Source: Myxococcales bacterium
Lineage (GTDB): Bacteria > Lernaellota > Lernaellaia > Lernaellales > Lernaellaceae
DNA: 63,835 bases
Direction of reading: 5' to 3'
Assembly (NCBI GenBank): GCA_012517325.1
Contig: JAAYVF010000036.1
Span: forward strand, 1 to 63,835
Shown here piece after piece: positions 1 through 63,835 of the stretch. Every line of letters starts with the position of its first letter. Positions within the stretch are counted from its first letter, which is position 1. The notes below the pieces were generated by a model that made no database searches, was not told the DNA's origin, and worked only from the letters and a program-made list of their open reading frames with translations. The position numbers and the translations under genes were made by a program.

Positions 1-1
1 C

Positions 2-61
2 CTTACCGGCGCCGCGTACAACCTGCTGCGCCTGGCGCGCCTGAACCCCGCCCCCGCGTGA
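2..61 (+). CDS. C-terminal fragment of an insertion-sequence transposase
   Basis: Only the last 19 codons and a TGA stop lie in the window. The translation, LTGAAYNLLRLARLNPAPA, resembles the conserved tail of DDE transposases, where a motif like LTAAAYNLxRL follows the catalytic region (family knowledge, IS1182/IS5/IS4-like groups). A terminal-inverted-repeat-like motif sits 126 bases downstream at 187-206, which fits the right end of one element. The rest of the gene is outside the window, so neither the family nor whether the element is intact can be settled. Confidence 0.55.
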   Translation, partial: LTGAAYNLLRLARLNPAPA

Positions 62-315
62 TCGAGCCGCCCGCCGGGCGGCCCGCGCCGCCCCGGCGGC
101 ACCAAATATCCCACCAGCGATCGCCGTTTTTGCTGCCGCAATCGCCATCAACCCGCTTCACTTCGAAAATTCATGCCGGAAAGTCGATTCTTCAACAGCC
201 TGCTAGTACGGCCGTCGCCATCGCTGTCTGAAGGCTGATCCATCGGATGTCGGCGCGATCGGAGGCTTGATGGAGGGTTTTTCGGGTCCGTTCGTTACAG
301 AACTGTCGCCGTGGT
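62..315. other. Non-coding stretch behind the IS end
   Basis: Apart from the terminal-repeat motif at 187-206 there is nothing recognisable. The reading frames here have no credible start and no similarity that I recognise. It separates the IS remnant from the 3' end of the minus-strand gene at 316. Confidence 0.5.
187..206. mobile_element. Probable right terminal inverted repeat of the left-edge IS
   Basis: Read on the minus strand this is CTAGCAGGCTGTTGAAGAAT. It resembles IS ends of the GGCTGTTGAAAAA type. It lies just beyond the transposase stop, where an IS right end is expected. A near copy sits at 49163-49181. The left end is outside the window. Confidence 0.45.
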
Positions 316-2130
316 CTAGTTAGCCACCGCGCCACTTCGCGACGCTTCAAGCGCCAGGCGCGCGGCGGTATCCGCGCTGACGAGCCGAACATGCGCCGGC
401 AATATTTTGACCAACGTCAGGAATGAATTTTCGAGGTCCAGCCCCCCGTCGCTGGTCAGGTAGACATAAGCGACGGTGCCGCGCGGGTAATCCCCCAACT
501 CCTGGGCCATTTTTTCGGGGCTCAAGTAAAAAGGTTTTGTCAGGCCGGCGCCGCTGTCGTCGATGCCGCGCCACTCGCGCGGCCGGAACAACACCACTTC
601 GCCGCCGTCCCGGCCGACGAGCACCTTGAAGAAACGATCGGGTTCCGCCCACGTGAAGGTCGGGAACATGTAGGGGACATTGACCGGAAACAAGCCGCGG
701 ATGACACCGCCTTCTCTGGCGTATTTCGGCAAAAACTCCGTTTCGGCGCGCCGCCAGGTGTTCCACCATTCCCAGTCAACGGTGGATTCGGCGCCAAGCA
801 GCAGGGCGTCGCGTTCCGTCGCGGCCACGAACTCGTCCTGCATTTCATCATTCAGTGAGGCGGGATAGGCGTAGAGGTGGCCGCTGGGCGGGAGCATGAA
901 GTAGTCCTTCCCGGTCTGGTGGCTCTGGTCGTAGTACCATTCGAGCACGTCGGGGGCGAGGTACGACAGGTGGGGGGAGATGGTCCAGGTGATCGGCGCG
1001 CAGGAGTCGTCCGGCTGATCGCAGGCGGCGAGGCGTTGCCGAATCCATTGGCTGCGGGCGTCCATGATAAAGGCGATGTTGTCCCCGTCGCCCACCACGA
1101 ACGCCACGTAAGTCTTCTCGGGGTCGTATGCTACTTCTTCCGGCGCGTTCTGTTCGATCTCGTTCGCTTCGCGAATCGGCTCGCGCCGCGAGGAAAAGAA
1201 GGATAGGTTGTTCACCCCGGCGGTCGCGATTTGCCCCAGGTTGCGCGATTCCACGCAGCGGGTTTGCGACTCGAAAAGGAACCCGCCGAAAACCTTCCAA
1301 TAGCTGGCATACCCGTAGACGCCGATCAGGCTCGGCCAGGGATTCTTGCCGGCGATCTCTTCAAGCAGCTCGTTTTCTGGCGTCGATTTGATGCAACCGT
1401 TGATCAGAAAAGTGACGAACAGCCGCGCGGAAAACACATAGTCGACCAGGGACGCATCCAGGTCGCCGGTCAGGGCGGGATCCCAGACGCGCGGGTCATT
1501 CTCGTCGTAGCCGGGGTTGATCATCGCCCAACCGGTCGTTTGAGCGACGTAGTTTTCGTAGATGTATTTCGTCGCGAGGTAGGGCGTGTTCCGTTCCGCC
1601 AGTTCAACGACGGCATCGAACACCGGGGTGGCGCAGGCGACTTGCATTCCCTCGTCCAACGGGATCGCCCCCAGGACGGCGCCGACGGTGAGAATATTGG
1701 GAAGCAGTTCTTGTTGCGCGGCGTAGGAGTAGCGCAAGCACGGAAAGTCGGCCACGCAAGCCGCCAGGAAATCGGCCGCGCCGACGGACTCACTCGGTTC
1801 CCAGGCGAGTTCATCCAACCATCGGGCATCCGGCTCTTTCAGGATGGTGTAGACGGAACCGCCGTGCTGACGATTGTACAAGCCGGCACAGGCCTGGATC
1901 GCCAACCGCACGGCCGGCGACGATTCCGACTCGAGATCCACTGCCGTGAAGGCGGGCGCACCCGTTGTGTCATCGTCGGCGGCGTCATCGTCATCGTCAT
2001 CATCATCGTCGACGGCGTCGTCATCCGCCGCGTCATCGCCGGTCGCATCGTCATCGTCGCCGCAGCCGGCCAAGGTCAGACCGCAACAAATCAGGAAGAG
2101 CCAAAGGACGATCATTGAACTTGTTTTCAC
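316..2130 (-). CDS. Asp-rich lipoprotein of the GxGYxYP putative glycoside hydrolase type
   Basis: This 604-residue secreted lipoprotein has a GTG start at 2130, chosen because a GGAGAG ribosome site (2142-2137) precedes it by six bases and the result is a short lipoprotein signal peptide: Lys2, a hydrophobic stretch, then LAGC with Cys23. An Asp-dominated tract covers roughly residues 25-55. The remaining domain contains GDGDN (347-351) and GHLYAYP (417-423). These look like the hallmark motifs of the GxGYxYP family of putative glycoside hydrolases, the second in degenerate form (family knowledge). It probably sits on the outer membrane. The substrate is unknown. The upstream ATG alternatives would bury the signal peptide. 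Confidence 0.7.
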   Translation of the reverse strand: MKTSSMIVLWLFLICCGLTLAGCGDDDDATGDDAADDDAVDDDDDDDDDAADDDTTGAPAFTAVDLESESSPAVRLAIQACAGLYNRQHGGSVYTILKEPDARWLDELAWEPSESVGAADFLAACVADFPCLRYSYAAQQELLPNILTVGAVLGAIPLDEGMQVACATPVFDAVVELAERNTPYLATKYIYENYVAQTTGWAMINPGYDENDPRVWDPALTGDLDASLVDYVFSARLFVTFLINGCIKSTPENELLEEIAGKNPWPSLIGVYGYASYWKVFGGFLFESQTRCVESRNLGQIATAGVNNLSFFSSRREPIREANEIEQNAPEEVAYDPEKTYVAFVVGDGDNIAFIMDARSQWIRQRLAACDQPDDSCAPITWTISPHLSYLAPDVLEWYYDQSHQTGKDYFMLPPSGHLYAYPASLNDEMQDEFVAATERDALLLGAESTVDWEWWNTWRRAETEFLPKYAREGGVIRGLFPVNVPYMFPTFTWAEPDRFFKVLVGRDGGEVVLFRPREWRGIDDSGAGLTKPFYLSPEKMAQELGDYPRGTVAYVYLTSDGGLDLENSFLTLVKILPAHVRLVSADTAARLALEASRSGAVAN

Positions 2131-2136
2131 GATGCA

Positions 2137-2142
2137 CTCTCC
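2137..2142 (-). promoter_or_regulatory. Shine-Dalgarno site that fixes the GTG start of the GxGYxYP-like lipoprotein
   Basis: GGAGAG on the minus strand, six bases before GTG at 2130. The next in-frame ATG (2115) has no comparable site and would delete the basic N-terminus of the signal peptide. Confidence 0.6.
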
Positions 2143-2339
2143 AAGTAAGGGCCATACTGAATAGAAGCATTTTGTCGGGTCGGACGCAAGTTTTTTCGAA
2201 ATCGCGCGCGATGCCGCCGAGGGTTTCGGGGAGGAAAATGGAACCGTTGAGGTTGAGACAGCGGCAGCGTCGTGATTCGGCATCCGTTGCGGGCGGAAAC
2301 GAAAGCCGCCCGCCGATCGGGAAGGGGTGTTTTCAGAGG

Positions 2340-5147
2340 TTATTTTTTTGAAAGGCCGTCAAGAATCGCCCCGGCCAGATAGGAGGGTTTCCATTTCGTG
2401 CCTGATTGTTTGGCGATTTTTAATTGTTGCCAAGCGAGATCCAGATTGCCGGAACGAAGTGAAGCAAGCGCCTGCGCCAGCAGAATGTTGGCGCGTAAAA
2501 GGGAATAGTGGAAGCGCGCGTTGTCATCCGCGGGGTTGATGGCCAAAGCGGCGGCATAGTGGCGCAAAGCTTCCCGGTGTTCGGGAGTGTCGCGATACAA
2601 ATCCTTGCTGTTTTCCAGTTGCAACCGCGCTTCGATGATTTGGCCGGCGATGACCTCTTGCGTGGCGGAAAACCACCGCGTCAACTCCCGGCGCACCTCG
2701 GCATCCGCATCGCCGAGTCCGTTGATCGCCGGGTAGCCGGATTGCCTGAACGGCGCCATGCCGCGTAAGGCAAAATAGGAGGTGAATTGAAAAAGCCTGG
2801 CCGAGGAAAATTCCAACAGCGGATGATCGTCCGTATGAAGCGGTCCATCCCCCGTATAGGCGCGGACAGTGTCCTCGTCCATGAAAAACGAATCGAGGAG
2901 CGAGTAAACTCCGGCGGCATGGGAAACGGCAAGATCGGCTTGGACCGGCGGCAGTTCAGCCCGCTGGACGAACGAAGGCCAGTCGATGCGTAGCTTTTCC
3001 TGAGTGCCGAGGAGAACGATCGAGTCGTCGGTCCATTTGTACCAGATGGTCGTATGCGGAAAAGCGGCCTGAAAAGTGCGCACCAGCATCTTGAAATCGG
3101 CTTCGGTCATGCCGAACAGCGGCAGCCATTGCGAAACGATGCCGCCGGGACGAAGGATCCGTTTGCACTCCTCGTAAAAATCCAGCGTATAGAAACTCGC
3201 ATTGCCGCTGGAAAAGACGGGATGAATGATGCCCGGTTGGATCACGTCGTATTTTCGATCGGTCGCCAATACGTAGTTGCGGCCGTCATCGATGCGCACC
3301 CGCACCTGCGGATCGGAAAGAATGTCGGTCGGCGAGCCGGTTGAAGGTCTTGCGACCGACAATTCGCAAGCCTCCAATTCGGCGATATCCACATTAACCC
3401 CGTATTGTCGGGCGGCGAGGGTGGTGAACCCGATCCCCAGGCCGATCAGCAGCATGTCATGCGCTTGCGGAGCCAGGAGGAGCGGAAGATGGGCAATCAT
3501 GGTATGGCTTGGCCGGTCGCGCAAGGAATCATCCGAGCAGACTACGCCATCGATCGCCATTCCTTTGTCGCCGCCGGCTTCAACGACGGAGACGATCGCT
3601 TCCAGCCCTTCGCAATAGCTGTTCAGCTTCGGGGTGAACGCGGCCTTGACCGCCGGCTTCCAATCCTCGGCATTGTTCGCCGGCGAATCATCGAGCGGAA
3701 GAGAGACTTGCATCGGGCCGGCGTCGCGGATCAGCGGCCGCCGCGGATTGACGATCAACGTGAGCGCCGCGAAAGCGATCAACGCGATCGCCGCGAGAAG
3801 CAGCGGTCGTTTCTTTTTTTGGCCGGCGGCGATGAAAACGTGAATCGCCAGGCCGAGCGCCAGGCTGGCCCCGGCGATCAAAACGATCCCGCTTTTTATG
3901 CCGCAGAGCGGCAACAGAACGAAAGCGGCAATCGGCGCGCCGAGGATGCTGCCGGCCGTATCCAGCGAGGCGATGACCGCCATCTTCCGGCCCGTGCCGA
4001 TGTCGATTCCCTTGTACATCGCGGCAATGAGCGGCAAGGTGGCGCCGGTACAGAAGGACGGAAAAAACACGATCAGCAGCGACGGCAGGAAATAACCGAT
4101 GATCCGGCCGCCTGCGGTCGGCCCGAGGATGAAGTAGCCGAAATATTGAAAAAACATGAATCCGCCAAGCAGCAGGATGGAAGCCGCGGCAGACAGCCCG
4201 ATTCCATACTGCAGCTTAGCCAGGGCGGCGAGCGGATCGGCGAGGCGCGGCAGACGGCGGGTCATTCGATAACTGCCGGCGGTCAACCCCAGCAAGGTGA
4301 TGGTTAAAATGGACGAAAATACATAAACATTATTGCCGATGAAAACCACCAACAGACGAATCCAAAGCAATTCGAAAGCCATGCTGGCGAAGCCCTGAAG
4401 ACCAAAGATCCAGAGCGCGATTTTCAACGATCCCGGCATGCCTGCTTTTCCGGCGATCGAAGGCGCCGCGGCCGGCAACCCGGTTTGAACGCGGTCGCCG
4501 GTTGTCGTTTCGCCGTGAAGAAACGCGCGGAGCAAACAAACCATACCGACAAAAATACTGATGGACGCGCCGATCCAGGCCGTGTTCTTCACGCCGACGC
4601 GTTCCATGAGGACAAATCCCGCCGCGGCCGCGCCGACCATCGCGCCAAGATTGTTGACGGTATACATTCGCCCGGTATCACCGCCGGATAAGCGTTCCTT
4701 GGCAGAATACACCGACATGACCACGGGAAAAGTTCCGCCCATCAGCGAAGTCGGAACGATCAGCAGGGCGACCGCGAAGGCCAGACGGATCAAACTCAGG
4801 GAGAGGTGGCCGGGTACGGCGGGCCAGAGTTGAATATAAAGACCTTTCAGAATCTCGAGGATGGCGGGGAACGAGAAAGCGAAGAGCCCGATGCCGATTT
4901 CCATCAGGCCTAGAAGAAACCAGGGATGCTTGCTGCGGTCGACGAGACGGCCGAACCAGAAGCTGCCAAGCGTTAATCCCGCCATGTAGGCCGAAATGAC
5001 GGCGCTCGAAGCATAGGTGGTGACGCCGAGAACGAGGCTGAGGTTGCGCATCCAGACGACTTGAAAGAGAAGAGCGCTTGCTCCCGACAAGAAAAACAGA
5101 AAGGCCAACAGTAGGCGATCCGGTTGGCGACGAACCTGACTCGGCAT
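2340..5147 (-). CDS. Polytopic membrane protein with C-terminal spermidine-synthase-like domain
   Basis: This protein is 935 residues from the ATG at 5147, preceded by GGGGA. The N-terminal half has many hydrophobic helices (first helix near residues 15-35) in the pattern of fused MFS-like/spermidine synthase proteins. The C-terminal half carries a Rossmann methyltransferase-like fold with the nucleotide-site motif LLIGLGIGFTTLAA, followed by an acidic position in VDIAELE, as in spermidine synthase homologues. A helical, TPR-like tail of about 100 residues ends the protein. Such fusions are common in environmental bacteria but their reaction is not established, so polyamine synthesis should not be assumed. 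It lies 49 bases downstream of the SGNH-like gene and is probably co-transcribed with it. Confidence 0.75.
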   Translation of the reverse strand: MPSQVRRQPDRLLLAFLFFLSGASALLFQVVWMRNLSLVLGVTTYASSAVISAYMAGLTLGSFWFGRLVDRSKHPWFLLGLMEIGIGLFAFSFPAILEILKGLYIQLWPAVPGHLSLSLIRLAFAVALLIVPTSLMGGTFPVVMSVYSAKERLSGGDTGRMYTVNNLGAMVGAAAAGFVLMERVGVKNTAWIGASISIFVGMVCLLRAFLHGETTTGDRVQTGLPAAAPSIAGKAGMPGSLKIALWIFGLQGFASMAFELLWIRLLVVFIGNNVYVFSSILTITLLGLTAGSYRMTRRLPRLADPLAALAKLQYGIGLSAAASILLLGGFMFFQYFGYFILGPTAGGRIIGYFLPSLLIVFFPSFCTGATLPLIAAMYKGIDIGTGRKMAVIASLDTAGSILGAPIAAFVLLPLCGIKSGIVLIAGASLALGLAIHVFIAAGQKKKRPLLLAAIALIAFAALTLIVNPRRPLIRDAGPMQVSLPLDDSPANNAEDWKPAVKAAFTPKLNSYCEGLEAIVSVVEAGGDKGMAIDGVVCSDDSLRDRPSHTMIAHLPLLLAPQAHDMLLIGLGIGFTTLAARQYGVNVDIAELEACELSVARPSTGSPTDILSDPQVRVRIDDGRNYVLATDRKYDVIQPGIIHPVFSSGNASFYTLDFYEECKRILRPGGIVSQWLPLFGMTEADFKMLVRTFQAAFPHTTIWYKWTDDSIVLLGTQEKLRIDWPSFVQRAELPPVQADLAVSHAAGVYSLLDSFFMDEDTVRAYTGDGPLHTDDHPLLEFSSARLFQFTSYFALRGMAPFRQSGYPAINGLGDADAEVRRELTRWFSATQEVIAGQIIEARLQLENSKDLYRDTPEHREALRHYAAALAINPADDNARFHYSLLRANILLAQALASLRSGNLDLAWQQLKIAKQSGTKWKPSYLAGAILDGLSKK

Positions 5148-5196
5148 GCAATGATCCCCAATCACTCTTGATTCGTAGGTCGTTTCCGTCGGTAAA

Positions 5197-6582
5197 TTAT
5201 TCAACCGCGCCCGGTGGATGTCCAGCGACACCAGGATCGTCGGTGGAAAGCAGCTTTTCCCAATGAAATCTTTCAATCATCGCCGGCGCGGCCGGCAGGG
5301 GCGACGGTTCGCCGGGGCCGGGCACAATCACCCCCGTTTCCAGCAATACCCGCGCCGCTTCGCGGGCCAGCAACTCGTAACCCTGCCAGTTCATGTGGTG
5401 AAAATCGACGAAGTATCGTTCATCGGGGATCCCGTGCGGCGAGGCGTTTTCCAGGGCTTTTTCAAAGTCGATCAGCGGCAGGTTTTCGCGCGCCGCCAAA
5501 TCGCGAATGAAAACGTTGCGCGACGGGCGCGTGCGATTCAGGGGATTGAGTTGCACGTACAGGAAATACAGGTCCCGTGCTTCCTCCCAGCGATTCAAGG
5601 CTTCGAGACACCGGGCCATGTAATAGGTGGAAAACGCCTGGTTGGGGCTGCCGGCCAAGGCTTGCAGCGCTTCTTCCCAACGCTGCTCGGCCATCAGTTT
5701 TTTCCCTTGTTCGATGAACCGGTCGTCGGCCGGAAGCCGCGGGCTGACCCCGTGCGAGTCCTGGAATTCCGGCCGGAATGGGTATCGGACGTTGATCGGC
5801 ATGGTGGCCAGCGCCACGCGGACGTGCTCCTTTCGGGCGGCGGCGATCATTCGCCGGATATTATTTTCATAGTTGTTTTCGATCTTTTGATTGTCCGGAT
5901 CCTGTGGCGCGAAATAGCGGCGCTCGTCGAGGGCCGGTTCGCGGAGCAGGACTTTTTTCAGCGCCCGGTAAAGGATGAAGCGATGCGCGATTTCACTGAA
6001 TTTCGCGGGAACAAAGCCCTCGTTGTTGCCCACGGCCACAATCAGCAGATCCGGATGCAGGCGTACGATGGTTTCGACGATACCGCGGATGCCAAACGAA
6101 TTCTGGCAGCCGGCGCCGAAGTTGACGCCTTCGAAGCGGCGCGATGGAAGTTGGCAGGACAAATCGGCTTGCAACCAGGTCGTGATGTCGCCGTAACCCA
6201 GGGTGTGCTCCAGCGTATTGTACGGAAAGCCCTGGATGAACGATTCACCGGTGACGAAGAAACGGAAGGTGCCGGGCGGCTTTTCCCGGAGGAACACCTG
6301 ATCGGCCATGTTGTCGGCGTGGACCCGCCAGGCCGGACCGGCGGGTAAAACCGACGGGGTTAGAAAATCGATCGGCGCCTGGGCCACCATGTCGTCGAGG
6401 CGGGTTGTTTTAATCAGTCCCCGTTGTTCCAGCAGTCGTAGCGTAAGGGACGCGGCAACGAACAGCACGAAGAAAGGCACGAAGACGAAAATCGCTCGTC
6501 GGACCCGGAACCGAGCCGGCCGGATACCGCGCCGCCCGCGGCCAGGGTGGATATTTTTATCGAGTTTTACGATCCCTTTCAT
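5197..6582 (-). CDS. Membrane-anchored SGNH/GDSL-like protein with TPR-like insert
   Basis: This protein is 461 residues from the ATG at 6582, preceded by AGGACG. It has a basic N-terminus and a single transmembrane helix near residues 30-52, so the bulk is extracytoplasmic. The sequence FFVTGESFIQGFPY matches block I of SGNH hydrolases with Glu in place of Asp (G-E-S). NFGAGCQNSFG and VAVGNNEGF look like blocks II and III, and DFHHMNWQGYELLA looks like the C-terminal D-x-x-H block. A region near the centre (EEALQALAGS, ARCLEALNRWEEARDLYFLY) reads as a TPR pair. It is a probable esterase or acyl-transfer protein; the substrate is unknown. The polytopic gene follows it closely. Confidence 0.65.
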   Translation of the reverse strand: MKGIVKLDKNIHPGRGRRGIRPARFRVRRAIFVFVPFFVLFVAASLTLRLLEQRGLIKTTRLDDMVAQAPIDFLTPSVLPAGPAWRVHADNMADQVFLREKPPGTFRFFVTGESFIQGFPYNTLEHTLGYGDITTWLQADLSCQLPSRRFEGVNFGAGCQNSFGIRGIVETIVRLHPDLLIVAVGNNEGFVPAKFSEIAHRFILYRALKKVLLREPALDERRYFAPQDPDNQKIENNYENNIRRMIAAARKEHVRVALATMPINVRYPFRPEFQDSHGVSPRLPADDRFIEQGKKLMAEQRWEEALQALAGSPNQAFSTYYMARCLEALNRWEEARDLYFLYVQLNPLNRTRPSRNVFIRDLAARENLPLIDFEKALENASPHGIPDERYFVDFHHMNWQGYELLAREAARVLLETGVIVPGPGEPSPLPAAPAMIERFHWEKLLSTDDPGVAGHPPGAVE

Positions 6583-6640
6583 GGTCGTCCTGACGGCGAA
6601 CGACGATACCCGGATCCGATCGAACGGTGGAAACGCCCGC

Positions 6641-6994
6641 TCAACAATAGGTCTGCACGCATTCCGCGGCGCAATCGCCAGCGGCACTGCAGTCGGCATA
6701 CTGGTTCATACAGGCGCACTCGCACGAAAGATCGCCCGCGGAATCGGCACAATCGTCGGCAAAGGCGTCGTAATCATCGAGACAATCCGCGACGGTCGGG
6801 TTAAAACCGCAATCGACCGCCCAGTCGCACATGCTTTGCACATTGCAGGCCACGTTATTGTTGCCGTTGGTGGCATTGTCATCTTCGGTCGTGTCGTCGT
6901 TGTCGTCGTCATCGTCATCATCGCCGCAGGAAACGGCCGTCAAACCCGCGCCGAGAACAAACACCAATACCATGACCCAACAAAAGGTTTTCAT
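6641..6994 (-). CDS. Small Cys-rich, Asp-rich lipoprotein
   Basis: This lipoprotein is 117 residues from the ATG at 6994, with GGAGGG six bases before it. A hydrophobic signal ends in AVSC, followed directly by GDDDDDDDNDD. The mature part of about 70 residues contains twelve cysteines spaced through an acidic chain, an even number that would permit six disulfides. No family is recognised. It is the first of a run of minus-strand genes (to 2340), but 58 bases separate it from the SGNH-like gene, so co-transcription is only possible. It may be a disulfide-rigid surface peptide or a metal binder. Confidence 0.65.
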   Translation of the reverse strand: MKTFCWVMVLVFVLGAGLTAVSCGDDDDDDDNDDTTEDDNATNGNNNVACNVQSMCDWAVDCGFNPTVADCLDDYDAFADDCADSAGDLSCECACMNQYADCSAAGDCAAECVQTYC

Positions 6995-7114
6995 TTTTCC
7001 CTCCGTCTTGAATGGCTGCGATCCCAGCAAAACACTTCAGGCGGTCGAAGGCAAGTTTATTCATCTTCCCTGATCCGGGAATAAGGGATGGAAGGTAGGC
7101 CGGCAACGACGGCC

Positions 7115-9601
7115 TTAGCGACGGTCGGCGCGCGGGAAAATTTTTCGCAATTCCACCGCCCGCTGTTCGGCTTTTTCCCACATGCGCAGATACGCCTCGG
7201 CCGAGCGAAAGAGCGGCTCGATCGCCGCGTCCCCGGCATCGGCGCGCGCGTCCTGTATCAATTCCGGCAACAGACCGATGTCCACCAGGCCTTCGGTATT
7301 GAAATCGACGGCACGATTGCCGAGGAAGGGCGCGGTGAACTCCACGTCGCCGGCGTAGGAGGAAAATGGGTAGGTGATCGGATTCGGTTGCTCTTTGGCG
7401 CAGGCGCCCGCGGCGAATCGGCCGCCCGGCGCGCCGGCGAAACCATTGAGATCGAAACCGAAACCGACACCCGGATAGCCGCCCAGGGATTCGATCAAGG
7501 CCACGCGGTCCGTCAAGCCGCGCACGGTCGCTCCCGGGTCATCCGGATCCTGGCAACGGCCGAGCCCGATGGTGGCATAGCCGCCCACCGTGTAAGGCCG
7601 TCCGGCCCAGACCCGCCCGTGGGTCGCGGCCGCCGGATAGTCGTATTCTTCCAGAATTTCGTAGGCTCGCCGGTACGACCACGAGGGGAAGTGGTCGACC
7701 TCGATGATCATCCCGCGCGCCATCAACCCCGCCAATAACGCTTCCCCGTAGGGCGTGATCGTCGCGTTCTGGCACCAGTCGCCGCTGATCGACGGCTGCA
7801 GGAAACGGAACATGTAACGAAGAACCAAGGGCACCGGATGTTCGCCGAAACCCGACATGTCGACCGGCGGATCGGCAAGGTAGTCGTCGCGCGCCTGCAA
7901 CAGGCCGCCGAAGAATATACCGCCGTTGTCCCAGCCCCGGTTCTGGCCGTCGGTCGGGCAATCCTGCGTCATGTTCGTCCAGTGGCCGCTATTGAAGAAG
8001 TTGCCGCCCTCGAGAAAGCCGCGGTTGCCGTCGCCGGGCGAGAAGCGATTGTCGTATTTGTGCACGGGAAAAACGGCGCGGATGCCGCGGGCGTAGTAGA
8101 CGTCGAGTTGTTCGTCGATCCAGGCCTCATCGCAGACCGGGTCTTCGGGACGCGGCGTAAGCCGGCAACGGAAGGGGCTGGAGGTTTCGATGCCGAGCAC
8201 CACCGCCAGCTTGCCGGCGGCGATCACCTCGCGGGCCTCGGCCGGGCTGCGGACGATACGGAACCAGCCCAGGCCTTCTCCGCCGGCCTGCGCGTCGATG
8301 TAGCGTTGCATCGCCCAGGCTTCGTCGATGATCCGGTCGACCGAGGTCATATCCTCGCAATCGTAGCGGCTGGGCTCGATGCCGCTGGCGACCATCAGGC
8401 TGCAGATCACGAAATCGCTCGTCGCATGCGTGACCATCAGTCGCAGCCCCGCCAGCCACGCCCGTTCGAGCCAACGGTAGTACATCGTCTGATGGGTCGA
8501 GCGATGGGGCGCGTCGGGCCAATCGGTAAACTCGGGCCAGCCGGCCGTCGCATGATTGTCCACGGGGAGTTCGCCGAGGAGAAAGGCGACGGCCAGCGAC
8601 AACACGGTCGACGGGTCCAATCCCAGGGAGTCCCAGACGTAGCCGAGGAAGTCATGGCGGCCGTTTTCGCCGTGCACCACGCTGCAGTCGCCCAGAGCGT
8701 GCGTGACGCCGAGACGGTGAAAGGTTCCGCCGTGAAACAATCCCCCGCCGAAGCTGAAATTCGTCAGCAGATGCTCGTGCGCGTCGGCGATGCCGTAGAG
8801 CGTGCCGTCCGCGAAAGTGGTGCGGGTGATGGCGCCGGCGGCGTCCAGTGACATTTCCGGATAGGTCGCGCAGCCGTCGACCGGCACCAGCGACAACGCG
8901 ACGGGGTTGCCGCCGAGCCCCAGCGGGCCGAGCAGCAGGTCGTTCCGGCGGTTGCGGAACTGGTACTGGGACGGGTGGCCTTCGAAGGGTTCGAGAATCC
9001 ATTCGGCACCGGAGATGTAATCGTCCTCGACCCGCGTGACGTCGGATTCAAGGACTTTGGCGCGCCGCAGCGGCCCGTTGTCGCTAAGAAAGTAGGCTTG
9101 CTCGGCGTCGTAAAACAAATAGGTCGTCAGGTCGGAAGGCTGCAGATAAAAGTGCGCGGCCGCGTCGGCATCCGGCACGAAGGCAAAGGCGGTCTCGGAA
9201 ACGGCGGCCAGCCATTTCCCGTCGTCGGTCTGTACCGCGGCGCACAGTCCGCCCAAACCTTCCAACGCGACTTCATCGTCATCGGTTGCGTCGTCATCGG
9301 TTGCGTCGTCGTCGGTCGCGTCGTCATCGGTCGCGTCGTCATCGGTCGCATCGTCGTCGGCCGCGTCGTCATCGGACGAGTCGTCATCGGTGGCATCATC
9401 GTCGGCCCCATCATCGTCGGCCGCGTCGTCGTCCGTGGCGTCGTCGTCGGGCGTGTCGTCGTCGGCCGTCGCATCGTCATCGTCGAGCGGATGATCGGCC
9501 TCAGCGGAATCGTCGCCGGCGGAATGGTCGGACCCGCAAGCGGGCAGCAGCGCGATCGCCAGCAAAAAGAAAGGTAACAGGCTAAAAATCGTTTTTTTCA
9601 T
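7115..9601 (-). CDS. Asp-repeat lipoprotein with a peptidase M19 (membrane dipeptidase)-like domain
   Basis: This lipoprotein is 828 residues from the ATG at 9601. The signal peptide MKKTIFSLLPF... ends in LLPAC, and about 100 residues of Asp-rich pentapeptide repeats (DDDAT and variants) follow. A segment of roughly 130 residues with alternating aromatic and beta pattern (HFYLQPSD, QYQFRNRRND) resembles a beta-trefoil or lectin-like module. The catalytic part carries the expected zinc-site signatures of the M19 family in order: DAHEH, VVLGIETS, IEVDHF, ATHGR and GFGFDLNGF, where the family has HxD, Glu, His, His and Asp. A large insertion lies between the first two motifs. It is likely a surface hydrolase of dipeptides or related amides. 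Confidence 0.65.
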   Translation of the reverse strand: MKKTIFSLLPFFLLAIALLPACGSDHSAGDDSAEADHPLDDDDATADDDTPDDDATDDDAADDDGADDDATDDDSSDDDAADDDATDDDATDDDATDDDATDDDATDDDEVALEGLGGLCAAVQTDDGKWLAAVSETAFAFVPDADAAAHFYLQPSDLTTYLFYDAEQAYFLSDNGPLRRAKVLESDVTRVEDDYISGAEWILEPFEGHPSQYQFRNRRNDLLLGPLGLGGNPVALSLVPVDGCATYPEMSLDAAGAITRTTFADGTLYGIADAHEHLLTNFSFGGGLFHGGTFHRLGVTHALGDCSVVHGENGRHDFLGYVWDSLGLDPSTVLSLAVAFLLGELPVDNHATAGWPEFTDWPDAPHRSTHQTMYYRWLERAWLAGLRLMVTHATSDFVICSLMVASGIEPSRYDCEDMTSVDRIIDEAWAMQRYIDAQAGGEGLGWFRIVRSPAEAREVIAAGKLAVVLGIETSSPFRCRLTPRPEDPVCDEAWIDEQLDVYYARGIRAVFPVHKYDNRFSPGDGNRGFLEGGNFFNSGHWTNMTQDCPTDGQNRGWDNGGIFFGGLLQARDDYLADPPVDMSGFGEHPVPLVLRYMFRFLQPSISGDWCQNATITPYGEALLAGLMARGMIIEVDHFPSWSYRRAYEILEEYDYPAAATHGRVWAGRPYTVGGYATIGLGRCQDPDDPGATVRGLTDRVALIESLGGYPGVGFGFDLNGFAGAPGGRFAAGACAKEQPNPITYPFSSYAGDVEFTAPFLGNRAVDFNTEGLVDIGLLPELIQDARADAGDAAIEPLFRSAEAYLRMWEKAEQRAVELRKIFPRADRR
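9270..9495. repeat. 15-bp tandem repeats encoding DDDAT pentapeptides
   Basis: The reverse strand of this stretch encodes ten or more imperfect copies of a five-codon unit (Asp-Asp-Asp-Ala-Thr, with Ser/Ser, Gly/Ala or Thr/Pro variants) inside the M19-like lipoprotein. Asp codons alternate between GAT and GAC, so the copies are not identical at DNA level. The period points to slippage or unequal exchange followed by drift under selection for acidity. Confidence 0.8.
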
Positions 9602-9794
9602 GTTGCGATCCCTTCCAGGCGCGGGGTCGTTTTTTTCTTTTTTACTACTACATTTATGCTGGTGGGGATAGTGGCAATGTCCCAGTTTGTGCGATATTGG
9701 AAAAATCTTTCCGGTCCCGCGGGGCGCCGACGCTTGAAGATTTCGGCGGAATGGCATCCTATTGAAATGAAATTCCCATTTGCCGGAGCGTCTG

Positions 9795-10601
9795 ATGAGG
9801 CGAGGTTTCCGGAATTTTTCGATCTTCATCCTTTGCCTGCTTCCGTTCGCGCTGCTCGACGGTTGCGACAGTCGCGATGGAGAGCAAGGGAACAGCCAGG
9901 CGGACGACGGCGGGACGGATAACGACGACCGGGACGCCCAGCCGGAATGTTGGGAAGCGGGCGGTGACGCGCCAACCGCCGATGTCCTGACGCCCCGGCA
10001 ATCGCCGGAATACTATGTCGAGCAGAGCCTGAAGTATTTCGACACCCTCGATTCCTACGCCGATCCGCGCTCGATCCCGAACTATTCGGAACTGGTCGCC
10101 CGCTGGGAATGGCCGCCGTGGCTCAAGCTGACCGGGCTCGGCGACGAGGCCATGATCTGGATCGATCTGGCCTTGAAACTGTATCCGACCTCCGTCGCGG
10201 AGCGCGATTGCCGCGCGTTTCCCGTGCAACCTTTCGGCCGCTGCCATGTCGTTTTTTACTACCAGGACAGGCCTTGTTCGATCTATGAAGAATTCACTTT
10301 CAACGACCGGGGGGAGATGACGTTTATCGAGGCCTGGTCGGACATTCCCGGGTTGTTGCCGACGAGCGATCCGAGCGATTACTGGGCGGAAGACGCGGCG
10401 GCGCATCGGTTGTCGACCAAAATCCCGGGTCTCGGGACCGCAACCGGACTCATCGACCTGAACGGCGATTGCCTGCGCGAAGCGGCGCGAACCGACGCGG
10501 AAGTCGCCGACTTCGCGACCCGCGCCCGGTATCCGATCGTCTCCTGGATGGCCGAATTCCTGCGGGTCGGCGACGACATGATGCGTCTGGGCTGCGAATG
10601 A
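9795..10601 (+). CDS. Lipoprotein of unknown function with acidic linker
   Basis: This protein is 268 residues from the ATG at 9795, with GGAG six bases upstream. The upstream in-frame start at 9780 would add only five residues. The signal peptide ends in LLDGC, with Asp at +2 of the mature chain. A short acidic linker (ADDGGTDNDD) follows, milder than in neighbouring lipoproteins. The mature domain has several Cys (ERDC, FGRC, RPC, NGDC) and no motif I recognise. It is divergent from the M19-like gene and convergent with the NAD(P)H-binding gene. Confidence 0.6.
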   Translation: MRRGFRNFSIFILCLLPFALLDGCDSRDGEQGNSQADDGGTDNDDRDAQPECWEAGGDAPTADVLTPRQSPEYYVEQSLKYFDTLDSYADPRSIPNYSELVARWEWPPWLKLTGLGDEAMIWIDLALKLYPTSVAERDCRAFPVQPFGRCHVVFYYQDRPCSIYEEFTFNDRGEMTFIEAWSDIPGLLPTSDPSDYWAEDAAAHRLSTKIPGLGTATGLIDLNGDCLREAARTDAEVADFATRARYPIVSWMAEFLRVGDDMMRLGCE

Positions 10602-10620
10602 CGATCCGCGGATCGCCGCC

Positions 10621-11259
10621 TTACCCGTTGCTGATCGCCGGCGCCTTGTAAAGCCATTCGGTTTCTTCGAGCTGCGCGAGTAGAAAATCCGCCAGCGCCT
10701 CGCGTGAGAGCCAGAGGAGTTTGATCCGCGGATTGCCGATGAAGCCGGCCACCGCCGGCCGTTTTGCCGGCCGATTCGTCAGTAGGGGCAAGCGGACGAG
10801 GATCCAGTCCAGCGAACTGGTCATGATGACCTTGGCGGTTTCGCTGATCTCATGGTGGACATTGCCGGCGACGGCTTTGAAAACCTTTTCCTCCAACCAG
10901 AACGAAAAGCGAAAGCGATCCCCGGGGTCCACCACGCTCGGCGGCACGGTCGCGATCAACCGTTTGACACCGTGTTTTTCCATCGCCGCCACGATGCGCC
11001 GCATGCCGTCCGCGATCGGCGTGCCGCTGAATTGGCCCTTGGGCCCAAGCAGGCTGATGACCGCGCCGGCTCCGGCTACGACCGTAGCGATCGCCGACGC
11101 GTCGCTCAATTCGCCGACCGCGACCTGAAGCTTTGCCGACCGGATTTGGAGTTTGGCGGGATGGCGGACGTAGGCGTTGACTTCATGACCGGCGGCCAAC
11201 GCTTTTTCCACGAGGAGCAGGCCGGAAGCTCCCGTGGCGCCGAAAACGACGAGCTTCAT
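10621..11259 (-). CDS. NmrA/atypical-SDR NAD(P)H-binding protein
   Basis: This protein is 212 residues from the ATG at 11259, with GGAG upstream. The N-terminus MKLVVFGATGASG is the GxxGxxG dinucleotide site of the atypical short-chain dehydrogenases. AYVRHPAKL follows at the end of the second strand, where an Arg fits NADP(H) choice. VISLLGPKG and the length fit NmrA-like or biliverdin-reductase-B-like proteins. There is no clear YxxxK. It is probably a cytoplasmic redox or sensor protein. It stands alone between a convergent lipoprotein and a 263-base gap. Confidence 0.75.
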   Translation of the reverse strand: MKLVVFGATGASGLLLVEKALAAGHEVNAYVRHPAKLQIRSAKLQVAVGELSDASAIATVVAGAGAVISLLGPKGQFSGTPIADGMRRIVAAMEKHGVKRLIATVPPSVVDPGDRFRFSFWLEEKVFKAVAGNVHHEISETAKVIMTSSLDWILVRLPLLTNRPAKRPAVAGFIGNPRIKLLWLSREALADFLLAQLEETEWLYKAPAISNG

Positions 11260-11522
11260 GTGACTTCTCCGGTGTTTTGATGGACGCAACACAACGGTCG
11301 CGGTGCCGGTCCGATGCCGTGCCGGGACGACTTCGGATGTCGAGCCGCGTTACCGCATTCTGACGTTCCGCATCCGCTTGATCCCGCCGTCGGCGGCGAG
11401 ACGCCGATCCGTGTCACCGCAGCCACATGGAAAGAGCTTATAAAAATTAATATAACCGATCGGCCGCCGCAGTCACGGCCCCGGCGAAAAAAACAACCGC
11501 GTGGCCTTTATTGCCGGACCCG

Positions 11523-12755
11523 TTAAATGCCTTTCTTCTTTTTCAGGTCGAGCGCGGTTTTCAGCCCTTTTTCGCGGATGGTTTTCACCGCGAGGCGCAG
11601 CGGCGTCACAACGTGGAAACGCCGGCCGAACCGCCGGAGGCGGGCTTCGTCGATGTGAATGCCCAAGCCGGGCTCCTGCGGAACGTCGATCGTGCCGTCG
11701 GCGTTGACCGTCACCGGCGGAATGATGCCATCGCGGAATTCCGGCACCCAGCCCGGCGGCTCGAACGGATATTCGAGGTAGTCGCGATTTTCCCACGCGG
11801 CGAAGGCGTGCAGGTTGATCAGCAGGCCGATGCCGTTGGTCCAGGTGTGCGGCGAGTAGCCGAGCCGGCGCTTCCGGCATTCCGCCATGACCTGCTTGGC
11901 GACGGTCAGGCCGCCGCAGAACGTCGCGTCGGGCTGATAGATGTCGAGGCATTCGCGCTCGAACAGGGCGCGCAGTTCGTGCCAGTCGCCGAGCAGTTCC
12001 GCGCCGGAGATGGGCGTTTTCACCTGCCGGCGAAACTCGGCCATGCCGTCCCAATCGTGCATGTCCAGCGGTTCCTCGATCCAGGTGATGCCCAGGTCGT
12101 CGCAGGCGCGGCCGAAGTTCAGGGCGTATTCCCGGCTCCAGATCGGCGTCGGCTCGACGAGCGACACGGGCCAACCCTGGTTGGCGTCGACCCCGATGCG
12201 GAATCCGTCGCCCAGTTCCTTGCGAACCTGCGCCAGGATGCCGATGTCGTCCTTCATCGCGGGGTCCTTCACGCGGATTTTCAGCGCCTGAAAACCCATC
12301 CGGCGGATTTCGTCCAGGTAGGGCTTCCGGCGACCGAACGGGCGCAACTCGCCCGAGGACGCGTAAACGCGCACGCGCGGCACCGGCGTTTCCGTCTCCT
12401 GCAACAGCCGGTAAACGGGCTTGCGTTCGAGTTGGCCGATCAGGTCGAAGAACGCCGCCTCGATCCAGTAATTCCGCCAACCGAGGTAGGACGATTCGCG
12501 CAGGCGACGGCGCACATTGACCAGGTCGCGCGCCTCCAGGCCGAGCAGAAAGCCGCCGAGCAGATCGCCCAGCCCCTCGCGCTCGCGACTGAAGGCGTTG
12601 CCCGCCGCGATGCCGACGAGGCCGTCGTCGGTGGTGAGCCGCAGCAGCGTGAAGCGGTTGTGGGTTTGCGGATAACCGGGGATCCAGGACGGATAGAATG
12701 GCGTCCGGAGCGGTACGCTGACGTGGTACAATTCGATGCGCTCGATGCGACTCAC
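11523..12755 (-). CDS. Mandelate racemase/enolase-superfamily sugar-acid dehydratase-like enzyme
   Basis: This enzyme is 410 residues from a GTG at 12755 with a perfect AGGAGG five bases upstream. The N-terminal capping domain is followed by the barrel with LKIRV (the K-x-K position, here K-I-R), the metal ligands in GVDANQGW, IEEPLD and GAELLG, and a late His in SPHTW that would serve as base or acid. This set fits the mandelate racemase subgroup, which includes acid-sugar dehydratases. The K-to-R change makes racemisation less likely than dehydration. It is divergent from the FGGY kinase, so the pair probably serves one sugar-acid pathway. The substrate cannot be read from the sequence. Confidence 0.8.
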   Translation of the reverse strand: MSRIERIELYHVSVPLRTPFYPSWIPGYPQTHNRFTLLRLTTDDGLVGIAAGNAFSREREGLGDLLGGFLLGLEARDLVNVRRRLRESSYLGWRNYWIEAAFFDLIGQLERKPVYRLLQETETPVPRVRVYASSGELRPFGRRKPYLDEIRRMGFQALKIRVKDPAMKDDIGILAQVRKELGDGFRIGVDANQGWPVSLVEPTPIWSREYALNFGRACDDLGITWIEEPLDMHDWDGMAEFRRQVKTPISGAELLGDWHELRALFERECLDIYQPDATFCGGLTVAKQVMAECRKRRLGYSPHTWTNGIGLLINLHAFAAWENRDYLEYPFEPPGWVPEFRDGIIPPVTVNADGTIDVPQEPGLGIHIDEARLRRFGRRFHVVTPLRLAVKTIREKGLKTALDLKKKKGI

Positions 12756-12760
12756 GCGGG

Positions 12761-12766
12761 CCTCCT
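12761..12766 (-). promoter_or_regulatory. Consensus AGGAGG ribosome site for the GTG-started enolase-superfamily gene
   Basis: A perfect anti-16S complement, five bases before the GTG at 12755. It decides the start codon, since no ATG with a site is nearby. Confidence 0.7.
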
Positions 12767-12915
12767 GCTATTTCATGTCCTGTTGATGCGCCTAAAATAC
12801 CGGAAAACCACGGCCGGCGCGAGGGCGGGCCGGGCGGCGGATTGACCCTTGGGGCGATCCGCGGTAAGTCGGACGGCGATCCACATTAATGCTCGAACGG
12901 GGCAGGGAGGCGACC

Positions 12916-14466
12916 ATGGCCGACGCGCAATTCGTGCTGGCGCTGGATTCCGGTTCGCAAAGTTCGCGCGCGCTGTTGTTCGACGCCAAGGGAACGGTGC
13001 TGGCCAACGGCAGTCACGCGCACGCGGCGATGCGGCACCCCGAGCCCGGGGCCGTCGAGCAGGATCCGATCGACATCCGCGATTGCCTGTTCGGCGCGAT
13101 CCGCGACTGTTTGCAGGCCTGGGGCGGCGATCCGGCGGCGATCGCCGGCGTTTCACTCACCACGCAGCGCACCACGGTGCTGCTGGCCGCGGCCGACGGC
13201 ACGCCGTTGATCGACGCGGTTTCGTGGCTCGACCGGCGGACGGCGGGCCTCGATTCGGAACCGAAAACCGCGCTACGGCTGTTGCTCAAAGCGATGGGCC
13301 CAAACGCGCTGCTGCCGCGCCTGCTGGCCAAATCGTGGCCGCGGCAATGGCGCGAGCGCGATCCCGAAACGCTCGCCCGCGCGGCGTGGATGTCGCCGAT
13401 CGAGGGTTGGCTCAACCACCAACTCACCGGCCGCAACGCCGTCGCGCCGGGCGGCCTGGCGGGGGCCTGGCCGTTCGACGTGAAAAAACGCGCCTGGTCC
13501 AAGCCCGGCTTGTTGTACACCCTGCTGGCCTACGAGCCGCGCTGGCTGCCGGACATCGTCGAAGCCGGGCAGCGAATCGGCGCCGTCACCGCGGCGGCCG
13601 CCGGGCGCACCGGCCTGGTCGCCGGAACGCCGGTTTTCGCCTGCGGCGGCGACAAGCAGGCCGAGGCGCTGGGCGCGGGCGTGCGCGGCGAACAACGCAA
13701 CGTCGGCGCGGTCAGCCTGGGCTCCGGCTCTTCCATCTGCATCCCTTCGCTCAAGCCGCTGGCCAGCATGAATTACCACTGGCTGACCATGGCGGGCTGC
13801 GAACCGGGCCTGTGGTACCTCGAATACCTGCTGTTTCGCGGCATGTGGACCGCGCGGTGGTTCGCCCGTGAATTGGGCAAGGATCTGGAAGCCGAGGCCG
13901 CGCGCAGCGGCCGCCCCGCCGAGGCGTATTTGTGCGATGAGGCCGAAGCGGTGCCGGCGGGCGCGAACGGGCTGGTCACCTGGCCCCGCTGGTCGCCGAC
14001 GCTTCAGCACCCGATGGAAACCGGCACCTGTGTCGGTTTGCGCGAAACGCACACGCGCGGGCACTTCTTCCGCGCCTTGCTCGAGGGGATCGGCTTCGAT
14101 CTGCGGCGCGGCCGGGAAATTCTGGAAAAGGCGGCGGGCGTGAACATCGCCGAGGTGCGCGTCGGCGGCGGCGGTTCGCGGTCGTCGGTGGTGGTCGGCA
14201 TCCTGGCCGACATTCTGGGCGTGCCGATCGTCCGGCCGCCGTCGGAGGAGTTGGCGGCGCGCGGCGCGGCGATCGTCGCGGCGGTCGGTTCGCGCCTGTA
14301 CCCCTCGTACGACGCGGCGGTGTCGGCGATGGTGCCCGCGGCCGAGACGGTCCGTCCGGACGCCAAGCGGATGGCGCTTTATTCGCGGATCTACCGCGAG
14401 GTCTACCTGCCGGGGCTCGATGCGGTGCGCAAGCTGTCCGGGCGGCTGGTGGTGCCGCACGAATAA
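12916..14466 (+). CDS. FGGY-family carbohydrate kinase
   Basis: This kinase is 516 residues from the ATG at 12916, five bases after GGGAGG. The upstream ATG at 12889 lacks a site. The N-terminus FVLALDSGSQSSRALLFD is the phosphate-1 loop of FGGY kinases. VSLTTQRTTVLL and SWLDRRT follow as in xylulokinase/glycerol-kinase relatives. The C-terminal part has VGGGGSRSSVVVGILADILG, the adenosine-site signature. The length matches the family's usual 490-520. It phosphorylates a sugar, polyol or keto-sugar in the cytoplasm. The divergent dehydratase suggests a keto-deoxy sugar acid or related compound as substrate, which is inference only. Confidence 0.85.
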   Translation: MADAQFVLALDSGSQSSRALLFDAKGTVLANGSHAHAAMRHPEPGAVEQDPIDIRDCLFGAIRDCLQAWGGDPAAIAGVSLTTQRTTVLLAAADGTPLIDAVSWLDRRTAGLDSEPKTALRLLLKAMGPNALLPRLLAKSWPRQWRERDPETLARAAWMSPIEGWLNHQLTGRNAVAPGGLAGAWPFDVKKRAWSKPGLLYTLLAYEPRWLPDIVEAGQRIGAVTAAAAGRTGLVAGTPVFACGGDKQAEALGAGVRGEQRNVGAVSLGSGSSICIPSLKPLASMNYHWLTMAGCEPGLWYLEYLLFRGMWTARWFARELGKDLEAEAARSGRPAEAYLCDEAEAVPAGANGLVTWPRWSPTLQHPMETGTCVGLRETHTRGHFFRALLEGIGFDLRRGREILEKAAGVNIAEVRVGGGGSRSSVVVGILADILGVPIVRPPSEELAARGAAIVAAVGSRLYPSYDAAVSAMVPAAETVRPDAKRMALYSRIYREVYLPGLDAVRKLSGRLVVPHE

Positions 14467-14484
14467 ACGGCGGAATTTTCCCGC

Positions 14485-15249
14485 TCAGCAGTCCTGCAAA
14501 TTTCTGCCGGCGAAGAGAATGGCCTCGGTTTTCGGGCAATACTGCGTCAGGAGCGGTTTCGGCGACAGCTCCAGCGTACGCAAGGTGTCGGCGATGGCGT
14601 GATCGCCCAGCGTGAGTTGCGCCGCCTCGGGGTCGCGGCTCTGCGCGAACTCCAGCGGATTGGTCAGCACATTGGCGACCAGCGGGATATTGTCCTTGAC
14701 CGAGTAAGTGACGAACCGCGAGACCTTACCCGGCGCGACAGGCTGCACCTTGCCTTGCAGCGTCAGGATGCGCTTGCCCTGTTCGCTGAGGTCGCACGTC
14801 AGCGTGTCGGCGCCGCGGGTGAACACGATGTCGGCGAGGAATTTGGGGTAGCCGTACAATTCGACGCCGCCGTACCGGGCGATTTCCGTGGTCACCGGCA
14901 ATTGCCAGACGTAGACCGAAAACCGCCGCTGCAACAATTGCCACCCGGCGGTGAGGCCGGGTACCTGCGGTTTGCCCAGGGTGACCATGAACGCGATGCT
15001 GAATTCGTTGTACGGATCGATGTCCGATTGGCGATATTCGAAGGCGGTGAACGCGGCCAGGCATTTGCCCGGCAGCAGTTCGATGGGATACATGTCCGCG
15101 CGCGGCAGCAGTGCGCGCACCTTGGCGGTCGCGGCGGTGAAGATCGCCGTCAGCGAGGTGTTGTCCGGATAAAAAACCGGCAACTTGGCCTTGCGGCCTT
15201 CCCATTCGAAGTCCCATTGCTTGACGCTGCGGAAGAATTCGCTGCTCAT
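14485..15249 (-). CDS. Acetoacetate decarboxylase-family protein
   Basis: This protein is 254 residues from the ATG at 15249, with GGGGG upstream. The motif VELYGYPKFLADIVF matches the acetoacetate decarboxylase signature (E-x-x-G-[FY]-P-K) that supplies the Schiff-base Lys. The classical clostridial enzyme has two adjacent Lys at this place, the second lowering the pKa of the first. Here the second is Phe, so classical decarboxylation is uncertain and another Schiff-base reaction is possible. It is the last gene of the 18778-14485 run, 16 bases after the degenerate acyl-CoA dehydrogenase, which suggests handling of a keto acid from that pathway. Confidence 0.75.
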   Translation of the reverse strand: MSSEFFRSVKQWDFEWEGRKAKLPVFYPDNTSLTAIFTAATAKVRALLPRADMYPIELLPGKCLAAFTAFEYRQSDIDPYNEFSIAFMVTLGKPQVPGLTAGWQLLQRRFSVYVWQLPVTTEIARYGGVELYGYPKFLADIVFTRGADTLTCDLSEQGKRILTLQGKVQPVAPGKVSRFVTYSVKDNIPLVANVLTNPLEFAQSRDPEAAQLTLGDHAIADTLRTLELSPKPLLTQYCPKTEAILFAGRNLQDC

Positions 15250-15265
15250 TTTCGCCCCCCGGCGG

Positions 15266-16366
15266 TTAGGACAAGGTTTCTTTTTCCATTGCCGCGAGCA
15301 ACAACTCGGCCCGCGGATTCGAGATCGGCAACAGCGCGAGCGTCGCCGCGTCGCGCAGCCGTTTTTCCAGGCCGTATTCGCGCATGTAACCGTAGCCACC
15401 CAGCAGTTGCACCGCATCGGCGGCGAGCCGGGCGGCGGCGTCGGTCGCGAACGCTTTGACGCCGAGCGCGGTGAACCAATCCGGGCGGGCCGCGGCCTGC
15501 GCCAGCGCGCCGGCGGCGGCGATTTCGGCCGCGGTCATCGCCCCGAGAATCTGGCGCAGGTGCGAATGGTCGATGATCATCCGGCCGCCCTGGTAGCGTT
15601 GCGCCATGTAGGCCAGCGCCTGCCGGCGTGCCGCCTGCATCGTCCCGAGCGCCGCCGCGGACACCGTGTAGGCAAGGTAACGCAGCAGCGTTCGATAAAA
15701 GGCCAGCGCCGCATCACCGGCACCGATCACCTGCTCGGCCGGCAGCGGCCAGTCGGCGAACGACAACTCGGCCAGCGGCATCGCCCGCAGGCCGAGCGTG
15801 AATTCCGCCGGCCCGACCACGACCCCGGATTGATCCGCCGGCGCCAGGAAAGCCAGCGGCGTCTTGTTTTCGTCTTTGGCGAACGCAACAGCGAAGCCGT
15901 GCGGCGCGGCATTGATCGCCAATCCGGCACGGCCAGTCGCGCTTCGCCTCGCGTCGATGGCGACCTCGGTTTCGAAATCGTGCGGCGAGAGCGGCTCGGG
16001 AATCGCGACCGCCAGCGGCCACCCGGATGAAAAGACGCGCGTTAGCAGTTCCGCCGCCGGCCCGCCGGCTTCGTGCATCGCCGCGACGATCGCCGCGTGA
16101 ACGCCGAAGACCGCCGCGTGTCCGGCGCAGGTCCGTGCGAGCACGGCCACCAGCGCGCCGAGTTCCGCCAGGGTAAAGCCGTAGCCGCCCGCGCTTTCGG
16201 GCAGCATGAAGCGGTCGAAACCCGCCTCCAATCCCAGCGCGAAGACCGCCGCGGGAAACGCGGGATCGGCGTGATCCACGTCGGCCGCCGCCGGCGCCAG
16301 ATGCCGCGCGGCGAACCGCGCGGCGGTTTGTTCGACTTCCGCGAGCCGCGTTGCCTCAGCCGACAT
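15266..16366 (-). CDS. Degenerate acyl-CoA dehydrogenase-family subunit
   Basis: This protein is 366 residues from the ATG at 16366, which lies inside the 3' end of the upstream acyl-CoA dehydrogenase gene (11-base overlap, so likely translational coupling). The fold is recognisable from LLGGYGYMREYGLEKRLRDA near the C-terminus and the N-terminal helical region. The usual catalytic-Glu block (IYEGT) reads LLPIS, and the FAD/substrate motif (TEPxAGSD) reads PEPLSPHD. Both losses are direct observations. A partner subunit of a hetero-oligomeric dehydrogenase, as known for some mycobacterial and pimeloyl-CoA systems, is the likeliest role. Confidence 0.75.
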   Translation of the reverse strand: MSAEATRLAEVEQTAARFAARHLAPAAADVDHADPAFPAAVFALGLEAGFDRFMLPESAGGYGFTLAELGALVAVLARTCAGHAAVFGVHAAIVAAMHEAGGPAAELLTRVFSSGWPLAVAIPEPLSPHDFETEVAIDARRSATGRAGLAINAAPHGFAVAFAKDENKTPLAFLAPADQSGVVVGPAEFTLGLRAMPLAELSFADWPLPAEQVIGAGDAALAFYRTLLRYLAYTVSAAALGTMQAARRQALAYMAQRYQGGRMIIDHSHLRQILGAMTAAEIAAAGALAQAAARPDWFTALGVKAFATDAAARLAADAVQLLGGYGYMREYGLEKRLRDAATLALLPISNPRAELLLAAMEKETLS

Positions 16367-17804
16367 GGCCGGACTCCCGTGGGAAAAGGTTGACGAACAG
16401 GTTGTGCCGATTGAGCTGATTCGTTCCCTCGTAAATCTGCGTGAGCTTGGCGTCACGGTAGATTTTTTCCAATTCGTGACGGTGCAGCGACGCTTCCAGG
16501 CCGACGATCTGCAGCGCCTCGTAGGCGACCGCCATCGCGGTGTCGCTGCCGGCGATTTTGCCGCCGGAAGAGTATTGCTGAATCTGGCGCTGATCGTTCG
16601 GATCGAGCTGTTCGTCCAGCAGCCGCTGAGTGGTGTCGAGCATGAATTTCGAGCGCAGGGCGTGCGTGAACAGCGATTGGCGGCGCACCGCCGAAGGCGC
16701 CAGGTCGAGCAGGCGCGCGGCGGGCTCTTTCATCAATTTGGGCACGCCGGTGAAATCGAAGCTCATCGTGCCGTCGAGGTACTGTTGCCGCGCCGCGTGA
16801 ATCCGGCGCGCCATTTCGGCGAGCTTGATCCGCACCCATTGCTGGTCGAACAGCCGGCGCCCGCCGGTCTTTTTACGCACGGCGTAATCGACGACGCGCT
16901 CAAACGCGCCCCGCGCGATGCCCGTCGCGATGGCGCCCACCGGCCCGCGCGATGCGCCCAGCACGATTTCCACGCCGCGCATGCCGTCGCCTTCGCGGCC
17001 GATCAGGTTGGCGCGCGGCACGAAACAATCCTCGAAAACCAGTTCCGCCGCGGGGCAGGCTTTCATGCCCATTTTTTCCTCGACCCGGCCGATGCTGAAA
17101 CCCTGGTCGCCCGCGCGCACCAGAAAGGCGGTCATCGTTTCCAGCGGCTTCGCGCGATCGAGCGGCGCGATGACCGTCGAATAGCGAGCCACCGAACCGT
17201 TGCTGATAAAGACCTTGCGGCCGTTGAGCCGGTAACCGCCGGCGACGGGTTTGGCCTCGGTCATCAGCTTCGCGGTGCGCAGGTAACCGGTGTCCTCGAC
17301 GTCGGAACCGGCCAGCGGTTCGGTGATCGCCGCGGCGAAAATCAGCGGCTCGCCGCGTTTTTCGGCGGCGGCGACCTCGGCCAGCGAACGGTCAACGTGA
17401 TAAAAATCGAGGCCCAGCAAGATGCCCGAAATGCCCAGCCCGTGCGCCCCGAAGATGTTGGCCACGCCGGCGCAGGCCGCGCACAATTCCTCGAGCACGA
17501 CGGCGGTGACGGTGGTGAAGCCGCCCGCGCCGCCGGCCGCCCGCGGAATCGCCATCGACAAAAAGCCGAAGGGCATCGCTTGCCGGATCAAATCCCAATC
17601 GAAATAGCGTGGATCGCGGCGGCATTTGGCGTCGATTTCCAGCGCCTTGGGCCGGATGAAACGGTCGCCGTATTCGCGCGCCTTGGCCTGCCACTCCTCC
17701 AACTCGCGCACGTAGTCCGGCGCGTGCTCGGCGAGCACCTTCAGCCGGGGGGCCATTTCGCGCAGGCCGCGCCGGTTGATTTCGACGTCGAGAAAATCGC
17801 TCAT
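16356..17804 (-). CDS. Acyl-CoA dehydrogenase (catalytic subunit)
   Basis: This enzyme is 482 residues from the ATG at 17804, preceded by GGGAG. It contains the FAD/substrate block AAITEPLAGSDVEDTGY, GYRLNGRKVFISNG, the helical QIVGLEASLHRHELEKIYRD region, and IYEGTNQLNRHNLF with the catalytic Glu as in medium-chain dehydrogenases. It is longer than the usual 380-400 residues, with about 60 extra at the N-terminus and a longer C-terminal helical section. It oxidises an acyl-CoA at the alpha-beta bond and passes electrons to ETF. Its stop overlaps the start of the degenerate paralogue, which suggests one complex. Confidence 0.88.
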   Translation of the reverse strand: MSDFLDVEINRRGLREMAPRLKVLAEHAPDYVRELEEWQAKAREYGDRFIRPKALEIDAKCRRDPRYFDWDLIRQAMPFGFLSMAIPRAAGGAGGFTTVTAVVLEELCAACAGVANIFGAHGLGISGILLGLDFYHVDRSLAEVAAAEKRGEPLIFAAAITEPLAGSDVEDTGYLRTAKLMTEAKPVAGGYRLNGRKVFISNGSVARYSTVIAPLDRAKPLETMTAFLVRAGDQGFSIGRVEEKMGMKACPAAELVFEDCFVPRANLIGREGDGMRGVEIVLGASRGPVGAIATGIARGAFERVVDYAVRKKTGGRRLFDQQWVRIKLAEMARRIHAARQQYLDGTMSFDFTGVPKLMKEPAARLLDLAPSAVRRQSLFTHALRSKFMLDTTQRLLDEQLDPNDQRQIQQYSSGGKIAGSDTAMAVAYEALQIVGLEASLHRHELEKIYRDAKLTQIYEGTNQLNRHNLFVNLFPRESGHVG

Positions 17805-17842
17805 GATCGCGTCTCCCGCGCCCGGTCGGGGCGCCACGGCGT

Positions 17843-18778
17843 TCAACGGAGACTTTCGAGATACTTTTTCAAGGCCGCCGCGCTGTTGTAGCGGGGTCGC
17901 CAGCCCAGCTTTTCGCGCGCCCGCCGGGCCGATACCAGGATCGCCGCCGTGACGCCGGTTTCCATCCATTCCAGCGCGGCGGGCGATTTCAAGCGCAAAG
18001 CACAAAGCAGCCTGACCAGGCCCGCGGCCAGCGGCCGGCCGACGTGCAGGACGCGCCGACCGAGGTACGAACCGAATTCGTCCGCGGTGCACGGGTCGCC
18101 GCCGGTCAGATTGAAGGCGTCGGAATGGTCATAATTCAGCGCCAGGTAGAACGCTTCGACGATATCCTCGTCCCAGCAAAGGTCGGTCTTCATCCGCCGG
18201 TCGAGGCAAATCAGAACCGGGCCGCCGTACAGCTTGCCGACCGAGTTGGCGACGCTCGGCCCGAGAAAAATCGACGGCCGGAACCGGATGATGATCAGCG
18301 CCGGATGTTCCCGTTGAAATTCGTCGAGGAAACGTTCGACCGCGCCCTTGCCGCGCGAGTAGTACCAGTTCGGATTCGGCCGCAACGGCGAATCCTCGGT
18401 CAGCGGCTCCGGGTTGTCCGCGTGGGCGCCGTAGGCGGCGACCGAGCTGGAGTAAACGATCTTGGGCACGCCGGCGGCGGCCGCGCCGCGAAAAACCCGT
18501 TCGCTGCCGCCGACGTTGATTTCGTCGATTTCGGCGGCGGGCATGTTCCGGCGCGGCTCGACGATGAAGGCGAGGTGATAAACGACATCGCAGCCCCGAA
18601 ACAATTCCGCGAAGGGCGCGGTGCGCACGTCCGCTTGCACGAAGGTCAGCTTCGGGGATGACGCGGCGGACGGCGCGAGGTCGAGGCCGAGAATGGAATC
18701 GATGGCCGTTTCCGCCGCAAGCCGTTTGACGAGCAATTGGCCCAGATAACCGGAGACGCCCGTAATCGCCACTTTCAT
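17843..18778 (-). CDS. NAD(P)-dependent epimerase/dehydratase (extended SDR)
   Basis: This protein is 311 residues from the ATG at 18778. The first residues MKVAITGVSGYLGQLL form the GxxGxxG site; VYSSSVAAYG supplies the catalytic Ser, and NWYYSRGKGAVERFL supplies Tyr and Lys in YxxxK. The C-terminal half varies, as in UDP-sugar epimerases and 3-beta-hydroxysteroid or ketone reductase relatives. The gene is first in the run that continues with two acyl-CoA dehydrogenase-type genes and the acetoacetate-decarboxylase-like gene, so a lipid or terpenoid alcohol/ketone substrate is more plausible than a nucleotide sugar. This is inference. Confidence 0.8.
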   Translation of the reverse strand: MKVAITGVSGYLGQLLVKRLAAETAIDSILGLDLAPSAASSPKLTFVQADVRTAPFAELFRGCDVVYHLAFIVEPRRNMPAAEIDEINVGGSERVFRGAAAAGVPKIVYSSSVAAYGAHADNPEPLTEDSPLRPNPNWYYSRGKGAVERFLDEFQREHPALIIIRFRPSIFLGPSVANSVGKLYGGPVLICLDRRMKTDLCWDEDIVEAFYLALNYDHSDAFNLTGGDPCTADEFGSYLGRRVLHVGRPLAAGLVRLLCALRLKSPAALEWMETGVTAAILVSARRAREKLGWRPRYNSAAALKKYLESLR

Positions 18779-19100
18779 CGCGGGCTCTCTTTCTTTCGGT
18801 TGCCGAGTGAATTCGATTGCGGTTAGAGAAATCATTCATCCCGGCGCAAATGCCTGAAACCGGCCGGTGAAAATGATCTTGGGTCAGCCTGCCAAAATCA
18901 CCTGGGGGTGTCAAGTTGAACACTCAAAAACGAGGTGGTTTGCGCGATGGCGGCGCGGTTAAATGCGCCAGATTGAAAGAAATCGAAGACCGGTGTTATT
19001 TTCAAACGGCAGACGATCGGCAAGTTGCCGTCGCCGGAAGGATTTCAAGCCGAGCGGCGGCCGACGGCAATCGCTTCGCCGGAAAGGACGAAAAGTCATC
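18779..19100. other. Divergent intergenic region before the radical SAM locus
   Basis: The 322 bases separate the SDR operon (minus) from the radical SAM gene at 19101 (plus). A 10-bp palindrome ACCGGCCGGT lies at 18859-18868. An 8-bp inverted repeat, TGCCGTCG at 19026-19033 and CGACGGCA at 19062-19069, could fold just ahead of the radical SAM start. I see no convincing promoter pair. A reading frame from 18916 runs into the radical SAM gene out of frame and looks like a shadow. Confidence 0.4.
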
Positions 19101-20114
19101 ATGGCCAACCGCCGATTGTCATTGGAATTTTATCTGGCGGCGCGGCGTTATCGTCGGCGCGGCGTCCGGCGGCCGTTTTTCGTCAGTTGGCGGATAACCG
19201 ACCGGTGCACGCGCCGATGCGAATATTGCGATCTGACCGCCGGACCGACGGCCGAACTGGAACCCGCCGAAGCCCGAAAGCTCTTGCGGGAAATGATTGC
19301 CGCGGGGACTCGCTGGGTGAATTGGACCGGTGGAGAGCCGCTCCTCCGGCCCGATTTGATCGCCCTGGCTCGTGAAGCCGCAGCCGCCAGCTTGGCGGTT
19401 TCGGTGAACACCAACGGCGATCTGCTGCCGGAAGTGGTGTCCGAGTTGCCCGCCGGTACGCGGATCGGGTTGAGTCTGGACGGGCCCGAGGCGGTGCAGG
19501 ATGCCATTCGCGGCCCGGGCAGCGCCGCCGCGACGTTTCGCGCCCTCGAAGCGGCTCGCGGCCGCGGACTGCCCGTTTCCTTGACCTGCATACTGACCGC
19601 GGCGAATTGCGATTCGCTGGATTATCCGCTGCGCATCGCGGCTGAACAGCGGTTGCCGATTTCCTTTCAGCCGGTAATCGCCTCGGCGTTGGGCTCGGAA
19701 CGTAGACATTCGCTGTCGCCAAGCCCTGAGCAGTTGACGGCGGCTTACGCGCGAATCGCCGCGGAGATACGGCGGGGCAATCGCTGGATCGAAAACTCAC
19801 TACAAAACCTGGAACATCTGTTCGGCCGTTCACCGGTCGGCGCCGCGCCGTGTGTCGGCGGCGCCCTGGCGGTCCGGATCACTCCGGACGGTTCGCTGAC
19901 GGCTTGCTGGGGAAGGCAGATCGACGGACCGGAACGGATCGCCTACGGACCGATTTCCTTCGCGGACGCCTTTTCCCGGCTGCGGCCCCAGGATTGTTCG
20001 CGCTGCTGGTGTTCGGGCATCGTGGAGGCGAACCTGGTGGCTCGCGATTCCGTTCCCCGGATATTCGCCCGCGCTTTCCATGAGCTGGCAAGGTCGGTGC
20101 CGTGGAAACGCTGA
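19101..20114 (+). CDS. Radical SAM protein, SPASM-like C-terminus (rSAM-1)
   Basis: This protein is 337 residues from the ATG at 19101; the longer frame from 18963 is Arg-rich and atypical. Cys36, Cys40 and Cys43 in CTRRCEYC bind the radical SAM [4Fe-4S] cluster. NWTGGEPLLRPD is the SAM-binding GGE motif, and SVNTNGDLL and LSLDGP follow as in the SPASM/twitch class. The C-terminal part has a Cys set (APC, ACWG, CSRCWC) suited to an auxiliary cluster. The substrate is unknown. The next gene starts inside its end (13-base overlap), so it is translationally coupled to the membrane protein. Confidence 0.88.
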   Translation: MANRRLSLEFYLAARRYRRRGVRRPFFVSWRITDRCTRRCEYCDLTAGPTAELEPAEARKLLREMIAAGTRWVNWTGGEPLLRPDLIALAREAAAASLAVSVNTNGDLLPEVVSELPAGTRIGLSLDGPEAVQDAIRGPGSAAATFRALEAARGRGLPVSLTCILTAANCDSLDYPLRIAAEQRLPISFQPVIASALGSERRHSLSPSPEQLTAAYARIAAEIRRGNRWIENSLQNLEHLFGRSPVGAAPCVGGALAVRITPDGSLTACWGRQIDGPERIAYGPISFADAFSRLRPQDCSRCWCSGIVEANLVARDSVPRIFARAFHELARSVPWKR

Positions 20115-21031
20115 AACGTTATAGTATGCCGATCCGTCTGGCGGTGCTGTTCGCCTTGCTCGTCTATCTCGTTTTGGCGTCTCGCGACACCTGGAACCAG
20201 ATTTCCTGGGAATTCTTCCGCCGGTCGCCGCTGTTGGCCATGAGCCTGGTCGCCATTGTCTGCAATGCGGTATTCCCGGCCTGGAAGTATCACTGGCTGT
20301 ATCACCGTTGCGGCGCGCCGATCACCTATCGAACCGCCTTGATTCTGGAACTGACGACCGCGAGCCTGTCCCTGCTGATGCCGGGCAAAACCGAAAACAT
20401 GGTCCGGGCGGCGGTTTTAAAAAGTCGCTTCGGAATGTCCTGGCGGCATGGTTTATGGGTGACCGTTTATCATCTTTACACCACCCTCATTGCTTTGCTG
20501 GCCACCCTGTCGGTATGGGCGGGCGTGATGAGGGTTTACTCGCCGGCGGCAAGCCTCGCCTTGGCCGTGGCGATCCTGATTTGCAGTTGGATTCCGATTT
20601 GGCTCGGGCGGCGGGTATCGTGGGCCGGCCTGGATCTGTTCGCGCGGTTTCGGGCCGGTGATCACGCGATTGCCATTTTATTTTCGTTCGTATTGATCGC
20701 CTCAATGCCGCTATTCATTCTGTTGGTCTTCGCCGCGCAGGGGATCGAAGCGGCGCCGGCGGATGTCGTCTTTCGGTCGCTTCTTCTGGATTTTCTCTCG
20801 CAACTGCCCGTCTCCATCGGCGGGATCGGCGTCAGGGAATCCGGCACGCTGTGGCTGTTCCGCAATCTGGCGCCGGCGTCGGTGTTGGTGGCGACCGGTT
20901 TTCTGACGACACTGTTCGAGAAACTGTTCATCGCCGTTCTGGGGCTGCCTTTCGTCATGGGCGTTTTGCGAATCGCCAAGACCGAAAAACAGCTGGATTC
21001 GGCTCGGGACGAACGCCCGGTTTCAGCCTGA
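20102..21031 (+). CDS. Lysylphosphatidylglycerol-synthase-TM-like (UPF0104) membrane protein
   Basis: This protein is 309 residues from a GTG at 20102, with AAGG eight bases upstream. An ATG at 20126 is possible and would trim eight residues. It has about seven to eight hydrophobic helices and the family motif PVSIGGIGVRESG near residue 240, as in the flippase-like domain of MprF and in stand-alone UPF0104 proteins. No synthase domain is attached. It may flip or guard a lipid-linked product made by the neighbouring enzymes. The frame overlaps rSAM-1 by 13 bases. The DegT-like gene follows after a gap of 166 bases if the GTG start there is right. Confidence 0.8.
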   Translation: METLKRYSMPIRLAVLFALLVYLVLASRDTWNQISWEFFRRSPLLAMSLVAIVCNAVFPAWKYHWLYHRCGAPITYRTALILELTTASLSLLMPGKTENMVRAAVLKSRFGMSWRHGLWVTVYHLYTTLIALLATLSVWAGVMRVYSPAASLALAVAILICSWIPIWLGRRVSWAGLDLFARFRAGDHAIAILFSFVLIASMPLFILLVFAAQGIEAAPADVVFRSLLLDFLSQLPVSIGGIGVRESGTLWLFRNLAPASVLVATGFLTTLFEKLFIAVLGLPFVMGVLRIAKTEKQLDSARDERPVSA

Positions 21032-21186
21032 AAAGTTGACCCACCCGATCGAATGCTCTACGCTGGCCGAATCCGGCCGAATCCTTCGCCGGCGGGTAGG
21101 AGCGGAGCCACGGTATTTTGATGCGAAAAGGCAATCGCCGAACCCAATCCCGACGCGGTCGGCGCGCCGTTGGCGCGAGGCCCGAC

Positions 21187-21190
21187 GGAG
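21187..21190 (+). promoter_or_regulatory. Shine-Dalgarno site supporting a GTG start for the DegT-like gene
   Basis: GGAG seven bases before GTG at 21198. The longest frame starts at a TTG (21036) five bases after the previous stop, but its first 54 codons are Arg/Pro-rich and do not look like a DegT N-terminus. Confidence 0.5.
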
Positions 21191-21197
21191 CGCGCGG

Positions 21198-22421
21198 GTG
21201 ATCCGGCTTTATCCCAATGAGGAGATTCTCGCCCAGCCGCGCGGGGAGGAATCGCCTGACGCGCCGATCGACCCTCGCCAGGCGATGGATCGATTGGCGG
21301 AGGCCGTGGCCCGGCTATTCGGTTTGAAGCGGGGATTCTGCGCCGCTTCCGGGCGCGCGGCTTTGGCGGCGATCCTGTCGGGACTGAATTTGCAACCGGG
21401 CGCTCGCGTCGTGCTGTCGGCTTACAATTTCTACGGATTGGCGGAGGTGATCGAGCGGCTGGGACTGGCGCCCGTTTATGTCGATCCGGACCCCGTCGCG
21501 GCTCGGCTGGACCCGGTCCGCACGGTCACCGGCGAGGCGGACGCCGCCGTCATCCTCGTGACCCATTTGTTCGGCGTCGTTAACGACGCTGCACGGATCC
21601 GCGAGCTGGCCGGCGATCGCGCGATCCTCGTCGAGGATTGCTGCCATATCCTGCCGTCTGCCGGGAACGGCGGCGCGAAAGTCGGCACGTCCGGCCGGGC
21701 GGCGTTCATCTCCTTTGATCGCTTGAAATTGCTCAATGCGATCTCCGGCGGGATGGCCTTGACCGGCGACGACCAACTGGCCGCGGCCCTGGCCGGGAAC
21801 CGGCAACCGTCGCTGCGGGACAGCCGATCGATGATCGCCGACCGCCTGCTTTACGAAATCGAACGCCTCGTGCGGCGGCCGGAACTTTACGCGATCGCCG
21901 GTCGGTTGTTGGCGAATCAACGCCTGATGGATCGCGTGCGCCGCCAATTCCGCCGCGCCAGGCGCGATCGGCAGGCGCTGCAGGCGGGCCTTCATCCGCT
22001 GCTGGGCGACCTCGGCCTGCGGCAACTGGCGGTTCTGGCGGAACGGCAGCGGCAGCGTCAGGCGTTGATCGCGTTTTACCTGGAACGATTGACCGCGAAA
22101 GCGGTCGATGAGCCCGGCCGGGCTTACGCGCGGGCGCTGGGCGATGCCTTTGCCGGCACGGCTTACGGGTTGATCGTGACTGTCGATCGCCCGGCGGAAT
22201 TTCAACGCCGGGCGCGGCAATGGGGTTTTGAAGTGCTGATCGGCGATCGCGTCGCGAGCTTTTTGCCACCGGGCTCCGGCGATGATTTTCCGCGCGCCCG
22301 GCACCTGGCGGCCCATGCCGTCAAATTGCCGGTGCTGATCGATGCCGATCCGCGACGGCTGGCCGATTTCGTGGAGCGGAGCACCGACCTGGCCGCCGCT
22401 CGGCTGGCGCCGATGGAATAG
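21198..22421 (+). CDS. DegT/DnrJ/EryC1/StrS-type PLP-dependent enzyme
   Basis: This enzyme is 407 residues from the GTG at 21198, giving VIRLYPNEEIL, a normal N-terminus for the family. FCAASGRAALAAIL is the substrate/PLP phosphate region, LVTHLFGVV and ILVEDCCHILPS hold the Asp that pairs with the pyridine ring, and FISFDRLKLLNAISGG holds the Schiff-base Lys. The family normally aminates keto-sugars attached to nucleotides. Here there is no nucleotide-sugar gene nearby, and the partners are two radical SAM proteins, so another substrate is possible. The radical SAM gene rSAM-2 follows after three bases. If the TTG at 21036 is used the protein gains 54 residues. Confidence 0.78.
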   Translation: MIRLYPNEEILAQPRGEESPDAPIDPRQAMDRLAEAVARLFGLKRGFCAASGRAALAAILSGLNLQPGARVVLSAYNFYGLAEVIERLGLAPVYVDPDPVAARLDPVRTVTGEADAAVILVTHLFGVVNDAARIRELAGDRAILVEDCCHILPSAGNGGAKVGTSGRAAFISFDRLKLLNAISGGMALTGDDQLAAALAGNRQPSLRDSRSMIADRLLYEIERLVRRPELYAIAGRLLANQRLMDRVRRQFRRARRDRQALQAGLHPLLGDLGLRQLAVLAERQRQRQALIAFYLERLTAKAVDEPGRAYARALGDAFAGTAYGLIVTVDRPAEFQRRARQWGFEVLIGDRVASFLPPGSGDDFPRARHLAAHAVKLPVLIDADPRRLADFVERSTDLAAARLAPME

Positions 22422-22424
22422 ACT

Positions 22425-23393
22425 ATGCAAACCAAGGCCCTGATCCGCACGGGACGCGCGCTGGCCGGCCGGGAGCCGTTTCCGCTGGCGTTGCGTTGTC
22501 GCCTGACCTACCGCTGTCAGGGTCGTTGCCGTTATTGCGCCTTGCCCTCGTTGAACGTTCCCGAGTTGGCCACCGACCAGTGGCTGGCCGTTTTTCGAGC
22601 GGCGGCCGCGGCCGGCGCCTGGCGCATCGCCTTTGACGGCGGCGAGCCGTTGCTGCGGTCCGACATCCGCGATCTGGCCGCCGCGGTGATCGACCTGGGG
22701 ATGACCCTGCACGTCAACAGCAACGGCCTGGAAGTGCCCCGGCACCTCGACTGGCTTTCACGGGTTTCCCTGGTGCAATTGAGCCTGGACGGCGACCGCG
22801 CCACTCACGAACTCTCGCGGCCGGGAATCCCTTATGACGCGGTGATCGACGCGGCGCGGCTGCTGACGTCCCGGCGGGTTCCGGTCCGCTTCATTTTCAC
22901 CATCACCGCGGCGACGGCTGAGGCCGTTCCGCGGGCTTTGCAAACGGCCGCGGAACTGCGCGTACCGATTCTCTTCCAGCCGGTTTTTCCGCTCCGGCTG
23001 TCGCGCGGCGCCGCGGCGGTCGATGACGAGCCGGAAAAACTCCGGCCGGCCATCGAGTACCTGTGGCGGGAAAAGCGCCGCTCCCGCTGGATCGCGAACT
23101 CGTCGGCCGCCCTGCGCTATTTGCGCGATTGGCCGCGAGTCCCGTTTCGGCGGTGTGCCGCCGGTTGGTTGTTCGCGGTGGTCGAGCCCGACGGCTCGCT
23201 CGTGCCGTGCGAACGAATCGACGGTGTCCCGCGCCTGCCCTGGAGCCCCGACCTGGATCTGTCCGCCGCGCTGCGCCGGCTGCAAGGCTATTCCTGCGCC
23301 GGTTGCGGTTTTTCGGGCGCTTATCGCCTGTCACGATTGTTATCGGTGCTGCCGCTACACGGTAAACCGGCGGACGACGAACCGGAGCGTTGA
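22425..23393 (+). CDS. Radical SAM protein with C-terminal Cys cluster (rSAM-2)
   Basis: This protein is 322 residues from the ATG at 22425, three bases after the DegT stop. Cys31, Cys35 and Cys38 in CQGRCRYC bind the SAM cluster; FDGGEPLLRSD is the SAM motif, followed by VNSNGL and LSLDGD. The C-terminal part contains CAAGWLFAVVEPDGSLVPC and CAGCG, the layout of a SPASM or twitch auxiliary-cluster domain. It is similar in plan to rSAM-1 (19101). The pair flanks the membrane protein and the DegT enzyme, so the four genes form one unit. It converges with the B12-type radical SAM gene nine bases away. Confidence 0.88.
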   Translation: MQTKALIRTGRALAGREPFPLALRCRLTYRCQGRCRYCALPSLNVPELATDQWLAVFRAAAAAGAWRIAFDGGEPLLRSDIRDLAAAVIDLGMTLHVNSNGLEVPRHLDWLSRVSLVQLSLDGDRATHELSRPGIPYDAVIDAARLLTSRRVPVRFIFTITAATAEAVPRALQTAAELRVPILFQPVFPLRLSRGAAAVDDEPEKLRPAIEYLWREKRRSRWIANSSAALRYLRDWPRVPFRRCAAGWLFAVVEPDGSLVPCERIDGVPRLPWSPDLDLSAALRRLQGYSCAGCGFSGAYRLSRLLSVLPLHGKPADDEPER

Positions 23394-23402
23394 GGGGAAT
23401 GC

Positions 23403-24893
23403 CTAATTATCGGCCGGCGCCGGCTTGACGTACTTGCGCAGTCGACGGTGCGGATTTTCCTGGTAGGCCTTGAAACGCGTATCCAGCACCGCGCGCTTGC
23501 TCTGCGCGAAGATCATCGAAAAAAGCGCCCGGGTTTTGCGTTTGAATTCCGTCCAGGTCCGGATGCCGAGCAGCGACCGCCAGAGGAAGCCGGGGCGGAC
23601 GTAGAAGCGCAGGTAGGCCAGCTTGGTCAGGCGGTTGATTTCGTCGTTGGTCAACGCCGTCCAAGGCCGCTCCAATTCGCGCTCCTCGACCTGGCCCAGG
23701 ATGTATTTCCGCCAGTAGTCGTCGCCGGTCCGGGCGAGCATATCCTGCCACATGGGCGAACCCGGCTTGGCGGTGAGCTTCGAAAACTGCGCGTAGTCGA
23801 GGTTGAGCCGGGTTGCGTAGTGGACGGTGCGTTTGATCGTTTCGGCGGTTTCGCCGGCGACACCGGTCAGGAAGAAACCGAGGGTTTTGATGCCGGCTTC
23901 CCGGGTGGCGCGGATCGCGTCTTCCACTTGGGTCAGGGTGATTCCCTTGTGCATTTCCGACAGCTTGTCCGGCGAGTCGCTTTCGATCCCGTAATAAATG
24001 CGCCGGCAACCGGATTCGCTCATCAGCTTCAGCAGTGGCCGGTCCACCGCGTCGACTCGCGAACGGCAGGCCCATTGAAGCCGCAGATCCCGGCGGAGCA
24101 TTTCCTCGCAGATCGTCGTCGTGCGCCGGCGATCGAACGTGAAGTTGTAGTCGAACAGGTCGATTTCGCGGACCCGGTACTCGCGCCGGCACTCTTCCAT
24201 TTCCGCCAGCACCTTTTCCGGCGAGCGGGCGTTGTAGGGCGTGTGCGACACCTCGCAGAACGTGCAGCCGCAGGGGCACCCCAGGCTCGTGACCATCACG
24301 GTGAAATTTTTTTGTTCGGTCGGAAACTCGGCGTAAAGATCGTTGGGCAGATCGCGGCGCAACGGATGGGGGAAGTCGTCGAACCGCACCGGCCGCGATT
24401 CGGTCATCCGGATTTCACCGCCTTCCTTCCAGACGAGCCCGGGCACGGTCTCGTACCGGCGGGCGCCGGCGAATTCCGTCAAAAACAGCGGCAGCGTTTC
24501 CAACGCCTGTTCGACGACGCCGAAGTCGATTTCCGGGTGGGCGATCGATTCCTTCGGGTAAACGCGCAGGTTGAACCCGCCGACGATCACCGGCACGTCG
24601 ACCCGCGCGCGGATGCCGCGTATCCACTCGCGGGTTTCGCCGAACATGTAGGTGGTCATCATGTAACCGATCAGGTCCGGCCGGAAGGCGTTCACCCGCC
24701 GCGCGGTTTCGGCGATGTCCAGTTCCAGCGTCCGCGCATCGATGAGCAGGGTTTCGTGACCGGCGCGCTCGGCGATCGCCGCGACCCAGGCCATGCTCAA
24801 GGGAGGGAAAAGCCCGAAAAATCGTTGCACCTTGGCAAGGTTTTCCTCGTGCAATTTGTAGCGAAAGGGCGGGAAAATCAGGGCCAGGCGCAT
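23403..24893 (-). CDS. B12-binding-domain radical SAM protein
   Basis: This protein is 496 residues from the ATG at 24893. The N-terminal domain has the Rossmann-like pattern of cobalamin-binding radical SAM enzymes (MRLALIFPPF, LLIDARTLELD, VIVGGFNLRVYP), but I do not see the DxHxxG His ligand, as in many BchE-like relatives. The SAM cluster is Cys206, Cys210 and Cys213. IYYGIESDSPDKL and FFLTGVAGETAETI are standard later motifs. Members methylate unactivated carbons or rearrange rings. A 144-base gap separates it from the GT-C protein on the same strand. Confidence 0.85.
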   Translation of the reverse strand: MRLALIFPPFRYKLHEENLAKVQRFFGLFPPLSMAWVAAIAERAGHETLLIDARTLELDIAETARRVNAFRPDLIGYMMTTYMFGETREWIRGIRARVDVPVIVGGFNLRVYPKESIAHPEIDFGVVEQALETLPLFLTEFAGARRYETVPGLVWKEGGEIRMTESRPVRFDDFPHPLRRDLPNDLYAEFPTEQKNFTVMVTSLGCPCGCTFCEVSHTPYNARSPEKVLAEMEECRREYRVREIDLFDYNFTFDRRRTTTICEEMLRRDLRLQWACRSRVDAVDRPLLKLMSESGCRRIYYGIESDSPDKLSEMHKGITLTQVEDAIRATREAGIKTLGFFLTGVAGETAETIKRTVHYATRLNLDYAQFSKLTAKPGSPMWQDMLARTGDDYWRKYILGQVEERELERPWTALTNDEINRLTKLAYLRFYVRPGFLWRSLLGIRTWTEFKRKTRALFSMIFAQSKRAVLDTRFKAYQENPHRRLRKYVKPAPADN

Positions 24894-25018
24894 CGATTTG
24901 TGCTCATCTGAAAACGCGGGAGGGGCAATTCCGTTCCGAATTTCGCCAGCGGGAGATCCGTCACGATCGAGCCTTCCCGGGAACGTAGTTTTTCTTCCGG
25001 TCACGACTTCGCGCCGAG

Positions 25019-25024
25019 ATTATA
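25019..25024 (-). promoter_or_regulatory. Possible -10 element upstream of the B12-type radical SAM gene
   Basis: TATAAT on the minus strand (palindromic ATTATAAT core at 25019-25026), about 126 bases before the start at 24893. I do not see a good -35 box at the usual distance, so this is a weak call. Confidence 0.25.
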
Positions 25025-25037
25025 ATTTCCGGGGTGG

Positions 25038-26621
25038 TCATTGTACAGGCAGCGGCCCTTTTGAATCGTCGCGTTCCAGCAAAAAAAGGTTGTGGAAATC
25101 CCAGCGCGGATTCAGCCGGGTGAAGCGATATTCCGGCATTTCGCGCCGGAGGTCGGTCGCAAACGTGTTGGGATACAGTGTCAGGACGTACGCCCGCGGC
25201 AGGCCGTCGAGCATCGTCCGGAACGCCGAAAAGCGAAAATCAACCCAATCCTGTGCGCGAAACGGGATGCCGTATTCCCGCAGGTAGAATTCCGTGCCCA
25301 AGCCGATATGACGGTAGAGGATCACGGGCAGCGGGTCGCGGCGCAAGCGATCCTGCAATTGCGTCAGGGTGTCCGAAAGGCAATAGCGCGACTGGTAAAA
25401 ATTTTGCGCCAGTTCCTGCGAGGAGGTCCCGCGGGCGATGTCGACCAGGGCGCGGCGGTCCATCAGGTCGATGTTCAACCAGAAAATGACGTTGCAGTAA
25501 ACGAACAGGGCGACCAGCAGAACACGGGGCGCGCGCCGGAGAAACGGAAGCCCTTGGTAAACCAGCGTCAGGGCCGTGGTGAACCACAAAACGAACAACG
25601 GTGTCGCGACCGATAGAATGCGGGCGGTGCCCAGATCGCCGATGCCGAGCAGGTAAAAGAGAGCGAACGGCGTGAGAAGGGCGGTGGTCAGCCAGGCGAA
25701 CCTACCGCGCAGCCGAAGCACCGCGTCCGACCGGCTCAAGAGGACGACCAGGCAGGCCAGGATCAAACCGGCGACCAGGAGCCACTGATCGGCGATGAAA
25801 GCCTTCACCGTGCCCGGCAGGACCACGCTGAAGGCGCGCGGTTCGCAATCCCAGCCGCGTGAAAAGTGATCGACCACGCGATTGCTTCGGCCCGGCAGGC
25901 GAAAAAGCAGCGGCGGAACATAGCCGAGAAAACCAAGTGCGGCGCCGGTCGCCAGGGATCGGAGTTGCAACCAGCGGTTGGTCCGCGCCTGGGCCGACGC
26001 CCGCGCCATCGCCGCGAGGCCGGCGACTCCCACGCCGCCGAGCAGCAGGGCGTTGGTGGGGATGGTGTAAACGAGCAGAGCGGCGCAAACGAGAATGCCG
26101 ATCCGGTCGCGGCGCCGCTTGCCGGACCAGGAAAAATAGAGCAGCAGCGATAAAAGCAACATGCTCAGGATGTACCCACGGATTTGCAGGCAGAAATTGT
26201 AAAACGGGATCGAAGTAGCCAAAAGAAGGACGACCAGCGGCGCGGCCTCGCGAGCGAGAAAGCGGACCGCGATCCGGTAAAGAACGGCGAAAATCGCCAG
26301 GGTATAGGCGAGCGGCACCAGGCGGATCAGCCAGGGGTGGCGCAACAGCGTCCCCAGTTGCAGGCCGAGCCCAAGCCGAAACGGCAGTGTGAAAAGATTG
26401 TCGAGCAGGTTGAAGAAGATGTGATTGCCCACATCGTCGTAACGCAAAACCGTGACCCACGGCGGGACGAAGGTGAAAAAAGACAGGGAGCTGAGTTCGT
26501 CGAACCAAAGGTCGAGATCGATCCGCCGGCCGAGCCAATACCCGAACGGCAGCAACAGAAGGATCGCCCCGAACAGGTCGCGCGGGTTGAAAGAAAGGCG
26601 CCGCATCCCGATCGTCTTCAT
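25038..26621 (-). CDS. GT-C-type membrane glycosyltransferase-like protein
   Basis: This protein is 527 residues from the ATG at 26621; a second ATG at 26606 is equally possible, and neither has a strong ribosome site. About ten to twelve hydrophobic helices cover residues 15-400. The first outside loop has LDLWFDELSSLSFF, the acidic D-E pattern of GT-C enzymes such as ArnT and protein mannosyltransferases, and a soluble tail of about 130 residues follows. Such proteins move a sugar from a polyprenyl-phosphate donor. It ends 144 bases before the radical SAM gene and starts 48 bases after the esterase-like gene, so it may belong to either transcript. Confidence 0.7.
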   Translation of the reverse strand: MKTIGMRRLSFNPRDLFGAILLLLPFGYWLGRRIDLDLWFDELSSLSFFTFVPPWVTVLRYDDVGNHIFFNLLDNLFTLPFRLGLGLQLGTLLRHPWLIRLVPLAYTLAIFAVLYRIAVRFLAREAAPLVVLLLATSIPFYNFCLQIRGYILSMLLLSLLLYFSWSGKRRRDRIGILVCAALLVYTIPTNALLLGGVGVAGLAAMARASAQARTNRWLQLRSLATGAALGFLGYVPPLLFRLPGRSNRVVDHFSRGWDCEPRAFSVVLPGTVKAFIADQWLLVAGLILACLVVLLSRSDAVLRLRGRFAWLTTALLTPFALFYLLGIGDLGTARILSVATPLFVLWFTTALTLVYQGLPFLRRAPRVLLVALFVYCNVIFWLNIDLMDRRALVDIARGTSSQELAQNFYQSRYCLSDTLTQLQDRLRRDPLPVILYRHIGLGTEFYLREYGIPFRAQDWVDFRFSAFRTMLDGLPRAYVLTLYPNTFATDLRREMPEYRFTRLNPRWDFHNLFLLERDDSKGPLPVQ

Positions 26622-26669
26622 TACCGGCACACTAGCCGGAGGCGGGAAGGGGAACAAGACGGAGCCGGG

Positions 26670-27887
26670 TCACTCCAGCAGATCCCGCCAGGTCGGATCC
26701 TCGTCGACCAGTTGGCCGATCCAGTCGTAGAGCGTCGTTCCGCGAATGGCCCGGTGCGGCCCGCCCGGCAGCAGGAATTCGTAAGTGGTGTGGGTGTTGC
26801 CTTGCACGAAAAACCGCTTGAAACGGCCCGGATAATCCGCGTGGATTTCGTCGGTCACCGCCATGAGGGTTTCCTCGAAACGGTCCGGATCCATGCCCAG
26901 GAACCAGGTCGAGATGATCCAGTCGTGATACGAGGAAAACAGGCCGATCCGCAGTTGCCGATCGTATTGCAGATACAACTCGTAAATGTAGGTCTGTACC
27001 GTGCCGCCGCATTTCGTGCAGTCGTCGGGGATTTGAATGTTCCAGGCGTCCTTGATCACTTCCCAACTCGCGAGATCGTCCGGGTTCCAGAAGCCGGTGC
27101 CCGAGTCGTTCATGATGTAGGTGTCGGTGTCCATGTACTGCGATTTGACGATCGCCCAGCCGAGGTAGGTGCCGTATCCGCCGGCGCTCGAGCCGGAGAC
27201 CAGAATCTTGTCGGGATGCGGAAAATACTTGCGCATCAGCGTCACCGCCGCGCCGACCTGCCGGAGCCCATGGTGGTAAGCCCACCGGCCGTTTTCCATC
27301 AGTTCGTTGTCGCCCATATGAATGCTGTGATCGCAATGCGGCACGTAAATGAAACTCCAATTGCGCAGCGGATTGTCCTCCTCGAACGATTTGAAACCCA
27401 TGTCCCACGGATAATCGAGCGGCACCGCAAAGCCGCCGCCGGGCCACGTCGCGCCGCCGCCTTCCATGAACAGCATCACCTTGTTTTCGGTTCCCGGATG
27501 AATGGCGACCTGCATTTTCGCGCCGAACGTGCAGCGGCAGTCGTCGGTGCTGTAGGTGAAATAGGTGTAGCCGTTATGCCCCGGGGCGCTGGATTCGGGC
27601 TCGATCCCGATGTACCGGTCGACATCCATCTTGTCGAACAACTCTTGCAGCTTATCCAGGTTGTCGTTGTCATCGTCGTCGTCGCCGGAATCGTTGTCGT
27701 CGTCGGTTCCACCGCCGCCAGAATCGTCGTTGTCGTCGTCATCGCCAGCGGCGGCATCGTCATCATTATCTTGAGCCTGCCCATGACCTGATCCGGGGTC
27801 GTCGTCGTCGCCGCAAGCGTTGAAAACCAGTAAGGGAAAAATGAGGAATAAAAAAAGGACCAGGGCCGAATGGAAATTGGCTTTCAT
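26670..27887 (-). CDS. Asp-rich lipoprotein, pectin acetylesterase/NOTUM-like
   Basis: This lipoprotein is 405 residues from the ATG at 27887, with TGAGGA upstream. The signal ends in VFNAC, followed by GDDDD and about 55 residues rich in Asp and Gly. The hydrolase part has FMEGGGATW (oxyanion region), VPHCDHSIHMGD, and VSGSSAGGYGTYLG with the nucleophilic Ser, the signature of the pectin acetylesterase/NOTUM family; NTHTTYEF is a candidate His region. It is probably a surface carboxylesterase that removes acetyl or fatty acyl groups. It sits inside the radical SAM locus, between the GT-C protein and the asparagine synthase gene. Confidence 0.78.
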   Translation of the reverse strand: MKANFHSALVLFLFLIFPLLVFNACGDDDDPGSGHGQAQDNDDDAAAGDDDDNDDSGGGGTDDDNDSGDDDDDNDNLDKLQELFDKMDVDRYIGIEPESSAPGHNGYTYFTYSTDDCRCTFGAKMQVAIHPGTENKVMLFMEGGGATWPGGGFAVPLDYPWDMGFKSFEEDNPLRNWSFIYVPHCDHSIHMGDNELMENGRWAYHHGLRQVGAAVTLMRKYFPHPDKILVSGSSAGGYGTYLGWAIVKSQYMDTDTYIMNDSGTGFWNPDDLASWEVIKDAWNIQIPDDCTKCGGTVQTYIYELYLQYDRQLRIGLFSSYHDWIISTWFLGMDPDRFEETLMAVTDEIHADYPGRFKRFFVQGNTHTTYEFLLPGGPHRAIRGTTLYDWIGQLVDEDPTWRDLLE

Positions 27888-28112
27888 GACATCCTCACCC
27901 AATCGTCAAGCCGTTATTAAAGAAACACGCCTTGGATGAACTCGTCCCCGACCGCGAAATCCGAATCATTCCGCCGCTGCCGTCGTGACAATGATCGATG
28001 AAAGTCCAAGAAGGGCTGATTCATGGTACATGAAAACGGCAAAAATAAAAGCCAAAATGTGTGGTATTTGAGCGTTTTGGAGTGGAATCGTTGGGTGGTC
28101 GCGGCAACCGTT

Positions 28113-30038
28113 TCAAGCGGGCGGCGCGCCGGCCGGCATCTCGCCGTGCCGCTCCAGGTAAATATGGCGCCAGAGTTGAAAATGCAGCAGGTTCCATAAC
28201 GGGCGGGCGCGATACAAATTCCCCGCCCGATATTGCTCCACCCATTGCCGCACGCGGCGCGGTTCGAAAATCCCTTCCGCGCGCAGTTTGTCCTCCGCGA
28301 GCAGTTCGTTCATCCACGGCCGTAGTGCTTCCAGCCATTGATGGATCGGGACGAAGAAGTTTTCCTTGGCCGTGCCGCTTACCGCGGGCGGCAACCACGG
28401 CGCCGTGGCCGCGCGCAGGACTTTTTTATTGGTCCGCATGCCGAGGTTGTCGGCGAGGGGAATCCGCAAGGCGCGTTCGACGAGGCGATAATCGAGGTAC
28501 GGGACGCGGCATTCCAGGCCGTGCGCCATGGTCATGGCGTCGCACTTGAGCAACAAGTCGGTGGGCAGGCGATTGGCCAATTCGAAGCGCAGCAGGTCGG
28601 CGACCGCGTCCGGCCCCGGCGCGTGCGCGAACCAGGGCGCGGCGAAATCCTCCGCCAGCCGTTCGAGGCCGATCTCTCGCACGTGTTCCGGCAGCAGCAA
28701 GCCGGTCGCTTCGTCGGCGAGCAGCACCGCCTGCACGGCCAGATAAGCGCGGCCGGGCGAATCGAGCGCCGCGAGAAAGCGCGCCAGGCGATCGAGGCCT
28801 TCGGGCCCCAGAATGGAAAAATAGCGGAAAAACCGGTCACCCAGGTGCGGCGGGATTCGGCGCAGCACGGCCGGCAATACCCGCAACGCGCGCGGCCCGA
28901 TCACTCGGGCGGCTTTCCAGGCCCATTGCAGGATCGCGGCCCGCTCGTAACCGGCGAAAATCTCGTCGGCGCCTTCGCCCGAAAAAATGACCTTGACCTG
29001 CTCCCGCGCCCGTTTGGCCAGCCGAAAAAGCGGCAGCGAGGTCGGGTCGGCGCATAACTCGTCATAGTGCCAGACAATGCGCGGCCAGTCGGCCGCCGCT
29101 TCCGGACCGACGACGATCGTCTGCGACGAATTGCCGAACCGATTGCGCAGCGCCGGGAGATTCCGGGCGGCGCGCAAGTCCGGCAGTTCGGCGGTGAAGG
29201 TGCGGATCGGCCCGGCGTGGTGCGTCATCGCGGCGAGCAGCCCGGCGGAATCGACGCCGCCCGAGAGGAACAAGCCGACTGGAAAATCGGAACGCAGGCG
29301 CAACCGCACCGAATCCAACAGCAACTCGCGGATTTCCTCGGGCCGCGTCGGTTCCACCGTGTCGCCGGCGGCCGGGGGCGTCCACCAGACCGTCAGGCGC
29401 AATTGCCCGTCGGCCCACCAGCCGCGATGGGCGGGCGGCAGTTTGAAGATGCCCGGGAAAATCGTTTCAGGCAGATCGTTGTGCCGGAACTGCAGAAAAT
29501 ACGCCAGCGCCGCCAGGTTGGGCCGCGCCGGCGGCGGTTCCAGCGGCAACAAGGCTTTGATCTCGGAAGCGAACAGAAAATCGCCGCGTGCGACGCAGTA
29601 GTAGAAGGGCTTGATGCCGAAGCGGTCGCGGGCCAGGAAAAGCCGCCGTTCGCGACCGTCCCAGATCGCGAAAGCGAACATGCCGTTGAATTCGGCGAGG
29701 CAGTCCTCGCCCCGGTGGATAAACGCCTGGAGCACGACTTCCGTGTCGGTGTTCGTGCGAAACGCGATACCGTCCCGGCGCAAGCGTTCGCGGATTTCCA
29801 GGTAATTGTAGACTTCGCCGTTGTGCACGATCGTGTAACGGCCGGTCGGGTCGGTCAGCGGCTGCCGGCCTTGCGCCGAGGGGTCGAGAATGGCGAGGCG
29901 CGCGTGCGCCAGTTCGATGCCGTCGCCGGAGAAAAGACCCTCGTCATCCGGACCGCGATGGCGCAAGGCCGCCAACGCCCGCCGCCATTTTTCGGGCGGC
30001 AGCGGCTCGGCCGCGATTCTGCCCACGAAGCCGCACAT
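28113..30038 (-). CDS. asnB: Class II asparagine synthase (glutamine-hydrolysing)
   Basis: This enzyme is 641 residues from the ATG at 30038. Cys2 in MCGFVG is the nucleophile of the N-terminal glutaminase domain, and LRHRGPDDEG and VHNGEVYNY follow in place. The synthase domain has LSGGVDSAGLL, the ATP pyrophosphatase loop. The length and order fit AsnB-type enzymes. It may make asparagine, but homologues embedded in biosynthetic loci often amidate other carboxylates or form beta-lactam-like rings. Here it is the last gene of a run with a GT-C-like protein and two radical SAM genes, so a tailoring role is plausible. Confidence 0.85.
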   Translation of the reverse strand: MCGFVGRIAAEPLPPEKWRRALAALRHRGPDDEGLFSGDGIELAHARLAILDPSAQGRQPLTDPTGRYTIVHNGEVYNYLEIRERLRRDGIAFRTNTDTEVVLQAFIHRGEDCLAEFNGMFAFAIWDGRERRLFLARDRFGIKPFYYCVARGDFLFASEIKALLPLEPPPARPNLAALAYFLQFRHNDLPETIFPGIFKLPPAHRGWWADGQLRLTVWWTPPAAGDTVEPTRPEEIRELLLDSVRLRLRSDFPVGLFLSGGVDSAGLLAAMTHHAGPIRTFTAELPDLRAARNLPALRNRFGNSSQTIVVGPEAAADWPRIVWHYDELCADPTSLPLFRLAKRAREQVKVIFSGEGADEIFAGYERAAILQWAWKAARVIGPRALRVLPAVLRRIPPHLGDRFFRYFSILGPEGLDRLARFLAALDSPGRAYLAVQAVLLADEATGLLLPEHVREIGLERLAEDFAAPWFAHAPGPDAVADLLRFELANRLPTDLLLKCDAMTMAHGLECRVPYLDYRLVERALRIPLADNLGMRTNKKVLRAATAPWLPPAVSGTAKENFFVPIHQWLEALRPWMNELLAEDKLRAEGIFEPRRVRQWVEQYRAGNLYRARPLWNLLHFQLWRHIYLERHGEMPAGAPPA

Positions 30039-30053
30039 TTCGTCCGCTTTTCC

Positions 30054-31559
30054 TCAACGAAGGGATTTGTTTAGTCTTCGCGCCCGGTGTTCACGCCACA
30101 GTTGCCAGGCCTTCGCCCAGGCGGCGCCGAAGATCAGAAAATAAACGAGATCGAACGGATAGCGATAGCGCATAATCGCGATGCTGACAAAAAATTGCGG
30201 TGCGTAGAGATAGATCAGGGTGGCATAGACGGCGACCCAATAAATTCGCGCCGCGTTTTTCGGAACCGCGGAGCCGTGACCGCCAGTCGATTCGTTCCCC
30301 GGTGATTCCAGCGCGGTGATCCGCTCGTCCCGGTCGCGTCGCCAGAGAACCCCCAGGCCAAGCAGGAGCGTCAGGAATATCAGAAAACGCCTACCCAACA
30401 AGCCGGAAAGGGTGAAATACAAGCCGCTGGCGGTCACGACTTCCAGAAAGTCCGGCTTCGCCGGTTGGCCGAGCGCAGCGACGAATTTTTTTTGGCAGGT
30501 GACGAACGTCGCGCCGGGCCTCGGCCATTGGGCTTTTTTTTGCGCGACGACTTCCAGCGAAAACAGTTCCTCGACCAACAGGTGTGTCCGGGCGTTCAGC
30601 GTCGCCGATATTTCCGCCAGCGAGCGGCGGAGATACGGCCACGGATAATGCCGGACATACGCGCGCCAGAGTTCCATCACCGCCGCGTAGGCTTCTTTTT
30701 CGGAATTTTTCCCCCGCGGTAACAGTTGGTTTTCAATGTGCTGAAACGCCCGGTAATGAATCGCGCCGTAATCGGTGCGGCCGACCTCGTCCAGGTAATC
30801 GCGGATCGCCGCAAGCGTGGGATCGGCGACCGGCAAGGCCGCCAGCGGCGCGGTTTCGTCGCCGACCAACCGATACATGACCACCGGGGCGAGGCCGTTG
30901 GAAAGGGCGATTTCGCCCGTCGCCTGGTGAACGCGTCCGACGGCGGGAGCCAAGACGAGCGCGCAGCCGCCGAAAAGCACCGCCATCCGAACGGCATAGC
31001 CTTTGAAATGATGCCGCGACAGATAAAACGGCGCGAGCGCCAGGGCGACCACCACCACTTGCCACTGGGCCACCGGTCGCACGTCGGCGGCGCATCCCGC
31101 GAACGCGCCGGCCAGGAAATACCAGGTGATGGACCGGAAGCGGATCGCCTGCCAGAGGGCGCCCAAGTGCAAGGCAATGAAGAACAGAAACAGCGTTTCC
31201 GACATCAAAACATGGCCCCAGACGACGAATTCGCCGTACAGTACGAAGGCCAGTCCGGCCAGCAGACCGGCCGCCCGGCTCGCGGCGCGACGGGCGATCG
31301 CGTACCAGATGATCGCGGCGCCCAGGACCAGCAGATGCTGGACGATCACCGCAATCAACGGGGAAAACAGCCGGAGGAAGAGACCGTACAGCGGCGGAAC
31401 CGAGATGGATTGAAGATCGCACCGGTACCCGAAGGTGTCGTGCTCGACCAGCGGCGGCAGGCGAAGTAGCGCCAGCGGCAGGCGCGCCAGTCCCCAAACC
31501 AGGACCAGCAACGGCAAGTCCGTTTTCCAGGCCGATGTGGTGGATAAGCTTTTTCGCAT
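30054..31559 (-). CDS. GT-C/ArnT-like membrane glycosyltransferase
   Basis: This protein is 501 residues from the ATG at 31559, starting three bases after the stop of rSAM-3. About ten to twelve hydrophobic helices are visible. The first outside loop has LVEHDTFGYRC, an acidic pattern at the place of the catalytic Asp in GT39/ArnT-like enzymes. A hydrophilic stretch lies near residues 230-340, followed by several more helices and a basic C-terminus. The donor is probably a polyprenyl-phosphate sugar. It is the second GT-C-like protein in this locus. Acceptor and product are unknown. Confidence 0.7.
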   Translation of the reverse strand: MRKSLSTTSAWKTDLPLLVLVWGLARLPLALLRLPPLVEHDTFGYRCDLQSISVPPLYGLFLRLFSPLIAVIVQHLLVLGAAIIWYAIARRAASRAAGLLAGLAFVLYGEFVVWGHVLMSETLFLFFIALHLGALWQAIRFRSITWYFLAGAFAGCAADVRPVAQWQVVVVALALAPFYLSRHHFKGYAVRMAVLFGGCALVLAPAVGRVHQATGEIALSNGLAPVVMYRLVGDETAPLAALPVADPTLAAIRDYLDEVGRTDYGAIHYRAFQHIENQLLPRGKNSEKEAYAAVMELWRAYVRHYPWPYLRRSLAEISATLNARTHLLVEELFSLEVVAQKKAQWPRPGATFVTCQKKFVAALGQPAKPDFLEVVTASGLYFTLSGLLGRRFLIFLTLLLGLGVLWRRDRDERITALESPGNESTGGHGSAVPKNAARIYWVAVYATLIYLYAPQFFVSIAIMRYRYPFDLVYFLIFGAAWAKAWQLWREHRARRLNKSLR

Positions 31560-31562
31560 CGC

Positions 31563-32813
31563 TCAGTTATACATCCAATTGCAGCGCGCGCATTGCGGCG
31601 GCGTTCGCCCGGTGCGGCGGAATTCGTCGAGCACCAGGCCGCGAAAGCGGTCGGCGGCCGCCGAGCGCCAGGCGTCGCGCAGCGAATGCGTGCGCACGTT
31701 GCCGTAAGCGATATACGGATAATCGATGCAATAAACGAAATCGCCGTTCGGCGCGAGGTGCAGACTGATGAACGGGGCGGCGCACAGCTTCTTTTGGCGC
31801 GGCAGTTCGCCGTTCGCGTAGTAGTTGCGCAACGCCGCCGCGTCAAAACCGCCGATCCGGTGGAAGCTGATCGCAAACGGCGAAATCCGGCGTTTGATCC
31901 ACGCCACCGATTCGGCCAGGGCCGCGTGATCGAAGTGGCGCAATTCGTCCCGGACGAAGGCTCCCCACGGCCCGGGGGCGTAGCCCCATTTTTGGGCCAG
32001 ATGGTCTGCCGCGACGGCCGCGTCCGGCGTGAGGAAATTCAACAACTGGACGTTCCACCAATCGATGGGCAGGCCGCGGCAAAGGCCATAAGTTTCGCGC
32101 AGGCGGCCGGCGTTGAGCGCCTGAATGACGCTGCTGATTTGAATCAGCGGGCCCCGGCGACCGATGGCTTGGCGCGCCGCCGCCAGATTGCCGATGCCGG
32201 CCAGGGTGCGGGCGAAAGCGTCCTTCTGGCCGCGCACCGCATCGTGCACCTCCGGCGGCCCGTCGAGCGAAATCGTCACCACGTCCACGCCGGTCCCGAC
32301 CAATTCACGAGCCAGGTCGCGGTCGGCCAGCAGCAGGCCGTTCGTGCTCAGGCGGGTCGGGATCCGCCGGCGGCGGCAAGCGTCGAGCATGCGGAACAAT
32401 TCGTCGCCGAGCAGCAGCGGTTCGCCACCGGTAAACTTGACGTAGGGGCGTGGCGACCACGTTTCGATTTCGCGAAAAGCCGGCGCCAGGTCGTCGTAGG
32501 AGAGGCGGGCGCCACGATAGGGCGGCTCTTGCATCACCTGGCGGATGCCGCACATCCGGCACGAAAGCTGGCAGGCCGAACTGACGGCCGCGACGATTTC
32601 GATCGGTGTCCGCCGGGAAACGGCCCGGGCGCCGGCGACGGATCGAGCGGCGATCGTTTCGTAGAGTCGGCGCAGGAAAATGGTTTTCGCGAAGTTGCCG
32701 TAGCGGGCGCTCAACCGGGCGATGCGCCATTGGTTGTTGGCCATGGCCGCCAAGAGTTCGGTCGGATTTCCTTCACGCCGGTCCATCCGGTTTTGGGGCG
32801 GCGCGTCAGTCAT
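31563..32813 (-). CDS. Radical SAM/SPASM protein (rSAM-3)
   Basis: This protein is 416 residues from the ATG at 32813, preceded by GGAG. Its start lies inside the end of rSAM-4 (8-base overlap), so translation is coupled. Cys81, Cys85 and Cys88 (CQLSCRMC) bind the cluster after an unusually long N-terminal extension of about 70 residues. KFTGGEPLLLGD, LSTNGLLL and ISLDGPPEVHDAVRG follow. The C-terminus has CAAPFISLHLAPNGDFVYC and CARCNW, the SPASM layout. Members modify ribosomal peptides, lipids or small molecules; no peptide substrate was found next to it. Confidence 0.88.
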   Translation of the reverse strand: MTDAPPQNRMDRREGNPTELLAAMANNQWRIARLSARYGNFAKTIFLRRLYETIAARSVAGARAVSRRTPIEIVAAVSSACQLSCRMCGIRQVMQEPPYRGARLSYDDLAPAFREIETWSPRPYVKFTGGEPLLLGDELFRMLDACRRRRIPTRLSTNGLLLADRDLARELVGTGVDVVTISLDGPPEVHDAVRGQKDAFARTLAGIGNLAAARQAIGRRGPLIQISSVIQALNAGRLRETYGLCRGLPIDWWNVQLLNFLTPDAAVAADHLAQKWGYAPGPWGAFVRDELRHFDHAALAESVAWIKRRISPFAISFHRIGGFDAAALRNYYANGELPRQKKLCAAPFISLHLAPNGDFVYCIDYPYIAYGNVRTHSLRDAWRSAAADRFRGLVLDEFRRTGRTPPQCARCNWMYN

Positions 32814-33924
32814 GGTCGCTCCGGGAAGAGGCAGGAAAATCCACCGCCACATAGCAACAACCCCAGCAGGCGGGCAGGGTTCCCGCGGCGCGGATCGCCC
32901 GGCGAAAATCGCGGAACGCCGCGCCCCGCCAGATTTCGCGCCAGGACGAATCGCGCACCGATCCGACCTTTACGCTCAGGCAAGGAAAGACGTCGCCCGC
33001 GGGATTGATGACGAGATTGCCCCACGGGCCGCGGCAACGGCGCATGCAGCCCGGCCCGTCGGCCGGCGAAAGAAAGAATTGCGCCGCCGATTCCGCCGAC
33101 GGAAACGGCGGATAGAAGCGAAAGCGCGTGCGGCCGCTGCCGCGTTGTTGCCGCAAGCGCGAAAAGACCGCCGCGAACTCGCGCCGCGCGGCCGGATCCC
33201 GCGGGCCGAACGGGTGCTGTTGCCGGAACTCCGGAGGCGACAAATCCGGCTTCAAAAACGGGCTGAGCATGACCGGGTTGTCGTAGGCGAGGGAGAAGGT
33301 CAGGAAATCCGCGTCCAGTTCCGTCGCCAGGGCGACGAAGTGGTCCACCTCGTCGAGGTTGCCTTCGTGCACCACGACCTTGAGGTCCAGCAGCGGCCGG
33401 CGCTTTCCCGTGGCTCGCTGGCGGGCGCGCAGCCGGCGCAGATTTTCGACCGCCATTTCATAGTGGCGCGGCGCGCGAACGAAGGCGTCGTGCCGCTCGG
33501 GAGTGCCGTAAATCGGGGCGCCGATGAGCACGACCCGGCGGCGCAGGATCCGATCGATGAGTTCGTCGGTGAGCAGCGTCGCGTTGGTCAGCAGATTGAC
33601 GACGCGACGCCGCGCGATGCCGTCGAGGAGGCGCTCGAACTCGGGGTAGAGCAGCGGTTCGCCGCCGGTGATGGTGATCAGGGTATAGGGCGGCAACGAA
33701 TGGGCCAGCGCGATCCAGTCGGCCGCGTTCAGGCCGTCCGGGGGCAGGTCCTTCGCGCCCTGGGGAGTGTGCTTTTTACAACAATGACGGCAAAAGGAAT
33801 TGCAGCGGTAGGTGATTTCGAATTGGGCGCGGTAGGGGGCGAGAAATCCGGAATCGCCGAGCAGGAAGGCCGCGCCTTCGTGCCACGAAGTCAGACCCCG
33901 GTACCAGACATCGGCGGAAAGCAC
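32806..33924 (-). CDS. Radical SAM/SPASM protein (rSAM-4)
   Basis: This protein is 372 residues from a GTG at 33924, chosen because GAGGTG precedes it by five bases. An ATG at 33978 gives 390 residues but has no site. Cys41, Cys45 and Cys48 (CNSFCRHC) bind the SAM cluster; TITGGEPLLYPE, LLTNATLL and APIYGT follow. The C-terminal part has MRRCRGPWGNLVINPAGDVFPC and CWGCC, a SPASM arrangement with extra Cys. It is the first gene of a tight run: rSAM-4, rSAM-3, GT-C-like and AsnB, with gaps of at most 15 bases. Confidence 0.87.
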   Translation of the reverse strand: MLSADVWYRGLTSWHEGAAFLLGDSGFLAPYRAQFEITYRCNSFCRHCCKKHTPQGAKDLPPDGLNAADWIALAHSLPPYTLITITGGEPLLYPEFERLLDGIARRRVVNLLTNATLLTDELIDRILRRRVVLIGAPIYGTPERHDAFVRAPRHYEMAVENLRRLRARQRATGKRRPLLDLKVVVHEGNLDEVDHFVALATELDADFLTFSLAYDNPVMLSPFLKPDLSPPEFRQQHPFGPRDPAARREFAAVFSRLRQQRGSGRTRFRFYPPFPSAESAAQFFLSPADGPGCMRRCRGPWGNLVINPAGDVFPCLSVKVGSVRDSSWREIWRGAAFRDFRRAIRAAGTLPACWGCCYVAVDFPASSRSDHD

Positions 33925-33929
33925 TCCTT

Positions 33930-33935
33930 CACCTC
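33930..33935 (-). promoter_or_regulatory. Ribosome site favouring the GTG start of rSAM-4
   Basis: GAGGTG on the minus strand, five bases before GTG at 33924. The alternative ATG at 33978 is preceded by an AT-rich stretch without such a site. Confidence 0.45.
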
Positions 33936-34076
33936 GACACCCGCAAAAAAAAAATAGCTCGTGGCCGAGGTATAGCATTGCCGATTTTAGCCGTCAATTA
34001 TTTGCGGCGAACCAGCATCCGGAGTTTGAGCCCTCTGCGGAACGATCGGCGCGGACAGGAACCTTCGCCGAGTGAT

Positions 34077-34544
34077 TCAAGCGCGGGCTTTTTCCATCTC
34101 CAGAAATTCGATCGATTCACCCTGCGGGTCGAGTTTGCAGCCTTCGCCGGTTTGTCGGAAGCCGCAGGCGCGGTAACAGGCGATCGCGCGGGCATTGTTT
34201 TTCCGGACGTGCAGGCGAACCCGTGCCAAGGAAAAATCAGCCGGGGCGGTGCGAATGGCCAGGTCGATGGCCGCTCGCCCGATTCCTTGGCCAAGCAGAT
34301 CCTCCCGGCCGATCAAAATACCCAACCGGACGATCCCGGCTTCTTCTTTTTCCAACCATACGGTGCCGACCGCCGTTCCGTCGACGACGATGACCGACCA
34401 CTGATAGGCTTCATCGGCAGGGAGGGACCGCCGGTTGAATCGCCGGGGGACGCAACGCGACAGGTAACGCCAAGCGTCGATGGTTTTGCACCAACCGTCG
34501 AGCGCCGGCAAATCTTCTCGGGTGAACGGGCGTAAGGTGATCAT
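34077..34544 (-). CDS. GNAT-family N-acetyltransferase
   Basis: This enzyme is 155 residues from the ATG at 34544. It opens with MITLRPFTREDLPAL, the usual RimI/RimJ-like beginning. The acetyl-CoA site is in LIGREDLLGQGIGRAAI (the Q/R-x-x-G-x-G pattern), followed by LHVRKNNARAIACYRACGF, the conserved N-x-x-A-x-x-x-Y block. The length is normal for a single-domain GNAT. It transfers an acetyl group to an amine in the cytoplasm; the acceptor is not evident. It sits beside the radical SAM locus on the same strand, 152 bases upstream of rSAM-4, so a link is possible but unproven. Confidence 0.85.
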   Translation of the reverse strand: MITLRPFTREDLPALDGWCKTIDAWRYLSRCVPRRFNRRSLPADEAYQWSVIVVDGTAVGTVWLEKEEAGIVRLGILIGREDLLGQGIGRAAIDLAIRTAPADFSLARVRLHVRKNNARAIACYRACGFRQTGEGCKLDPQGESIEFLEMEKARA

Positions 34545-34765
34545 CTGTTTTTCGCTCCTTGACTACCCCGTGTTTCGACACATCGAAAGAGGGGTTGGTT
34601 CCAATCTTGCCGGCGGCTGATTACCGACGTTTCCAAACCGGTGAAAAAACAAAAAAATTGCCGGCCGAAGAAAACCCCCCTGCTTGTGGTCGGCGGCGGC
34701 ATCTGTTAAGAAGTTGTTAAACCAGAATGAGCATTTCGTTATCTATCCGGGAAAGGTGAACCGCC

Positions 34766-36955
34766 ATGGCACTGTGGAAACAAGCCTGCCTGTTGGCCCT
34801 ATTAATGATTGCGGCGATTTTCGTCTTGAATGCCTGCACTTCCGATGACGACGACGATGATAACGACGCGGCGTCGGGCGACGATGACGACGACAACGAC
34901 GACGCGGCGACCGATGACGACGATGAAACCCCGCCGTCCGGACGCGTACCGACGACCCTGGACATGAATTACCTGCCGGTGCGCCAGGGCGACCAATGGG
35001 TGATGGCGATCGGCCACGGCGACCAGCGGGTCGTGCGCAACGACCTGGGCGTCTCGCGGCCCACCGAAAACCTGTCGAATCGCGCGCGGCTTTCCCTGGC
35101 CTATTTCTTCACGGCGACCGACTTGCACATCGGCGACGAAGAATCGCCGACCCGGATGGACTTCTTCGAGTCGAAACACATTTTCATGGGCGCGTTCGAC
35201 GCCTCGAGCCGGCCGCAGTACGACCTGTCCGCGCACGCCATCAACGCGCTGGCTAGGACGGCCAACCGCATCCAAGTCGACTACGGCCGCGATTTCGACT
35301 TTGCGCTGCTGCTCGGCGACAACGCCGACAATTCGCAGACCAACGAACTGGCGATGATCGTCGACGTCCTGGACGGCGGCGGCCTGCTGACCGACGAGGG
35401 CTGGTGCCGCGTCGATTCCGGCGACCTGGACATCAATCCGAACACCGGCCGCGACCGGGGCGAGCGGAATTTCGGCTTCCAGGAAACCGATGGCGAGGGA
35501 AATATCCTCAATAACTACTACCGTCCCGACTGGCCGAACTCGAACGCCGATTTCACGTGCGGAGGCTTGCGCCGCTCTTCCGGCGATCCGCTGCCGTGGT
35601 TCTCGGCCATCGGCAACCACGACGTGATCAACATGGGCACCTTCGATCCCATGGGGCCGCTGACCTTTTACCGTCCCGATGAATACGTGGCGGCGACCTC
35701 GCCCTTCGGTTTCGAAACCGGCCTTCCGTCGGCGATCGCCTACTGGAAGGAAAATCCCGATCAGAAACTGCGGATTGCCAACGGCATTCTGGGCTTGCCG
35801 TTGGACTGGGGTTCGGTGTTTTCGCTGGTCGAGAAAATCGGCCTGCTGGGCGATTACGAGGCCGACCTCAATGCGGACTTCGTGCTGATGGATCTGCTGC
35901 ACGACACGCCTTCGCAGTCGAACGACGACGGCGTGCCGATCACCGCCGACGAAACGCGCGCCTACATGGACACCGCCGGCGTGATGCAGGTGCTGTACGA
36001 AACCGGCCATGCACTGTACGAGGACCGCAACGACGACGGCGAGGTGACCCCGGACGACGGCGGCTTCTATTCCTTCGACCTGGCCGACGTCAGCGGTCGG
36101 GCGATGCCGGTGCGGTTCGTCGTGCTCAACACCACCGAGAAGCTGCTTTTCCCGCAAGGCGGCGTGACGGCGGCGCAACTCGCGTGGCTGGAACTCGAAT
36201 TGTCGCGCGCCGAAAAGGACCGCGTGCTGGTGGTCGTGGCTTCGCACCACCAGGAAAGCGACACGATCGCGGGCGGCGACGAATTGGCCGCCACCTTGAG
36301 GCGGCACCCGAACGTCATTTGCCACCTGGTCGGGCACGGGCACGACAACCTGATCACGCCGCACCGCGGCCCCGACGGCGATCCCTACCGCGGCTACTGG
36401 GAAATCGAAACCCCCTCGGCGACCGACTTTCCGCAGCAATGGCGGATCGTGGAAATCGTCGACAACCGCGACGGCAGCGGGTCGATCTTCCTGACGAACT
36501 TCGATCACTTCGCGCTGGAGGGCGACGACGCCGACATCCTGTCGGACCTGAGCCGCGAACTGGCCTTTGAAGATACGCTCGCCGACGGCTATCACGGCAA
36601 CGCGCCGTTCGGCCATCGCGGCACGCGCCAGGATCGCAACGTCGAGTTGGTTTTCGCCATCCCGACCGAAGTGCTGCTGAAATTGCAGGACATCGAGGAC
36701 GACGAGCCGGTGACCTCGGTAGAGGAACTGGGGCACGGCGCGGCGATCCCGGAAAAGATGGCCACCCAATCGACGGCAGACGAATCGTCCTTCCGGCCGG
36801 CGGCGCCCCGGCTGAACTTCGCGGGTTTGTGGCTGCGGCTGGTCGCCTGGGCCGAAGCGAACGATCCGGACGGGCTGGGCCGGCGGTTGGCCGAATTGCG
36901 GCCGTTGACCGCGGATGAGCGGGCGCGGTTGCGGGATTTGGGTTACCTGAAATAA
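34766..36955 (+). CDS. Asp-rich lipoprotein metallophosphoesterase
   Basis: This lipoprotein is 729 residues from the ATG at 34766. The signal peptide ends in VLNAC and a tract of about 35 residues of mostly Asp follows. The catalytic domain holds the five calcineurin-like blocks in order: TDLHIGDE, LLGDNADN, GNHD, ASHHQE and GHGHDN. Two metal ions would be bound and a phosphoester or pyrophosphate cleaved outside the inner membrane. A long insertion separates the second and third blocks. The C-terminal 70 residues are helical and end in RARLRDLGYLK. The FadL-like and Ig-like genes follow on the same strand. Confidence 0.82.
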   Translation: MALWKQACLLALLMIAAIFVLNACTSDDDDDDNDAASGDDDDDNDDAATDDDDETPPSGRVPTTLDMNYLPVRQGDQWVMAIGHGDQRVVRNDLGVSRPTENLSNRARLSLAYFFTATDLHIGDEESPTRMDFFESKHIFMGAFDASSRPQYDLSAHAINALARTANRIQVDYGRDFDFALLLGDNADNSQTNELAMIVDVLDGGGLLTDEGWCRVDSGDLDINPNTGRDRGERNFGFQETDGEGNILNNYYRPDWPNSNADFTCGGLRRSSGDPLPWFSAIGNHDVINMGTFDPMGPLTFYRPDEYVAATSPFGFETGLPSAIAYWKENPDQKLRIANGILGLPLDWGSVFSLVEKIGLLGDYEADLNADFVLMDLLHDTPSQSNDDGVPITADETRAYMDTAGVMQVLYETGHALYEDRNDDGEVTPDDGGFYSFDLADVSGRAMPVRFVVLNTTEKLLFPQGGVTAAQLAWLELELSRAEKDRVLVVVASHHQESDTIAGGDELAATLRRHPNVICHLVGHGHDNLITPHRGPDGDPYRGYWEIETPSATDFPQQWRIVEIVDNRDGSGSIFLTNFDHFALEGDDADILSDLSRELAFEDTLADGYHGNAPFGHRGTRQDRNVELVFAIPTEVLLKLQDIEDDEPVTSVEELGHGAAIPEKMATQSTADESSFRPAAPRLNFAGLWLRLVAWAEANDPDGLGRRLAELRPLTADERARLRDLGYLK

Positions 36956-37049
36956 AATCAAGTTCTCGCCGAAAAAGGGCAAAAGCCACGAGTAGTGGAA
37001 ACGAGACGCGGCGCCGGTCTATCGCCGCGCTTATCCGAAGGAGATCATC

Positions 37050-38318
37050 ATGAAAAGATTGATGTTGACCGCCTTGGTGGTGCTGGCGATGGTCGCCGGC
37101 GCCGGCGCGGCGCAGGCCGGATTGCTGTTTGTGCCCACAACCTACGGGCTGTCGGCCCGGTCGGTCGGCCTGGGCAACGCGATGACGGCGGTCGGGTACG
37201 ATTACTCAACGACGTTTTTCAACCCGGCGGCGCTGGGCGCGTTGTCGGCCAACCAGATCGACCTGGGCTACCTGTACGCCGGGCCGCAACTGACCGGCGG
37301 GCCCAAGGACGATTCGGAGGCGGTCGATTTCGATACGGCCAACAAGGTCGCGTTGATCGGTTTCACGATGAACCTGGGTACCCTGTTCAAGAAGGAACAC
37401 GGGTTGGGCCTGGGCTTCGACATCGCGATGGACAACAACACCAAGTCGTTCATGGCCTTCGAGGAAAAGCGCAGTGACGACGGTCAATTCATGCGCTACG
37501 GCCTGACCAGCGTGACGATGACCACCGGCCTGGGCGTGGAAATCATCCCGCAGCTTTACCTGGGCGCGGGCGGGTTCATCATGGTCAAAGGCGAAAACAA
37601 GCTGATCGCCGAGACCGACATGGCCGGCAACACGAAGGAAGAGCAGATCCAGGTGAGCGCCGAACCGGCGATCGCGCCGATCGTCAGCCTGTTCGCGCCG
37701 GTGCACCCGATGGTCACCCTGGGCCTGACCTATCGCGGCAAGGGCCTGGCGCAATTCGACAACATCGACGCGGCCACCAAGGCGCTGGTCAGCGATTCGC
37801 CGCTGACGAATTTGAACCTGGTCATGGCTTTCAAAGACACCTACGTGCCGCAACAGGCGGCGCTGGGCGCGTCGGTGACGCCGCTCAAATCCCTGCTGAT
37901 CGCCGTGGACGTCACCTGGGCGAACTGGGGCGACTATCAGAAAGAAATGGAAAAGGGCGACGTGGTGAAGGACAGCGCGAAGTTCGACACCCGGGATCTG
38001 TACATTCCGCGGTTGGGCGTCGAATACGGGGTGCTGGATAACCTGCAGCTTCGCTTCGGCTACTATTTCGAGGACACCCCCTTCGCCGACCCGGGCCTCG
38101 GCAACACCGTGGTGCTGGATAACGCCAAGCACGCGTTCAGCCTCGGCGTCGGCCACGACATGACCTACCTCTCCTGCCTGAAACACGCGCCGTCGATCGG
38201 CGCTTCGTACTTCCTGCACTACCTGGCGCCGCGCACCGTGGAGGCGGGGGACGGCCGCGAATTCGAATCCAGCGGTCTGATCAACGGTGTGGTTGGCACC
38301 CTGACCCTGAAGTTTTAA
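37050..38318 (+). CDS. FadL/OmpP1-family outer membrane protein
   Basis: This protein is 422 residues from the ATG at 37050, with AAGGAG upstream. The signal peptide ends near AGAAQA, and the mature part opens with GLSARSVGLGNAMTAVGYDYSTTFFNPAAL, the family's N-terminal hatch pattern (S-A-x-x-x-G-x-A and NPAAL). The rest alternates short beta-like segments with Gly and aromatic residues and ends in a terminal Phe, the outer-membrane barrel signal. FadL relatives pass hydrophobic substrates such as fatty acids. The Ig-like lipoprotein gene follows after 17 bases, so the two are probably expressed together. Confidence 0.85.
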   Translation: MKRLMLTALVVLAMVAGAGAAQAGLLFVPTTYGLSARSVGLGNAMTAVGYDYSTTFFNPAALGALSANQIDLGYLYAGPQLTGGPKDDSEAVDFDTANKVALIGFTMNLGTLFKKEHGLGLGFDIAMDNNTKSFMAFEEKRSDDGQFMRYGLTSVTMTTGLGVEIIPQLYLGAGGFIMVKGENKLIAETDMAGNTKEEQIQVSAEPAIAPIVSLFAPVHPMVTLGLTYRGKGLAQFDNIDAATKALVSDSPLTNLNLVMAFKDTYVPQQAALGASVTPLKSLLIAVDVTWANWGDYQKEMEKGDVVKDSAKFDTRDLYIPRLGVEYGVLDNLQLRFGYYFEDTPFADPGLGNTVVLDNAKHAFSLGVGHDMTYLSCLKHAPSIGASYFLHYLAPRTVEAGDGREFESSGLINGVVGTLTLKF

Positions 38319-38335
38319 CGGGGAGGAGGGACGCC

Positions 38336-41071
38336 ATGAAACGCTTGATCCATTTATTCCTGGGCGCGACGCTGCTCGTCGGCCTGGCGCTGGGCCTGGC
38401 CGGTTGCGGCGATGAGCTGGAACCGCTCGAAGCTCCCGCCGACAATGACGCCTTTCGCGTCTTGATGACCAATCCGCATCACGAGATGTTCAACGTGCCG
38501 TTGACCAGCTCGGTGTTGATTTATCTGTCGCACGAGATCGATCCGCCTACGGTGGCCGGTCACGTGCTGCTGACCGACGCCGCCGGCAACCAACCGGAGG
38601 TGACCACCGAGATTTATGACGCGTCGATCGTGCTGACGCCGACCTCCAACTGGGAGGAACTGACCGACTACACGCTCCACATCCTCCCCGGCATCCGCGA
38701 CAAGTCGGGCCGGACGATGAACGAGGAAAAATTCTATACGTTCCAAAGCGGCATCCGCCGGCCGAAGGCCGCCGAGCAGCTTTCGGTGCGCCGCGTGGTG
38801 CCGGGCGACGAGGATCCGTGCTGGGACTTTATGACGTTTCGCGTGTTTTTCAACGAACCGGTGGAACGCGACACGGTCCGCTACGGCGAATCGGTATTGT
38901 TTGAAGACGTCGACACCGGCGAGCAGTTGCCCGGCAACACCTTCGCGCGGGCGAGCCAACTCGTGTTCGATCCGGACGCCGACCTGGTGGCCGGACACAA
39001 ATATCGCCTGACGATCACCAACCAGCTCACCGACGTGCAGGGCAGCCGGTTGGCCGAACCGTTCGTGCACGAATGGACGGCGGTTTCCACGGGCAAGCAC
39101 ACGAAACTGGCGATGGACTATTGCCCGACGGCGCTCGGGGGCTACGGTTTCTGCGCGGCGCTGCCCGATGACGAATCGTATCCGCAAAGCCGGATGCTGC
39201 CGCGCCGGGCGAACTCGGTTTACACCAAATCGGTCTTCCTGGGCGACACCGACATGATGGTCGGCGGCCGGCTGTGGAACGAATTCGGCGACGCCAAGCT
39301 CTCGCCCAAACGCGTCCCGTTCGTCGTGCGCAAGGGGCAGAAGCTGATTGGTAAAGAGTTGCAATACAAGGTCGGCGGCGAGATCAACTCGGGCATTTAC
39401 ACCGGCAACATTTACATCACCCTGTTGACCGACGCCGTCGGCGAGATGATCGGTTCCGAGTTCGTCAGCGGGGAAGCGGGCCTGCCGGCGACCATCACAC
39501 TGATGATGGATTCGGCGATGAGCCTCGACGATCCGACGGCCAACGCGATGCTGCCGCAGCCGTTGCTCGGCATCCAGATGGTGGGCCTGGCCTCGGTGGC
39601 CGTGATCGACGAAGCGACCGGCTACGAGGCGATGAAAATCGAACTGACCGGCTACTCCGAACTGAACCTGGGCAACGAACGCATGCCGGTCATCATGGCG
39701 CTGCAGATGGTGCCGCCGCCGACGTTGCCGGAAGAAGAGATCCTCGACACCACACCGCCGGAAGTGCTTTCGGTTTCGCCGGTGGACATGGTGGTCGAGC
39801 CCGATGACATCGGCAATCTGGTCGACACGCGAATGGCGGGCGATCCGATCATCGCCTATTTCTCCGAGCCGCTCGACCCGGATACGGTGCGTGATCATTT
39901 CTACGTCGTCGGTCCGGAAGGCAAGGTGCCGGGGCGCTACGACATGTACCATCCGAAGATGTACTTCGAGCCCGACGAGCCGCTCGACCCGGATACGATC
40001 TACCGCGTGGTGGTCGAACCGGGCATCGAGGATATTTCGGGCAACGCGACCACGGAACGGCACGAATACACCTTCAAGACGATGCCTTACCAAGGGTCGG
40101 CGACCGAGCCGATGCGCCTGCTGGCCACCGTGCCCACGCGCGAAACGAACTCGATCATGCCGCGCAATTATCTGCCGGAATTCTATTTCTCGCAGATCGT
40201 CGATCTGGACTCGCTGATCAACGGCGAAACGTTCATGCTCTACGATGTCACGGCGGGCGAAATGATTCCGGGCACGATCGAAAGCTATTCGATTTTCGTC
40301 GATTTCGTGCCCGACGAGGAACCGATCGCCGGCCACCTCTACCGCTGGGAAATCACCGAAGGAGTCACCAACCTGGACGGTCTGGCGCTCGACACCGATA
40401 TGGACGGTGTGCCGGGCGGCCCGCCGTACGTGGTGGATTTCACCGTCACGCCGTTCTCGCCGTTCAGCCAGACGGTCCAGTTCACCTATCCGTACGCCGA
40501 CACCAACGCCAACGGCTGGCTGGACCCGGAGGAAACCGCGACGAAGGTCAACACGATGACCATGAAATCGCCGCTGATTCACGATCCGGCTTACGTGTTG
40601 GGCTTCTTCCCGATCTCCGCCTACCGGCTGGCGATGAACGAAGCGTCCGAGCCGCGGCTGCCGGTCGCGGTGGTGCCGCATTCCTATCAGATCGGCACCA
40701 GCGTTTCGGTCTCGCTGTCGCTCGGCGGCAAGGCCGATCCGCCGGGATTGCTCGACATGGGCCCGATGCTGATCGAGCTTCAACCCAATTCCTGGACCGA
40801 TGTGGTGCAGAGCGCCGACAATCTGTTGCAGGCGGACGTGAACATCGGCATGGAGTTCAACGTCGAAAACAGTCTGCTCAATTCGCTCCTGGTGCACGAC
40901 ATGGTCATGAGCATTCCGGGAAAAATGCGCTACACCAAGGATGGGCGCATGATGTCGATCGTTCGCGGCCGGACGATGGCCGGCATGTCGATCCCGATTC
41001 TCGGCGTCATGGATGTGCCGGTGCAGGTCAATCTGATCAGCACCACGGTGCCGACCACGCGCGCCTACTGA
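38336..41071 (+). CDS. Large lipoprotein with Big_5/SbsA Ig-like domains
   Basis: This lipoprotein is 911 residues from the ATG at 38336, with GGAGG upstream. The signal ends in GLAGC and GDELEPLEAP follows, acidic but not a poly-Asp tract. At least three Ig-like repeats of the Big_5 type are visible, each with the pattern of an acidic opening, EPLDPDTV or related, and a DLSGN-like turn (DKSGR, DISGN). They lie near residues 35-140, 150-260 and 480-590, with a further one near 600-700. The C-terminal 200 residues are beta-rich and unassigned. It is likely a surface or periplasmic-face structural or binding protein. Confidence 0.75.
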   Translation: MKRLIHLFLGATLLVGLALGLAGCGDELEPLEAPADNDAFRVLMTNPHHEMFNVPLTSSVLIYLSHEIDPPTVAGHVLLTDAAGNQPEVTTEIYDASIVLTPTSNWEELTDYTLHILPGIRDKSGRTMNEEKFYTFQSGIRRPKAAEQLSVRRVVPGDEDPCWDFMTFRVFFNEPVERDTVRYGESVLFEDVDTGEQLPGNTFARASQLVFDPDADLVAGHKYRLTITNQLTDVQGSRLAEPFVHEWTAVSTGKHTKLAMDYCPTALGGYGFCAALPDDESYPQSRMLPRRANSVYTKSVFLGDTDMMVGGRLWNEFGDAKLSPKRVPFVVRKGQKLIGKELQYKVGGEINSGIYTGNIYITLLTDAVGEMIGSEFVSGEAGLPATITLMMDSAMSLDDPTANAMLPQPLLGIQMVGLASVAVIDEATGYEAMKIELTGYSELNLGNERMPVIMALQMVPPPTLPEEEILDTTPPEVLSVSPVDMVVEPDDIGNLVDTRMAGDPIIAYFSEPLDPDTVRDHFYVVGPEGKVPGRYDMYHPKMYFEPDEPLDPDTIYRVVVEPGIEDISGNATTERHEYTFKTMPYQGSATEPMRLLATVPTRETNSIMPRNYLPEFYFSQIVDLDSLINGETFMLYDVTAGEMIPGTIESYSIFVDFVPDEEPIAGHLYRWEITEGVTNLDGLALDTDMDGVPGGPPYVVDFTVTPFSPFSQTVQFTYPYADTNANGWLDPEETATKVNTMTMKSPLIHDPAYVLGFFPISAYRLAMNEASEPRLPVAVVPHSYQIGTSVSVSLSLGGKADPPGLLDMGPMLIELQPNSWTDVVQSADNLLQADVNIGMEFNVENSLLNSLLVHDMVMSIPGKMRYTKDGRMMSIVRGRTMAGMSIPILGVMDVPVQVNLISTTVPTTRAY

Positions 41072-41090
41072 GCGGCGATTAAGAAAATCA

Positions 41091-41132
41091 AACCGGCGGC
41101 TCCGCCTCATGCGGGGCCGCCGGTTCTTTTTT
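41091..41132 (+). terminator. Rho-independent terminator after the Ig-like lipoprotein gene
   Basis: A perfect 10-bp stem (AACCGGCGGC and GCCGCCGGTT, 41091-41100 and 41116-41125) with a 15-base loop, then C and six T. It ends the plus-strand metallophosphoesterase, FadL and Ig-like run. Confidence 0.9.
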
Positions 41133-41156
41133 AGGCGATTGGCTTTTCAAGCGCGA

Positions 41157-42413
41157 TCAGTTGCCGCAGCCGTTATCGTCGTCGTCATCGTCATTGTCGT
41201 CGTTGTCGTCATTGTCATCGTTGTCGTCGTTGTCGTCGTTGTCATCATCGTCGTCGTCGGCCGCGTCGTCATCGGCGGTGTCGTCGTCGTCCCCGCCGTT
41301 GAAATCGTGGTCAAGGTCGAATTCCTCGATCACCGTATCGTCGGGACGGTGCACCTCGACATGAATCACGGTGCCGTCGATCTCGATGTAGGAGAAATTG
41401 TTGGTTTTCTCGCAGGTGACCGTCCAATCCCGCGGGTCGCAACTGTAATGCCGCGAACTCGAACAGCCGGTCACCAGATAGGTAAGGCCGTTCACCACCG
41501 AACGCTGGTAGTTGTGGTCGTGCCCCGACATGTACAGATCGATGCCATACTCCTGGAAAAGCGGCACCATCGCTTCGCGAAACGCCAGGACGTTCGCGTC
41601 CTCGCCGTGGTTGGAGCAGGAAAACGGCGGGAAATGCGCATGGACAATGCAATGTTGCACACTGGGCTGGCTTTTGGCGTAATCGAGTTGATCCACGAGC
41701 CAATTGTATTGTTCCGAGCCGGAATGGTAGGGGATGTCGACATTCAAACTGATGAAATAGGTGTTGCCGTATTGGAAGGCATACGTGGACGGCGAGGGAG
41801 TCCCGTCGCTCATCGGATTGGACCAGTACAAAGCGAAATGCGACTTGCCGCCGGGATAAAGGTCATGATTGCCCATGACCGGAAAATACGGCGCATCGCC
41901 GGCCAGCAGATCGGTGACGCTCCAGTATTGATCCCATTGTGAAGCCAAAAAGGCGTAATCGACCTGATCGCCGTTGTGCAGGATGAATTCGGGCTCGTAG
42001 GGCAGAATGGTTTCGACGATGTCATGGTAGGGCGCGATGAAGCCTTGGGTGTCGCTGATGACCACAAAATGAATCGGTTCGGCCGGGTCCGGCGCGGTGA
42101 GGAACGAATGGATCTCGCTACTGTCGCCGCCGCTGCTCACGCGATAGTAGTAACGAGTGCCGGTTTCGAGGGAATCCAGATCCGCCTGGTGCACTCCGTC
42201 GCCGGCCACTGAAGCGGCGCTTTGCTCCATGCTTTCGGTCGTGCCGTATTCCACCGACCCGCTCGGATCCAGCGAACCCCATTTGATGGTGATGGAATGA
42301 TCCGTGACGCCGGTCAACCAGGGGCCGTAATCGATGCCGGCCCAGACGTTGGATACAATCAGTGACAAAACGAAAAAAGCAGCGGCGAAAATCGCTTGGC
42401 GGATATTTTTCAA
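41157..42413 (-). CDS. Purple-acid-phosphatase-like secreted enzyme with C-terminal Asp/Asn tract and GCGN end
   Basis: This enzyme is 418 residues from the ATG at 42413, with a cleavable signal peptide ending near VWA and no lipobox. A fibronectin-like N-terminal domain (GPWLTGVTDHSITIKWG) is followed by the metallophosphoesterase blocks ISDTQG, NGDQVDY, GNHDLY, HAHFPP and GHDHNYQR, the standard plan of purple acid phosphatases. The last 45 residues are almost entirely Asp and Asn and end in DDDNGCGN. No membrane helix or basic tail follows. A Cys behind a poly-acidic arm at the C-terminus mirrors the N-terminal lipoproteins of this window. Confidence 0.8.
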   Translation of the reverse strand: MKNIRQAIFAAAFFVLSLIVSNVWAGIDYGPWLTGVTDHSITIKWGSLDPSGSVEYGTTESMEQSAASVAGDGVHQADLDSLETGTRYYYRVSSGGDSSEIHSFLTAPDPAEPIHFVVISDTQGFIAPYHDIVETILPYEPEFILHNGDQVDYAFLASQWDQYWSVTDLLAGDAPYFPVMGNHDLYPGGKSHFALYWSNPMSDGTPSPSTYAFQYGNTYFISLNVDIPYHSGSEQYNWLVDQLDYAKSQPSVQHCIVHAHFPPFSCSNHGEDANVLAFREAMVPLFQEYGIDLYMSGHDHNYQRSVVNGLTYLVTGCSSSRHYSCDPRDWTVTCEKTNNFSYIEIDGTVIHVEVHRPDDTVIEEFDLDHDFNGGDDDDTADDDAADDDDDDNDDNDDNDDNDDNDDNDDDDDDNGCGN

Positions 42414-42843
42414 AGCGCCCTCCTTTTTAAAACGCTAACTATGCACTCGCTAAACACTAAAGGATTTGAAACAATTTTCAATAGTTCGCAAGGGGAGGGG
42501 CGTTCTCAATTGAATGGCAATATTGCGATAGATTTGCTGAGTTCAGAGCAGATGATGACTATATGGAATGCCATTCCCGAAGAATCGGGAACGGTGCGAC
42601 TCTTAAATATTATTGTTGAGATACAAAGCCATTTTTCTTGACAAGCCGGTCATTCGTCATGGTAGATTTTATCAGGTCAATGCGCGAGGAAATCGCTTCG
42701 CGGCGTTGATGCGGTTTCCTTTCGGATGGCAGGGTGATTTTCTCCTCAGTGGTACAACAAATGAAACTATGGGATCGTCTGAACGCTTTGATAATGTACT
42801 TTTACGTGGAAATTACCAAACACTACGAGGAAAGGGGATATGA
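42414..42843. other. AT-richer leader upstream of the interrupted kelch gene
   Basis: The 430 bases separate two divergent genes and have visibly more A and T than the neighbouring genes. A frame from 42613 ends in TGA one base before the kelch ATG, with no site or recognisable product. A TTGACA at 42638-42643 followed after 19 bases by TAGATT (42663-42668) could be a promoter. Nothing else is recognised. Confidence 0.45.
42638..42668 (+). promoter_or_regulatory. Possible promoter for the kelch-repeat gene
   Basis: TTGACA (42638-42643) is a perfect -35 box. TAGATT (42663-42668) after 19 bases is a weak -10 with a long spacer. The kelch start is about 175 bases downstream. Confidence 0.3.
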
Positions 42844-44235
42844 ATGAAAAAGCTTCTCTTTTTGACCGTTTTTGCGGTCCTGGTCGGCGCCACATTGGCG
42901 CAAGCGTCATTCACCGCCGGCCCCACTTCGCCGGTCGCGGCATCGCGGCCGGGCGCGGCGGTAGTGGGCGGCAAAGCCTATGTCATGGGTGGCGAAACCG
43001 CCAAGGCATACTCCAACCAAATTCACATTTTTGATTTCGCGGCGAATACCTGGTCGACCAGTGCGGCGACCATGCCGACCGGCCTCAGCAACATTTGCGT
43101 CACCTCCTACGACAACAAAATCTATGTCGTCGGCGGCTACACCGGCGCGACCGGCAGCAACACACTCTAAATTTACGACATCGCCGGCGATTCCTGGAGT
43201 TCCGGCGCCACGCTGGCCACTGCCAAATACGGCGTGGCCTGCGCCGCTTACGACGGTTACCTCTATGCGCTCGGCGGCACTCCCGACGGCAGCACTAGTC
43301 TGACCGACAACGCCATTTACGACATCGATGGTAATTCCTGGTCCACCGGCACCGCGATCCCGTACGGCTTCATGTGGGGCGCCGCGACGGCACTGGCCGA
43401 CGGAACGATCTGGATCGCCGGCGGGTACACCACGTTCGGCACCGAACTTGCCACCGTTGAAATTTATGATATCGCCGGCAACAGTTGGTCGGCGGGCACC
43501 TCGCTGAACACCGGCCGCGCCGGCCTCGGTCTGGCTACCGACGGCGAGACAGTCTATACCTACGGCGGCGGTTGGTACACTTATCTGACCACGGTCGAGT
43601 ATTACGACGACTCCAAGGGTTCCTGGGTCGCCTTCAGCGATCTGCTCAACACCGGCCGGCGGACTTTCGGCTTTGATTTCGGCAGCGGCTTCATGGTGGC
43701 GATCGAAGGCTACAACGGCTCCTATTCGAACGCCTTTGATTATTATGCCTTCGAGCCCACGGTCGCCTCGATCAACCCGCCTTCCGGCGAGACCGACGAT
43801 GCGGCCGTCGCCGTGACCATTCTGGGCACCAATTTCGTCGACGGCGAAACGACGGTGACGCTTTCCGGTCCGGTCAGCAAGGCCGATATCGAGGGCACCA
43901 ACGTGGTCGTGGCCAACCCGGGTGAATTGTCCTGCGACTTCGATCTGACAGGTGCGGCCACGGGCGGTTACGACGTGGTCGTGACGACCCCGGCGGGCGA
44001 GGATACCCTCGCGGCGGGCTTCGAGGTGACTGAAGCGGCCGACGATGACGACGACGACAACGACGACAACGACACCGGCGACGACGACAACGACGACAAC
44101 GACGACAACGACACCGGCGGCGACGATGACGATACGGGCGCTGACGATGACGACAACGACGATGCGGCGGCCGATGACGACAACGACAGCGGCGGCGATG
44201 ATGACGATGACGACGACAGCGGTTGCGGCTGCTGA
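42844..44235 (+). pseudogene. Kelch-repeat/IPT secreted protein interrupted by one in-frame TAA
   Basis: One reading frame of 464 codons runs from the ATG at 42844 (AAAGGGG seven bases upstream) to 44235 and has a single TAA at codon 109 (43168-43170). The sister repeat downstream reads TVEIYDIAG, while here the frame reads TL-stop-IYDIAG, so one G-to-T change of GAA is enough. Up- and downstream parts form one kelch series (MGGETAKAYSN, YVVGGYTG, YALGG, WIAGGYTT, YTYGG), then an IPT/TIG domain (VASINPPSG) and an Asp/Asn tract ending in SGCGC. A signal peptide (MKKLLFLTVFAVL) is present. It could be a true nonsense mutation, an assembly error or a read-through site. Confidence 0.8.
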
Positions 44236-44262
44236 TTCGTCCGGCTAAATTCGCAGAGCCTG

Positions 44263-44294
44263 AAAAGGCCGCCTTCACCGGCGGCCTTTTTTTT
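44263..44294 (+). terminator. Rho-independent terminator after the kelch gene
   Basis: An 11-bp perfect stem (AAAAGGCCGCC at 44263-44273 and GGCGGCCTTTT at 44280-44290) followed by a T run (T87 to T94 of the line, that is 44287-44294). Confidence 0.9.
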
Positions 44295-44417
44295 CAGGCA
44301 TGGCGGATATTGCGGCGCACCGGCCGCGATCACTATCTTTTTTCGGCCAAGTCCTTCGCGGCATGTGGATTGCCTGACGAGCCGCGTACATGTTAAGCTA
44401 TCCACACGGTCGGTTTA

Positions 44418-44445
44418 TGGCCATGGCGGTTGATTGTTTTATAAT
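44418..44445 (+). promoter_or_regulatory. Candidate promoter for the membrane/propeller gene
   Basis: TGGCCA (44418-44423, four of six -35 matches) and TATAAT (44440-44445, perfect -10) are 16 bases apart. The start codon at 44571 is about 120 bases downstream. Confidence 0.4.
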
Positions 44446-44570
44446 ATCAATGAGTTATGAAAATAGTCCGCTGTGCCGGCGGCGCCTGGTCGAACCGAGT
44501 GTTTTTTCGAATTTGGCATCTTGGACTGTAAGAGTGGTGAAGTCAGCCCAACTTCAGACAAGGGTATTTA

Positions 44571-46148
44571 ATGCGGATTGGGTCTGAAAAAATAAAGAAT
44601 TGCGCCTCGTTTTTCCTGAATGTATCGGTCTTCGCGCCGCTCGTGCTCTATTTGCTGATCAAAGTCCTCCGCATTCTCAGTATCCCCGCTTTTCTCGGCG
44701 CACTGGCGGCGATGGCGGCGCTGATCATTCTTCTCCGGTCATTTTTCATCCGGAACCCGCGCCGGCTGCAACCGATTCGCGCGGTGTCGACGATCATTTC
44801 CGTCTATTATGTATTTAAATTCACTTATCTGTATTTGGGACCCGCGGCGGTTTACACGGCGCTGCCCGCCACTGTCGCCACGGGACTCGTGTTCTTTGCT
44901 GTTCGTTCCCGGCGCTTGGCCGTCACGGTAGTCCTGGCGCTCGTCTGGGTGCTTTTAGTCGCCTTCGTCGGCGCCTACATGTGGCAATACGAGTACAGCT
45001 ACTTTTTCATCTCTTTGACGTCCGGGCTTCTCCTGGCCGCGCTGGGAGTCGTTTTCCGCAAGATCACCTTGAGCGCCGCGATGATCTTGCCTTGTTGGTT
45101 GGTGGTGCCGCTCGTCTATGCCTGGGTCGCCATGCCGCATACCTGGGAAGCCGCCAAGGTCGAAGCGCAACCGGGTGTGAAGATGCTGTTTCAACGCCAG
45201 GGAAGCGGCATCTATCCGGAGCTTCGCCGGGGAGGCGTCATCACCATTATCAAAGAAAGCTGCGACGGCAAACGGCTGTTTATCGGCTATAAATCGTTGA
45301 AAAAAATGCGGGTAATTGACCGTATCGCCGGCCGGAAATTGGATTTTCCCGAAATTTGTCCGCTCGAATTCGACTTGCCGTACGATTGTAGCCTGGGAGT
45401 CGCCTACGTCAGCGATTGCGAACGGCGATCGACGATTTTCAAAGCCCGCTTGTCTGATCAACCGGCAATTTTCGCGCGATTTCCGACCCCGCTCGAGAAT
45501 CTGCAATGGTTCATTCCCAACCGGGCGTTGGGAACGGGCCTGGCCAGAAATGAACACGAAATGGTGGCGATTCAGGCGAACGAATTGCATCCGGATCGCT
45601 TGCCCACCGAACCGTTTGATCTGACTTCCAATCCGGCCACGAACGAGCAAGGCGACATCGTGGTCTTGTCGCATCGTGATTCGCGCCTCCATCGCTATCG
45701 GATCAATGAGACCAATCACGGCCTGGTCGAGGTCCAATCCTCGCCGCCTTTGTCGCTTGTCGGTCCGATGGATGACAGCCACCTGATTTTCGCTCCCTCC
45801 GGACGCCTCTACCTTTCCGCCTGGAATGAAGGCGATCTGTTGGAATTCGACGCTTCCACGCTGACCGTCCTCAGGCGGCTGCCTCTGGCGCCGGGAATCC
45901 GCTTTCTTTCCATCAATCCTCGTGACGGGCTGCTTTACGTGGCGGGGCATTTCAGCAAGATGGTGTACATCGTCGATCTGGCGACCATGACCGTGAAAAG
46001 GCAGGTTTTCGTCGGTCTGTTCCCGCGGTTGGTGACTTTCTCCCAGGATGGTCTTCGGGCCTACGTGCCCAGTGCCGCCGGGGGGATCGTCATGGATTTG
46101 CCTACCATCCTGCCGCCGCCGCTCGGCGGCGCGGCAAACGCCAATTAA
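44571..46148 (+). CDS. Membrane protein with C-terminal beta-propeller-like domain
   Basis: This protein is 525 residues from the ATG at 44571. The first 205 residues hold about six to seven hydrophobic helices (VFAPLVLYLLIKVL, VVLALVWVLLVAFVG and others). The remaining 320 are soluble and show the repeat pattern of YVTN/SMP-30-type propellers (GDIVVLSHRDSRLHRYRI, GRLYLSAWNEGDLLEFDASTLTV, GLLYVAGHFSKMVYIVDLATMTV). The domain order puts the propeller outside or inside the membrane depending on helix count, which I cannot settle. I recognise no named family. It stands alone between two strong boundaries, so it is probably its own transcript. Confidence 0.65.
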   Translation: MRIGSEKIKNCASFFLNVSVFAPLVLYLLIKVLRILSIPAFLGALAAMAALIILLRSFFIRNPRRLQPIRAVSTIISVYYVFKFTYLYLGPAAVYTALPATVATGLVFFAVRSRRLAVTVVLALVWVLLVAFVGAYMWQYEYSYFFISLTSGLLLAALGVVFRKITLSAAMILPCWLVVPLVYAWVAMPHTWEAAKVEAQPGVKMLFQRQGSGIYPELRRGGVITIIKESCDGKRLFIGYKSLKKMRVIDRIAGRKLDFPEICPLEFDLPYDCSLGVAYVSDCERRSTIFKARLSDQPAIFARFPTPLENLQWFIPNRALGTGLARNEHEMVAIQANELHPDRLPTEPFDLTSNPATNEQGDIVVLSHRDSRLHRYRINETNHGLVEVQSSPPLSLVGPMDDSHLIFAPSGRLYLSAWNEGDLLEFDASTLTVLRRLPLAPGIRFLSINPRDGLLYVAGHFSKMVYIVDLATMTVKRQVFVGLFPRLVTFSQDGLRAYVPSAAGGIVMDLPTILPPPLGGAANAN

Positions 46149-46215
46149 TGCGAATTTAGGTTGATTTTTCGCTGCGGGCGAGGGGAGCGGCGAAAGCCCC
46201 GGTCGGGCGCGGCGA

Positions 46216-46233
46216 TTTTTTCGATTGAAAAAA
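46216..46233. other. AT hairpin before the MMPL-like transporter gene
   Basis: A perfect 7-bp A/T stem, TTTTTTC-GATT-GAAAAAA, flanked by GCCCC (46196-46200) and GGGGC (46234-46238). It may be a weak bidirectional terminator or a leader structure; there is no T run after the GC part. Confidence 0.25.
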
Positions 46234-46261
46234 GGGGCTCCCTTCGTTAACATCCGCGCCC

Positions 46262-49003
46262 ATGCTGCGCGACAAGTTTTACAATTTCCTTTCGAAATGC
46301 GCCACGACCACCATCGGCTGGTGGGTGATCGGCATTGCCTTGGCGATGACCCTCGTCTCCGCTTTTTTGATGACGCGGCTGCCCATTCTGACGACCCGCG
46401 AAGGGATGGTGGATTCCAAGCTGGCGGTGCAGAAGCGGTACCTTGAATTTTCCAAGGATTTCGGCGCCCAGAACCAGTTGGTGATTCTGCTGGAAGGCGA
46501 CCCGGTCGTGACCCGGGCCGCGGCGACGGATCTGGCCGAAGCGTTGTTGCGCGATCCGCAGTGGGTCAAGAACGTTTTCTACCGGCTCGATCTGGCGACC
46601 ATGAGGAAATCCGGGCTCTATTATCTGTCCGTCGACGAACTGCAAAAAATGGCGGCGGGCTTGCGCGATTACCAGCCATTGCTCAGCCGGGCGCTCGGCG
46701 AGGGCACCTGGAACGGACTGTTGGCGGCGCTGGAAACCGAATCCGCCCGGCTTTCAACGACCGACGTTGCCGATAAAAAAGCCATGCTGAACGGCCTCGA
46801 GATCTTCGATCTCTTTTTGGCGGAATGGCAGCAGTATCTGGAAACGCCGGCAACGGCCAAGCTCGACCTCGGCGAAAAGACCTTCGCGCAATTGGTCGCC
46901 AAGTTCGGCGATTCGCGCGCCGACGAACAAGGGTATCTGATCGGCAATCAAGGGCGGATGAAGATCCTGTTCGTCCAGCAGTCCCAAAGCATCGACAACA
47001 CCGAGTACGTCGTGCCGCTCATGAAATACGCGCGGGCGACGGCGGCCGACGTCTTGAAGAAGTATCCCGGCGTCACGGTCGGCTTTACCGGCTGGCCGGT
47101 CTCGATCGAAGAGGAGATCGGCCTGGTGAAAAGCGATATCGCCATGGTCGGGATCGTCGCGCCGATCATCATTTTTCTGATCGTCTGGGCCGCGGCACGG
47201 TCGTTCCATCGCACGCTGCTGATGTTCGTTCCGGTGCTGCTCAGCGTGGTCTGGAATTTCGGCGTCACGTATTTCACCATCGGCCACCTGAATTACCTGA
47301 CCTCGGGTTTCGTCGGCATTCTCTTCGGCCTGGGCATCGACTACGGCGTCGTCTTCATCCGGCGTTTCGACGAGGAGATCGCCCTGGGGCGCACCACGGC
47401 CGAGGCGACGCACAACACCCTGACCAACGTGGGGCAGAGCGTCGGCAGCGGCGCCGCGGCGACGATCACCGCCTTCTTCGCCATCGGCTTCACCGACCAG
47501 CCCGCTTTTTCCGACCTGGGCATCGTGGCCGGTTCCGGCATCCTGTGCGCCTTGGTGGCTTCCTTCTTCGTGCACCCGGCGCTGGTGGCGCATTTTCCGC
47601 CGAAGGCCGATCCCAAGGACATGGCCCGGCTGGCGGAGTCGCGGGTGTTGCGGCGCGCGGGCGAACGCGTTTTGCGGCGCCCCTTGATCCTGGCCGTGGT
47701 GATTCTCGTCGCGGTCCTGGCGGCGCTGACCCAGATTCCCCGCCTGCGCTTCGACTACAACCTGAACAATTTGCTGGCGGTCAACAGCGAAGCCGTGCGC
47801 GTCGGCGATCGGCTCGAACAGGCGACGCCCTATAAAACGCAATTCGTGTCGGTGATCGCCGACGACCTCGAGCAGATCCGCCGCCTGCAAAAGGAACTCG
47901 AAGGCAAAGCGACGGTGTCGCGGGTGGAATCGATCGCCATGCTGCTGCCGCCGGATCAGGAAGAGAAAAGGCGGCTGCTGTCGGAAATGGCGAAAATCGT
48001 CGCGACCATTCCCGTAAAAACCGCGCCGCCGACGCCCGCGATCGCCGCCTTGCGCGAGCGGGTGACGAAATCGATCAAGCGTCTGGAAACCGCCCAGGAA
48101 GACGCCTTCGGCAGCGGGCTGACCGATCTGGTGGCGAGCCTGGACCGCCTGCTCAAACGCTTCGCGGCGATCGACGCGGCGTTGGCCAGACCCGACGCGG
48201 CGGCCAATCAGGCGGCGTTTGAAACGGCTTTTTTCACGACGGTCGCGCAAGCCCGCGACGAATTGCTGGCGATGATGCAAGCGCCGCCGATCACCCTGGC
48301 GACGCTCGATCCGCAGATGAAAGAGCGGTTCATCGGCCAGAGCGGCCGCTTCTCCACGATGGTTTTCCCCCAAAAGGAATTGTGGGACATAACCTTTCTG
48401 GACCGGTTCGTTGGCGACGTTCAACAGGCGGCCGAGGCCGTTTTCGGCAATGAGGAAGGGCCCAAGCGCATCACCGGCTTCGGCGTCGTCTACCAGGTGA
48501 CGAGCCGCATGATTCATCGCGGTTTCGTCACGGCTTCGTGGATGGCGGGAATCATCATCTTCCTGCTGATCCTGGTGGATTTTAAAAACCTGCGGGATGT
48601 GCTGTTAACCATGTTCCCGCTGATCACGGCCATCGTTCTGTCGCTGGGCCTGCTCGGCGCGCTGGGCGTCAACCTCAACATGGCCAACCAACTGTTTTTG
48701 CCCATCCTGATGGGCATCGGCATCGATTACGGCATCTTCATGATCCACCGCTGGCGGGAGCCGGACGGCGCGGACCTCGGCCGCTTGATCGCCACCATGG
48801 GCAACGCGCTTTGGCTGGCCGCGGCGACCGCGGTCGCCGGTTTCGGCTCGCTGGTTTTCGCGCATCACCGCGGCATGATTTCCTTCGGCTGGATTCTGGT
48901 TTTCGCCATCACCGTCACCATGATCATCGCCATCTTCGGCTTGCCGACGATGATCAAATCGTTGCGACTGGATAACCGGAAGAAGCCGGACCTTTCCAAA
49001 TAA
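46262..49003 (+). CDS. MMPL/RND-family transporter (HpnN-like)
   Basis: This protein is 913 residues from the ATG at 46262. It has the two-half layout of the RND superfamily: a first helix near residues 18-38, a large outside domain, a helix bundle with VGILFGLGIDYGVVFIRRFDEE, a second outside domain, and a second bundle with LPILMGIGIDYGIFMIHRWREP. The paired G-x-G-I-D-Y-G motifs are characteristic of MMPL and HpnN proteins, which move hopanoids or other lipids. No hopanoid gene is in the window. It is followed by a strong terminator-like hairpin and is probably monocistronic. The substrate is likely a lipid. Confidence 0.82.
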   Translation: MLRDKFYNFLSKCATTTIGWWVIGIALAMTLVSAFLMTRLPILTTREGMVDSKLAVQKRYLEFSKDFGAQNQLVILLEGDPVVTRAAATDLAEALLRDPQWVKNVFYRLDLATMRKSGLYYLSVDELQKMAAGLRDYQPLLSRALGEGTWNGLLAALETESARLSTTDVADKKAMLNGLEIFDLFLAEWQQYLETPATAKLDLGEKTFAQLVAKFGDSRADEQGYLIGNQGRMKILFVQQSQSIDNTEYVVPLMKYARATAADVLKKYPGVTVGFTGWPVSIEEEIGLVKSDIAMVGIVAPIIIFLIVWAAARSFHRTLLMFVPVLLSVVWNFGVTYFTIGHLNYLTSGFVGILFGLGIDYGVVFIRRFDEEIALGRTTAEATHNTLTNVGQSVGSGAAATITAFFAIGFTDQPAFSDLGIVAGSGILCALVASFFVHPALVAHFPPKADPKDMARLAESRVLRRAGERVLRRPLILAVVILVAVLAALTQIPRLRFDYNLNNLLAVNSEAVRVGDRLEQATPYKTQFVSVIADDLEQIRRLQKELEGKATVSRVESIAMLLPPDQEEKRRLLSEMAKIVATIPVKTAPPTPAIAALRERVTKSIKRLETAQEDAFGSGLTDLVASLDRLLKRFAAIDAALARPDAAANQAAFETAFFTTVAQARDELLAMMQAPPITLATLDPQMKERFIGQSGRFSTMVFPQKELWDITFLDRFVGDVQQAAEAVFGNEEGPKRITGFGVVYQVTSRMIHRGFVTASWMAGIIIFLLILVDFKNLRDVLLTMFPLITAIVLSLGLLGALGVNLNMANQLFLPILMGIGIDYGIFMIHRWREPDGADLGRLIATMGNALWLAAATAVAGFGSLVFAHHRGMISFGWILVFAITVTMIIAIFGLPTMIKSLRLDNRKKPDLSK

Positions 49004-49036
49004 TTCGCAATCAAGTATTTTCCCTAACAAACTGGT

Positions 49037-49060
49037 AAAAAAGGCCGTCCTGGCCTTTTT
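49037..49060 (+). terminator. Rho-independent terminator after the MMPL-like gene
   Basis: A 9-bp stem (AAAAAGGCC at 49038-49046 and GGCCTTTTT at 49052-49060) with a five-base loop. The stem end is itself the T run, so it could work in both directions. Confidence 0.75.
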
Positions 49061-49162
49061 CAATCGCGCTCAACAAAAAGCGTGGTTTTTGTTTCACTTC
49101 ATTTTCGGCAACTTCGGAAATTGCCGAAAGTGGCGATCCATCCATGGATCGCACGCCGGGTG

Positions 49163-49181
49163 TTTTTCAACACCCTGCTAA
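49163..49181. repeat. Solo copy of the left-edge IS terminal motif
   Basis: TTTTTCAACACCCTGCTAA matches 187-206 at 14 of 16 aligned core positions. No transposase lies beside it. A short palindromic stretch, GCGATCCATCCATGGATCGC (49133-49152), lies just upstream. It may be a remnant of a lost copy or a non-autonomous element. Confidence 0.35.
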
Positions 49182-49227
49182 TTAAATTCAGGGTGGGCCG
49201 CCCGGTTGGTTTCGCGGAGACCGGTAA

Positions 49228-49854
49228 ATGACGACATTGCTCCTGGTGCTGGGCTCGTTGGCCGCGATCGTGATCGTCCCGGCGCTGCTCATGACCTATG
49301 CCATCAAAGGCGGGAAGCCGGGCATCGCCCGACCGGCGGAGACCTTCGGCGCGACCGGGAAGAAAGTGCTGGTTGCATACGCGACCAAGGCCGGCTCGAC
49401 GGGCGAGGCGGCGTTGCTGATCGGCCGTGCGATCGCCGCGCGGGGCGCGGTGGTCGACGTCAAACCCGTCGCCGAAGTCGAAACGATCGCGAATTACGAG
49501 GCCTTCGTCCTGGGCACCGCCATTCGAGCGGGCCAACCCGTTCCCGAGTTTCTCAACTTCATCAAGCGGCACGCGGCCGGGTTTGGCGGGAAGCCGGTGG
49601 CGGTTTTTCTGCTCTGTATGACGCTGTTGAAGGATACGCCGGAAAACCGCGCGACCGTCGCGACCTACTTCGCGGCCGTGCGCAAGCGGATCCGCCCACG
49701 GCACGAAGGCTGTTTCGCGGGTCGGATGGATTACTCGCGCCTCAATCCGCTGGCGCGGTGGGCGGCGCGGGATCTGGTGAAAGTGCCGGAAGGCGATTTT
49801 CGGAATCGGGACGCGATGGAAATGTGGGCGAACGAGGTCTTTGAATTATTCTGA
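49228..49854 (+). CDS. Membrane-anchored flavodoxin-like protein
   Basis: This protein is 208 residues from the ATG at 49228, with GGAG upstream. One N-terminal hydrophobic helix (residues 3-23) precedes a flavodoxin fold: VLVAYATKAGSTGEAALLIG is the FMN phosphate loop (T/S-x-T/S-x-x-T pattern, here TKAGST), and AFVLGTAIRAGQPVPEF is the second flavin loop. It resembles the flavodoxin-domain group that includes HemG (protoporphyrinogen oxidase), but the family is broad. It probably donates or accepts electrons at the cytoplasmic membrane. A ceramidase-like lipoprotein gene follows after 50 bases. Confidence 0.78.
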   Translation: MTTLLLVLGSLAAIVIVPALLMTYAIKGGKPGIARPAETFGATGKKVLVAYATKAGSTGEAALLIGRAIAARGAVVDVKPVAEVETIANYEAFVLGTAIRAGQPVPEFLNFIKRHAAGFGGKPVAVFLLCMTLLKDTPENRATVATYFAAVRKRIRPRHEGCFAGRMDYSRLNPLARWAARDLVKVPEGDFRNRDAMEMWANEVFELF

Positions 49855-49904
49855 CGGGTCAACGGTTTCGGGTCGATTCGCCTGAAACCGCCGAGGAGTC
49901 AACC

Positions 49905-51449
49905 ATGCGTTTCTATTTTCGACTGCTGCTTTTGTTGCCGCTGCTTTTCGTCGTCGGCTGTGCCGCCGGCGATGACGATGACGATAACGGCCAGGACAAC
50001 CAGACGGACGATGACGACGACGCCTCTCCGGCCGACGACGACGCGGGCGATGATACGCCCGACGACGACACCCCGGACGGCGAGCCGCTCTACGCGGCGG
50101 CGGGAACGGCCGTCCTCACGCCGACCGCGGCCAATCACCCCGAAACGATTTATCTCGGCGGTATCATCCCGTCGCGGATCGGGACCGGCGTGCACGACGA
50201 CCTGACGGCGACCGCTTTGGCCTTGAAGCAGGGCGATCGCACGCTGATGCTGGTCAGCCTCGATTTTCTCGGCTTCTCCCGCTCCCGGACCCGTGAAATT
50301 CAGGAGCGCGTGACGGCCGAAGGTTTGGCAAAAGAGAATATTCTCATCGCGTCGACGCACACGCACGAAGGGCCGGACACGCTCGGCGTTTTCGGGCCCA
50401 ATGTCTTCACCAGCGGTGTTTCGCCCGAGTACATGGCGTTCGTGCAGGATGCCATCGTGGCGCTGATCGACGACACCTGGGAAAAGCTGGAGCCGGTGAC
50501 GATGACCGCGGCCACGACGACGATCGACGATCCGCTTTCGAATTACCCGACGCTGATGGCCGATTTCCGCGAGCCGCAGTTGACGGTCGGCTGGCTGTCG
50601 GCAGCGCAGTTCATCGGCCTGGACGGCATTCCCGTCGCCACGTTGGTCAACTGGCACGCGCATCCCGAGGTGATGATCGAATCCACGCTGGTCAGCGCCG
50701 ATTTTCCGGGTTACCTGCGCCAGCGGGTGCGGGACCGCGTGGGCGGCGAATGCGTTTACATCTCCGGCGCGCTCGGAGGCCTGGCCACGCCCACGGGCGT
50801 CGACGTGCCGGCGCGCGATGAAAACGGCGATCCGGTGCTGGACGAAGATCAGCAGCCGGTCTATCTGCAGGAAGGCACATGGGACAAAGCTCGCAGCCTG
50901 GGCTTCGTGCTCGCGGATCTGGCGCTCGGGGCCCTGGAGACCGCGTCGCCGGTCGAATCGCCGGTGTTGGAAGTGCAGGTGGAACAATTGTTGAGCCCTG
51001 TGAAGAGCCTGCTGTTCATCATGGGGTTCCTGATCCACCTGCTGGAATTCGACGCGCAGGATGTGGTGAAGGATCAGCCGGACATTTGCGGCTGGTTCGG
51101 CTGCGTGGACGATCGCCTGGGCATGGTCCGGCTCGGCCCGCTGGCGCTGATCACCTCGCCGGGCGAAACCTTCCCCGAAACCCTGATCGGCCGCGAGGCG
51201 AGCGATTACGATTACGGCGATCCGTGGGGTGTCTTTCATTTCCCGGCCATGACCGGAATTTTGTCCTCGATGAACGCCGAGGTTCCGATGCTGATGTCTG
51301 TCTGCGGCAATGAGGTCGCCTATTTGATTCCGGAAAGCGATTATCACCCGTACGGTCACCCCGATCATTACGAGGAAGACCTTTGTTTCGGCCGGCAAAA
51401 CGAGGAAATCTATCGGCAGGCGGCGATCAAGCTGCTCGAATCGAAATGA
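49905..51449 (+). CDS. Asp-rich lipoprotein, neutral ceramidase-like
   Basis: This lipoprotein is 514 residues from the ATG at 49905. The signal peptide ends in VVGC, and AAGDDDDDN starts an acidic arm of about 40 residues. The catalytic N-domain of neutral/alkaline ceramidases is suggested by AAAGTAVLTP, VSLDFLGFS, ASTHTHEGPD (zinc His block) and VNWHAHPEV. At 514 residues it is shorter than typical ceramidases (about 650), so the C-terminal domain may be absent. It probably hydrolyses an amide-linked lipid at the cell surface. It lies between the flavodoxin-like gene and a convergent SGNH hydrolase gene. Confidence 0.75.
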   Translation: MRFYFRLLLLLPLLFVVGCAAGDDDDDNGQDNQTDDDDDASPADDDAGDDTPDDDTPDGEPLYAAAGTAVLTPTAANHPETIYLGGIIPSRIGTGVHDDLTATALALKQGDRTLMLVSLDFLGFSRSRTREIQERVTAEGLAKENILIASTHTHEGPDTLGVFGPNVFTSGVSPEYMAFVQDAIVALIDDTWEKLEPVTMTAATTTIDDPLSNYPTLMADFREPQLTVGWLSAAQFIGLDGIPVATLVNWHAHPEVMIESTLVSADFPGYLRQRVRDRVGGECVYISGALGGLATPTGVDVPARDENGDPVLDEDQQPVYLQEGTWDKARSLGFVLADLALGALETASPVESPVLEVQVEQLLSPVKSLLFIMGFLIHLLEFDAQDVVKDQPDICGWFGCVDDRLGMVRLGPLALITSPGETFPETLIGREASDYDYGDPWGVFHFPAMTGILSSMNAEVPMLMSVCGNEVAYLIPESDYHPYGHPDHYEEDLCFGRQNEEIYRQAAIKLLESK

Positions 51450-51461
51450 AATCGGCCGGGC

Positions 51462-52406
51462 TTAGCCTTCCGGCGCGGGTCGGCGGGCGGGGCTGACCGA
51501 TAAAAGCGACTGAACGCAGCCGGCGAGGTGCGCGGCGAAGGCGGCGTATCCCCGGTCGTTCGGATGCCAGTCATCCTGGCTGAGGTACCCCATCGCCCGC
51601 CAGTAATCGGCGGCGGGCGGCGGCGCGCAGACGGGCAGCCCGTTTTCCTGGCCAAAAGCCGCGATGGTCGAATTGGCCAGGCTTTCGTGATATTGCCCGA
51701 AGACGGCGGTCTTGCCATCAGCGCGCAGCAGCGCCGTGATATTCCCCAAATCGGCACGCAGCCATTGGTCGAGGAATCGCGTTTCGGTTTGATCCGGATC
51801 GTCCGTTTCGGAAGGCGCGGAAAGCGACCCGCCGAAGAGGCTTCTTTTGAGAAGCACGAAAAGAGTGCCAACGCGAGAACGTTCCAGTTGCGCGACAATT
51901 TTTCGCCGGTCGAACGCCGGCAGGTCGTTTTTTTGCAAAAAAGTGGCATTGCGATAATGCCAGGGGTTGTTGTGGCCGATCACCACGACGAATAAATCGG
52001 GAAGACGGGCGGCCGTCGTCAAATCATTTTTCAGTTGGGCGAGCATTTGCGAGGAACTTTGCCCGGGCACGGCGCGCTTGAGCACCTGGATTTTTCGGTC
52101 CGGATTTTGTTTCCGCAGATAGCGTTCCAATTGCGCCGGATAGGAAAACGCCGTTTTATCCGAGGCGCCGATGCCGTAGGTATAGCTGTCGCCGTAACAA
52201 GCGACGAGAATGTCCGGCGATCCTTGAAACGCCGGGGTGTCGAGCATCTCCGGCGCCACGATGGACCCGTAAATTCTCAGCCCGATCTCGACCGCCACAA
52301 GGACGATCAACAGGCCGAACAGCACGGCAAGGAACCGGAACAGACAGCGTTTCCACCTGACGCGCCGATCGAAACCGAAATGTTTTTTACCTGGCAAAAG
52401 GTCCAT
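51462..52406 (-). CDS. SGNH/GDSL hydrolase with one membrane helix
   Basis: This protein is 314 residues from the ATG at 52406. A helix near residues 25-45 (FLAVLFGLLIVLVAVEIGL) anchors it with the hydrolase outside. CYGDSYTYGIG is block I with the nucleophilic Ser, VPGQSSSQML and VVIGHNNPWHY are blocks II and III, and DDWHPNDRGYAAFA is the D-x-x-H block. The intact catalytic set contrasts with the Glu variant at 5197. It likely deacylates a lipid, glycan or peptide. The convergent ceramidase-like gene and divergent M28-like gene suggest a surface-degradation cluster. Confidence 0.82.
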   Translation of the reverse strand: MDLLPGKKHFGFDRRVRWKRCLFRFLAVLFGLLIVLVAVEIGLRIYGSIVAPEMLDTPAFQGSPDILVACYGDSYTYGIGASDKTAFSYPAQLERYLRKQNPDRKIQVLKRAVPGQSSSQMLAQLKNDLTTAARLPDLFVVVIGHNNPWHYRNATFLQKNDLPAFDRRKIVAQLERSRVGTLFVLLKRSLFGGSLSAPSETDDPDQTETRFLDQWLRADLGNITALLRADGKTAVFGQYHESLANSTIAAFGQENGLPVCAPPPAADYWRAMGYLSQDDWHPNDRGYAAFAAHLAGCVQSLLSVSPARRPAPEG

Positions 52407-52513
52407 CGAGCGGCAGTTTTTCCGATTTGTCCGGGGTTGTCCAGCGGTTGTTCGCCGCACCGGGCGAATGGTATCTTTTTCGGCGCCGACGGATTGTCGA
52501 GGAGGGATGGAGC

Positions 52514-54037
52514 ATGACCGCACGTGGCACCTGGGAAGAGACGACCGCTACCAGCACGGCCGGGACGCTGGCGAGTATCGTTCGCCGTCTGCCGGGAATC
52601 TGGGCCGCTCGCCGCCGGGCGCGACAACTCGCGGCCGGCCTGCCGGTTCACTCCGGTCCGCCGGCGCTGCCGGATTTGCCGCTCCTTGAATCGTGGCTGC
52701 GGGGCATCTGCCGGACGCCGCACCGCCGGCCGGGCACGCCGGAAGGCCGGCAGGCCGAAGAATGGGTGGCCGACCGGTTGCGCGAATTCGGGCTCGCGGA
52801 CGTAACCCTCGACCCGATTCCGATCGAGGTCTGGACGGCGGACCGCTGGTCGCTGACGGTCGGCGGCCGGGTCATCCCGAGTTTTTTCATTGTCAACACG
52901 GCCTTCACCGGCGACGCCGGCCTTGCCGCGCCGCTGGTTTACGTCGGCACGGGAACCGCCGCGGATTTCGCGGGCACGGAGGTCGGCGGCAAGATCGTCG
53001 TCGCCGACGTGCCGTTCCCGCGCATGCCCACCGGGCTCTTGATGAAGGTTCTACGCGCCAGCTACGCGCTTTCCGATCCCGATCGCGTGATTTCACCCTG
53101 GTCGTCTCAATACCTCAATTTCGTGCGTCAGAACTTCATCGGCGGCGCGGCATCGGCCGCGGCGGCGCCGGCGAAGGATGTGTATTGGCAGGCGGTGCGA
53201 CAGGGCGCGCGCGGCGTTTGTCTGATCTTGCGCGACCAGCCGTCGAATTCGAACACGCATTACGGCCCCTATGACGGCGTCATGAAACCGCTTCCCGGTT
53301 TGTGGATCGGCAAGGAGGATGGCGTCGAATTGCGCACGCTGGCCCGGCAAGGCGCGCCGGCCGTGCTGACCCTCGCGGGGCGGCAGGAACCGGGGACCAT
53401 GCGCAACGTGTGGGGTGTCTTACCCGGCCGGTCCGCCGAAACGATTCTGCTCACCTCGCACCACGACAGCCCGTTCAAAGGCGTGGTGGAAGACGGGGCG
53501 GGCGTGACGCAGGTGCTTGCGCAGGCGTGGGCTTGGGCGCAAGTGCCGCCGGAAGACCGGCCGAAAACCCTGGTTTTCGTCGTGGATGCCGGCCATTTTT
53601 ACGGTTCGCAGGGCGCGCACGAATTCGCCCGCCGGCACGCCGACCTCATGAAGCGGACGCGGATTCTGATCACCCTCGAGCACCTCGGCGGCAAGGAAGT
53701 GACGGAGCGGGCGCACCGCTATGTCGAAACCGGCCTGCCCGCGTTGACGGTGATGTTCACCTCGGCCGAGCCGACGACCGTCGCGTCGGTCGTGCGCGCG
53801 CTGCATGCCGCGCCGGCCCGGCGCACCGCCGCGATCCCGTCGGACCTGATCGCTCCCGTGCCGACTTCCGACGCCTCGGGGTACGTCGTCGAGGCGGGCG
53901 TCCCGGTCATTTCGTGGATCGGCTGCCCGTACTATCTGCTGGACGAGAACGATACGCTGGAGATGGTCGAGCGCGGGGATCTGGTGCCGATCTGCCGCAC
54001 CGTGACCGAATTGGTCAAAATCCACCAGGCGCTGTGA
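52514..54037 (+). CDS. M28-like peptidase with divergent metal site
   Basis: This protein is 507 residues from the ATG at 52514, with GGAGGGATGGAGC upstream. There is no signal peptide. A PA-like domain (LVYVGTGTAADFAG, GGKIVVADVPFPRMPTG) interrupts the chain near residues 150-200, as in M28 aminopeptidases. TSHHDSPFKGVVEDGAGV supplies the first His-Asp and the bridging Asp, but the Glu/catalytic block reads FVVDAGHFYGSQGAHEF in place of SAEExGLLGS, and a later IPSDLIAPVPTSDASGYV is a further His-poor stretch. It could be an active but divergent peptidase or a non-peptidase relative. It is divergent from the SGNH gene. Confidence 0.65.
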   Translation: MTARGTWEETTATSTAGTLASIVRRLPGIWAARRRARQLAAGLPVHSGPPALPDLPLLESWLRGICRTPHRRPGTPEGRQAEEWVADRLREFGLADVTLDPIPIEVWTADRWSLTVGGRVIPSFFIVNTAFTGDAGLAAPLVYVGTGTAADFAGTEVGGKIVVADVPFPRMPTGLLMKVLRASYALSDPDRVISPWSSQYLNFVRQNFIGGAASAAAAPAKDVYWQAVRQGARGVCLILRDQPSNSNTHYGPYDGVMKPLPGLWIGKEDGVELRTLARQGAPAVLTLAGRQEPGTMRNVWGVLPGRSAETILLTSHHDSPFKGVVEDGAGVTQVLAQAWAWAQVPPEDRPKTLVFVVDAGHFYGSQGAHEFARRHADLMKRTRILITLEHLGGKEVTERAHRYVETGLPALTVMFTSAEPTTVASVVRALHAAPARRTAAIPSDLIAPVPTSDASGYVVEAGVPVISWIGCPYYLLDENDTLEMVERGDLVPICRTVTELVKIHQAL

Positions 54038-54055
54038 CGGGCGCGCCGGTCCTCG

Positions 54056-56365
54056 TCAGGGGCGCGGTTCGCCGGTAAAGCCCGCCGGGAAGGACGCCAG
54101 CCAGACGGCCTTGGAATGCGCCAGGCCGAAATACACCGTCGATCCCAAAACCGCCGCCGCAACGGACTCGTCGAGCAAATAGCCCGAATCGATCGATATT
54201 GGTTGCCACATTTCGCCGTCGCGGAAGAAATACCAGACATGTTCACTGCCGGTGGCGCCCAGGTGCGGTTCGCCGGTGCCCGCCACCGCGACGGTCGAAT
54301 ATTCCAATCCCGCTGCGGCGACCATTTCGGACGACAATTCGCCGTCGATCAGGCTGCCCAGTTTCAGGCTGCCGGCGCCCGTCAGATGGCTGACGAAAAC
54401 TCCGCCGTCGCCGGATACCGCGATGTCCGGGTCGATGCCGCTGGTGAGGCTCGGATCGAATTGTCTGGTTTCCCAGTCGCCGGTCTCGTTGGTGAGGTAC
54501 TTCACGGTCGTAATGGAGTACGGGTAAAGATAGGAAGGCAGGGCGAGCCGGTAAGCGATGTGCAGATACCCCTGCGAATCCGCGGCCACGACCTTTTCCA
54601 GGATGTCCAAACCAGGGATTTCATCCAGCAGGGTCGTTTCCCAGTCGCCGGTTTGATTGGTGGCATACATCAATTGATGACCGCCGACCGAGTAGACGAC
54701 GTGGGCCGCCCCCGCCGCATCGACGGCGATCGCCGGCTCGGTATGGTTGTAAATCCCCTTTTCAACGGTTTGGCCGGCGAGGATGTTTTCGATGATCCAC
54801 GATCCCGTTTTGTTGCTGGCGTACCAGAGTTTGGAATTCTGGTGATCGCCGAGCACGGCATGAACAAAACCGTCGGCGTCCGTCGCCATGTCCACGATAC
54901 CCGACTGGCCGACCGAGTCCAGCAGGGTTTCGATGTGCCAACTGCCTCCCTGGCGGACGGCATAGCGCCATTCGGCGACCGGCTCGCGCAAGTAGGTCAG
55001 GTGCCGACGACGTTGGCCGTCCACGGCTAGCGCGACGTTGGAGTCGACCATCCCGAAATCCGCCAGCGTCACGAACCGCCAATCCTTGCCGATCGGGTTG
55101 GTCGCGTACCGAAGGGTGCCCTCGACCATCAGGCTGAGGTGCAACTGCCCGGATGCGTCCCTGGCCAATGAGGGGTAGAAATCGGTGCCGTATTCGTACT
55201 CCGGCGCGGTCGCGGTGGCGATCATTTCCCGCTCCCAGGACGCCGCCGGCCGGGTGATGTGATAGAGCTGACTTTTCGGAGAGCCGTTTCGGCCGGCGAT
55301 CAAATGCGGTTTGTCCTGGTCGTCCAGCAGCAAGGCCAGGGAGTTGGTCGATTCCATATCGTTGTAAACGACCTCCGTTTGCCAGCCCTGCGGCCCGCGC
55401 ACGGCGTAACCGATCACCCGTCGATTGTCGTTGGCGGAAGCGACGTGCGGATGGCCGGCGCTGTCCACGGCGATCGCCATCTGCGGCTCGACGGAATAGG
55501 AGGGGTCGTCGAGGATTTTCTCCATTTGCCAGTTGCCGCCGGCATTGGTGACGTAATGGTAACTGTCGACGGATTCGTTGCGGCGATAATAGGCGAGGTG
55601 GGCCTTACCTTGTCGGTCCAGCGCCAGTACGGGGTCGGCGCCCCACAGGTTGTCGGCCGGTTCGATCCATTCCACTTCCCAGGCGCCGGTGGTGTTTTGG
55701 GCGTAATACAACTGCCGGTTGCTGACGAAGCAGGCGTGGATAAAACCTTCGGCATCCAGCGCCAGATCGGGAGTGTAGTGACTAAGGGTGTCGTCGTTCC
55801 GGATCGGTTCGGTGACCCATTCGCCCGAAGCGTCGGTGGCGTAGCGGACCTGGCCGTGGCGCACGTCGAGGAAGACGACGTGCAAATGCCCCGCGGCGTC
55901 CGCGGCCATCGCCGGGCTTGGCCCGCGCGCCGTTTCGTCGATCGCGATTGCCGCGGTTTTGCCGTCGGGGAAGCATCGATAAACGACCGGCATGGCGCCA
56001 CGGATCGTGGCGACCGCCGCCGCCCCACCGGGCAGGAGCGCCAGATGGGTTTGCGAATAGCTACAGCCGCCGTCGATCAGCTCGATCCCTAAGCTGTCGA
56101 CGACAGTGTCGTCGTTGTCGTCATTGTCGTTGTCGTTGTCGTCGTCATCGTTGTCGTCGTCATCGTTGTCGTTGTTGTCATCGTCGACATCATTGTCATT
56201 GTCATCGTTATCGTCGTTGTCGTCGCCATTATCGTCGTTGTCGTCGTCGTTCCCGTCGTTGTGGTCGTCATTGTTCTGATCAACGCAAGCCGCAGCGAAA
56301 AGCGACATCAGAACGAACATCGAGGTCAGGAAAAGAAGGAATGGTTTTAAATGCATCGCGGACAT
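54056..56365 (-). CDS. Asp/Asn-rich lipoprotein with repeat-built (propeller-like) domain
   Basis: This lipoprotein is 769 residues from the ATG at 56365, with GAGGAG seven bases upstream. The signal peptide ends in FAAAC and VDQNNDD follows, leading into a tract of about 75 residues of almost pure Asp and Asn, the longest in the window. The mature domain repeats units such as DAAGHLHVVFLD, DAEGFIHACFVS, DRQGKAHLAYYR and DSAGHPHVASAN, typical of BNR-like or sialidase-type propellers without a catalytic signature. It is probably a surface binding or structural protein. It is convergent with the M28-like gene. Confidence 0.72.
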   Translation of the reverse strand: MSAMHLKPFLLFLTSMFVLMSLFAAACVDQNNDDHNDGNDDDNDDNGDDNDDNDDNDNDVDDDNNDNDDDDNDDDDNDNDNDDNDDTVVDSLGIELIDGGCSYSQTHLALLPGGAAAVATIRGAMPVVYRCFPDGKTAAIAIDETARGPSPAMAADAAGHLHVVFLDVRHGQVRYATDASGEWVTEPIRNDDTLSHYTPDLALDAEGFIHACFVSNRQLYYAQNTTGAWEVEWIEPADNLWGADPVLALDRQGKAHLAYYRRNESVDSYHYVTNAGGNWQMEKILDDPSYSVEPQMAIAVDSAGHPHVASANDNRRVIGYAVRGPQGWQTEVVYNDMESTNSLALLLDDQDKPHLIAGRNGSPKSQLYHITRPAASWEREMIATATAPEYEYGTDFYPSLARDASGQLHLSLMVEGTLRYATNPIGKDWRFVTLADFGMVDSNVALAVDGQRRRHLTYLREPVAEWRYAVRQGGSWHIETLLDSVGQSGIVDMATDADGFVHAVLGDHQNSKLWYASNKTGSWIIENILAGQTVEKGIYNHTEPAIAVDAAGAAHVVYSVGGHQLMYATNQTGDWETTLLDEIPGLDILEKVVAADSQGYLHIAYRLALPSYLYPYSITTVKYLTNETGDWETRQFDPSLTSGIDPDIAVSGDGGVFVSHLTGAGSLKLGSLIDGELSSEMVAAAGLEYSTVAVAGTGEPHLGATGSEHVWYFFRDGEMWQPISIDSGYLLDESVAAAVLGSTVYFGLAHSKAVWLASFPAGFTGEPRP

Positions 56366-56604
56366 GGCGCACTCCTCGCGCATTTGGTGTCCCCCCAGTG
56401 AGCGGGAACAGCAATCAACTTTCCAAATGTTGTCTCCCGAATTTGCCTGAACGACTGAGCTTCTCTTCAAATAGTATTTCGCCGATTGGAAATCTTGTCA
56501 AACGGGTGGGAGTCCGGCGGGGGCCGAGGCCGAAAGGCCGACGGGTCGCCAATATGGTGGCGGTCCGCCGATTTTGCTAGAATCGCGCGCAAAGGAGCAA
56601 GGCC

Positions 56605-56862
56605 ATGGGATTTTATTACCGCAAATCGGCCAATCTCGGGCCGTTTCGGCTGAACGTCAGTAAGTCGGGACTCGGCTTTTCGGTCGGCGGCAGGGGATTC
56701 CGGTCGGGCGTTTCCTCCACGGGGCGAAAGTACACGTCGATGAGTTTGCCGGGAACCGGCCTGCGCTATGTCAAATACCACGGGAAATCATCCACCGGAT
56801 GCCTGCTGCCCGTGCTGGTCTTTTTAACGGTCGTCGCGATGGCGTTCTGGTTTATCCGATAA
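56605..56862 (+). CDS. DUF4236-domain small membrane protein
   Basis: This protein is 85 residues from the ATG at 56605, with AAAGGAG upstream. The N-terminal MGFYYRKSANLGPFRLNVSKSGLGFSVGGRGF fits the DUF4236 pattern (an RKS, LNxSKSG, SxGGRG chain). A single hydrophobic helix (CLLPVLVFLTVVAMAFW) ends the protein. Members have no known function. The unknown gene at 56881 starts 18 bases after its stop, which suggests one short transcript. Confidence 0.8.
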   Translation: MGFYYRKSANLGPFRLNVSKSGLGFSVGGRGFRSGVSSTGRKYTSMSLPGTGLRYVKYHGKSSTGCLLPVLVFLTVVAMAFWFIR

Positions 56863-56880
56863 CGAGCAAGGAGAAGGCCG

Positions 56881-57180
56881 ATGCATTTCGACATCATGCG
56901 CGTTTTGCGGACCCCTCATTCGGAGCGTTTCGTGCTGCAGCGGGAAGGTCGGGACGCGGCCGGCGTCGACCTGCATTATCTGGTCGGCGGCGTCGTCGCG
57001 GGCACCGTTTCGATCTTCCACGACGCGGGCATCGGCGATAACGACGTCCCGGCCGTGCTGGCCTTCATCGACGAGTCGCTGTTGCCCGAAGCCAGCATCG
57101 CCGAAGGCAACATCCATTTCACCGTGATCATCGGCAATGTTCTAGGCAGCTTCTCGGCCGAGGCGCCGGCCGGGCAATGA
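56881..57180 (+). CDS. Small conserved-looking cytoplasmic protein, unknown
   Basis: This protein is 99 residues from the ATG at 56881, with AAGGAG upstream. No signal, helix or recognised domain is visible. The chain alternates hydrophobic and charged residues (DLHYLVGGVVAGTVSIFHDAG, VPAVLAFIDESLLPEASIAEGNIHFTV) in a way that looks like a folded alpha/beta domain. It follows the DUF4236 gene by 18 bases and converges with the MFS gene. Confidence 0.6.
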   Translation: MHFDIMRVLRTPHSERFVLQREGRDAAGVDLHYLVGGVVAGTVSIFHDAGIGDNDVPAVLAFIDESLLPEASIAEGNIHFTVIIGNVLGSFSAEAPAGQ

Positions 57181-57201
57181 CGATCGAATGATCCGCTCGA
57201 C

Positions 57202-58359
57202 TCACTTCGCCGCCGCGCGATCCAACGGCCCAGCCAGCAGCGCGACGACGGCGCACGGCAGGGCGGCGGAAAACATCGCCAGGCGGAAACCGACCCAATC
57301 GGCGGCCGGGCCGACGAGGTAGGGGAAAAACATCGCGCCCACCGTCGCGGCGAGGTATCCCAGCGAGAAGACCACGCCCGAAAACCAGGCGGGGAAACGG
57401 CCCACGTAGCTGGCGATGAGCGGAAAAATCGCCGCCGACGCCAACCCCGTCACGAAGCAGAATCCTTCCGAAACCCAGCGCCAGGGCGACAATGATACCG
57501 CCGCGATGCCCAGCGCCATGAGCCAACCGGCGGCGCTGATCAGGCCGGTGGTGCGGAACCGTCCCATCAGGCGCACGGCGCCGAACCGGCCGACCGTCAA
57601 ACCCAGCCAGAAGAGCGAAACCGTCAAGCCGGCGCGCGAGGCGCGCGAGGCGAAGATGTCGATCTGAAATTTCGCCAGCCAGACGTTGAAGATGTTTTCG
57701 GCGCCGACGTACAGCCACAGCGCCAGCAGGATCACCAGCACCAGCCGCGGGTTCGCGCGGCGGATTTCGGCGAGCTGGCGCGGGCGGACGTTTTGCCGGT
57801 TGGGAATGTCGGGCAGCGTTGTCGTCAGGTAGTAGACGAGCAAAACCAGCGACAGGATTCCTTCGCCGATCAGCACGCCGCGCCAGGAGACGCCGCGGGT
57901 CAGCGCCTGCCCGATGACCACCGGCGTGGCCAGTACGCCGATCGCGAAAAAGCCGTTGATCAGGCCCAGGGGTCGTTCGGCCGACGGCTTGATCAACGAG
58001 GTGACGCACATCCCCGGGTAGATGGCCGGAAAGCCGTACCCGAAACCGATCAGCGCGTAACAGGCCGTCAGCGACCGCAGGCTGTCGGCCGCGCCGCCGG
58101 CCAGAAAAAGCCCCAGCCCCTGCGCCGCGATGCCCAGCATCAGGGTCGCCTTCGACGACAGTTTTCCCAGGACGAAATTGATCGCCAGGATCGCCACGCA
58201 CATGCCGCCGAAAAACATCAGCGACAACAAGCCGCCTTGGGCGCGGTCGGCGCCGAAATCGCGCAGCACGGCGTCGAGCAGCGGCCCGAGCGAGATCATC
58301 ACCATGCCGGCGGTGGCGGCGGTCGGGTAGAAGGGTCGGATCGAAGGTTGCCGGGTCAT
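57202..58359 (-). CDS. MFS transporter
   Basis: This transporter is 385 residues from the ATG at 58359. Twelve hydrophobic helices fit the major facilitator fold; FVLGKLSSKATLMLGIAAQGLG fits the loop 2-3 region and AGLTVSLFWLGLTVGRFGAVRLMGR fits the loop 8-9 copy. The length is normal for a 12-helix carrier. It starts 18 bases after the RND permease stop and so is probably last in the adaptor-permease-MFS run. The substrate is unknown; export of a small molecule would fit the context. Confidence 0.8.
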   Translation of the reverse strand: MTRQPSIRPFYPTAATAGMVMISLGPLLDAVLRDFGADRAQGGLLSLMFFGGMCVAILAINFVLGKLSSKATLMLGIAAQGLGLFLAGGAADSLRSLTACYALIGFGYGFPAIYPGMCVTSLIKPSAERPLGLINGFFAIGVLATPVVIGQALTRGVSWRGVLIGEGILSLVLLVYYLTTTLPDIPNRQNVRPRQLAEIRRANPRLVLVILLALWLYVGAENIFNVWLAKFQIDIFASRASRAGLTVSLFWLGLTVGRFGAVRLMGRFRTTGLISAAGWLMALGIAAVSLSPWRWVSEGFCFVTGLASAAIFPLIASYVGRFPAWFSGVVFSLGYLAATVGAMFFPYLVGPAADWVGFRLAMFSAALPCAVVALLAGPLDRAAAK

Positions 58360-58377
58360 GAAGTGGAGTTCTTTCCG

Positions 58378-61300
58378 TCAGGCGGTTGGTTTGAGTTTTC
58401 GGCTGAAACGCTGTTCCAGGCGATCGAAATACGTGTAGAACACCGGCGTGACGTAGAGCGTCACGAACTGCGAAAACGCCAGGCCGCCGACGACGGCCAG
58501 ACCCAAAGGCTGGCGCGCTTCGCCGCCGGCGCCGAAGCCCAGGGCGATCGGCAGCGTGCCCACCAGCGCGGCCATCGTGGTCATCATGATCGGCCGGAAG
58601 CGGACGCTCGCCGCGTGCCGGATGGCTTCGGCGGCCGTGCGCGTGCCGTCCTGCCGCGCCTCGATGGCGAAATCGATCATCATGATCGCGTTCTTTTTGG
58701 CCACGCCGATCAGCATGATGATCCCCACCAGTCCGTAGACGTTCAGGTCGATGCCGAACAGCCACAGCGTCAGCAGGGCGCCGAACCCGGCGAACGGCAG
58801 GCCGGAGAGAATCGTCAGCGGGTGAATGAAGCTTTCGTACAAAATCGCCAGCACCATGTAAATCACCGCGACGGCCAGCATGAGTAGCAGGCCGAGGCTG
58901 CTTTGCGAACCCTTGAAGGCTTGCGCCGATCCGGAGAACGAGGCGGTGATGTTCGCGGGCAGCGTCTGCCGGGCGAGCCGTTCCACTTCGGCGGTCGCCT
59001 GCGAGAGCGACACGTCCGCGGGCAGGTTGAAGGAAATCGTCGCCGAAGGGATTTGGCCGGAGTGGTTGATCGAGAGCGGGCCGACCCCGTTCTCCAGCGT
59101 GGCCAATTCCGCGAGCGGCGTCATCGCCCCGGTGGTCGAGCGCACGTAAAACAGTTCGAGCGCCGCCGCGTTTTGCTGGTATTCGGGCTGCACTTCCAGA
59201 ATGACCCAGTATTGATTGGTCGGCGTGTTGATCGTGGTGATCTGCCGCGTGCTGAAGGCGTAGAGCAGCGTTTCCTCGATCGCCGCCGCCGAAATGCCCA
59301 GGGCCGACGCCTTGTCGCGGTCGATCTTCAGCGTCACCTGCGGGTTCTTCAGCGACAAATCTGAGGAAATGTCCTGCAACAAGGGCGATTCGCGCAGGGC
59401 CCGTTCCAGCGCGGCCGTCGCGTTGTACAGCGCCGCGGTGTCGGTGCTTTGCAGCGTGTATTGATAGAGCGCCTTGCTGATGCGCCCGCCGATGTTGATC
59501 GAGGGCGGATTGACCAGGTACACGCGCAGTCCCGGCACGGCCGCCAGCTTGGGCCGCAACGAATTGATCACCTGGTCGGCGGTCAGGGTACGCTGCTCGC
59601 GTGGTTTCAGGCGGATGAAGAACCGGCCGCTGTTGGTGGCCCCGCCGCCGCCGCCGGAACCGACCGACGACATGAAGGAGTCGACGTTCGGGTCGCGGAG
59701 CAGAATCTCGGCGGCCTGATGCTGGCGGCGGGCCATCGCCTCGAAGGAGGTGCCCTCGGCCGCTTCGGTGGTGCCCATGATCTGCCCGGTGTCCTCGCTG
59801 GGCAGAAAGCCTTTGGGAATGATCACGCCGAAGTAAACGGTTCCCGCCAGGATGGCCGCCGAGAACAACAGCGCCAGCCGGCGGTGGCGCATCACCGCGG
59901 CGAGGGTGCGTTCGTAAAAGCGCAACAGCGCCGTCCAGCCGCGCTCGGTGAACGCGTAGACGCGGCCGTGATGGGCGAGGGCCGATTCGGCGAGGAACTG
60001 GCTGCACAGCATCGGCGAGAGCGTCAGCGAGACGACGCCGGACATCAGGATGGCGACGCTGATGGTGACGGCAAACTCGCGGAATAGGCGGCCGACGATG
60101 CCGCCCATCAGCAGCAGCGGGATGAACACGGCGACCAGCGAGATCGTCATCGAGAGAATGGTGAACTGGATTTCCCGCGCGCCGTCGACCGCCGCCTGCC
60201 GGCGGCTTTCGCCCAGCTCGCGGTGCCGCACGATATTTTCCAGCATGACCACGGCGTCGTCGACGACGAAGCCCGTGGCCAGCGTCAGCGCCATCAATGA
60301 CAGGTTATCGAGGGTGTAGCCGAGGAAGTACATCACTCCGAACGTGCCGACGAGCGACAGCGGCAGCGCCAGGCTGGGAATGATCGTCGCCGAGACGTTG
60401 CGCAGAAAAACGAAAATGATGGCGATGACCAGGAAGAGGGTCAGCAGCAGGGTCAGTTTGACGTCGTGCACCGAATCGCGGATCGATTGCGAGCGGTCGA
60501 ACAGGATTTCGAGGTTGACCGCCGCCGGCAACTGCGTTTTCAGCCGATCGACGGTGGTCTTCACCTGGTCGGCGACTTCCACGGTGTTGCTGCCCGGTTG
60601 GCGCTGCACGGCCAGGATGATCGCCCGCGTATCCTTGTACCACGCCGCGACCTTGTTGTTCTGAACGTCGTCGGTGACCGTCGCCACGTCCTGCAAGCGG
60701 ATCAGCGCGCCGTTCTGGTAATCGATGATGATCGGCCGGAAATCAGCGGCGTTTTGCAACTGCGCGGTGGTCTCGACGGTCGTGACCTTGTCCGGCCCCC
60801 AGAGCGCGCCGGTCGGCAGGTTGGAGTTCGCCGCGCTGACGGCCGCCGCCACCTGGCTGATGCCGAGGCCCCGGGCCGCCAGCAACTTCGGATTGACCTG
60901 GATGCGCACGGCGTACTGCTGCGAACCGTAAACCGAAACCTGCGCCACCCCGTTGATCATCGAAATGTTCTGGCCGAGCATTGTCTGGCCGTATTCGTCG
61001 AGCGCCGATAGCGGCAAGGTCGCCGAACTGAGCGCGAAGAGCAGGATCGGCGAATCGGCGGGGTTGACCTTCTGGAACGTGGGCGGCGTGGTCATCGACG
61101 TGGGCAATTGGCGCGTCGCCTTGGCGATGGCCGATTGCACGTCCTGCGCCGCCGCGTCGATGTCGCGGTCCAGCGCGAATTGCAACGTGATCTGGGTCGA
61201 GCCGAGCTGACTCGTCGAGGTCATCGTGTCGATGCCGGCGATGGTCGAGAATTGTTTTTCGAGGGGCGTGGCGACCGCGGCAGCCATCGTTTCGGGACTG

Positions 61301-61461
61301 GCGCCGGGCAGCGAGGCGGAAACGGAGATGGTTGGAAAATCGACCACCGGCAGATTGTTCACCGGCAGGTTGACGTAGCCCAGGATGCCGAAAAACAGCA
61401 AGCCCGCCATCAAGATGAAAGTGGCGACCGGCCGGCGGATGAAGAGGCCGGTTAGGTTCAT
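58378..61461 (-). CDS. RND multidrug efflux permease (MdtB/MdtC/AcrB-like)
   Basis: This permease is 1027 residues from the ATG at 61461, the usual length of hydrophobic-amphiphilic efflux RND pumps. The N-terminus MNLTGLFIRRPVATFILM and NLPVVDFPTISVSASLPGASPETM are standard. The proton-relay Asp pair is in LATGFVVDDAVVMLENIV. It starts four bases before the adaptor stop (ATGA overlap), so the two are coupled. It moves lipophilic toxins from the inner membrane/periplasm toward an outer-membrane channel. No TolC-type gene is in the window, so the channel must be elsewhere. Confidence 0.9.
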   Translation of the reverse strand: MNLTGLFIRRPVATFILMAGLLFFGILGYVNLPVNNLPVVDFPTISVSASLPGASPETMAAAVATPLEKQFSTIAGIDTMTSTSQLGSTQITLQFALDRDIDAAAQDVQSAIAKATRQLPTSMTTPPTFQKVNPADSPILLFALSSATLPLSALDEYGQTMLGQNISMINGVAQVSVYGSQQYAVRIQVNPKLLAARGLGISQVAAAVSAANSNLPTGALWGPDKVTTVETTAQLQNAADFRPIIIDYQNGALIRLQDVATVTDDVQNNKVAAWYKDTRAIILAVQRQPGSNTVEVADQVKTTVDRLKTQLPAAVNLEILFDRSQSIRDSVHDVKLTLLLTLFLVIAIIFVFLRNVSATIIPSLALPLSLVGTFGVMYFLGYTLDNLSLMALTLATGFVVDDAVVMLENIVRHRELGESRRQAAVDGAREIQFTILSMTISLVAVFIPLLLMGGIVGRLFREFAVTISVAILMSGVVSLTLSPMLCSQFLAESALAHHGRVYAFTERGWTALLRFYERTLAAVMRHRRLALLFSAAILAGTVYFGVIIPKGFLPSEDTGQIMGTTEAAEGTSFEAMARRQHQAAEILLRDPNVDSFMSSVGSGGGGGATNSGRFFIRLKPREQRTLTADQVINSLRPKLAAVPGLRVYLVNPPSINIGGRISKALYQYTLQSTDTAALYNATAALERALRESPLLQDISSDLSLKNPQVTLKIDRDKASALGISAAAIEETLLYAFSTRQITTINTPTNQYWVILEVQPEYQQNAAALELFYVRSTTGAMTPLAELATLENGVGPLSINHSGQIPSATISFNLPADVSLSQATAEVERLARQTLPANITASFSGSAQAFKGSQSSLGLLLMLAVAVIYMVLAILYESFIHPLTILSGLPFAGFGALLTLWLFGIDLNVYGLVGIIMLIGVAKKNAIMMIDFAIEARQDGTRTAAEAIRHAASVRFRPIMMTTMAALVGTLPIALGFGAGGEARQPLGLAVVGGLAFSQFVTLYVTPVFYTYFDRLEQRFSRKLKPTA

Positions 61462-62597
61462 GATTTTTTCTCCGCAGGGGCCGCAGCCGGCTTGCGGACT
61501 TCCGCTTTCATGCCGGGCACCAGCCGGAGCTGGCCGTCGGTGACGACCGTTTCACCCGCTTGAACGCCTTCATCGATCGTCGTTTCGTTCTCGTGGATCG
61601 GGCCGGTTTTGACGAGGCGCAACGCCGCCTTGGACTCGGCGTCCAGCACGTAGACGTATTCGCCCTGCTGGCCGACTTGCACGGCCGCCGACGGTACGAC
61701 GACCGCGCCCCGGCGAATGCCCAGTTGCAAGGTGACGTCGACGTATTGGCCGGGCCAGAGGCGTTCGTCGTCGTTGTCGAAGCGGGCCTTGAGCAGAATG
61801 CTGCCGGTTTTCGAATCGATCGCGTTGTCGATGAAAATCAACCGGCCGGCCACGGGTTCGCCGTCGTCCCTGGACGGCACCGCTAGAACCGGCACCTCGC
61901 CCCCGGCCAGGGCCGCGCGCACCGCCGCCAGATCCTTTTCGGGAATCGAAAATTGCACGTCGATCGGCCGCAGTTGGTTGATCGTCGCCAGCGCGGTGCC
62001 GTTGGCCTGCACCAGTTCGCCCTGGTTGACCAACCACCGGCTCATCCGCCCGGCGAACGGGGCGCGGATCGAGGTGAATTGCAAATCCAGCCGTGCCTTT
62101 TCGAGCGCGGCCGTTTGCGCCGCCAGCGTGGCCCGAAGAGCCAGCGCCGCCGTTTTCAGATTGTCCAGATCCTCCTGGCTGATGAATTTCTGCTGGAACA
62201 GATCCTCGCCGCGGCGCAACTGGTTTTCGGCGTTGGCCAGTTGCAGGCGCGTCTGTTCCACCGTCGCCGCGTTGACTTCCCGTTGGGCATTGAGGGAGCG
62301 CGTATCGAGCTGAAACAGCATTTGTCCCGCCGCGACTTCCTGGCCTTCGGTAAACAGGATCCGGGCGAGATACCCGCCGACCTGCGCGCGGAGGGTCGCC
62401 GACTGGATCGGCTCAACCGAACCGATGGTGTGGATTTCGATGGGCATGTCTTTGGATTCGGCGGTGGCGACGACCACCGAGGCGGGTTGTGCGGCGGGAG
62501 GGGATTTTTTTGCGCAGCCCAGGGGCGCCCACAACAGGGCCAGCAACGGCAGGATCGCCCAGCAACGCCGACAGGTGATAACTTGCTGAAATTTCAT
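61458..62597 (-). CDS. RND efflux adaptor subunit (membrane fusion protein)
   Basis: This protein is 379 residues from the ATG at 62597. The signal ends in APLGC, so it is a lipoprotein adaptor like AcrA. ATLRAQVGGYLARILFTEGQEVAAGQMLFQLD is the lipoyl/barrel-sandwich motif, a helical hairpin follows (EVNAATVEQTRLQLANAENQLRRGED), and PSRDDGEPVAGRLIFIDNAIDSKTGSILLKARFDN is the beta-barrel region. It links the permease to the outer channel in the periplasm. The permease gene overlaps its stop by four bases. Confidence 0.9.
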   Translation of the reverse strand: MKFQQVITCRRCWAILPLLALLWAPLGCAKKSPPAAQPASVVVATAESKDMPIEIHTIGSVEPIQSATLRAQVGGYLARILFTEGQEVAAGQMLFQLDTRSLNAQREVNAATVEQTRLQLANAENQLRRGEDLFQQKFISQEDLDNLKTAALALRATLAAQTAALEKARLDLQFTSIRAPFAGRMSRWLVNQGELVQANGTALATINQLRPIDVQFSIPEKDLAAVRAALAGGEVPVLAVPSRDDGEPVAGRLIFIDNAIDSKTGSILLKARFDNDDERLWPGQYVDVTLQLGIRRGAVVVPSAAVQVGQQGEYVYVLDAESKAALRLVKTGPIHENETTIDEGVQAGETVVTDGQLRLVPGMKAEVRKPAAAPAEKKS

Positions 62598-62699
62598 CTG
62601 AATCCTCCAAGCCGCGACATGCCGTCTTCTCGGCTCAGCTTAATCGCTCTCACCCATTCGTCAATATTGAAGAATAGACCGGCGGCGGTCCGAAAAGGT

Positions 62700-63539
62700 T
62701 CAGCCGTCCGCTGTTTGTTCGTCCCGGTTTTCCGGGCAGGCTGCGGCGGCGATCGCCTGTTGACGATGATATCCGGCCAGGCGCGCCGCCGTGTCTTGTT
62801 GATAGAAAAGTCGCAGTTGTTCGTACAAATCGGGATGGCAGCGCTTCAGGGCGAGCGGCCGTTCGAAAAACGCTTCCGTGACCACGGCGAAAAATTCCGC
62901 CGGGTTGGTGGCGCCGTACGAGGAGATGAGCGTTCGGCGATGATGTTCGAGATTGTCGATCAGATTTTTGTATTCTTGCGTGAAGACCCGCGCCCAGGCG
63001 CCGTACATCGACAGGCGGGGCAGGGCCGGCGTGCCGTCGTGGGCGCCGGATTCGCCGTCCAGTTGATGGGCGAATTCGTGGAAAACGACGTTGTTGCCGT
63101 CGTGCACATCGACCGCGCCCTTTTTGACGTCATCCCACGACAACACGACCTCACCGCGATGCCAGGATTCGCCCAGCCGGCCTTCATAGCCCTCCATCAC
63201 CGTGCCGTCGGGCAATTTTTCGGTTTTTTTCACGAAATATTTGTGCGGATAGACCAGGATGGAGAACAGCGACGGATAGTAGTCGGTTTCGCGATGTAAA
63301 AGCAGGATGCAGGCCTGCGCGGCGATCGACACGCGGATCTCATCGGTCATTTCCAATCCGCCGAGCCCTTCGATCGTCTTTTCGTGCAGAAAAACCTGGA
63401 TATGGCCCTGCAGCTCCCGCCGATCATCGGCCGAGAGAAGCCGGTAATAGGGTACCCGCTGTTCGAGGATTTCCAGCCAGGCGGCGGGAAACGGCATTTC
63501 CCGCCAACGCCGCCGCCGCCGTTTTTTTAAACCGAACAT
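62700..63539 (-). CDS. mtfA: MtfA/DgsA-type metallopeptidase (M90)
   Basis: This peptidase is 279 residues from the ATG at 63539. VVFHEFAHQLDGESG is the HExxH zinc site plus the family's downstream Asp; NPAEFFAVVTEAFFE supplies the third ligand Glu. FPAAWLEILEQRVPYYRLL and the basic start (KKRRRRRWREM) are as in MtfA. The length fits the family. In Enterobacteria MtfA binds the Mlc repressor and has aminopeptidase activity; whether that link exists here is unknown. It stands alone between the efflux operon and the right edge. Confidence 0.88.
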   Translation of the reverse strand: MFGLKKRRRRRWREMPFPAAWLEILEQRVPYYRLLSADDRRELQGHIQVFLHEKTIEGLGGLEMTDEIRVSIAAQACILLLHRETDYYPSLFSILVYPHKYFVKKTEKLPDGTVMEGYEGRLGESWHRGEVVLSWDDVKKGAVDVHDGNNVVFHEFAHQLDGESGAHDGTPALPRLSMYGAWARVFTQEYKNLIDNLEHHRRTLISSYGATNPAEFFAVVTEAFFERPLALKRCHPDLYEQLRLFYQQDTAARLAGYHRQQAIAAAACPENRDEQTADG

Positions 63540-63835
63540 CCGAATACCTCATCTTTTTGGTGGATCCTTCGGCCGGCAAGTTTAGCATACCCGCTTTCGC
63601 CTTGCCCGACTTACTTGCCGCGACGGGATGAAAATGCGGACTCGATCCGTCGCCGGATAAACGTCGGCCGTTTGCTGTCCCTGGTTCTTCGGACTGTTTA
63701 TACTTAGGCAATATGTCCCCTCAACTGTGCAGCAAAAATGTCCCCTTGGTTACGTAGAGTTCGGAGCCGAGGCCTGATAGACCCACGTCCAGTTGGTTGT
63801 TCCCTTTCGATTTTCCGTTTTGCATCGGGCTTTGA
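63540..63835. other. Right-edge non-coding stretch with TGTCCCCT motifs
   Basis: About 296 bases without a credible gene. TGTCCCCT occurs twice, 31 bases apart (63714-63721 and 63749-63756 region), inside the pattern of A-rich leaders seen at ends of some integrase-type elements. The end of the window cuts the region, so a mobile-element boundary cannot be confirmed. Confidence 0.35.

Follow-up and report, generated by a model that had tools for sequence, protein, structure and literature searches.

The window, the whole 63,835-nucleotide stretch of DNA that was analysed, is one entire contig (C36) of the genome G000. Within 15 kb of it lie five radical SAM (rSAM) genes together with genes for a DegT enzyme, a UPF0104 membrane protein, an AsnB-type protein, GT-C proteins and an esterase-like lipoprotein, all of which we found where an earlier note on this DNA had placed them. 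On the plus strand, rSAM1 (19101–20114; PF04055, 8e-23) encodes a twitch-type radical SAM protein; an alternative start at 18963 would add 46 residues without counterpart in most aligned relatives. It is followed by a gene for a UPF0104/LPG_synthase_TM membrane protein (20102–21031; PF03706, 2.8e-14), which passes the family cut-off (53.7 versus 33.4 bits) and is predicted to act as a lipid flippase. Next come a DegT/DnrJ/EryC1 PLP enzyme (21198–22421, in an open reading frame that opens at 21036; PF01041, 4.6e-27), whose PLP lysine (Lys177) and Glu-Asp are invariant in six of six aligned DegT rows, and rSAM2 (22425–23393; PF04055, 9e-16), a paralogue of rSAM1 (35%). We refer to these four genes as module 1.

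The minus strand reads, in gene order: a GNAT acetyltransferase (34077–34544; PF13302, 4e-13); rSAM4 (32806–33978, with a likely start at 33924; PF04055, 5e-16, and PF13186) and rSAM3 (31563–32852; PF04055, 2e-17, and PF13186), both of the SPASM/twitch type; a GT-C protein of the PMT_2 family (30054–31559); an AsnB-type amidotransferase (28113–30038; TIGR01536, 409 bits); a pectinacetylesterase (PAE)/Notum-like lipoprotein (26670–27887 or 26670–27902; PF03283, 1.2e-10); a GT-C-like polytopic protein (25038–26657); and a radical SAM protein with a B12-binding domain (B12-rSAM, 23403–24893; PF02310, 8e-14, and PF04055, 2e-18). Module 2 comprises rSAM4, rSAM3, the GT-C gene and the AsnB gene, with the second GT-C(-like) gene; the GNAT gene is possibly its first gene, judging by strand and spacing only. 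The AsnB protein has the N-terminal Cys (MCGF start), the SGGVDS motif and both GATase and synthase domains, with Pfam and TIGR01536 matches over the cut-offs. Two GT-C-like proteins had been proposed here. The PMT_2 protein bears this out (PF13231, 28.8 bits versus a cut-off of 26.1), but its GT-C-like neighbour has no Pfam match of its own and an unreliable AF2 model (pLDDT 44.6); a 61% relative adjoining rSAM4 in G005, another genome of the phylum, reaches 22.1 bits against PMT_2 and so falls short of that cut-off.

The gene sets of the two strands are convergent and meet end to end at 23393/23403. Many adjacent genes overlap or sit no more than about 15 bases apart, and the wider gaps are at 21032–21197, 24894–25037, 27888–28112 and 33979–34076. 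Promoter-like sites were no commoner than in shuffled sequence (2 versus 3.0), and terminator-like sites numbered 34 versus 21.5. The region is at least two transcription units; one operon, or one conserved unit, is ruled out by the orientation and by the copies in genomes G004, G005 and G006. The block within the window contains no Wzx/Wzy or GT2/GT4 genes.

Radical SAM families and their nearest relatives

The CX3CX2C motif of the SAM cluster is invariant in all 14 rows of the rSAM1/2-type alignment and all 17 rows of the rSAM3/4-type alignment, and the two families can be aligned over most of their length. Each alignment also contains four invariant auxiliary Cys residues, to which the rSAM4 rows add a fifth that adjoins C374. 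Four residues fall short of the seven-Cys pattern of two-cluster SPASM proteins, and by this sequence pattern rSAM1 to rSAM4 are of the one-cluster "twitch" type. This corrects the earlier description of four SPASM-like proteins: all four have the auxiliary Cys residues, but only rSAM3 and rSAM4 pass the Pfam SPASM model. None of the five radical SAM proteins exceeded any NCBIfam cut-off among the matches listed (the best score for rSAM1 was 83.5 bits versus a cut-off of 265), so none of them falls in a known housekeeping family, a placement that the earlier note had named as counting against its reading.

Comparison with the PDB pointed to several substrate classes. The rSAM3/4 profile matches the auxiliary domain of BtrN (1.4e-16), an enzyme that oxidises an alcohol of an aminocyclitol (PMC9012708). 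This match concerns the auxiliary domain only, and for rSAM3 and rSAM4 a BtrN-type two-electron oxidation of a cyclitol alcohol is a conjecture. The rSAM1/2 profile finds SkfB and PqqE first, and also cytosylglucuronate decarboxylase. SkfB acts on peptides, as does PqqE (PMC9012708), and the fold alone is thus compatible with peptide substrates. The structure model of rSAM1, with a pLDDT of 57.1, is of too low quality for use. The best PDB relative of the B12-rSAM is AprD4 (4e-22), which acts on aminocyclitols or sugars, and the DegT enzyme matches perosamine synthase and an inositol transaminase.

Radical SAM genes are abundant throughout the phylum sample, with 89–137 places per genome in seven genomes and 124 in the 5.25 Mb of G000. 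Under uniform placement, five fall within some 15-kb window in 4% of trials. With gaps of up to 10 kb allowed, G000 holds four groups of at least five radical SAM genes versus 0.18 expected under uniform placement, and this excess indicates that clustering is a trait of the genome. The density seen here is therefore real, yet not special to this locus; the other three groups are as large or larger, which rules out density as its unique feature.

Recurrence of the two modules

At E values up to 1e-15, the other six genomes of the phylum contain 20 rSAM1/2-type relatives. UPF0104 lies within 4 kb of nine of these, compared to 0.26 expected under even spread, and the nine are drawn from five of the six genomes. 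DegT is also nearby at loci L031 (twice), L035, L036 and L044, and at L036 in G001 the DegT, radical SAM and UPF0104 genes are consecutive. A scan of the genome contigs with rSAM2 returned a single distant locus (L029, 22%). Outside the phylum, where few candidates were scored per genome, at least 9 of 379 genomes carry an rSAM1-type relative at E values up to 1e-25. One of these, G262, has on one strand two B12-rSAM genes, an rSAM1-type gene and UPF0104, then a radical SAM gene and an rSAM1/2-type gene; another, G053, has a tandem rSAM1/2-type pair flanked by PMT_2 and GT2. The remaining seven of the nine loci have other neighbours, and overall a glycan gene is found at 3/9, UPF0104 at 1/9 and GT-C at 1/9. 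Other outside relatives adjoin DUF362, EPSP synthase, carbamoyltransferase or FAD oxidoreductases. Together, these counts indicate that module 1 is well kept within the phylum and seldom seen beyond it.

Module 2 recurs in two to three relatives within the phylum, where rSAM4 has counterparts in G005 (66%), G004 (48%) and G006 (46%). In G005, the GT-C-like gene, rSAM4, rSAM3 (56%, beside rSAM4) and the first part of the PMT_2 gene are consecutive, the last running into a DUF6784 stretch. The AsnB relative (65%) is on a separate contig, and the B12-rSAM and lipoprotein genes are missing from this copy. G006 has rSAM4, a PMT_2-like protein (20.9 bits, below the cut-off) and an AsnB protein of another branch (28%), and G004 has rSAM4 with a PMT_2 protein and a GATase_7 protein. 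In two of four cases, one of them the window's own copy, AsnB is no more than 5 kb away from rSAM4, versus 0.023 expected. The two blocks, whose co-occurrence the earlier note had put forward for comparison across genomes, are found together in no other of the phylum's seven genomes.

Relatives of rSAM4 at E values up to 1e-20 are present in 23 of 379 genomes outside the phylum. We searched all 24 of their loci, and 18 control stretches from the same genomes, with six glycan models. In total length the controls fall below the rSAM4 loci (269 versus 381 kb), and the genomes are in part related (G040, G185 and G319 are one family); with these features, any glycan gene was found at 15/24 rSAM4 loci compared to 2/18 controls. 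When the three loci used in model building were dropped, the difference was still 12/21 versus 2/18 (p 0.003). Full-length AsnB (6/24 versus 0/18, p 0.026) and B12-rSAM (10/24 versus 2/18, p 0.031) were each in excess, whereas GT-C alone was not significantly so (4/24 versus 1/18, p 0.27). At nine of the 24 loci none of the six models gave a match.

G092, a genome of another phylum, combines UPF0104 with AsnB, an rSAM4 relative, GT-C proteins and a B12-rSAM. At this locus (L163) there are, in a row, Wzy_C (O-antigen ligase), UPF0104 (LPG_synthase_TM), AsnB, the rSAM4 relative, GFO/IDH, GT4, PMT_2, a methyltransferase, B12-rSAM, PMT_2, GT2 and an epimerase; the B12-rSAM, GT2 and epimerase were called by our own models and the rest by Pfam. 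This is nearly the window's parts list, inside a polysaccharide cluster. The cluster in G366 (L110) resembles that of G092. These neighbourhoods in other phyla favour the surface-modification, lipid-linked and peptide-free reading offered in the earlier note, but its single unknown locus gives way to convergent blocks that each recur alone.

A proposed role in surface-sugar tailoring

We think it probable, with some room for doubt, that the function of these adjacent modules is to modify lipid-linked, nitrogen-decorated sugars and export them, with a surface glycan or glycolipid as their destination; the substrate and reactions are what we infer from the genes. Lipid-linked, nitrogen-decorated sugars are favoured by the flippase context of UPF0104, the family match of AsnB and the PLP-competent DegT enzyme. 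In module 1, the twitch radical SAM enzymes would oxidise or otherwise activate a C-OH or C-H of a sugar or cyclitol, the DegT enzyme would put an amine on the product, and UPF0104 would carry this product, attached to its lipid, across to the outer leaflet. In module 2, a related sugar would be the substrate of rSAM4 and rSAM3, AsnB would amidate the carboxylate of a uronic sugar, and the transfer of the finished sugar from its polyprenyl carrier, on the outer side of the membrane, would fall to the GT-C proteins. The B12-rSAM is possibly responsible for a further alteration at the carbon level, with the lipoprotein esterase perhaps removing acyl groups. The data directly establish the gene families, the cofactor motifs, that each module recurs and that relatives of rSAM4 often lie among glycan genes; a single product of both modules would be conjecture. 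Weighing against the reading are the convergent orientation of the blocks and their separate occurrence, the outside loci that lack glycan genes, the non-significant GT-C count, the missing B12-rSAM and lipoprotein genes in G005, the lack of Wzx/Wzy and GT2/GT4 genes in the block, the AsnB match below the eps_aminotran_1 cut-off and the peptide maturases among the PDB relatives of rSAM1/2.

More tentatively, rSAM3 and rSAM4 could represent a widespread, unnamed BtrN-like twitch family for oxidative tailoring of uronic or uronamide surface sugars, set with AsnB, B12-rSAM, GT-C and UPF0104. If so, bacterial surface-sugar chemistry would have a radical branch, and one with a great expansion in this phylum. 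To our knowledge, radical SAM enzymes that modify sugars have been described mostly from antibiotics, and radical chemistry on lipid-carried sugars of the cell surface is little studied. No set of radical SAM, AsnB, GT-C and UPF0104 appeared in the titles and abstracts from a search of the open-licence literature. A set of this kind that recurs in several phyla would offer surface-glycan biologists new chemistry to seek, and unnamed radical SAM proteins in such clusters gain a testable substrate class.

We also considered that the locus may make a secreted small molecule, such as an aminocyclitol or amino-sugar natural product, that is not built into the surface. BtrN, AprD4 and the inositol and perosamine aminotransferases, the nearest structural relatives, fit this idea, as do the carbamoyltransferase and EPSP synthase that adjoin rSAM1-type relatives elsewhere. 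We nevertheless regard it as unlikely: UPF0104 and two GT-C or GT-C-like proteins suggest lipid-linked intermediates, and Pfam annotation of the block's genes revealed no dedicated exporter or carrier-protein gene.

It is quite unlikely that the locus is a RiPP cluster, in which the SPASM-like enzymes would process a ribosomal peptide from a precursor that has been overlooked here or has its gene elsewhere, and AsnB would form a macrolactam as in lasso peptides. Peptide maturation is common among SPASM-type radical SAM enzymes, the rSAM1/2 profile finds peptide maturases first, and AsnB matches lasso cyclases weakly (219 versus 525 bits). However, the few short open reading frames in the gaps between rSAM1 and rSAM4 are all unconvincing. 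None that lies mainly within a gap exceeds 41 codons, in agreement with the earlier failure to find a precursor, and this absence from the block's gaps rules against the proposal. Moreover, the block's genes gave no RRE/PqqD match at the stated threshold, the gaps flanking radical SAM genes in the copies at L079 and L146 are mostly overlaps or a few tens of bases, and the neighbours elsewhere are glycan enzymes.

That the enzymes have no joint function, and radical SAM genes are merely abundant in the phylum, appears distinctly improbable; the numbers per genome, the four groups in G000 and the separate occurrence of the two blocks agree with it, but the partner sets recur within and beyond the phylum. 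A hopanoid-like pathway for a lipid head group, with HpnH/HpnJ-like radical SAM enzymes, a UPF0104 partner (HpnL in the hopanoid pathway) and an aminotransferase, is highly improbable: the gene content is like that of hopanoid tailoring, but the scores with HpnJ (B12-rSAM, 143.5 bits) and HpnH (rSAM4, 58.7 bits; rSAM2, 45.2 bits) are far under the cut-offs of 577.6 and 225, and SQHop_cyclase_C, with strong matches in two of the seven genomes, has 0 in G000 (96.75% complete), where the missing squalene-hopene cyclase led us to reject the pathway. Hopanoids are thus largely refuted, and another polycyclic or ladder-like lipid is possible.

Relation to known systems

Tailoring of lipid-linked surface sugars, the reading that we prefer, has parallels in several known systems. 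BtrN, the twitch radical SAM dehydrogenase of butirosin synthesis (PDB 4M7S/4M7T), shares its auxiliary domain and four auxiliary Cys residues with rSAM3 and rSAM4, and its pathway also employs a DegT-type aminotransferase. In contrast to BtrN, rSAM3 and rSAM4 are longer, have another core and lie in a membrane-glycan neighbourhood rather than an antibiotic cluster; a similar reaction here is a prediction. WbpS and WbqG, AsnB proteins that form the uronamide of an O-antigen or A-LPS linking sugar, resemble the window's AsnB in architecture, in the eps_aminotran_1 match and in the polysaccharide neighbourhood of related loci, but that match (370.5 bits) is below its cut-off of 816.9 and no Wbp sugar pathway adjoins the gene.

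UPF0104 proteins of the AglD/MprF/GpgF type are predicted flippases that adjoin PMT/STT3-like enzymes in archaea (PMC5898192), and that paper contains the term "radical SAM" 0 times. In Pseudomonas, UPF0104 accompanies glycolipid synthesis, with flipping still unproven there (PMC12713373). The window's protein shares with these systems the PF03706 match and GT-C/GT partners, but it is paired with radical SAM and DegT enzymes. The hopanoid tailoring cluster (HpnH, HpnJ) is alike in having a radical SAM enzyme, a B12-rSAM, an aminotransferase and a membrane protein that act on a lipid, and differs in its cyclase and in the low scores given above. Finally, whereas the window has only tailoring, flippase-like and GT-C genes, the loci of G092 and G366 are polysaccharide clusters of the Wzx/Wzy or O-antigen-ligase kind that contain rSAM4 relatives.

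Radical SAM groups and lipoproteins of the source genome

Other groups of radical SAM (rSAM) matches were found in the genome of the window (G000), and each is denser than the window group: one of six places on contig C122 (6810-20162) and two of five, on contigs C64 (16034-22076) and C25 (3255-11796). The rSAM matches of the C64 group share a single open frame of 2455 codons. Within the window, the lipoproteins encoded at 26670-27887 (pectinacetylesterase/Notum-like) and 34766-36955 carry a long Asp-rich linker immediately past the lipobox Cys.

Neighbours of rSAM1 and rSAM4 relatives

In G003 and G005, genomes of the same phylum, a single relative of rSAM1 (A-type rSAM) is in each case surrounded by an array of about five B12-rSAM genes (L037:7988-19395, L039:6736-16524). 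DUF362 proteins adjoin other A-type rSAMs (L147:574-2702, L148:4645-10164). In L150 (3208-10025) the neighbour is a C25 peptidase that bears a type IX secretion tail; L148 also holds an ORF equal in length to this peptidase, 1128 aa. FAD amine-oxidoreductase genes adjoin A-type rSAMs in two phyla (L044:15246-16724, L154:7474-8838). In two genomes, a relative of rSAM4, a SPASM/twitch rSAM, is separated from another rSAM by a gene for a 23S_rRNA_IVP protein (L111:9614-12396, L113:9163-11953).

The G005 copy of module 2

In G005, GT-C gene I does not end as expected but reads through to DUF6784 sequence, and the module 2 block is preceded by a pair of transposase-like ORFs (L079:844-1785 and 6101-7280 for the two features together). 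These oddities point to either a rearrangement or a misassembly.

Follow-up and report, generated by a model that had tools for sequence, protein, structure and literature searches.

The window, that is, the whole 63,835-nucleotide stretch of DNA that was analysed, contains two neighbouring genes whose products end in an Asp/Asn-rich arm and a short cysteine motif (Table 1). One encodes a purple-acid-phosphatase-like enzyme in which Pfam recognises Metallophos and purple-acid-phosphatase N-terminal domains; its C-terminus reads DDDDDDNGCGN before a TGA codon, and the nearest homologue (genome G005, 68% identical) has a GCGC end in place of GCGN. The other, of the kelch/IPT type, ends in DDDDDDDSGCGC, i.e. 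in SGCGC followed by TGA. As assembled, the kelch tag stands behind an in-frame TAA in an otherwise open frame; since homologous repeats within the protein continue through the position of this codon, the likely cause is an error of assembly or a gene that has begun to decay recently.

A first-pass annotation of this DNA had described the two as neighbouring secreted proteins with Asp/Asn tails closed by GCGN and GCGC: both tails are real, but the second has to be read with the upstream TAA in mind. Its further observations were borne out, namely that neither protein has a lipobox and that the lipoproteins of the window show the reverse order, with the Cys first and the Asp arm after it. Three such mirror cases are present.

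Table 1. Tagged genes and mirror-case lipoprotein genes of the window
Feature	Positions	Strand	Basis
Lipobox (VSC) with GDDDDDDD arm immediately after it; without C-terminal arm	6641..7036	-	sequence
Lipobox-like FNAC, then GDDDD arm; without tag	26670..27902	-	sequence
Lipobox (LNAC), then TSDDDDDD arm; without tag	34766..36955	+	sequence
Secreted metallophosphatase, purple-acid-phosphatase-like, tagged, 418 aa, TTG start	41157..42413	-	ORF; PF00149 2.2e-20, PF16656 3.3e-9
Phosphatase terminal tag GCGN, then TGA	41160..41171	-	sequence
Phosphatase Asp/Asn arm, ~40 residues	41172..41291	-	sequence
Phosphatase signal peptide MKNIRQAIFAAAFFVLSLIVSNVWA, cleavable type, without lipobox Cys	42339..42413	-	sequence; common to homologues
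Kelch gene, 5' part with signal peptide, closed by in-frame TAA at 43168-43170	42844..43170	+	ORF, sequence
Kelch gene, remainder in unchanged frame, bears tag; 1,065 bases	43171..44235	+	ORF
Domain resembling NCBIfam choice-of-anchor Z (NF058597), directly N-terminal of arm	43756..44028	+	23.4 bits, below curated cut-off 30; E 4.5e-5
Kelch protein Asp/Asn arm, ~60 residues	44041..44217	+	sequence
Kelch terminal tag GCGC, then TGA	44221..44232	+	exact pattern match

The tag in the genome and in the phylum

We scanned the genome to which the window belongs (5.25 Mb, 134 contigs) for the DNA pattern D(D/N/S/G)5-GCGC-stop. There were 23 exact matches versus none for the reversed control and, when up to three mismatches were allowed, 84 versus none. 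The regions around the pattern matches, about 0.7 Mb in all, yielded 79 tagged candidates, a few of them spurious; the genome encodes some 75 secreted and mostly unrelated proteins with an Asp/Asn arm, [G/S/A]-C-G-C and a stop codon. The exact GCGC end is found in 57 of the 79 candidates, the others having SCGC, CCGC, ACGC, GCGN, GCGD, GCGF or GCSC, and over the 40 residues preceding the last four the arm consists of Asp to 49% and of Asn to 9%. A signal peptide was called in 65 of the candidates with an in-house hydropathy rule (simple in-house rules, not SignalP, were used for signal peptides and lipoboxes alike), and five others are cut by contig ends. Upon sequence comparison, the tail is the sole part that these mostly unrelated proteins have in common: the Pfam domains found among 70 of them include peptidases M14, S8, C25 and C1, phosphatase, kelch, PKD and FG-GAP, and several resemble NCBIfam models whose names refer to an exchangeable or a particular type of anchor, namely choice-of-anchor Z and T and myxosortase-dependent and rhombosortase-dependent M36 (below the cut-offs where shown).

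The tag, which could have been a peculiarity of the two window proteins, is also present in all seven genomes of the phylum that we examined. Six of these have 7 to 23 matches each to the strict pattern. Genome G004, which belongs to another family and at first appeared tag-free by the strict pattern, encodes at least four GCGC-stop proteins as well as GCCG, GCCE and GCGG ends. In G001 (99% complete) the GCGC-stop pattern has 45 matches versus 15 in the control, and proteins with both the arm and GCGC-stop number 14 versus 0. Searched with one codon set across 84,980 species, the strict pattern gave a single further record, a MAG of the FEN-1099 lineage, which we take to be the former name of Candidatus Lernaellota, a name that exists as a taxonomy entry. 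Small tagged paralogues stand in tandem in two genomes, five in G006 (L141:3289-7130) and two in G001 (L139:5502-7232); these arrays are a lineage-specific expansion.

The end of the chain and the conserved cysteine

The invariance of Cys(-3) in the collected set of tagged genes is a product of the regular expression, and the unbiased figure comes from a separate test in which an Asp arm was required at -9 to -6 and the final five codons were left free. Among 54 arms that end in a true stop codon, 51 have a Cys within the last five residues, with Cys at -3 in 47 cases and at -1 in 42; in a control that had Trp (TGG) right after the five free codons, a Cys was seen in 1 of 29. Since the position -3 is occupied by Cys in 47 of the 54 unbiased cases, Cys(-3) is the near-invariant residue, and the final Cys is dispensable. 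The residue preceding Cys(-3) is G, S or A, and the last Cys can be replaced by A, N, D or F. The second Cys has been lost repeatedly while the first was kept, also within conserved families (GCGN, GCGL, GCGD, GCGF, GCCG); two arm proteins end in SGGCS-stop and one in SGGCN-stop. Homologues that are no more than about 28% identical still share the Cys, whereas the arm and the final residue drift. The expectation that the terminal Cys does not vary freely is thus correct for Cys(-3), but not for the residue that actually ends the chain.

As claimed in the first-pass annotation, the chain simply stops after the motif: over the 35 codons behind the stop, no helix followed by a basic end was seen in any frame (0 of 79 candidates in each). 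This bears on the possibility that the tag is an artefact, i.e. that low-complexity GAY repeats merely run into stop codons or that a TGA is read through into a helix. The arms are indeed repetitive, and TGA ends 64 of the 79 genes. However, TAG or TAA serves in the other 15, no helix and basic end lie behind the stop in any frame, and the Trp and reversed-pattern controls gave 1 of 29 and 0, respectively. With these stop-codon, frame, Trp and reversed-pattern controls we regard the artefact as refuted and its residual probability as negligible. Reading of TGA as Sec or Trp is rejected as well, because three stop codons serve and no helix follows.

Exchange with the N-terminal lipoprotein anchor

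Homologues of the window phosphatase were gathered by homology and not by the tag. Eighteen of the 26 readable members (one of the 18 a 5'-truncated fragment) combine an ordinary signal peptide with a C-terminal arm and a Cys near the end, and the other eight have a lipobox immediately followed by an Asp arm and a C-terminus devoid of arm and Cys. In a second, unrelated enzyme family, also collected by homology, 20 members have the C-terminal tag versus 6 with a lipobox and Asp arm. None of the 52 members of the two families (38 tagged, 14 lipobox) has both anchors or neither. Trees give one anchor switch per family in both cases, and therefore the counts of 18 vs 8 and 20 vs 6 are non-independent samples for which we claim no p-value. 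The exclusivity thus goes back to two independent anchor exchanges, each of which was then retained over deep divergence in several genera.

The two arrangements also correspond in detail. The median gap between the Cys and the nearest DD is three residues in the tag and two in the lipoproteins, a small residue precedes the Cys in both, and among all retrieved genes Asp arms are found almost solely beside the Cys of a tag, a lipobox or a MYXO-CTERM-like tail. The mirror-image idea of the first-pass annotation is strongly supported by this alternation of lipobox plus arm with arm plus Cys: since related proteins in two families bear either the tail or the N-terminal lipid anchor, and not both, the tail is probably a mirror-image surface anchor. 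Outside these families, an apparent lipobox and a C-terminal tag occur together on rare occasions (L175:2677-6546 and L183:3946-6882); such proteins may have an anchor at either end of the chain, or their lipoboxes may be mis-called.

Alternatively, the C-x-C end might be a metal-binding, disulfide or redox element, with the acidic arm binding calcium and no anchor involved. CGC does end most members, and acidic arms can bind cations. This reading nevertheless leaves the exclusivity with the lipobox unexplained, and it has to contend with the repeated loss of the second Cys, conserved families included; the dispensability of that residue argues against C-x-C metal binding, a disulfide and a Rab-like double modification alike. 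We consider a metal or redox role very unlikely.

Relation to MYXO-CTERM-like tails

In M. xanthus the MYXO-CTERM signature has the generic form GCGC, in which the Cys is invariant, and myxosortase cuts behind the signature (PMC11980579). The contrast with MYXO-CTERM drawn in the first-pass annotation is valid for the tag itself, which has no helix, but tag-bearing genomes carry MYXO-CTERM-like forms with a helix too, e.g. DDDDDDDDGCGCVIGGG..LRKKR and DDDDDGCGCSVTSGK..LRRSR. Such full tails (DDDDDDGCGC, helix, RKKR) are few in these genomes; among them are DDDDDDDDGCGC-VIGGGADGAGLAFAMLALGLAALAVSLRKKR in the window's own genome and DDDDDGCGC-SVTSGKASGFALPVGMLAIGILAFGLGLRRSR in G003. Because tails with the common arm, the motif and a helix occur in tag-bearing genomes, the tag reads like a MYXO-CTERM-like tail whose gene ends at the signature. 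In the own genome the MYXO-CTERM model TIGR03901 gives only 13 matches at E<=1, of which those inspected have a helix and none coincides with a GCGC-stop site on its own strand. With a limit of E<=0.01, at most one tagged protein out of 70 matches this model.

The full tails with identical arm and GCGC would be expected if the tag were a decayed MYXO-CTERM signal that has lost its helix and kept GCGC as a functionless relic. We find this highly improbable: the tagged form outnumbers the full form in its own genome roughly 10:1, and in seven genomes and three families the Cys has survived deep divergence, where a relic would drift.

Full tails of a JDVT-like kind (DDDSGGCS-VGRGDPLLSLLGAMAAIGLVALAVSRRRER) are found as well. 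Two, borne by an adjoining protein pair at L112:7666-9400 (G000:C6), occur in the own genome (SGGCSVGRGDPLLSLL..RRRER); the tails of the pair are near-identical, SGGCSV.RGDPLLSLL..RRRER, and no CPBP protease was seen adjoining it. L111:6923-8913 (G000:C122:68.9-70.9 kb) is a tandem cluster of small proteins, four in number, whose tails are MYXO-CTERM-like; one of them has D8-GCGC before the helix.

Candidate enzymes and partners

Every phylum genome examined has at least three Lgt genes, which form three main clades. The housekeeping enzyme is presumably that of clade I, whose gene belongs to an ileS-lspA-lgt operon; Lgt-II is present in all seven genomes and Lgt-III in six, being missing from G004, which has a third Lgt gene of the E. 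coli type in its place. The residues that correspond to R143, Y235 and R239 of E. coli Lgt are kept in all three clades, and the essential E. coli H103 is replaced by Tyr in all three Lernaellota clades, the housekeeping one included (L085-L104; E. coli numbering). In view of this Tyr and of the inactivity of E. coli Lgt H103Y (PMC4728403), the three clades are, by sequence, a divergent type of Lgt. N146 and E151 of the Lgt signature motif are Cys in all three; at these sites, H103 included, the E. coli type is found only in G004:C8.

A co-distributed protease or transferase had been suggested as a partner; none tracks the tag. Lgt-III had to be rejected as the dedicated enzyme on co-distribution, because G004 lacks it and bears at least four GCGC-stop proteins along with CCG and CCE variants. 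The profile of Lgt-II is uninformative, since this clade and the tag both occur in 7/7 genomes. We saw no conserved tagged neighbours of Lgt-II or Lgt-III; the one exception, a reprolysin-like protein that bears the tag and is encoded immediately upstream of Lgt-III in G002, is at about chance level. Since neither profile nor neighbourhood singles out one Lgt, we treat the Lgt step as a hypothesis. For a CPBP sorting protease, G001 (99% complete) gave no PF02517 match at E<=0.001; tag-rich as this genome is, such a protease would not be needed as a partner, which is in keeping with a signal that requires no cutting. The T2SS secretin GspD is present in all seven genomes.

Two side observations concern gene order. 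An unusual IspH (LytB, PF02401)-UbiA (PF01040) fusion gene directly follows Lgt-III in three genomes (L117:6285-8030(-), L118:10106-11920(+) and L122:6061-8084(-); domains shown for L117). The housekeeping operon has two tandem lspA genes (ileS-lspA-lspA-lgt) in G000 (L106:7453-8055, 8070-8567) and apparently in G003 (L123:9644-10207, 10204-10719), and only one lspA in G004 (L115).

Discussion

In this study we have characterised a C-terminal tail that recurs on dozens of secreted proteins of Candidatus Lernaellota. The reading of the tail as a C-terminal anchoring or processing signal is supported by sequence comparison, and we strongly infer an anchoring role. On balance we favour the view that the Asp/Asn arm and [G/S/A]-Cys-Gly-Cys-COOH constitute a helix-free, phylum-wide anchoring signal whose Cys would be modified after export, most likely by Lgt-type lipidation; for lipidation of the tag Cys, too, we would put the chances at somewhat better than even.

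In such a mechanism, Sec would export the tagged protein and the signal peptide would be cut. Cys(-3) would then receive a covalent modification in the periplasm, most likely a diacylglyceryl group in thioether linkage (S-diacylglycerylation), by an Lgt-type enzyme that would read the small residue and the Cys, as proposed for the MYXO-CTERM Cys, for which Lgt is the leading candidate enzyme (PMC11980579). The protein would be displayed at the surface, with the Asp arm acting as spacer and export determinant. No sorting protease would be needed, since the chain has from the outset the end that processing would give a MYXO-CTERM protein. Canonical Lgt works on membrane-held precursors, and the main difficulty for the Lgt step is the capture of a tail that is unheld in the membrane after signal-peptide cleavage.

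An unheld tail fits soluble-phase ligation at the surface, and a single sufficient Cys (GCGN, GCGD, GCGF, GCGL) fits any one-thiol linkage; the Cys might thus anchor the protein without lipid, through a bond to a glycan or an LPS-like polymer of the surface or through a disulfide shared with another molecule of the envelope. We hold this to be unlikely, given that homologues alternate with lipid-anchored forms in which an identical arm lies equally far from the Cys and that the helix-bearing cognate tails belong to the MYXO-CTERM class, which is thought to be lipidated (PMC11980579). Staying with lipidation, we tentatively entertain a more specific possibility, that a dedicated Lgt paralogue acts, Rab-like, on the C-terminal Cys of dozens of exported, folded or soluble surface proteins, without a membrane-embedded precursor or a protease and interchangeably with N-terminal anchoring.

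Checked against the NCBIfam library and the available papers, a helix-free C-terminal anchor tag has probably not been described before. The bacterial C-terminal sorting tags that we considered all depend on a helix and a basic end for retention of the precursor at the membrane; a signal stopping at the Cys would show both to be dispensable and would uncouple anchoring from proteolysis. The tag also isolates the question of what modifies a MYXO-CTERM-type Cys: with the protease step absent, the transferase can be sought directly among the three Lgt paralogues. Furthermore, some 75 proteins per genome become annotatable as surface-anchored, and a short, genetically encoded tail of this kind might be used to anchor recombinant proteins via their C-terminus.

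The tag shares the logic of C-terminal sorting of unrelated proteins with GlyGly-CTERM/rhombosortase, PEP-CTERM/exosortase and LPXTG/sortase, but these systems have a motif of their own, a helix and a basic cluster, none of which follows the Cys of the tag. With Rab/CaaX prenylation it has in common a Cys that is the last residue or lies close to it. Eukaryotic Rab proteins, which have CC or CxC at the C-terminus, require no proteolysis; they are cytosolic and carry isoprenyl groups, whereas the tagged proteins are bacterial and exported, and one Cys is enough. The bacterial lipobox can take the place of the tag, and the tag its place, in two families, but the lipobox is N-terminal and processed by LspA to make Cys the +1 residue, while the tag is C-terminal and its arm lies upstream; unlike canonical lipoproteins, the 18 and 20 tagged homologues of the two families have no lipobox, with rare exceptions elsewhere. 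A small residue before the Cys and an Asp run two to three residues away recall the combination of lipobox and acidic LES in Bacteroidota, where an acidic run beside the lipidated Cys suffices for export to the surface, SDDDD having this role in Bacteroides fragilis (PMC5080379). JDVT-CTERM/MrtJ resembles the tag in its Cys signature GGCS, which the two SGGCS-stop proteins share, but continues with DP..helix..RRR where these proteins stop. The closest likeness is to MYXO-CTERM: a linker, a G-C-G-C signature with an invariant Cys, and dozens of diverse signal-peptide proteins per genome. The tag differs in having neither a transmembrane helix after the Cys nor an Arg-rich end, as the chain stops at most a few residues past the Cys, and it differs from MYXO-CTERM/MrtX in that the tag-rich G001 has no detectable CPBP protease. 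By helix, basic end and model match the tag thus falls outside MYXO-CTERM, and it probably works like the processed form of a MYXO-CTERM protein.
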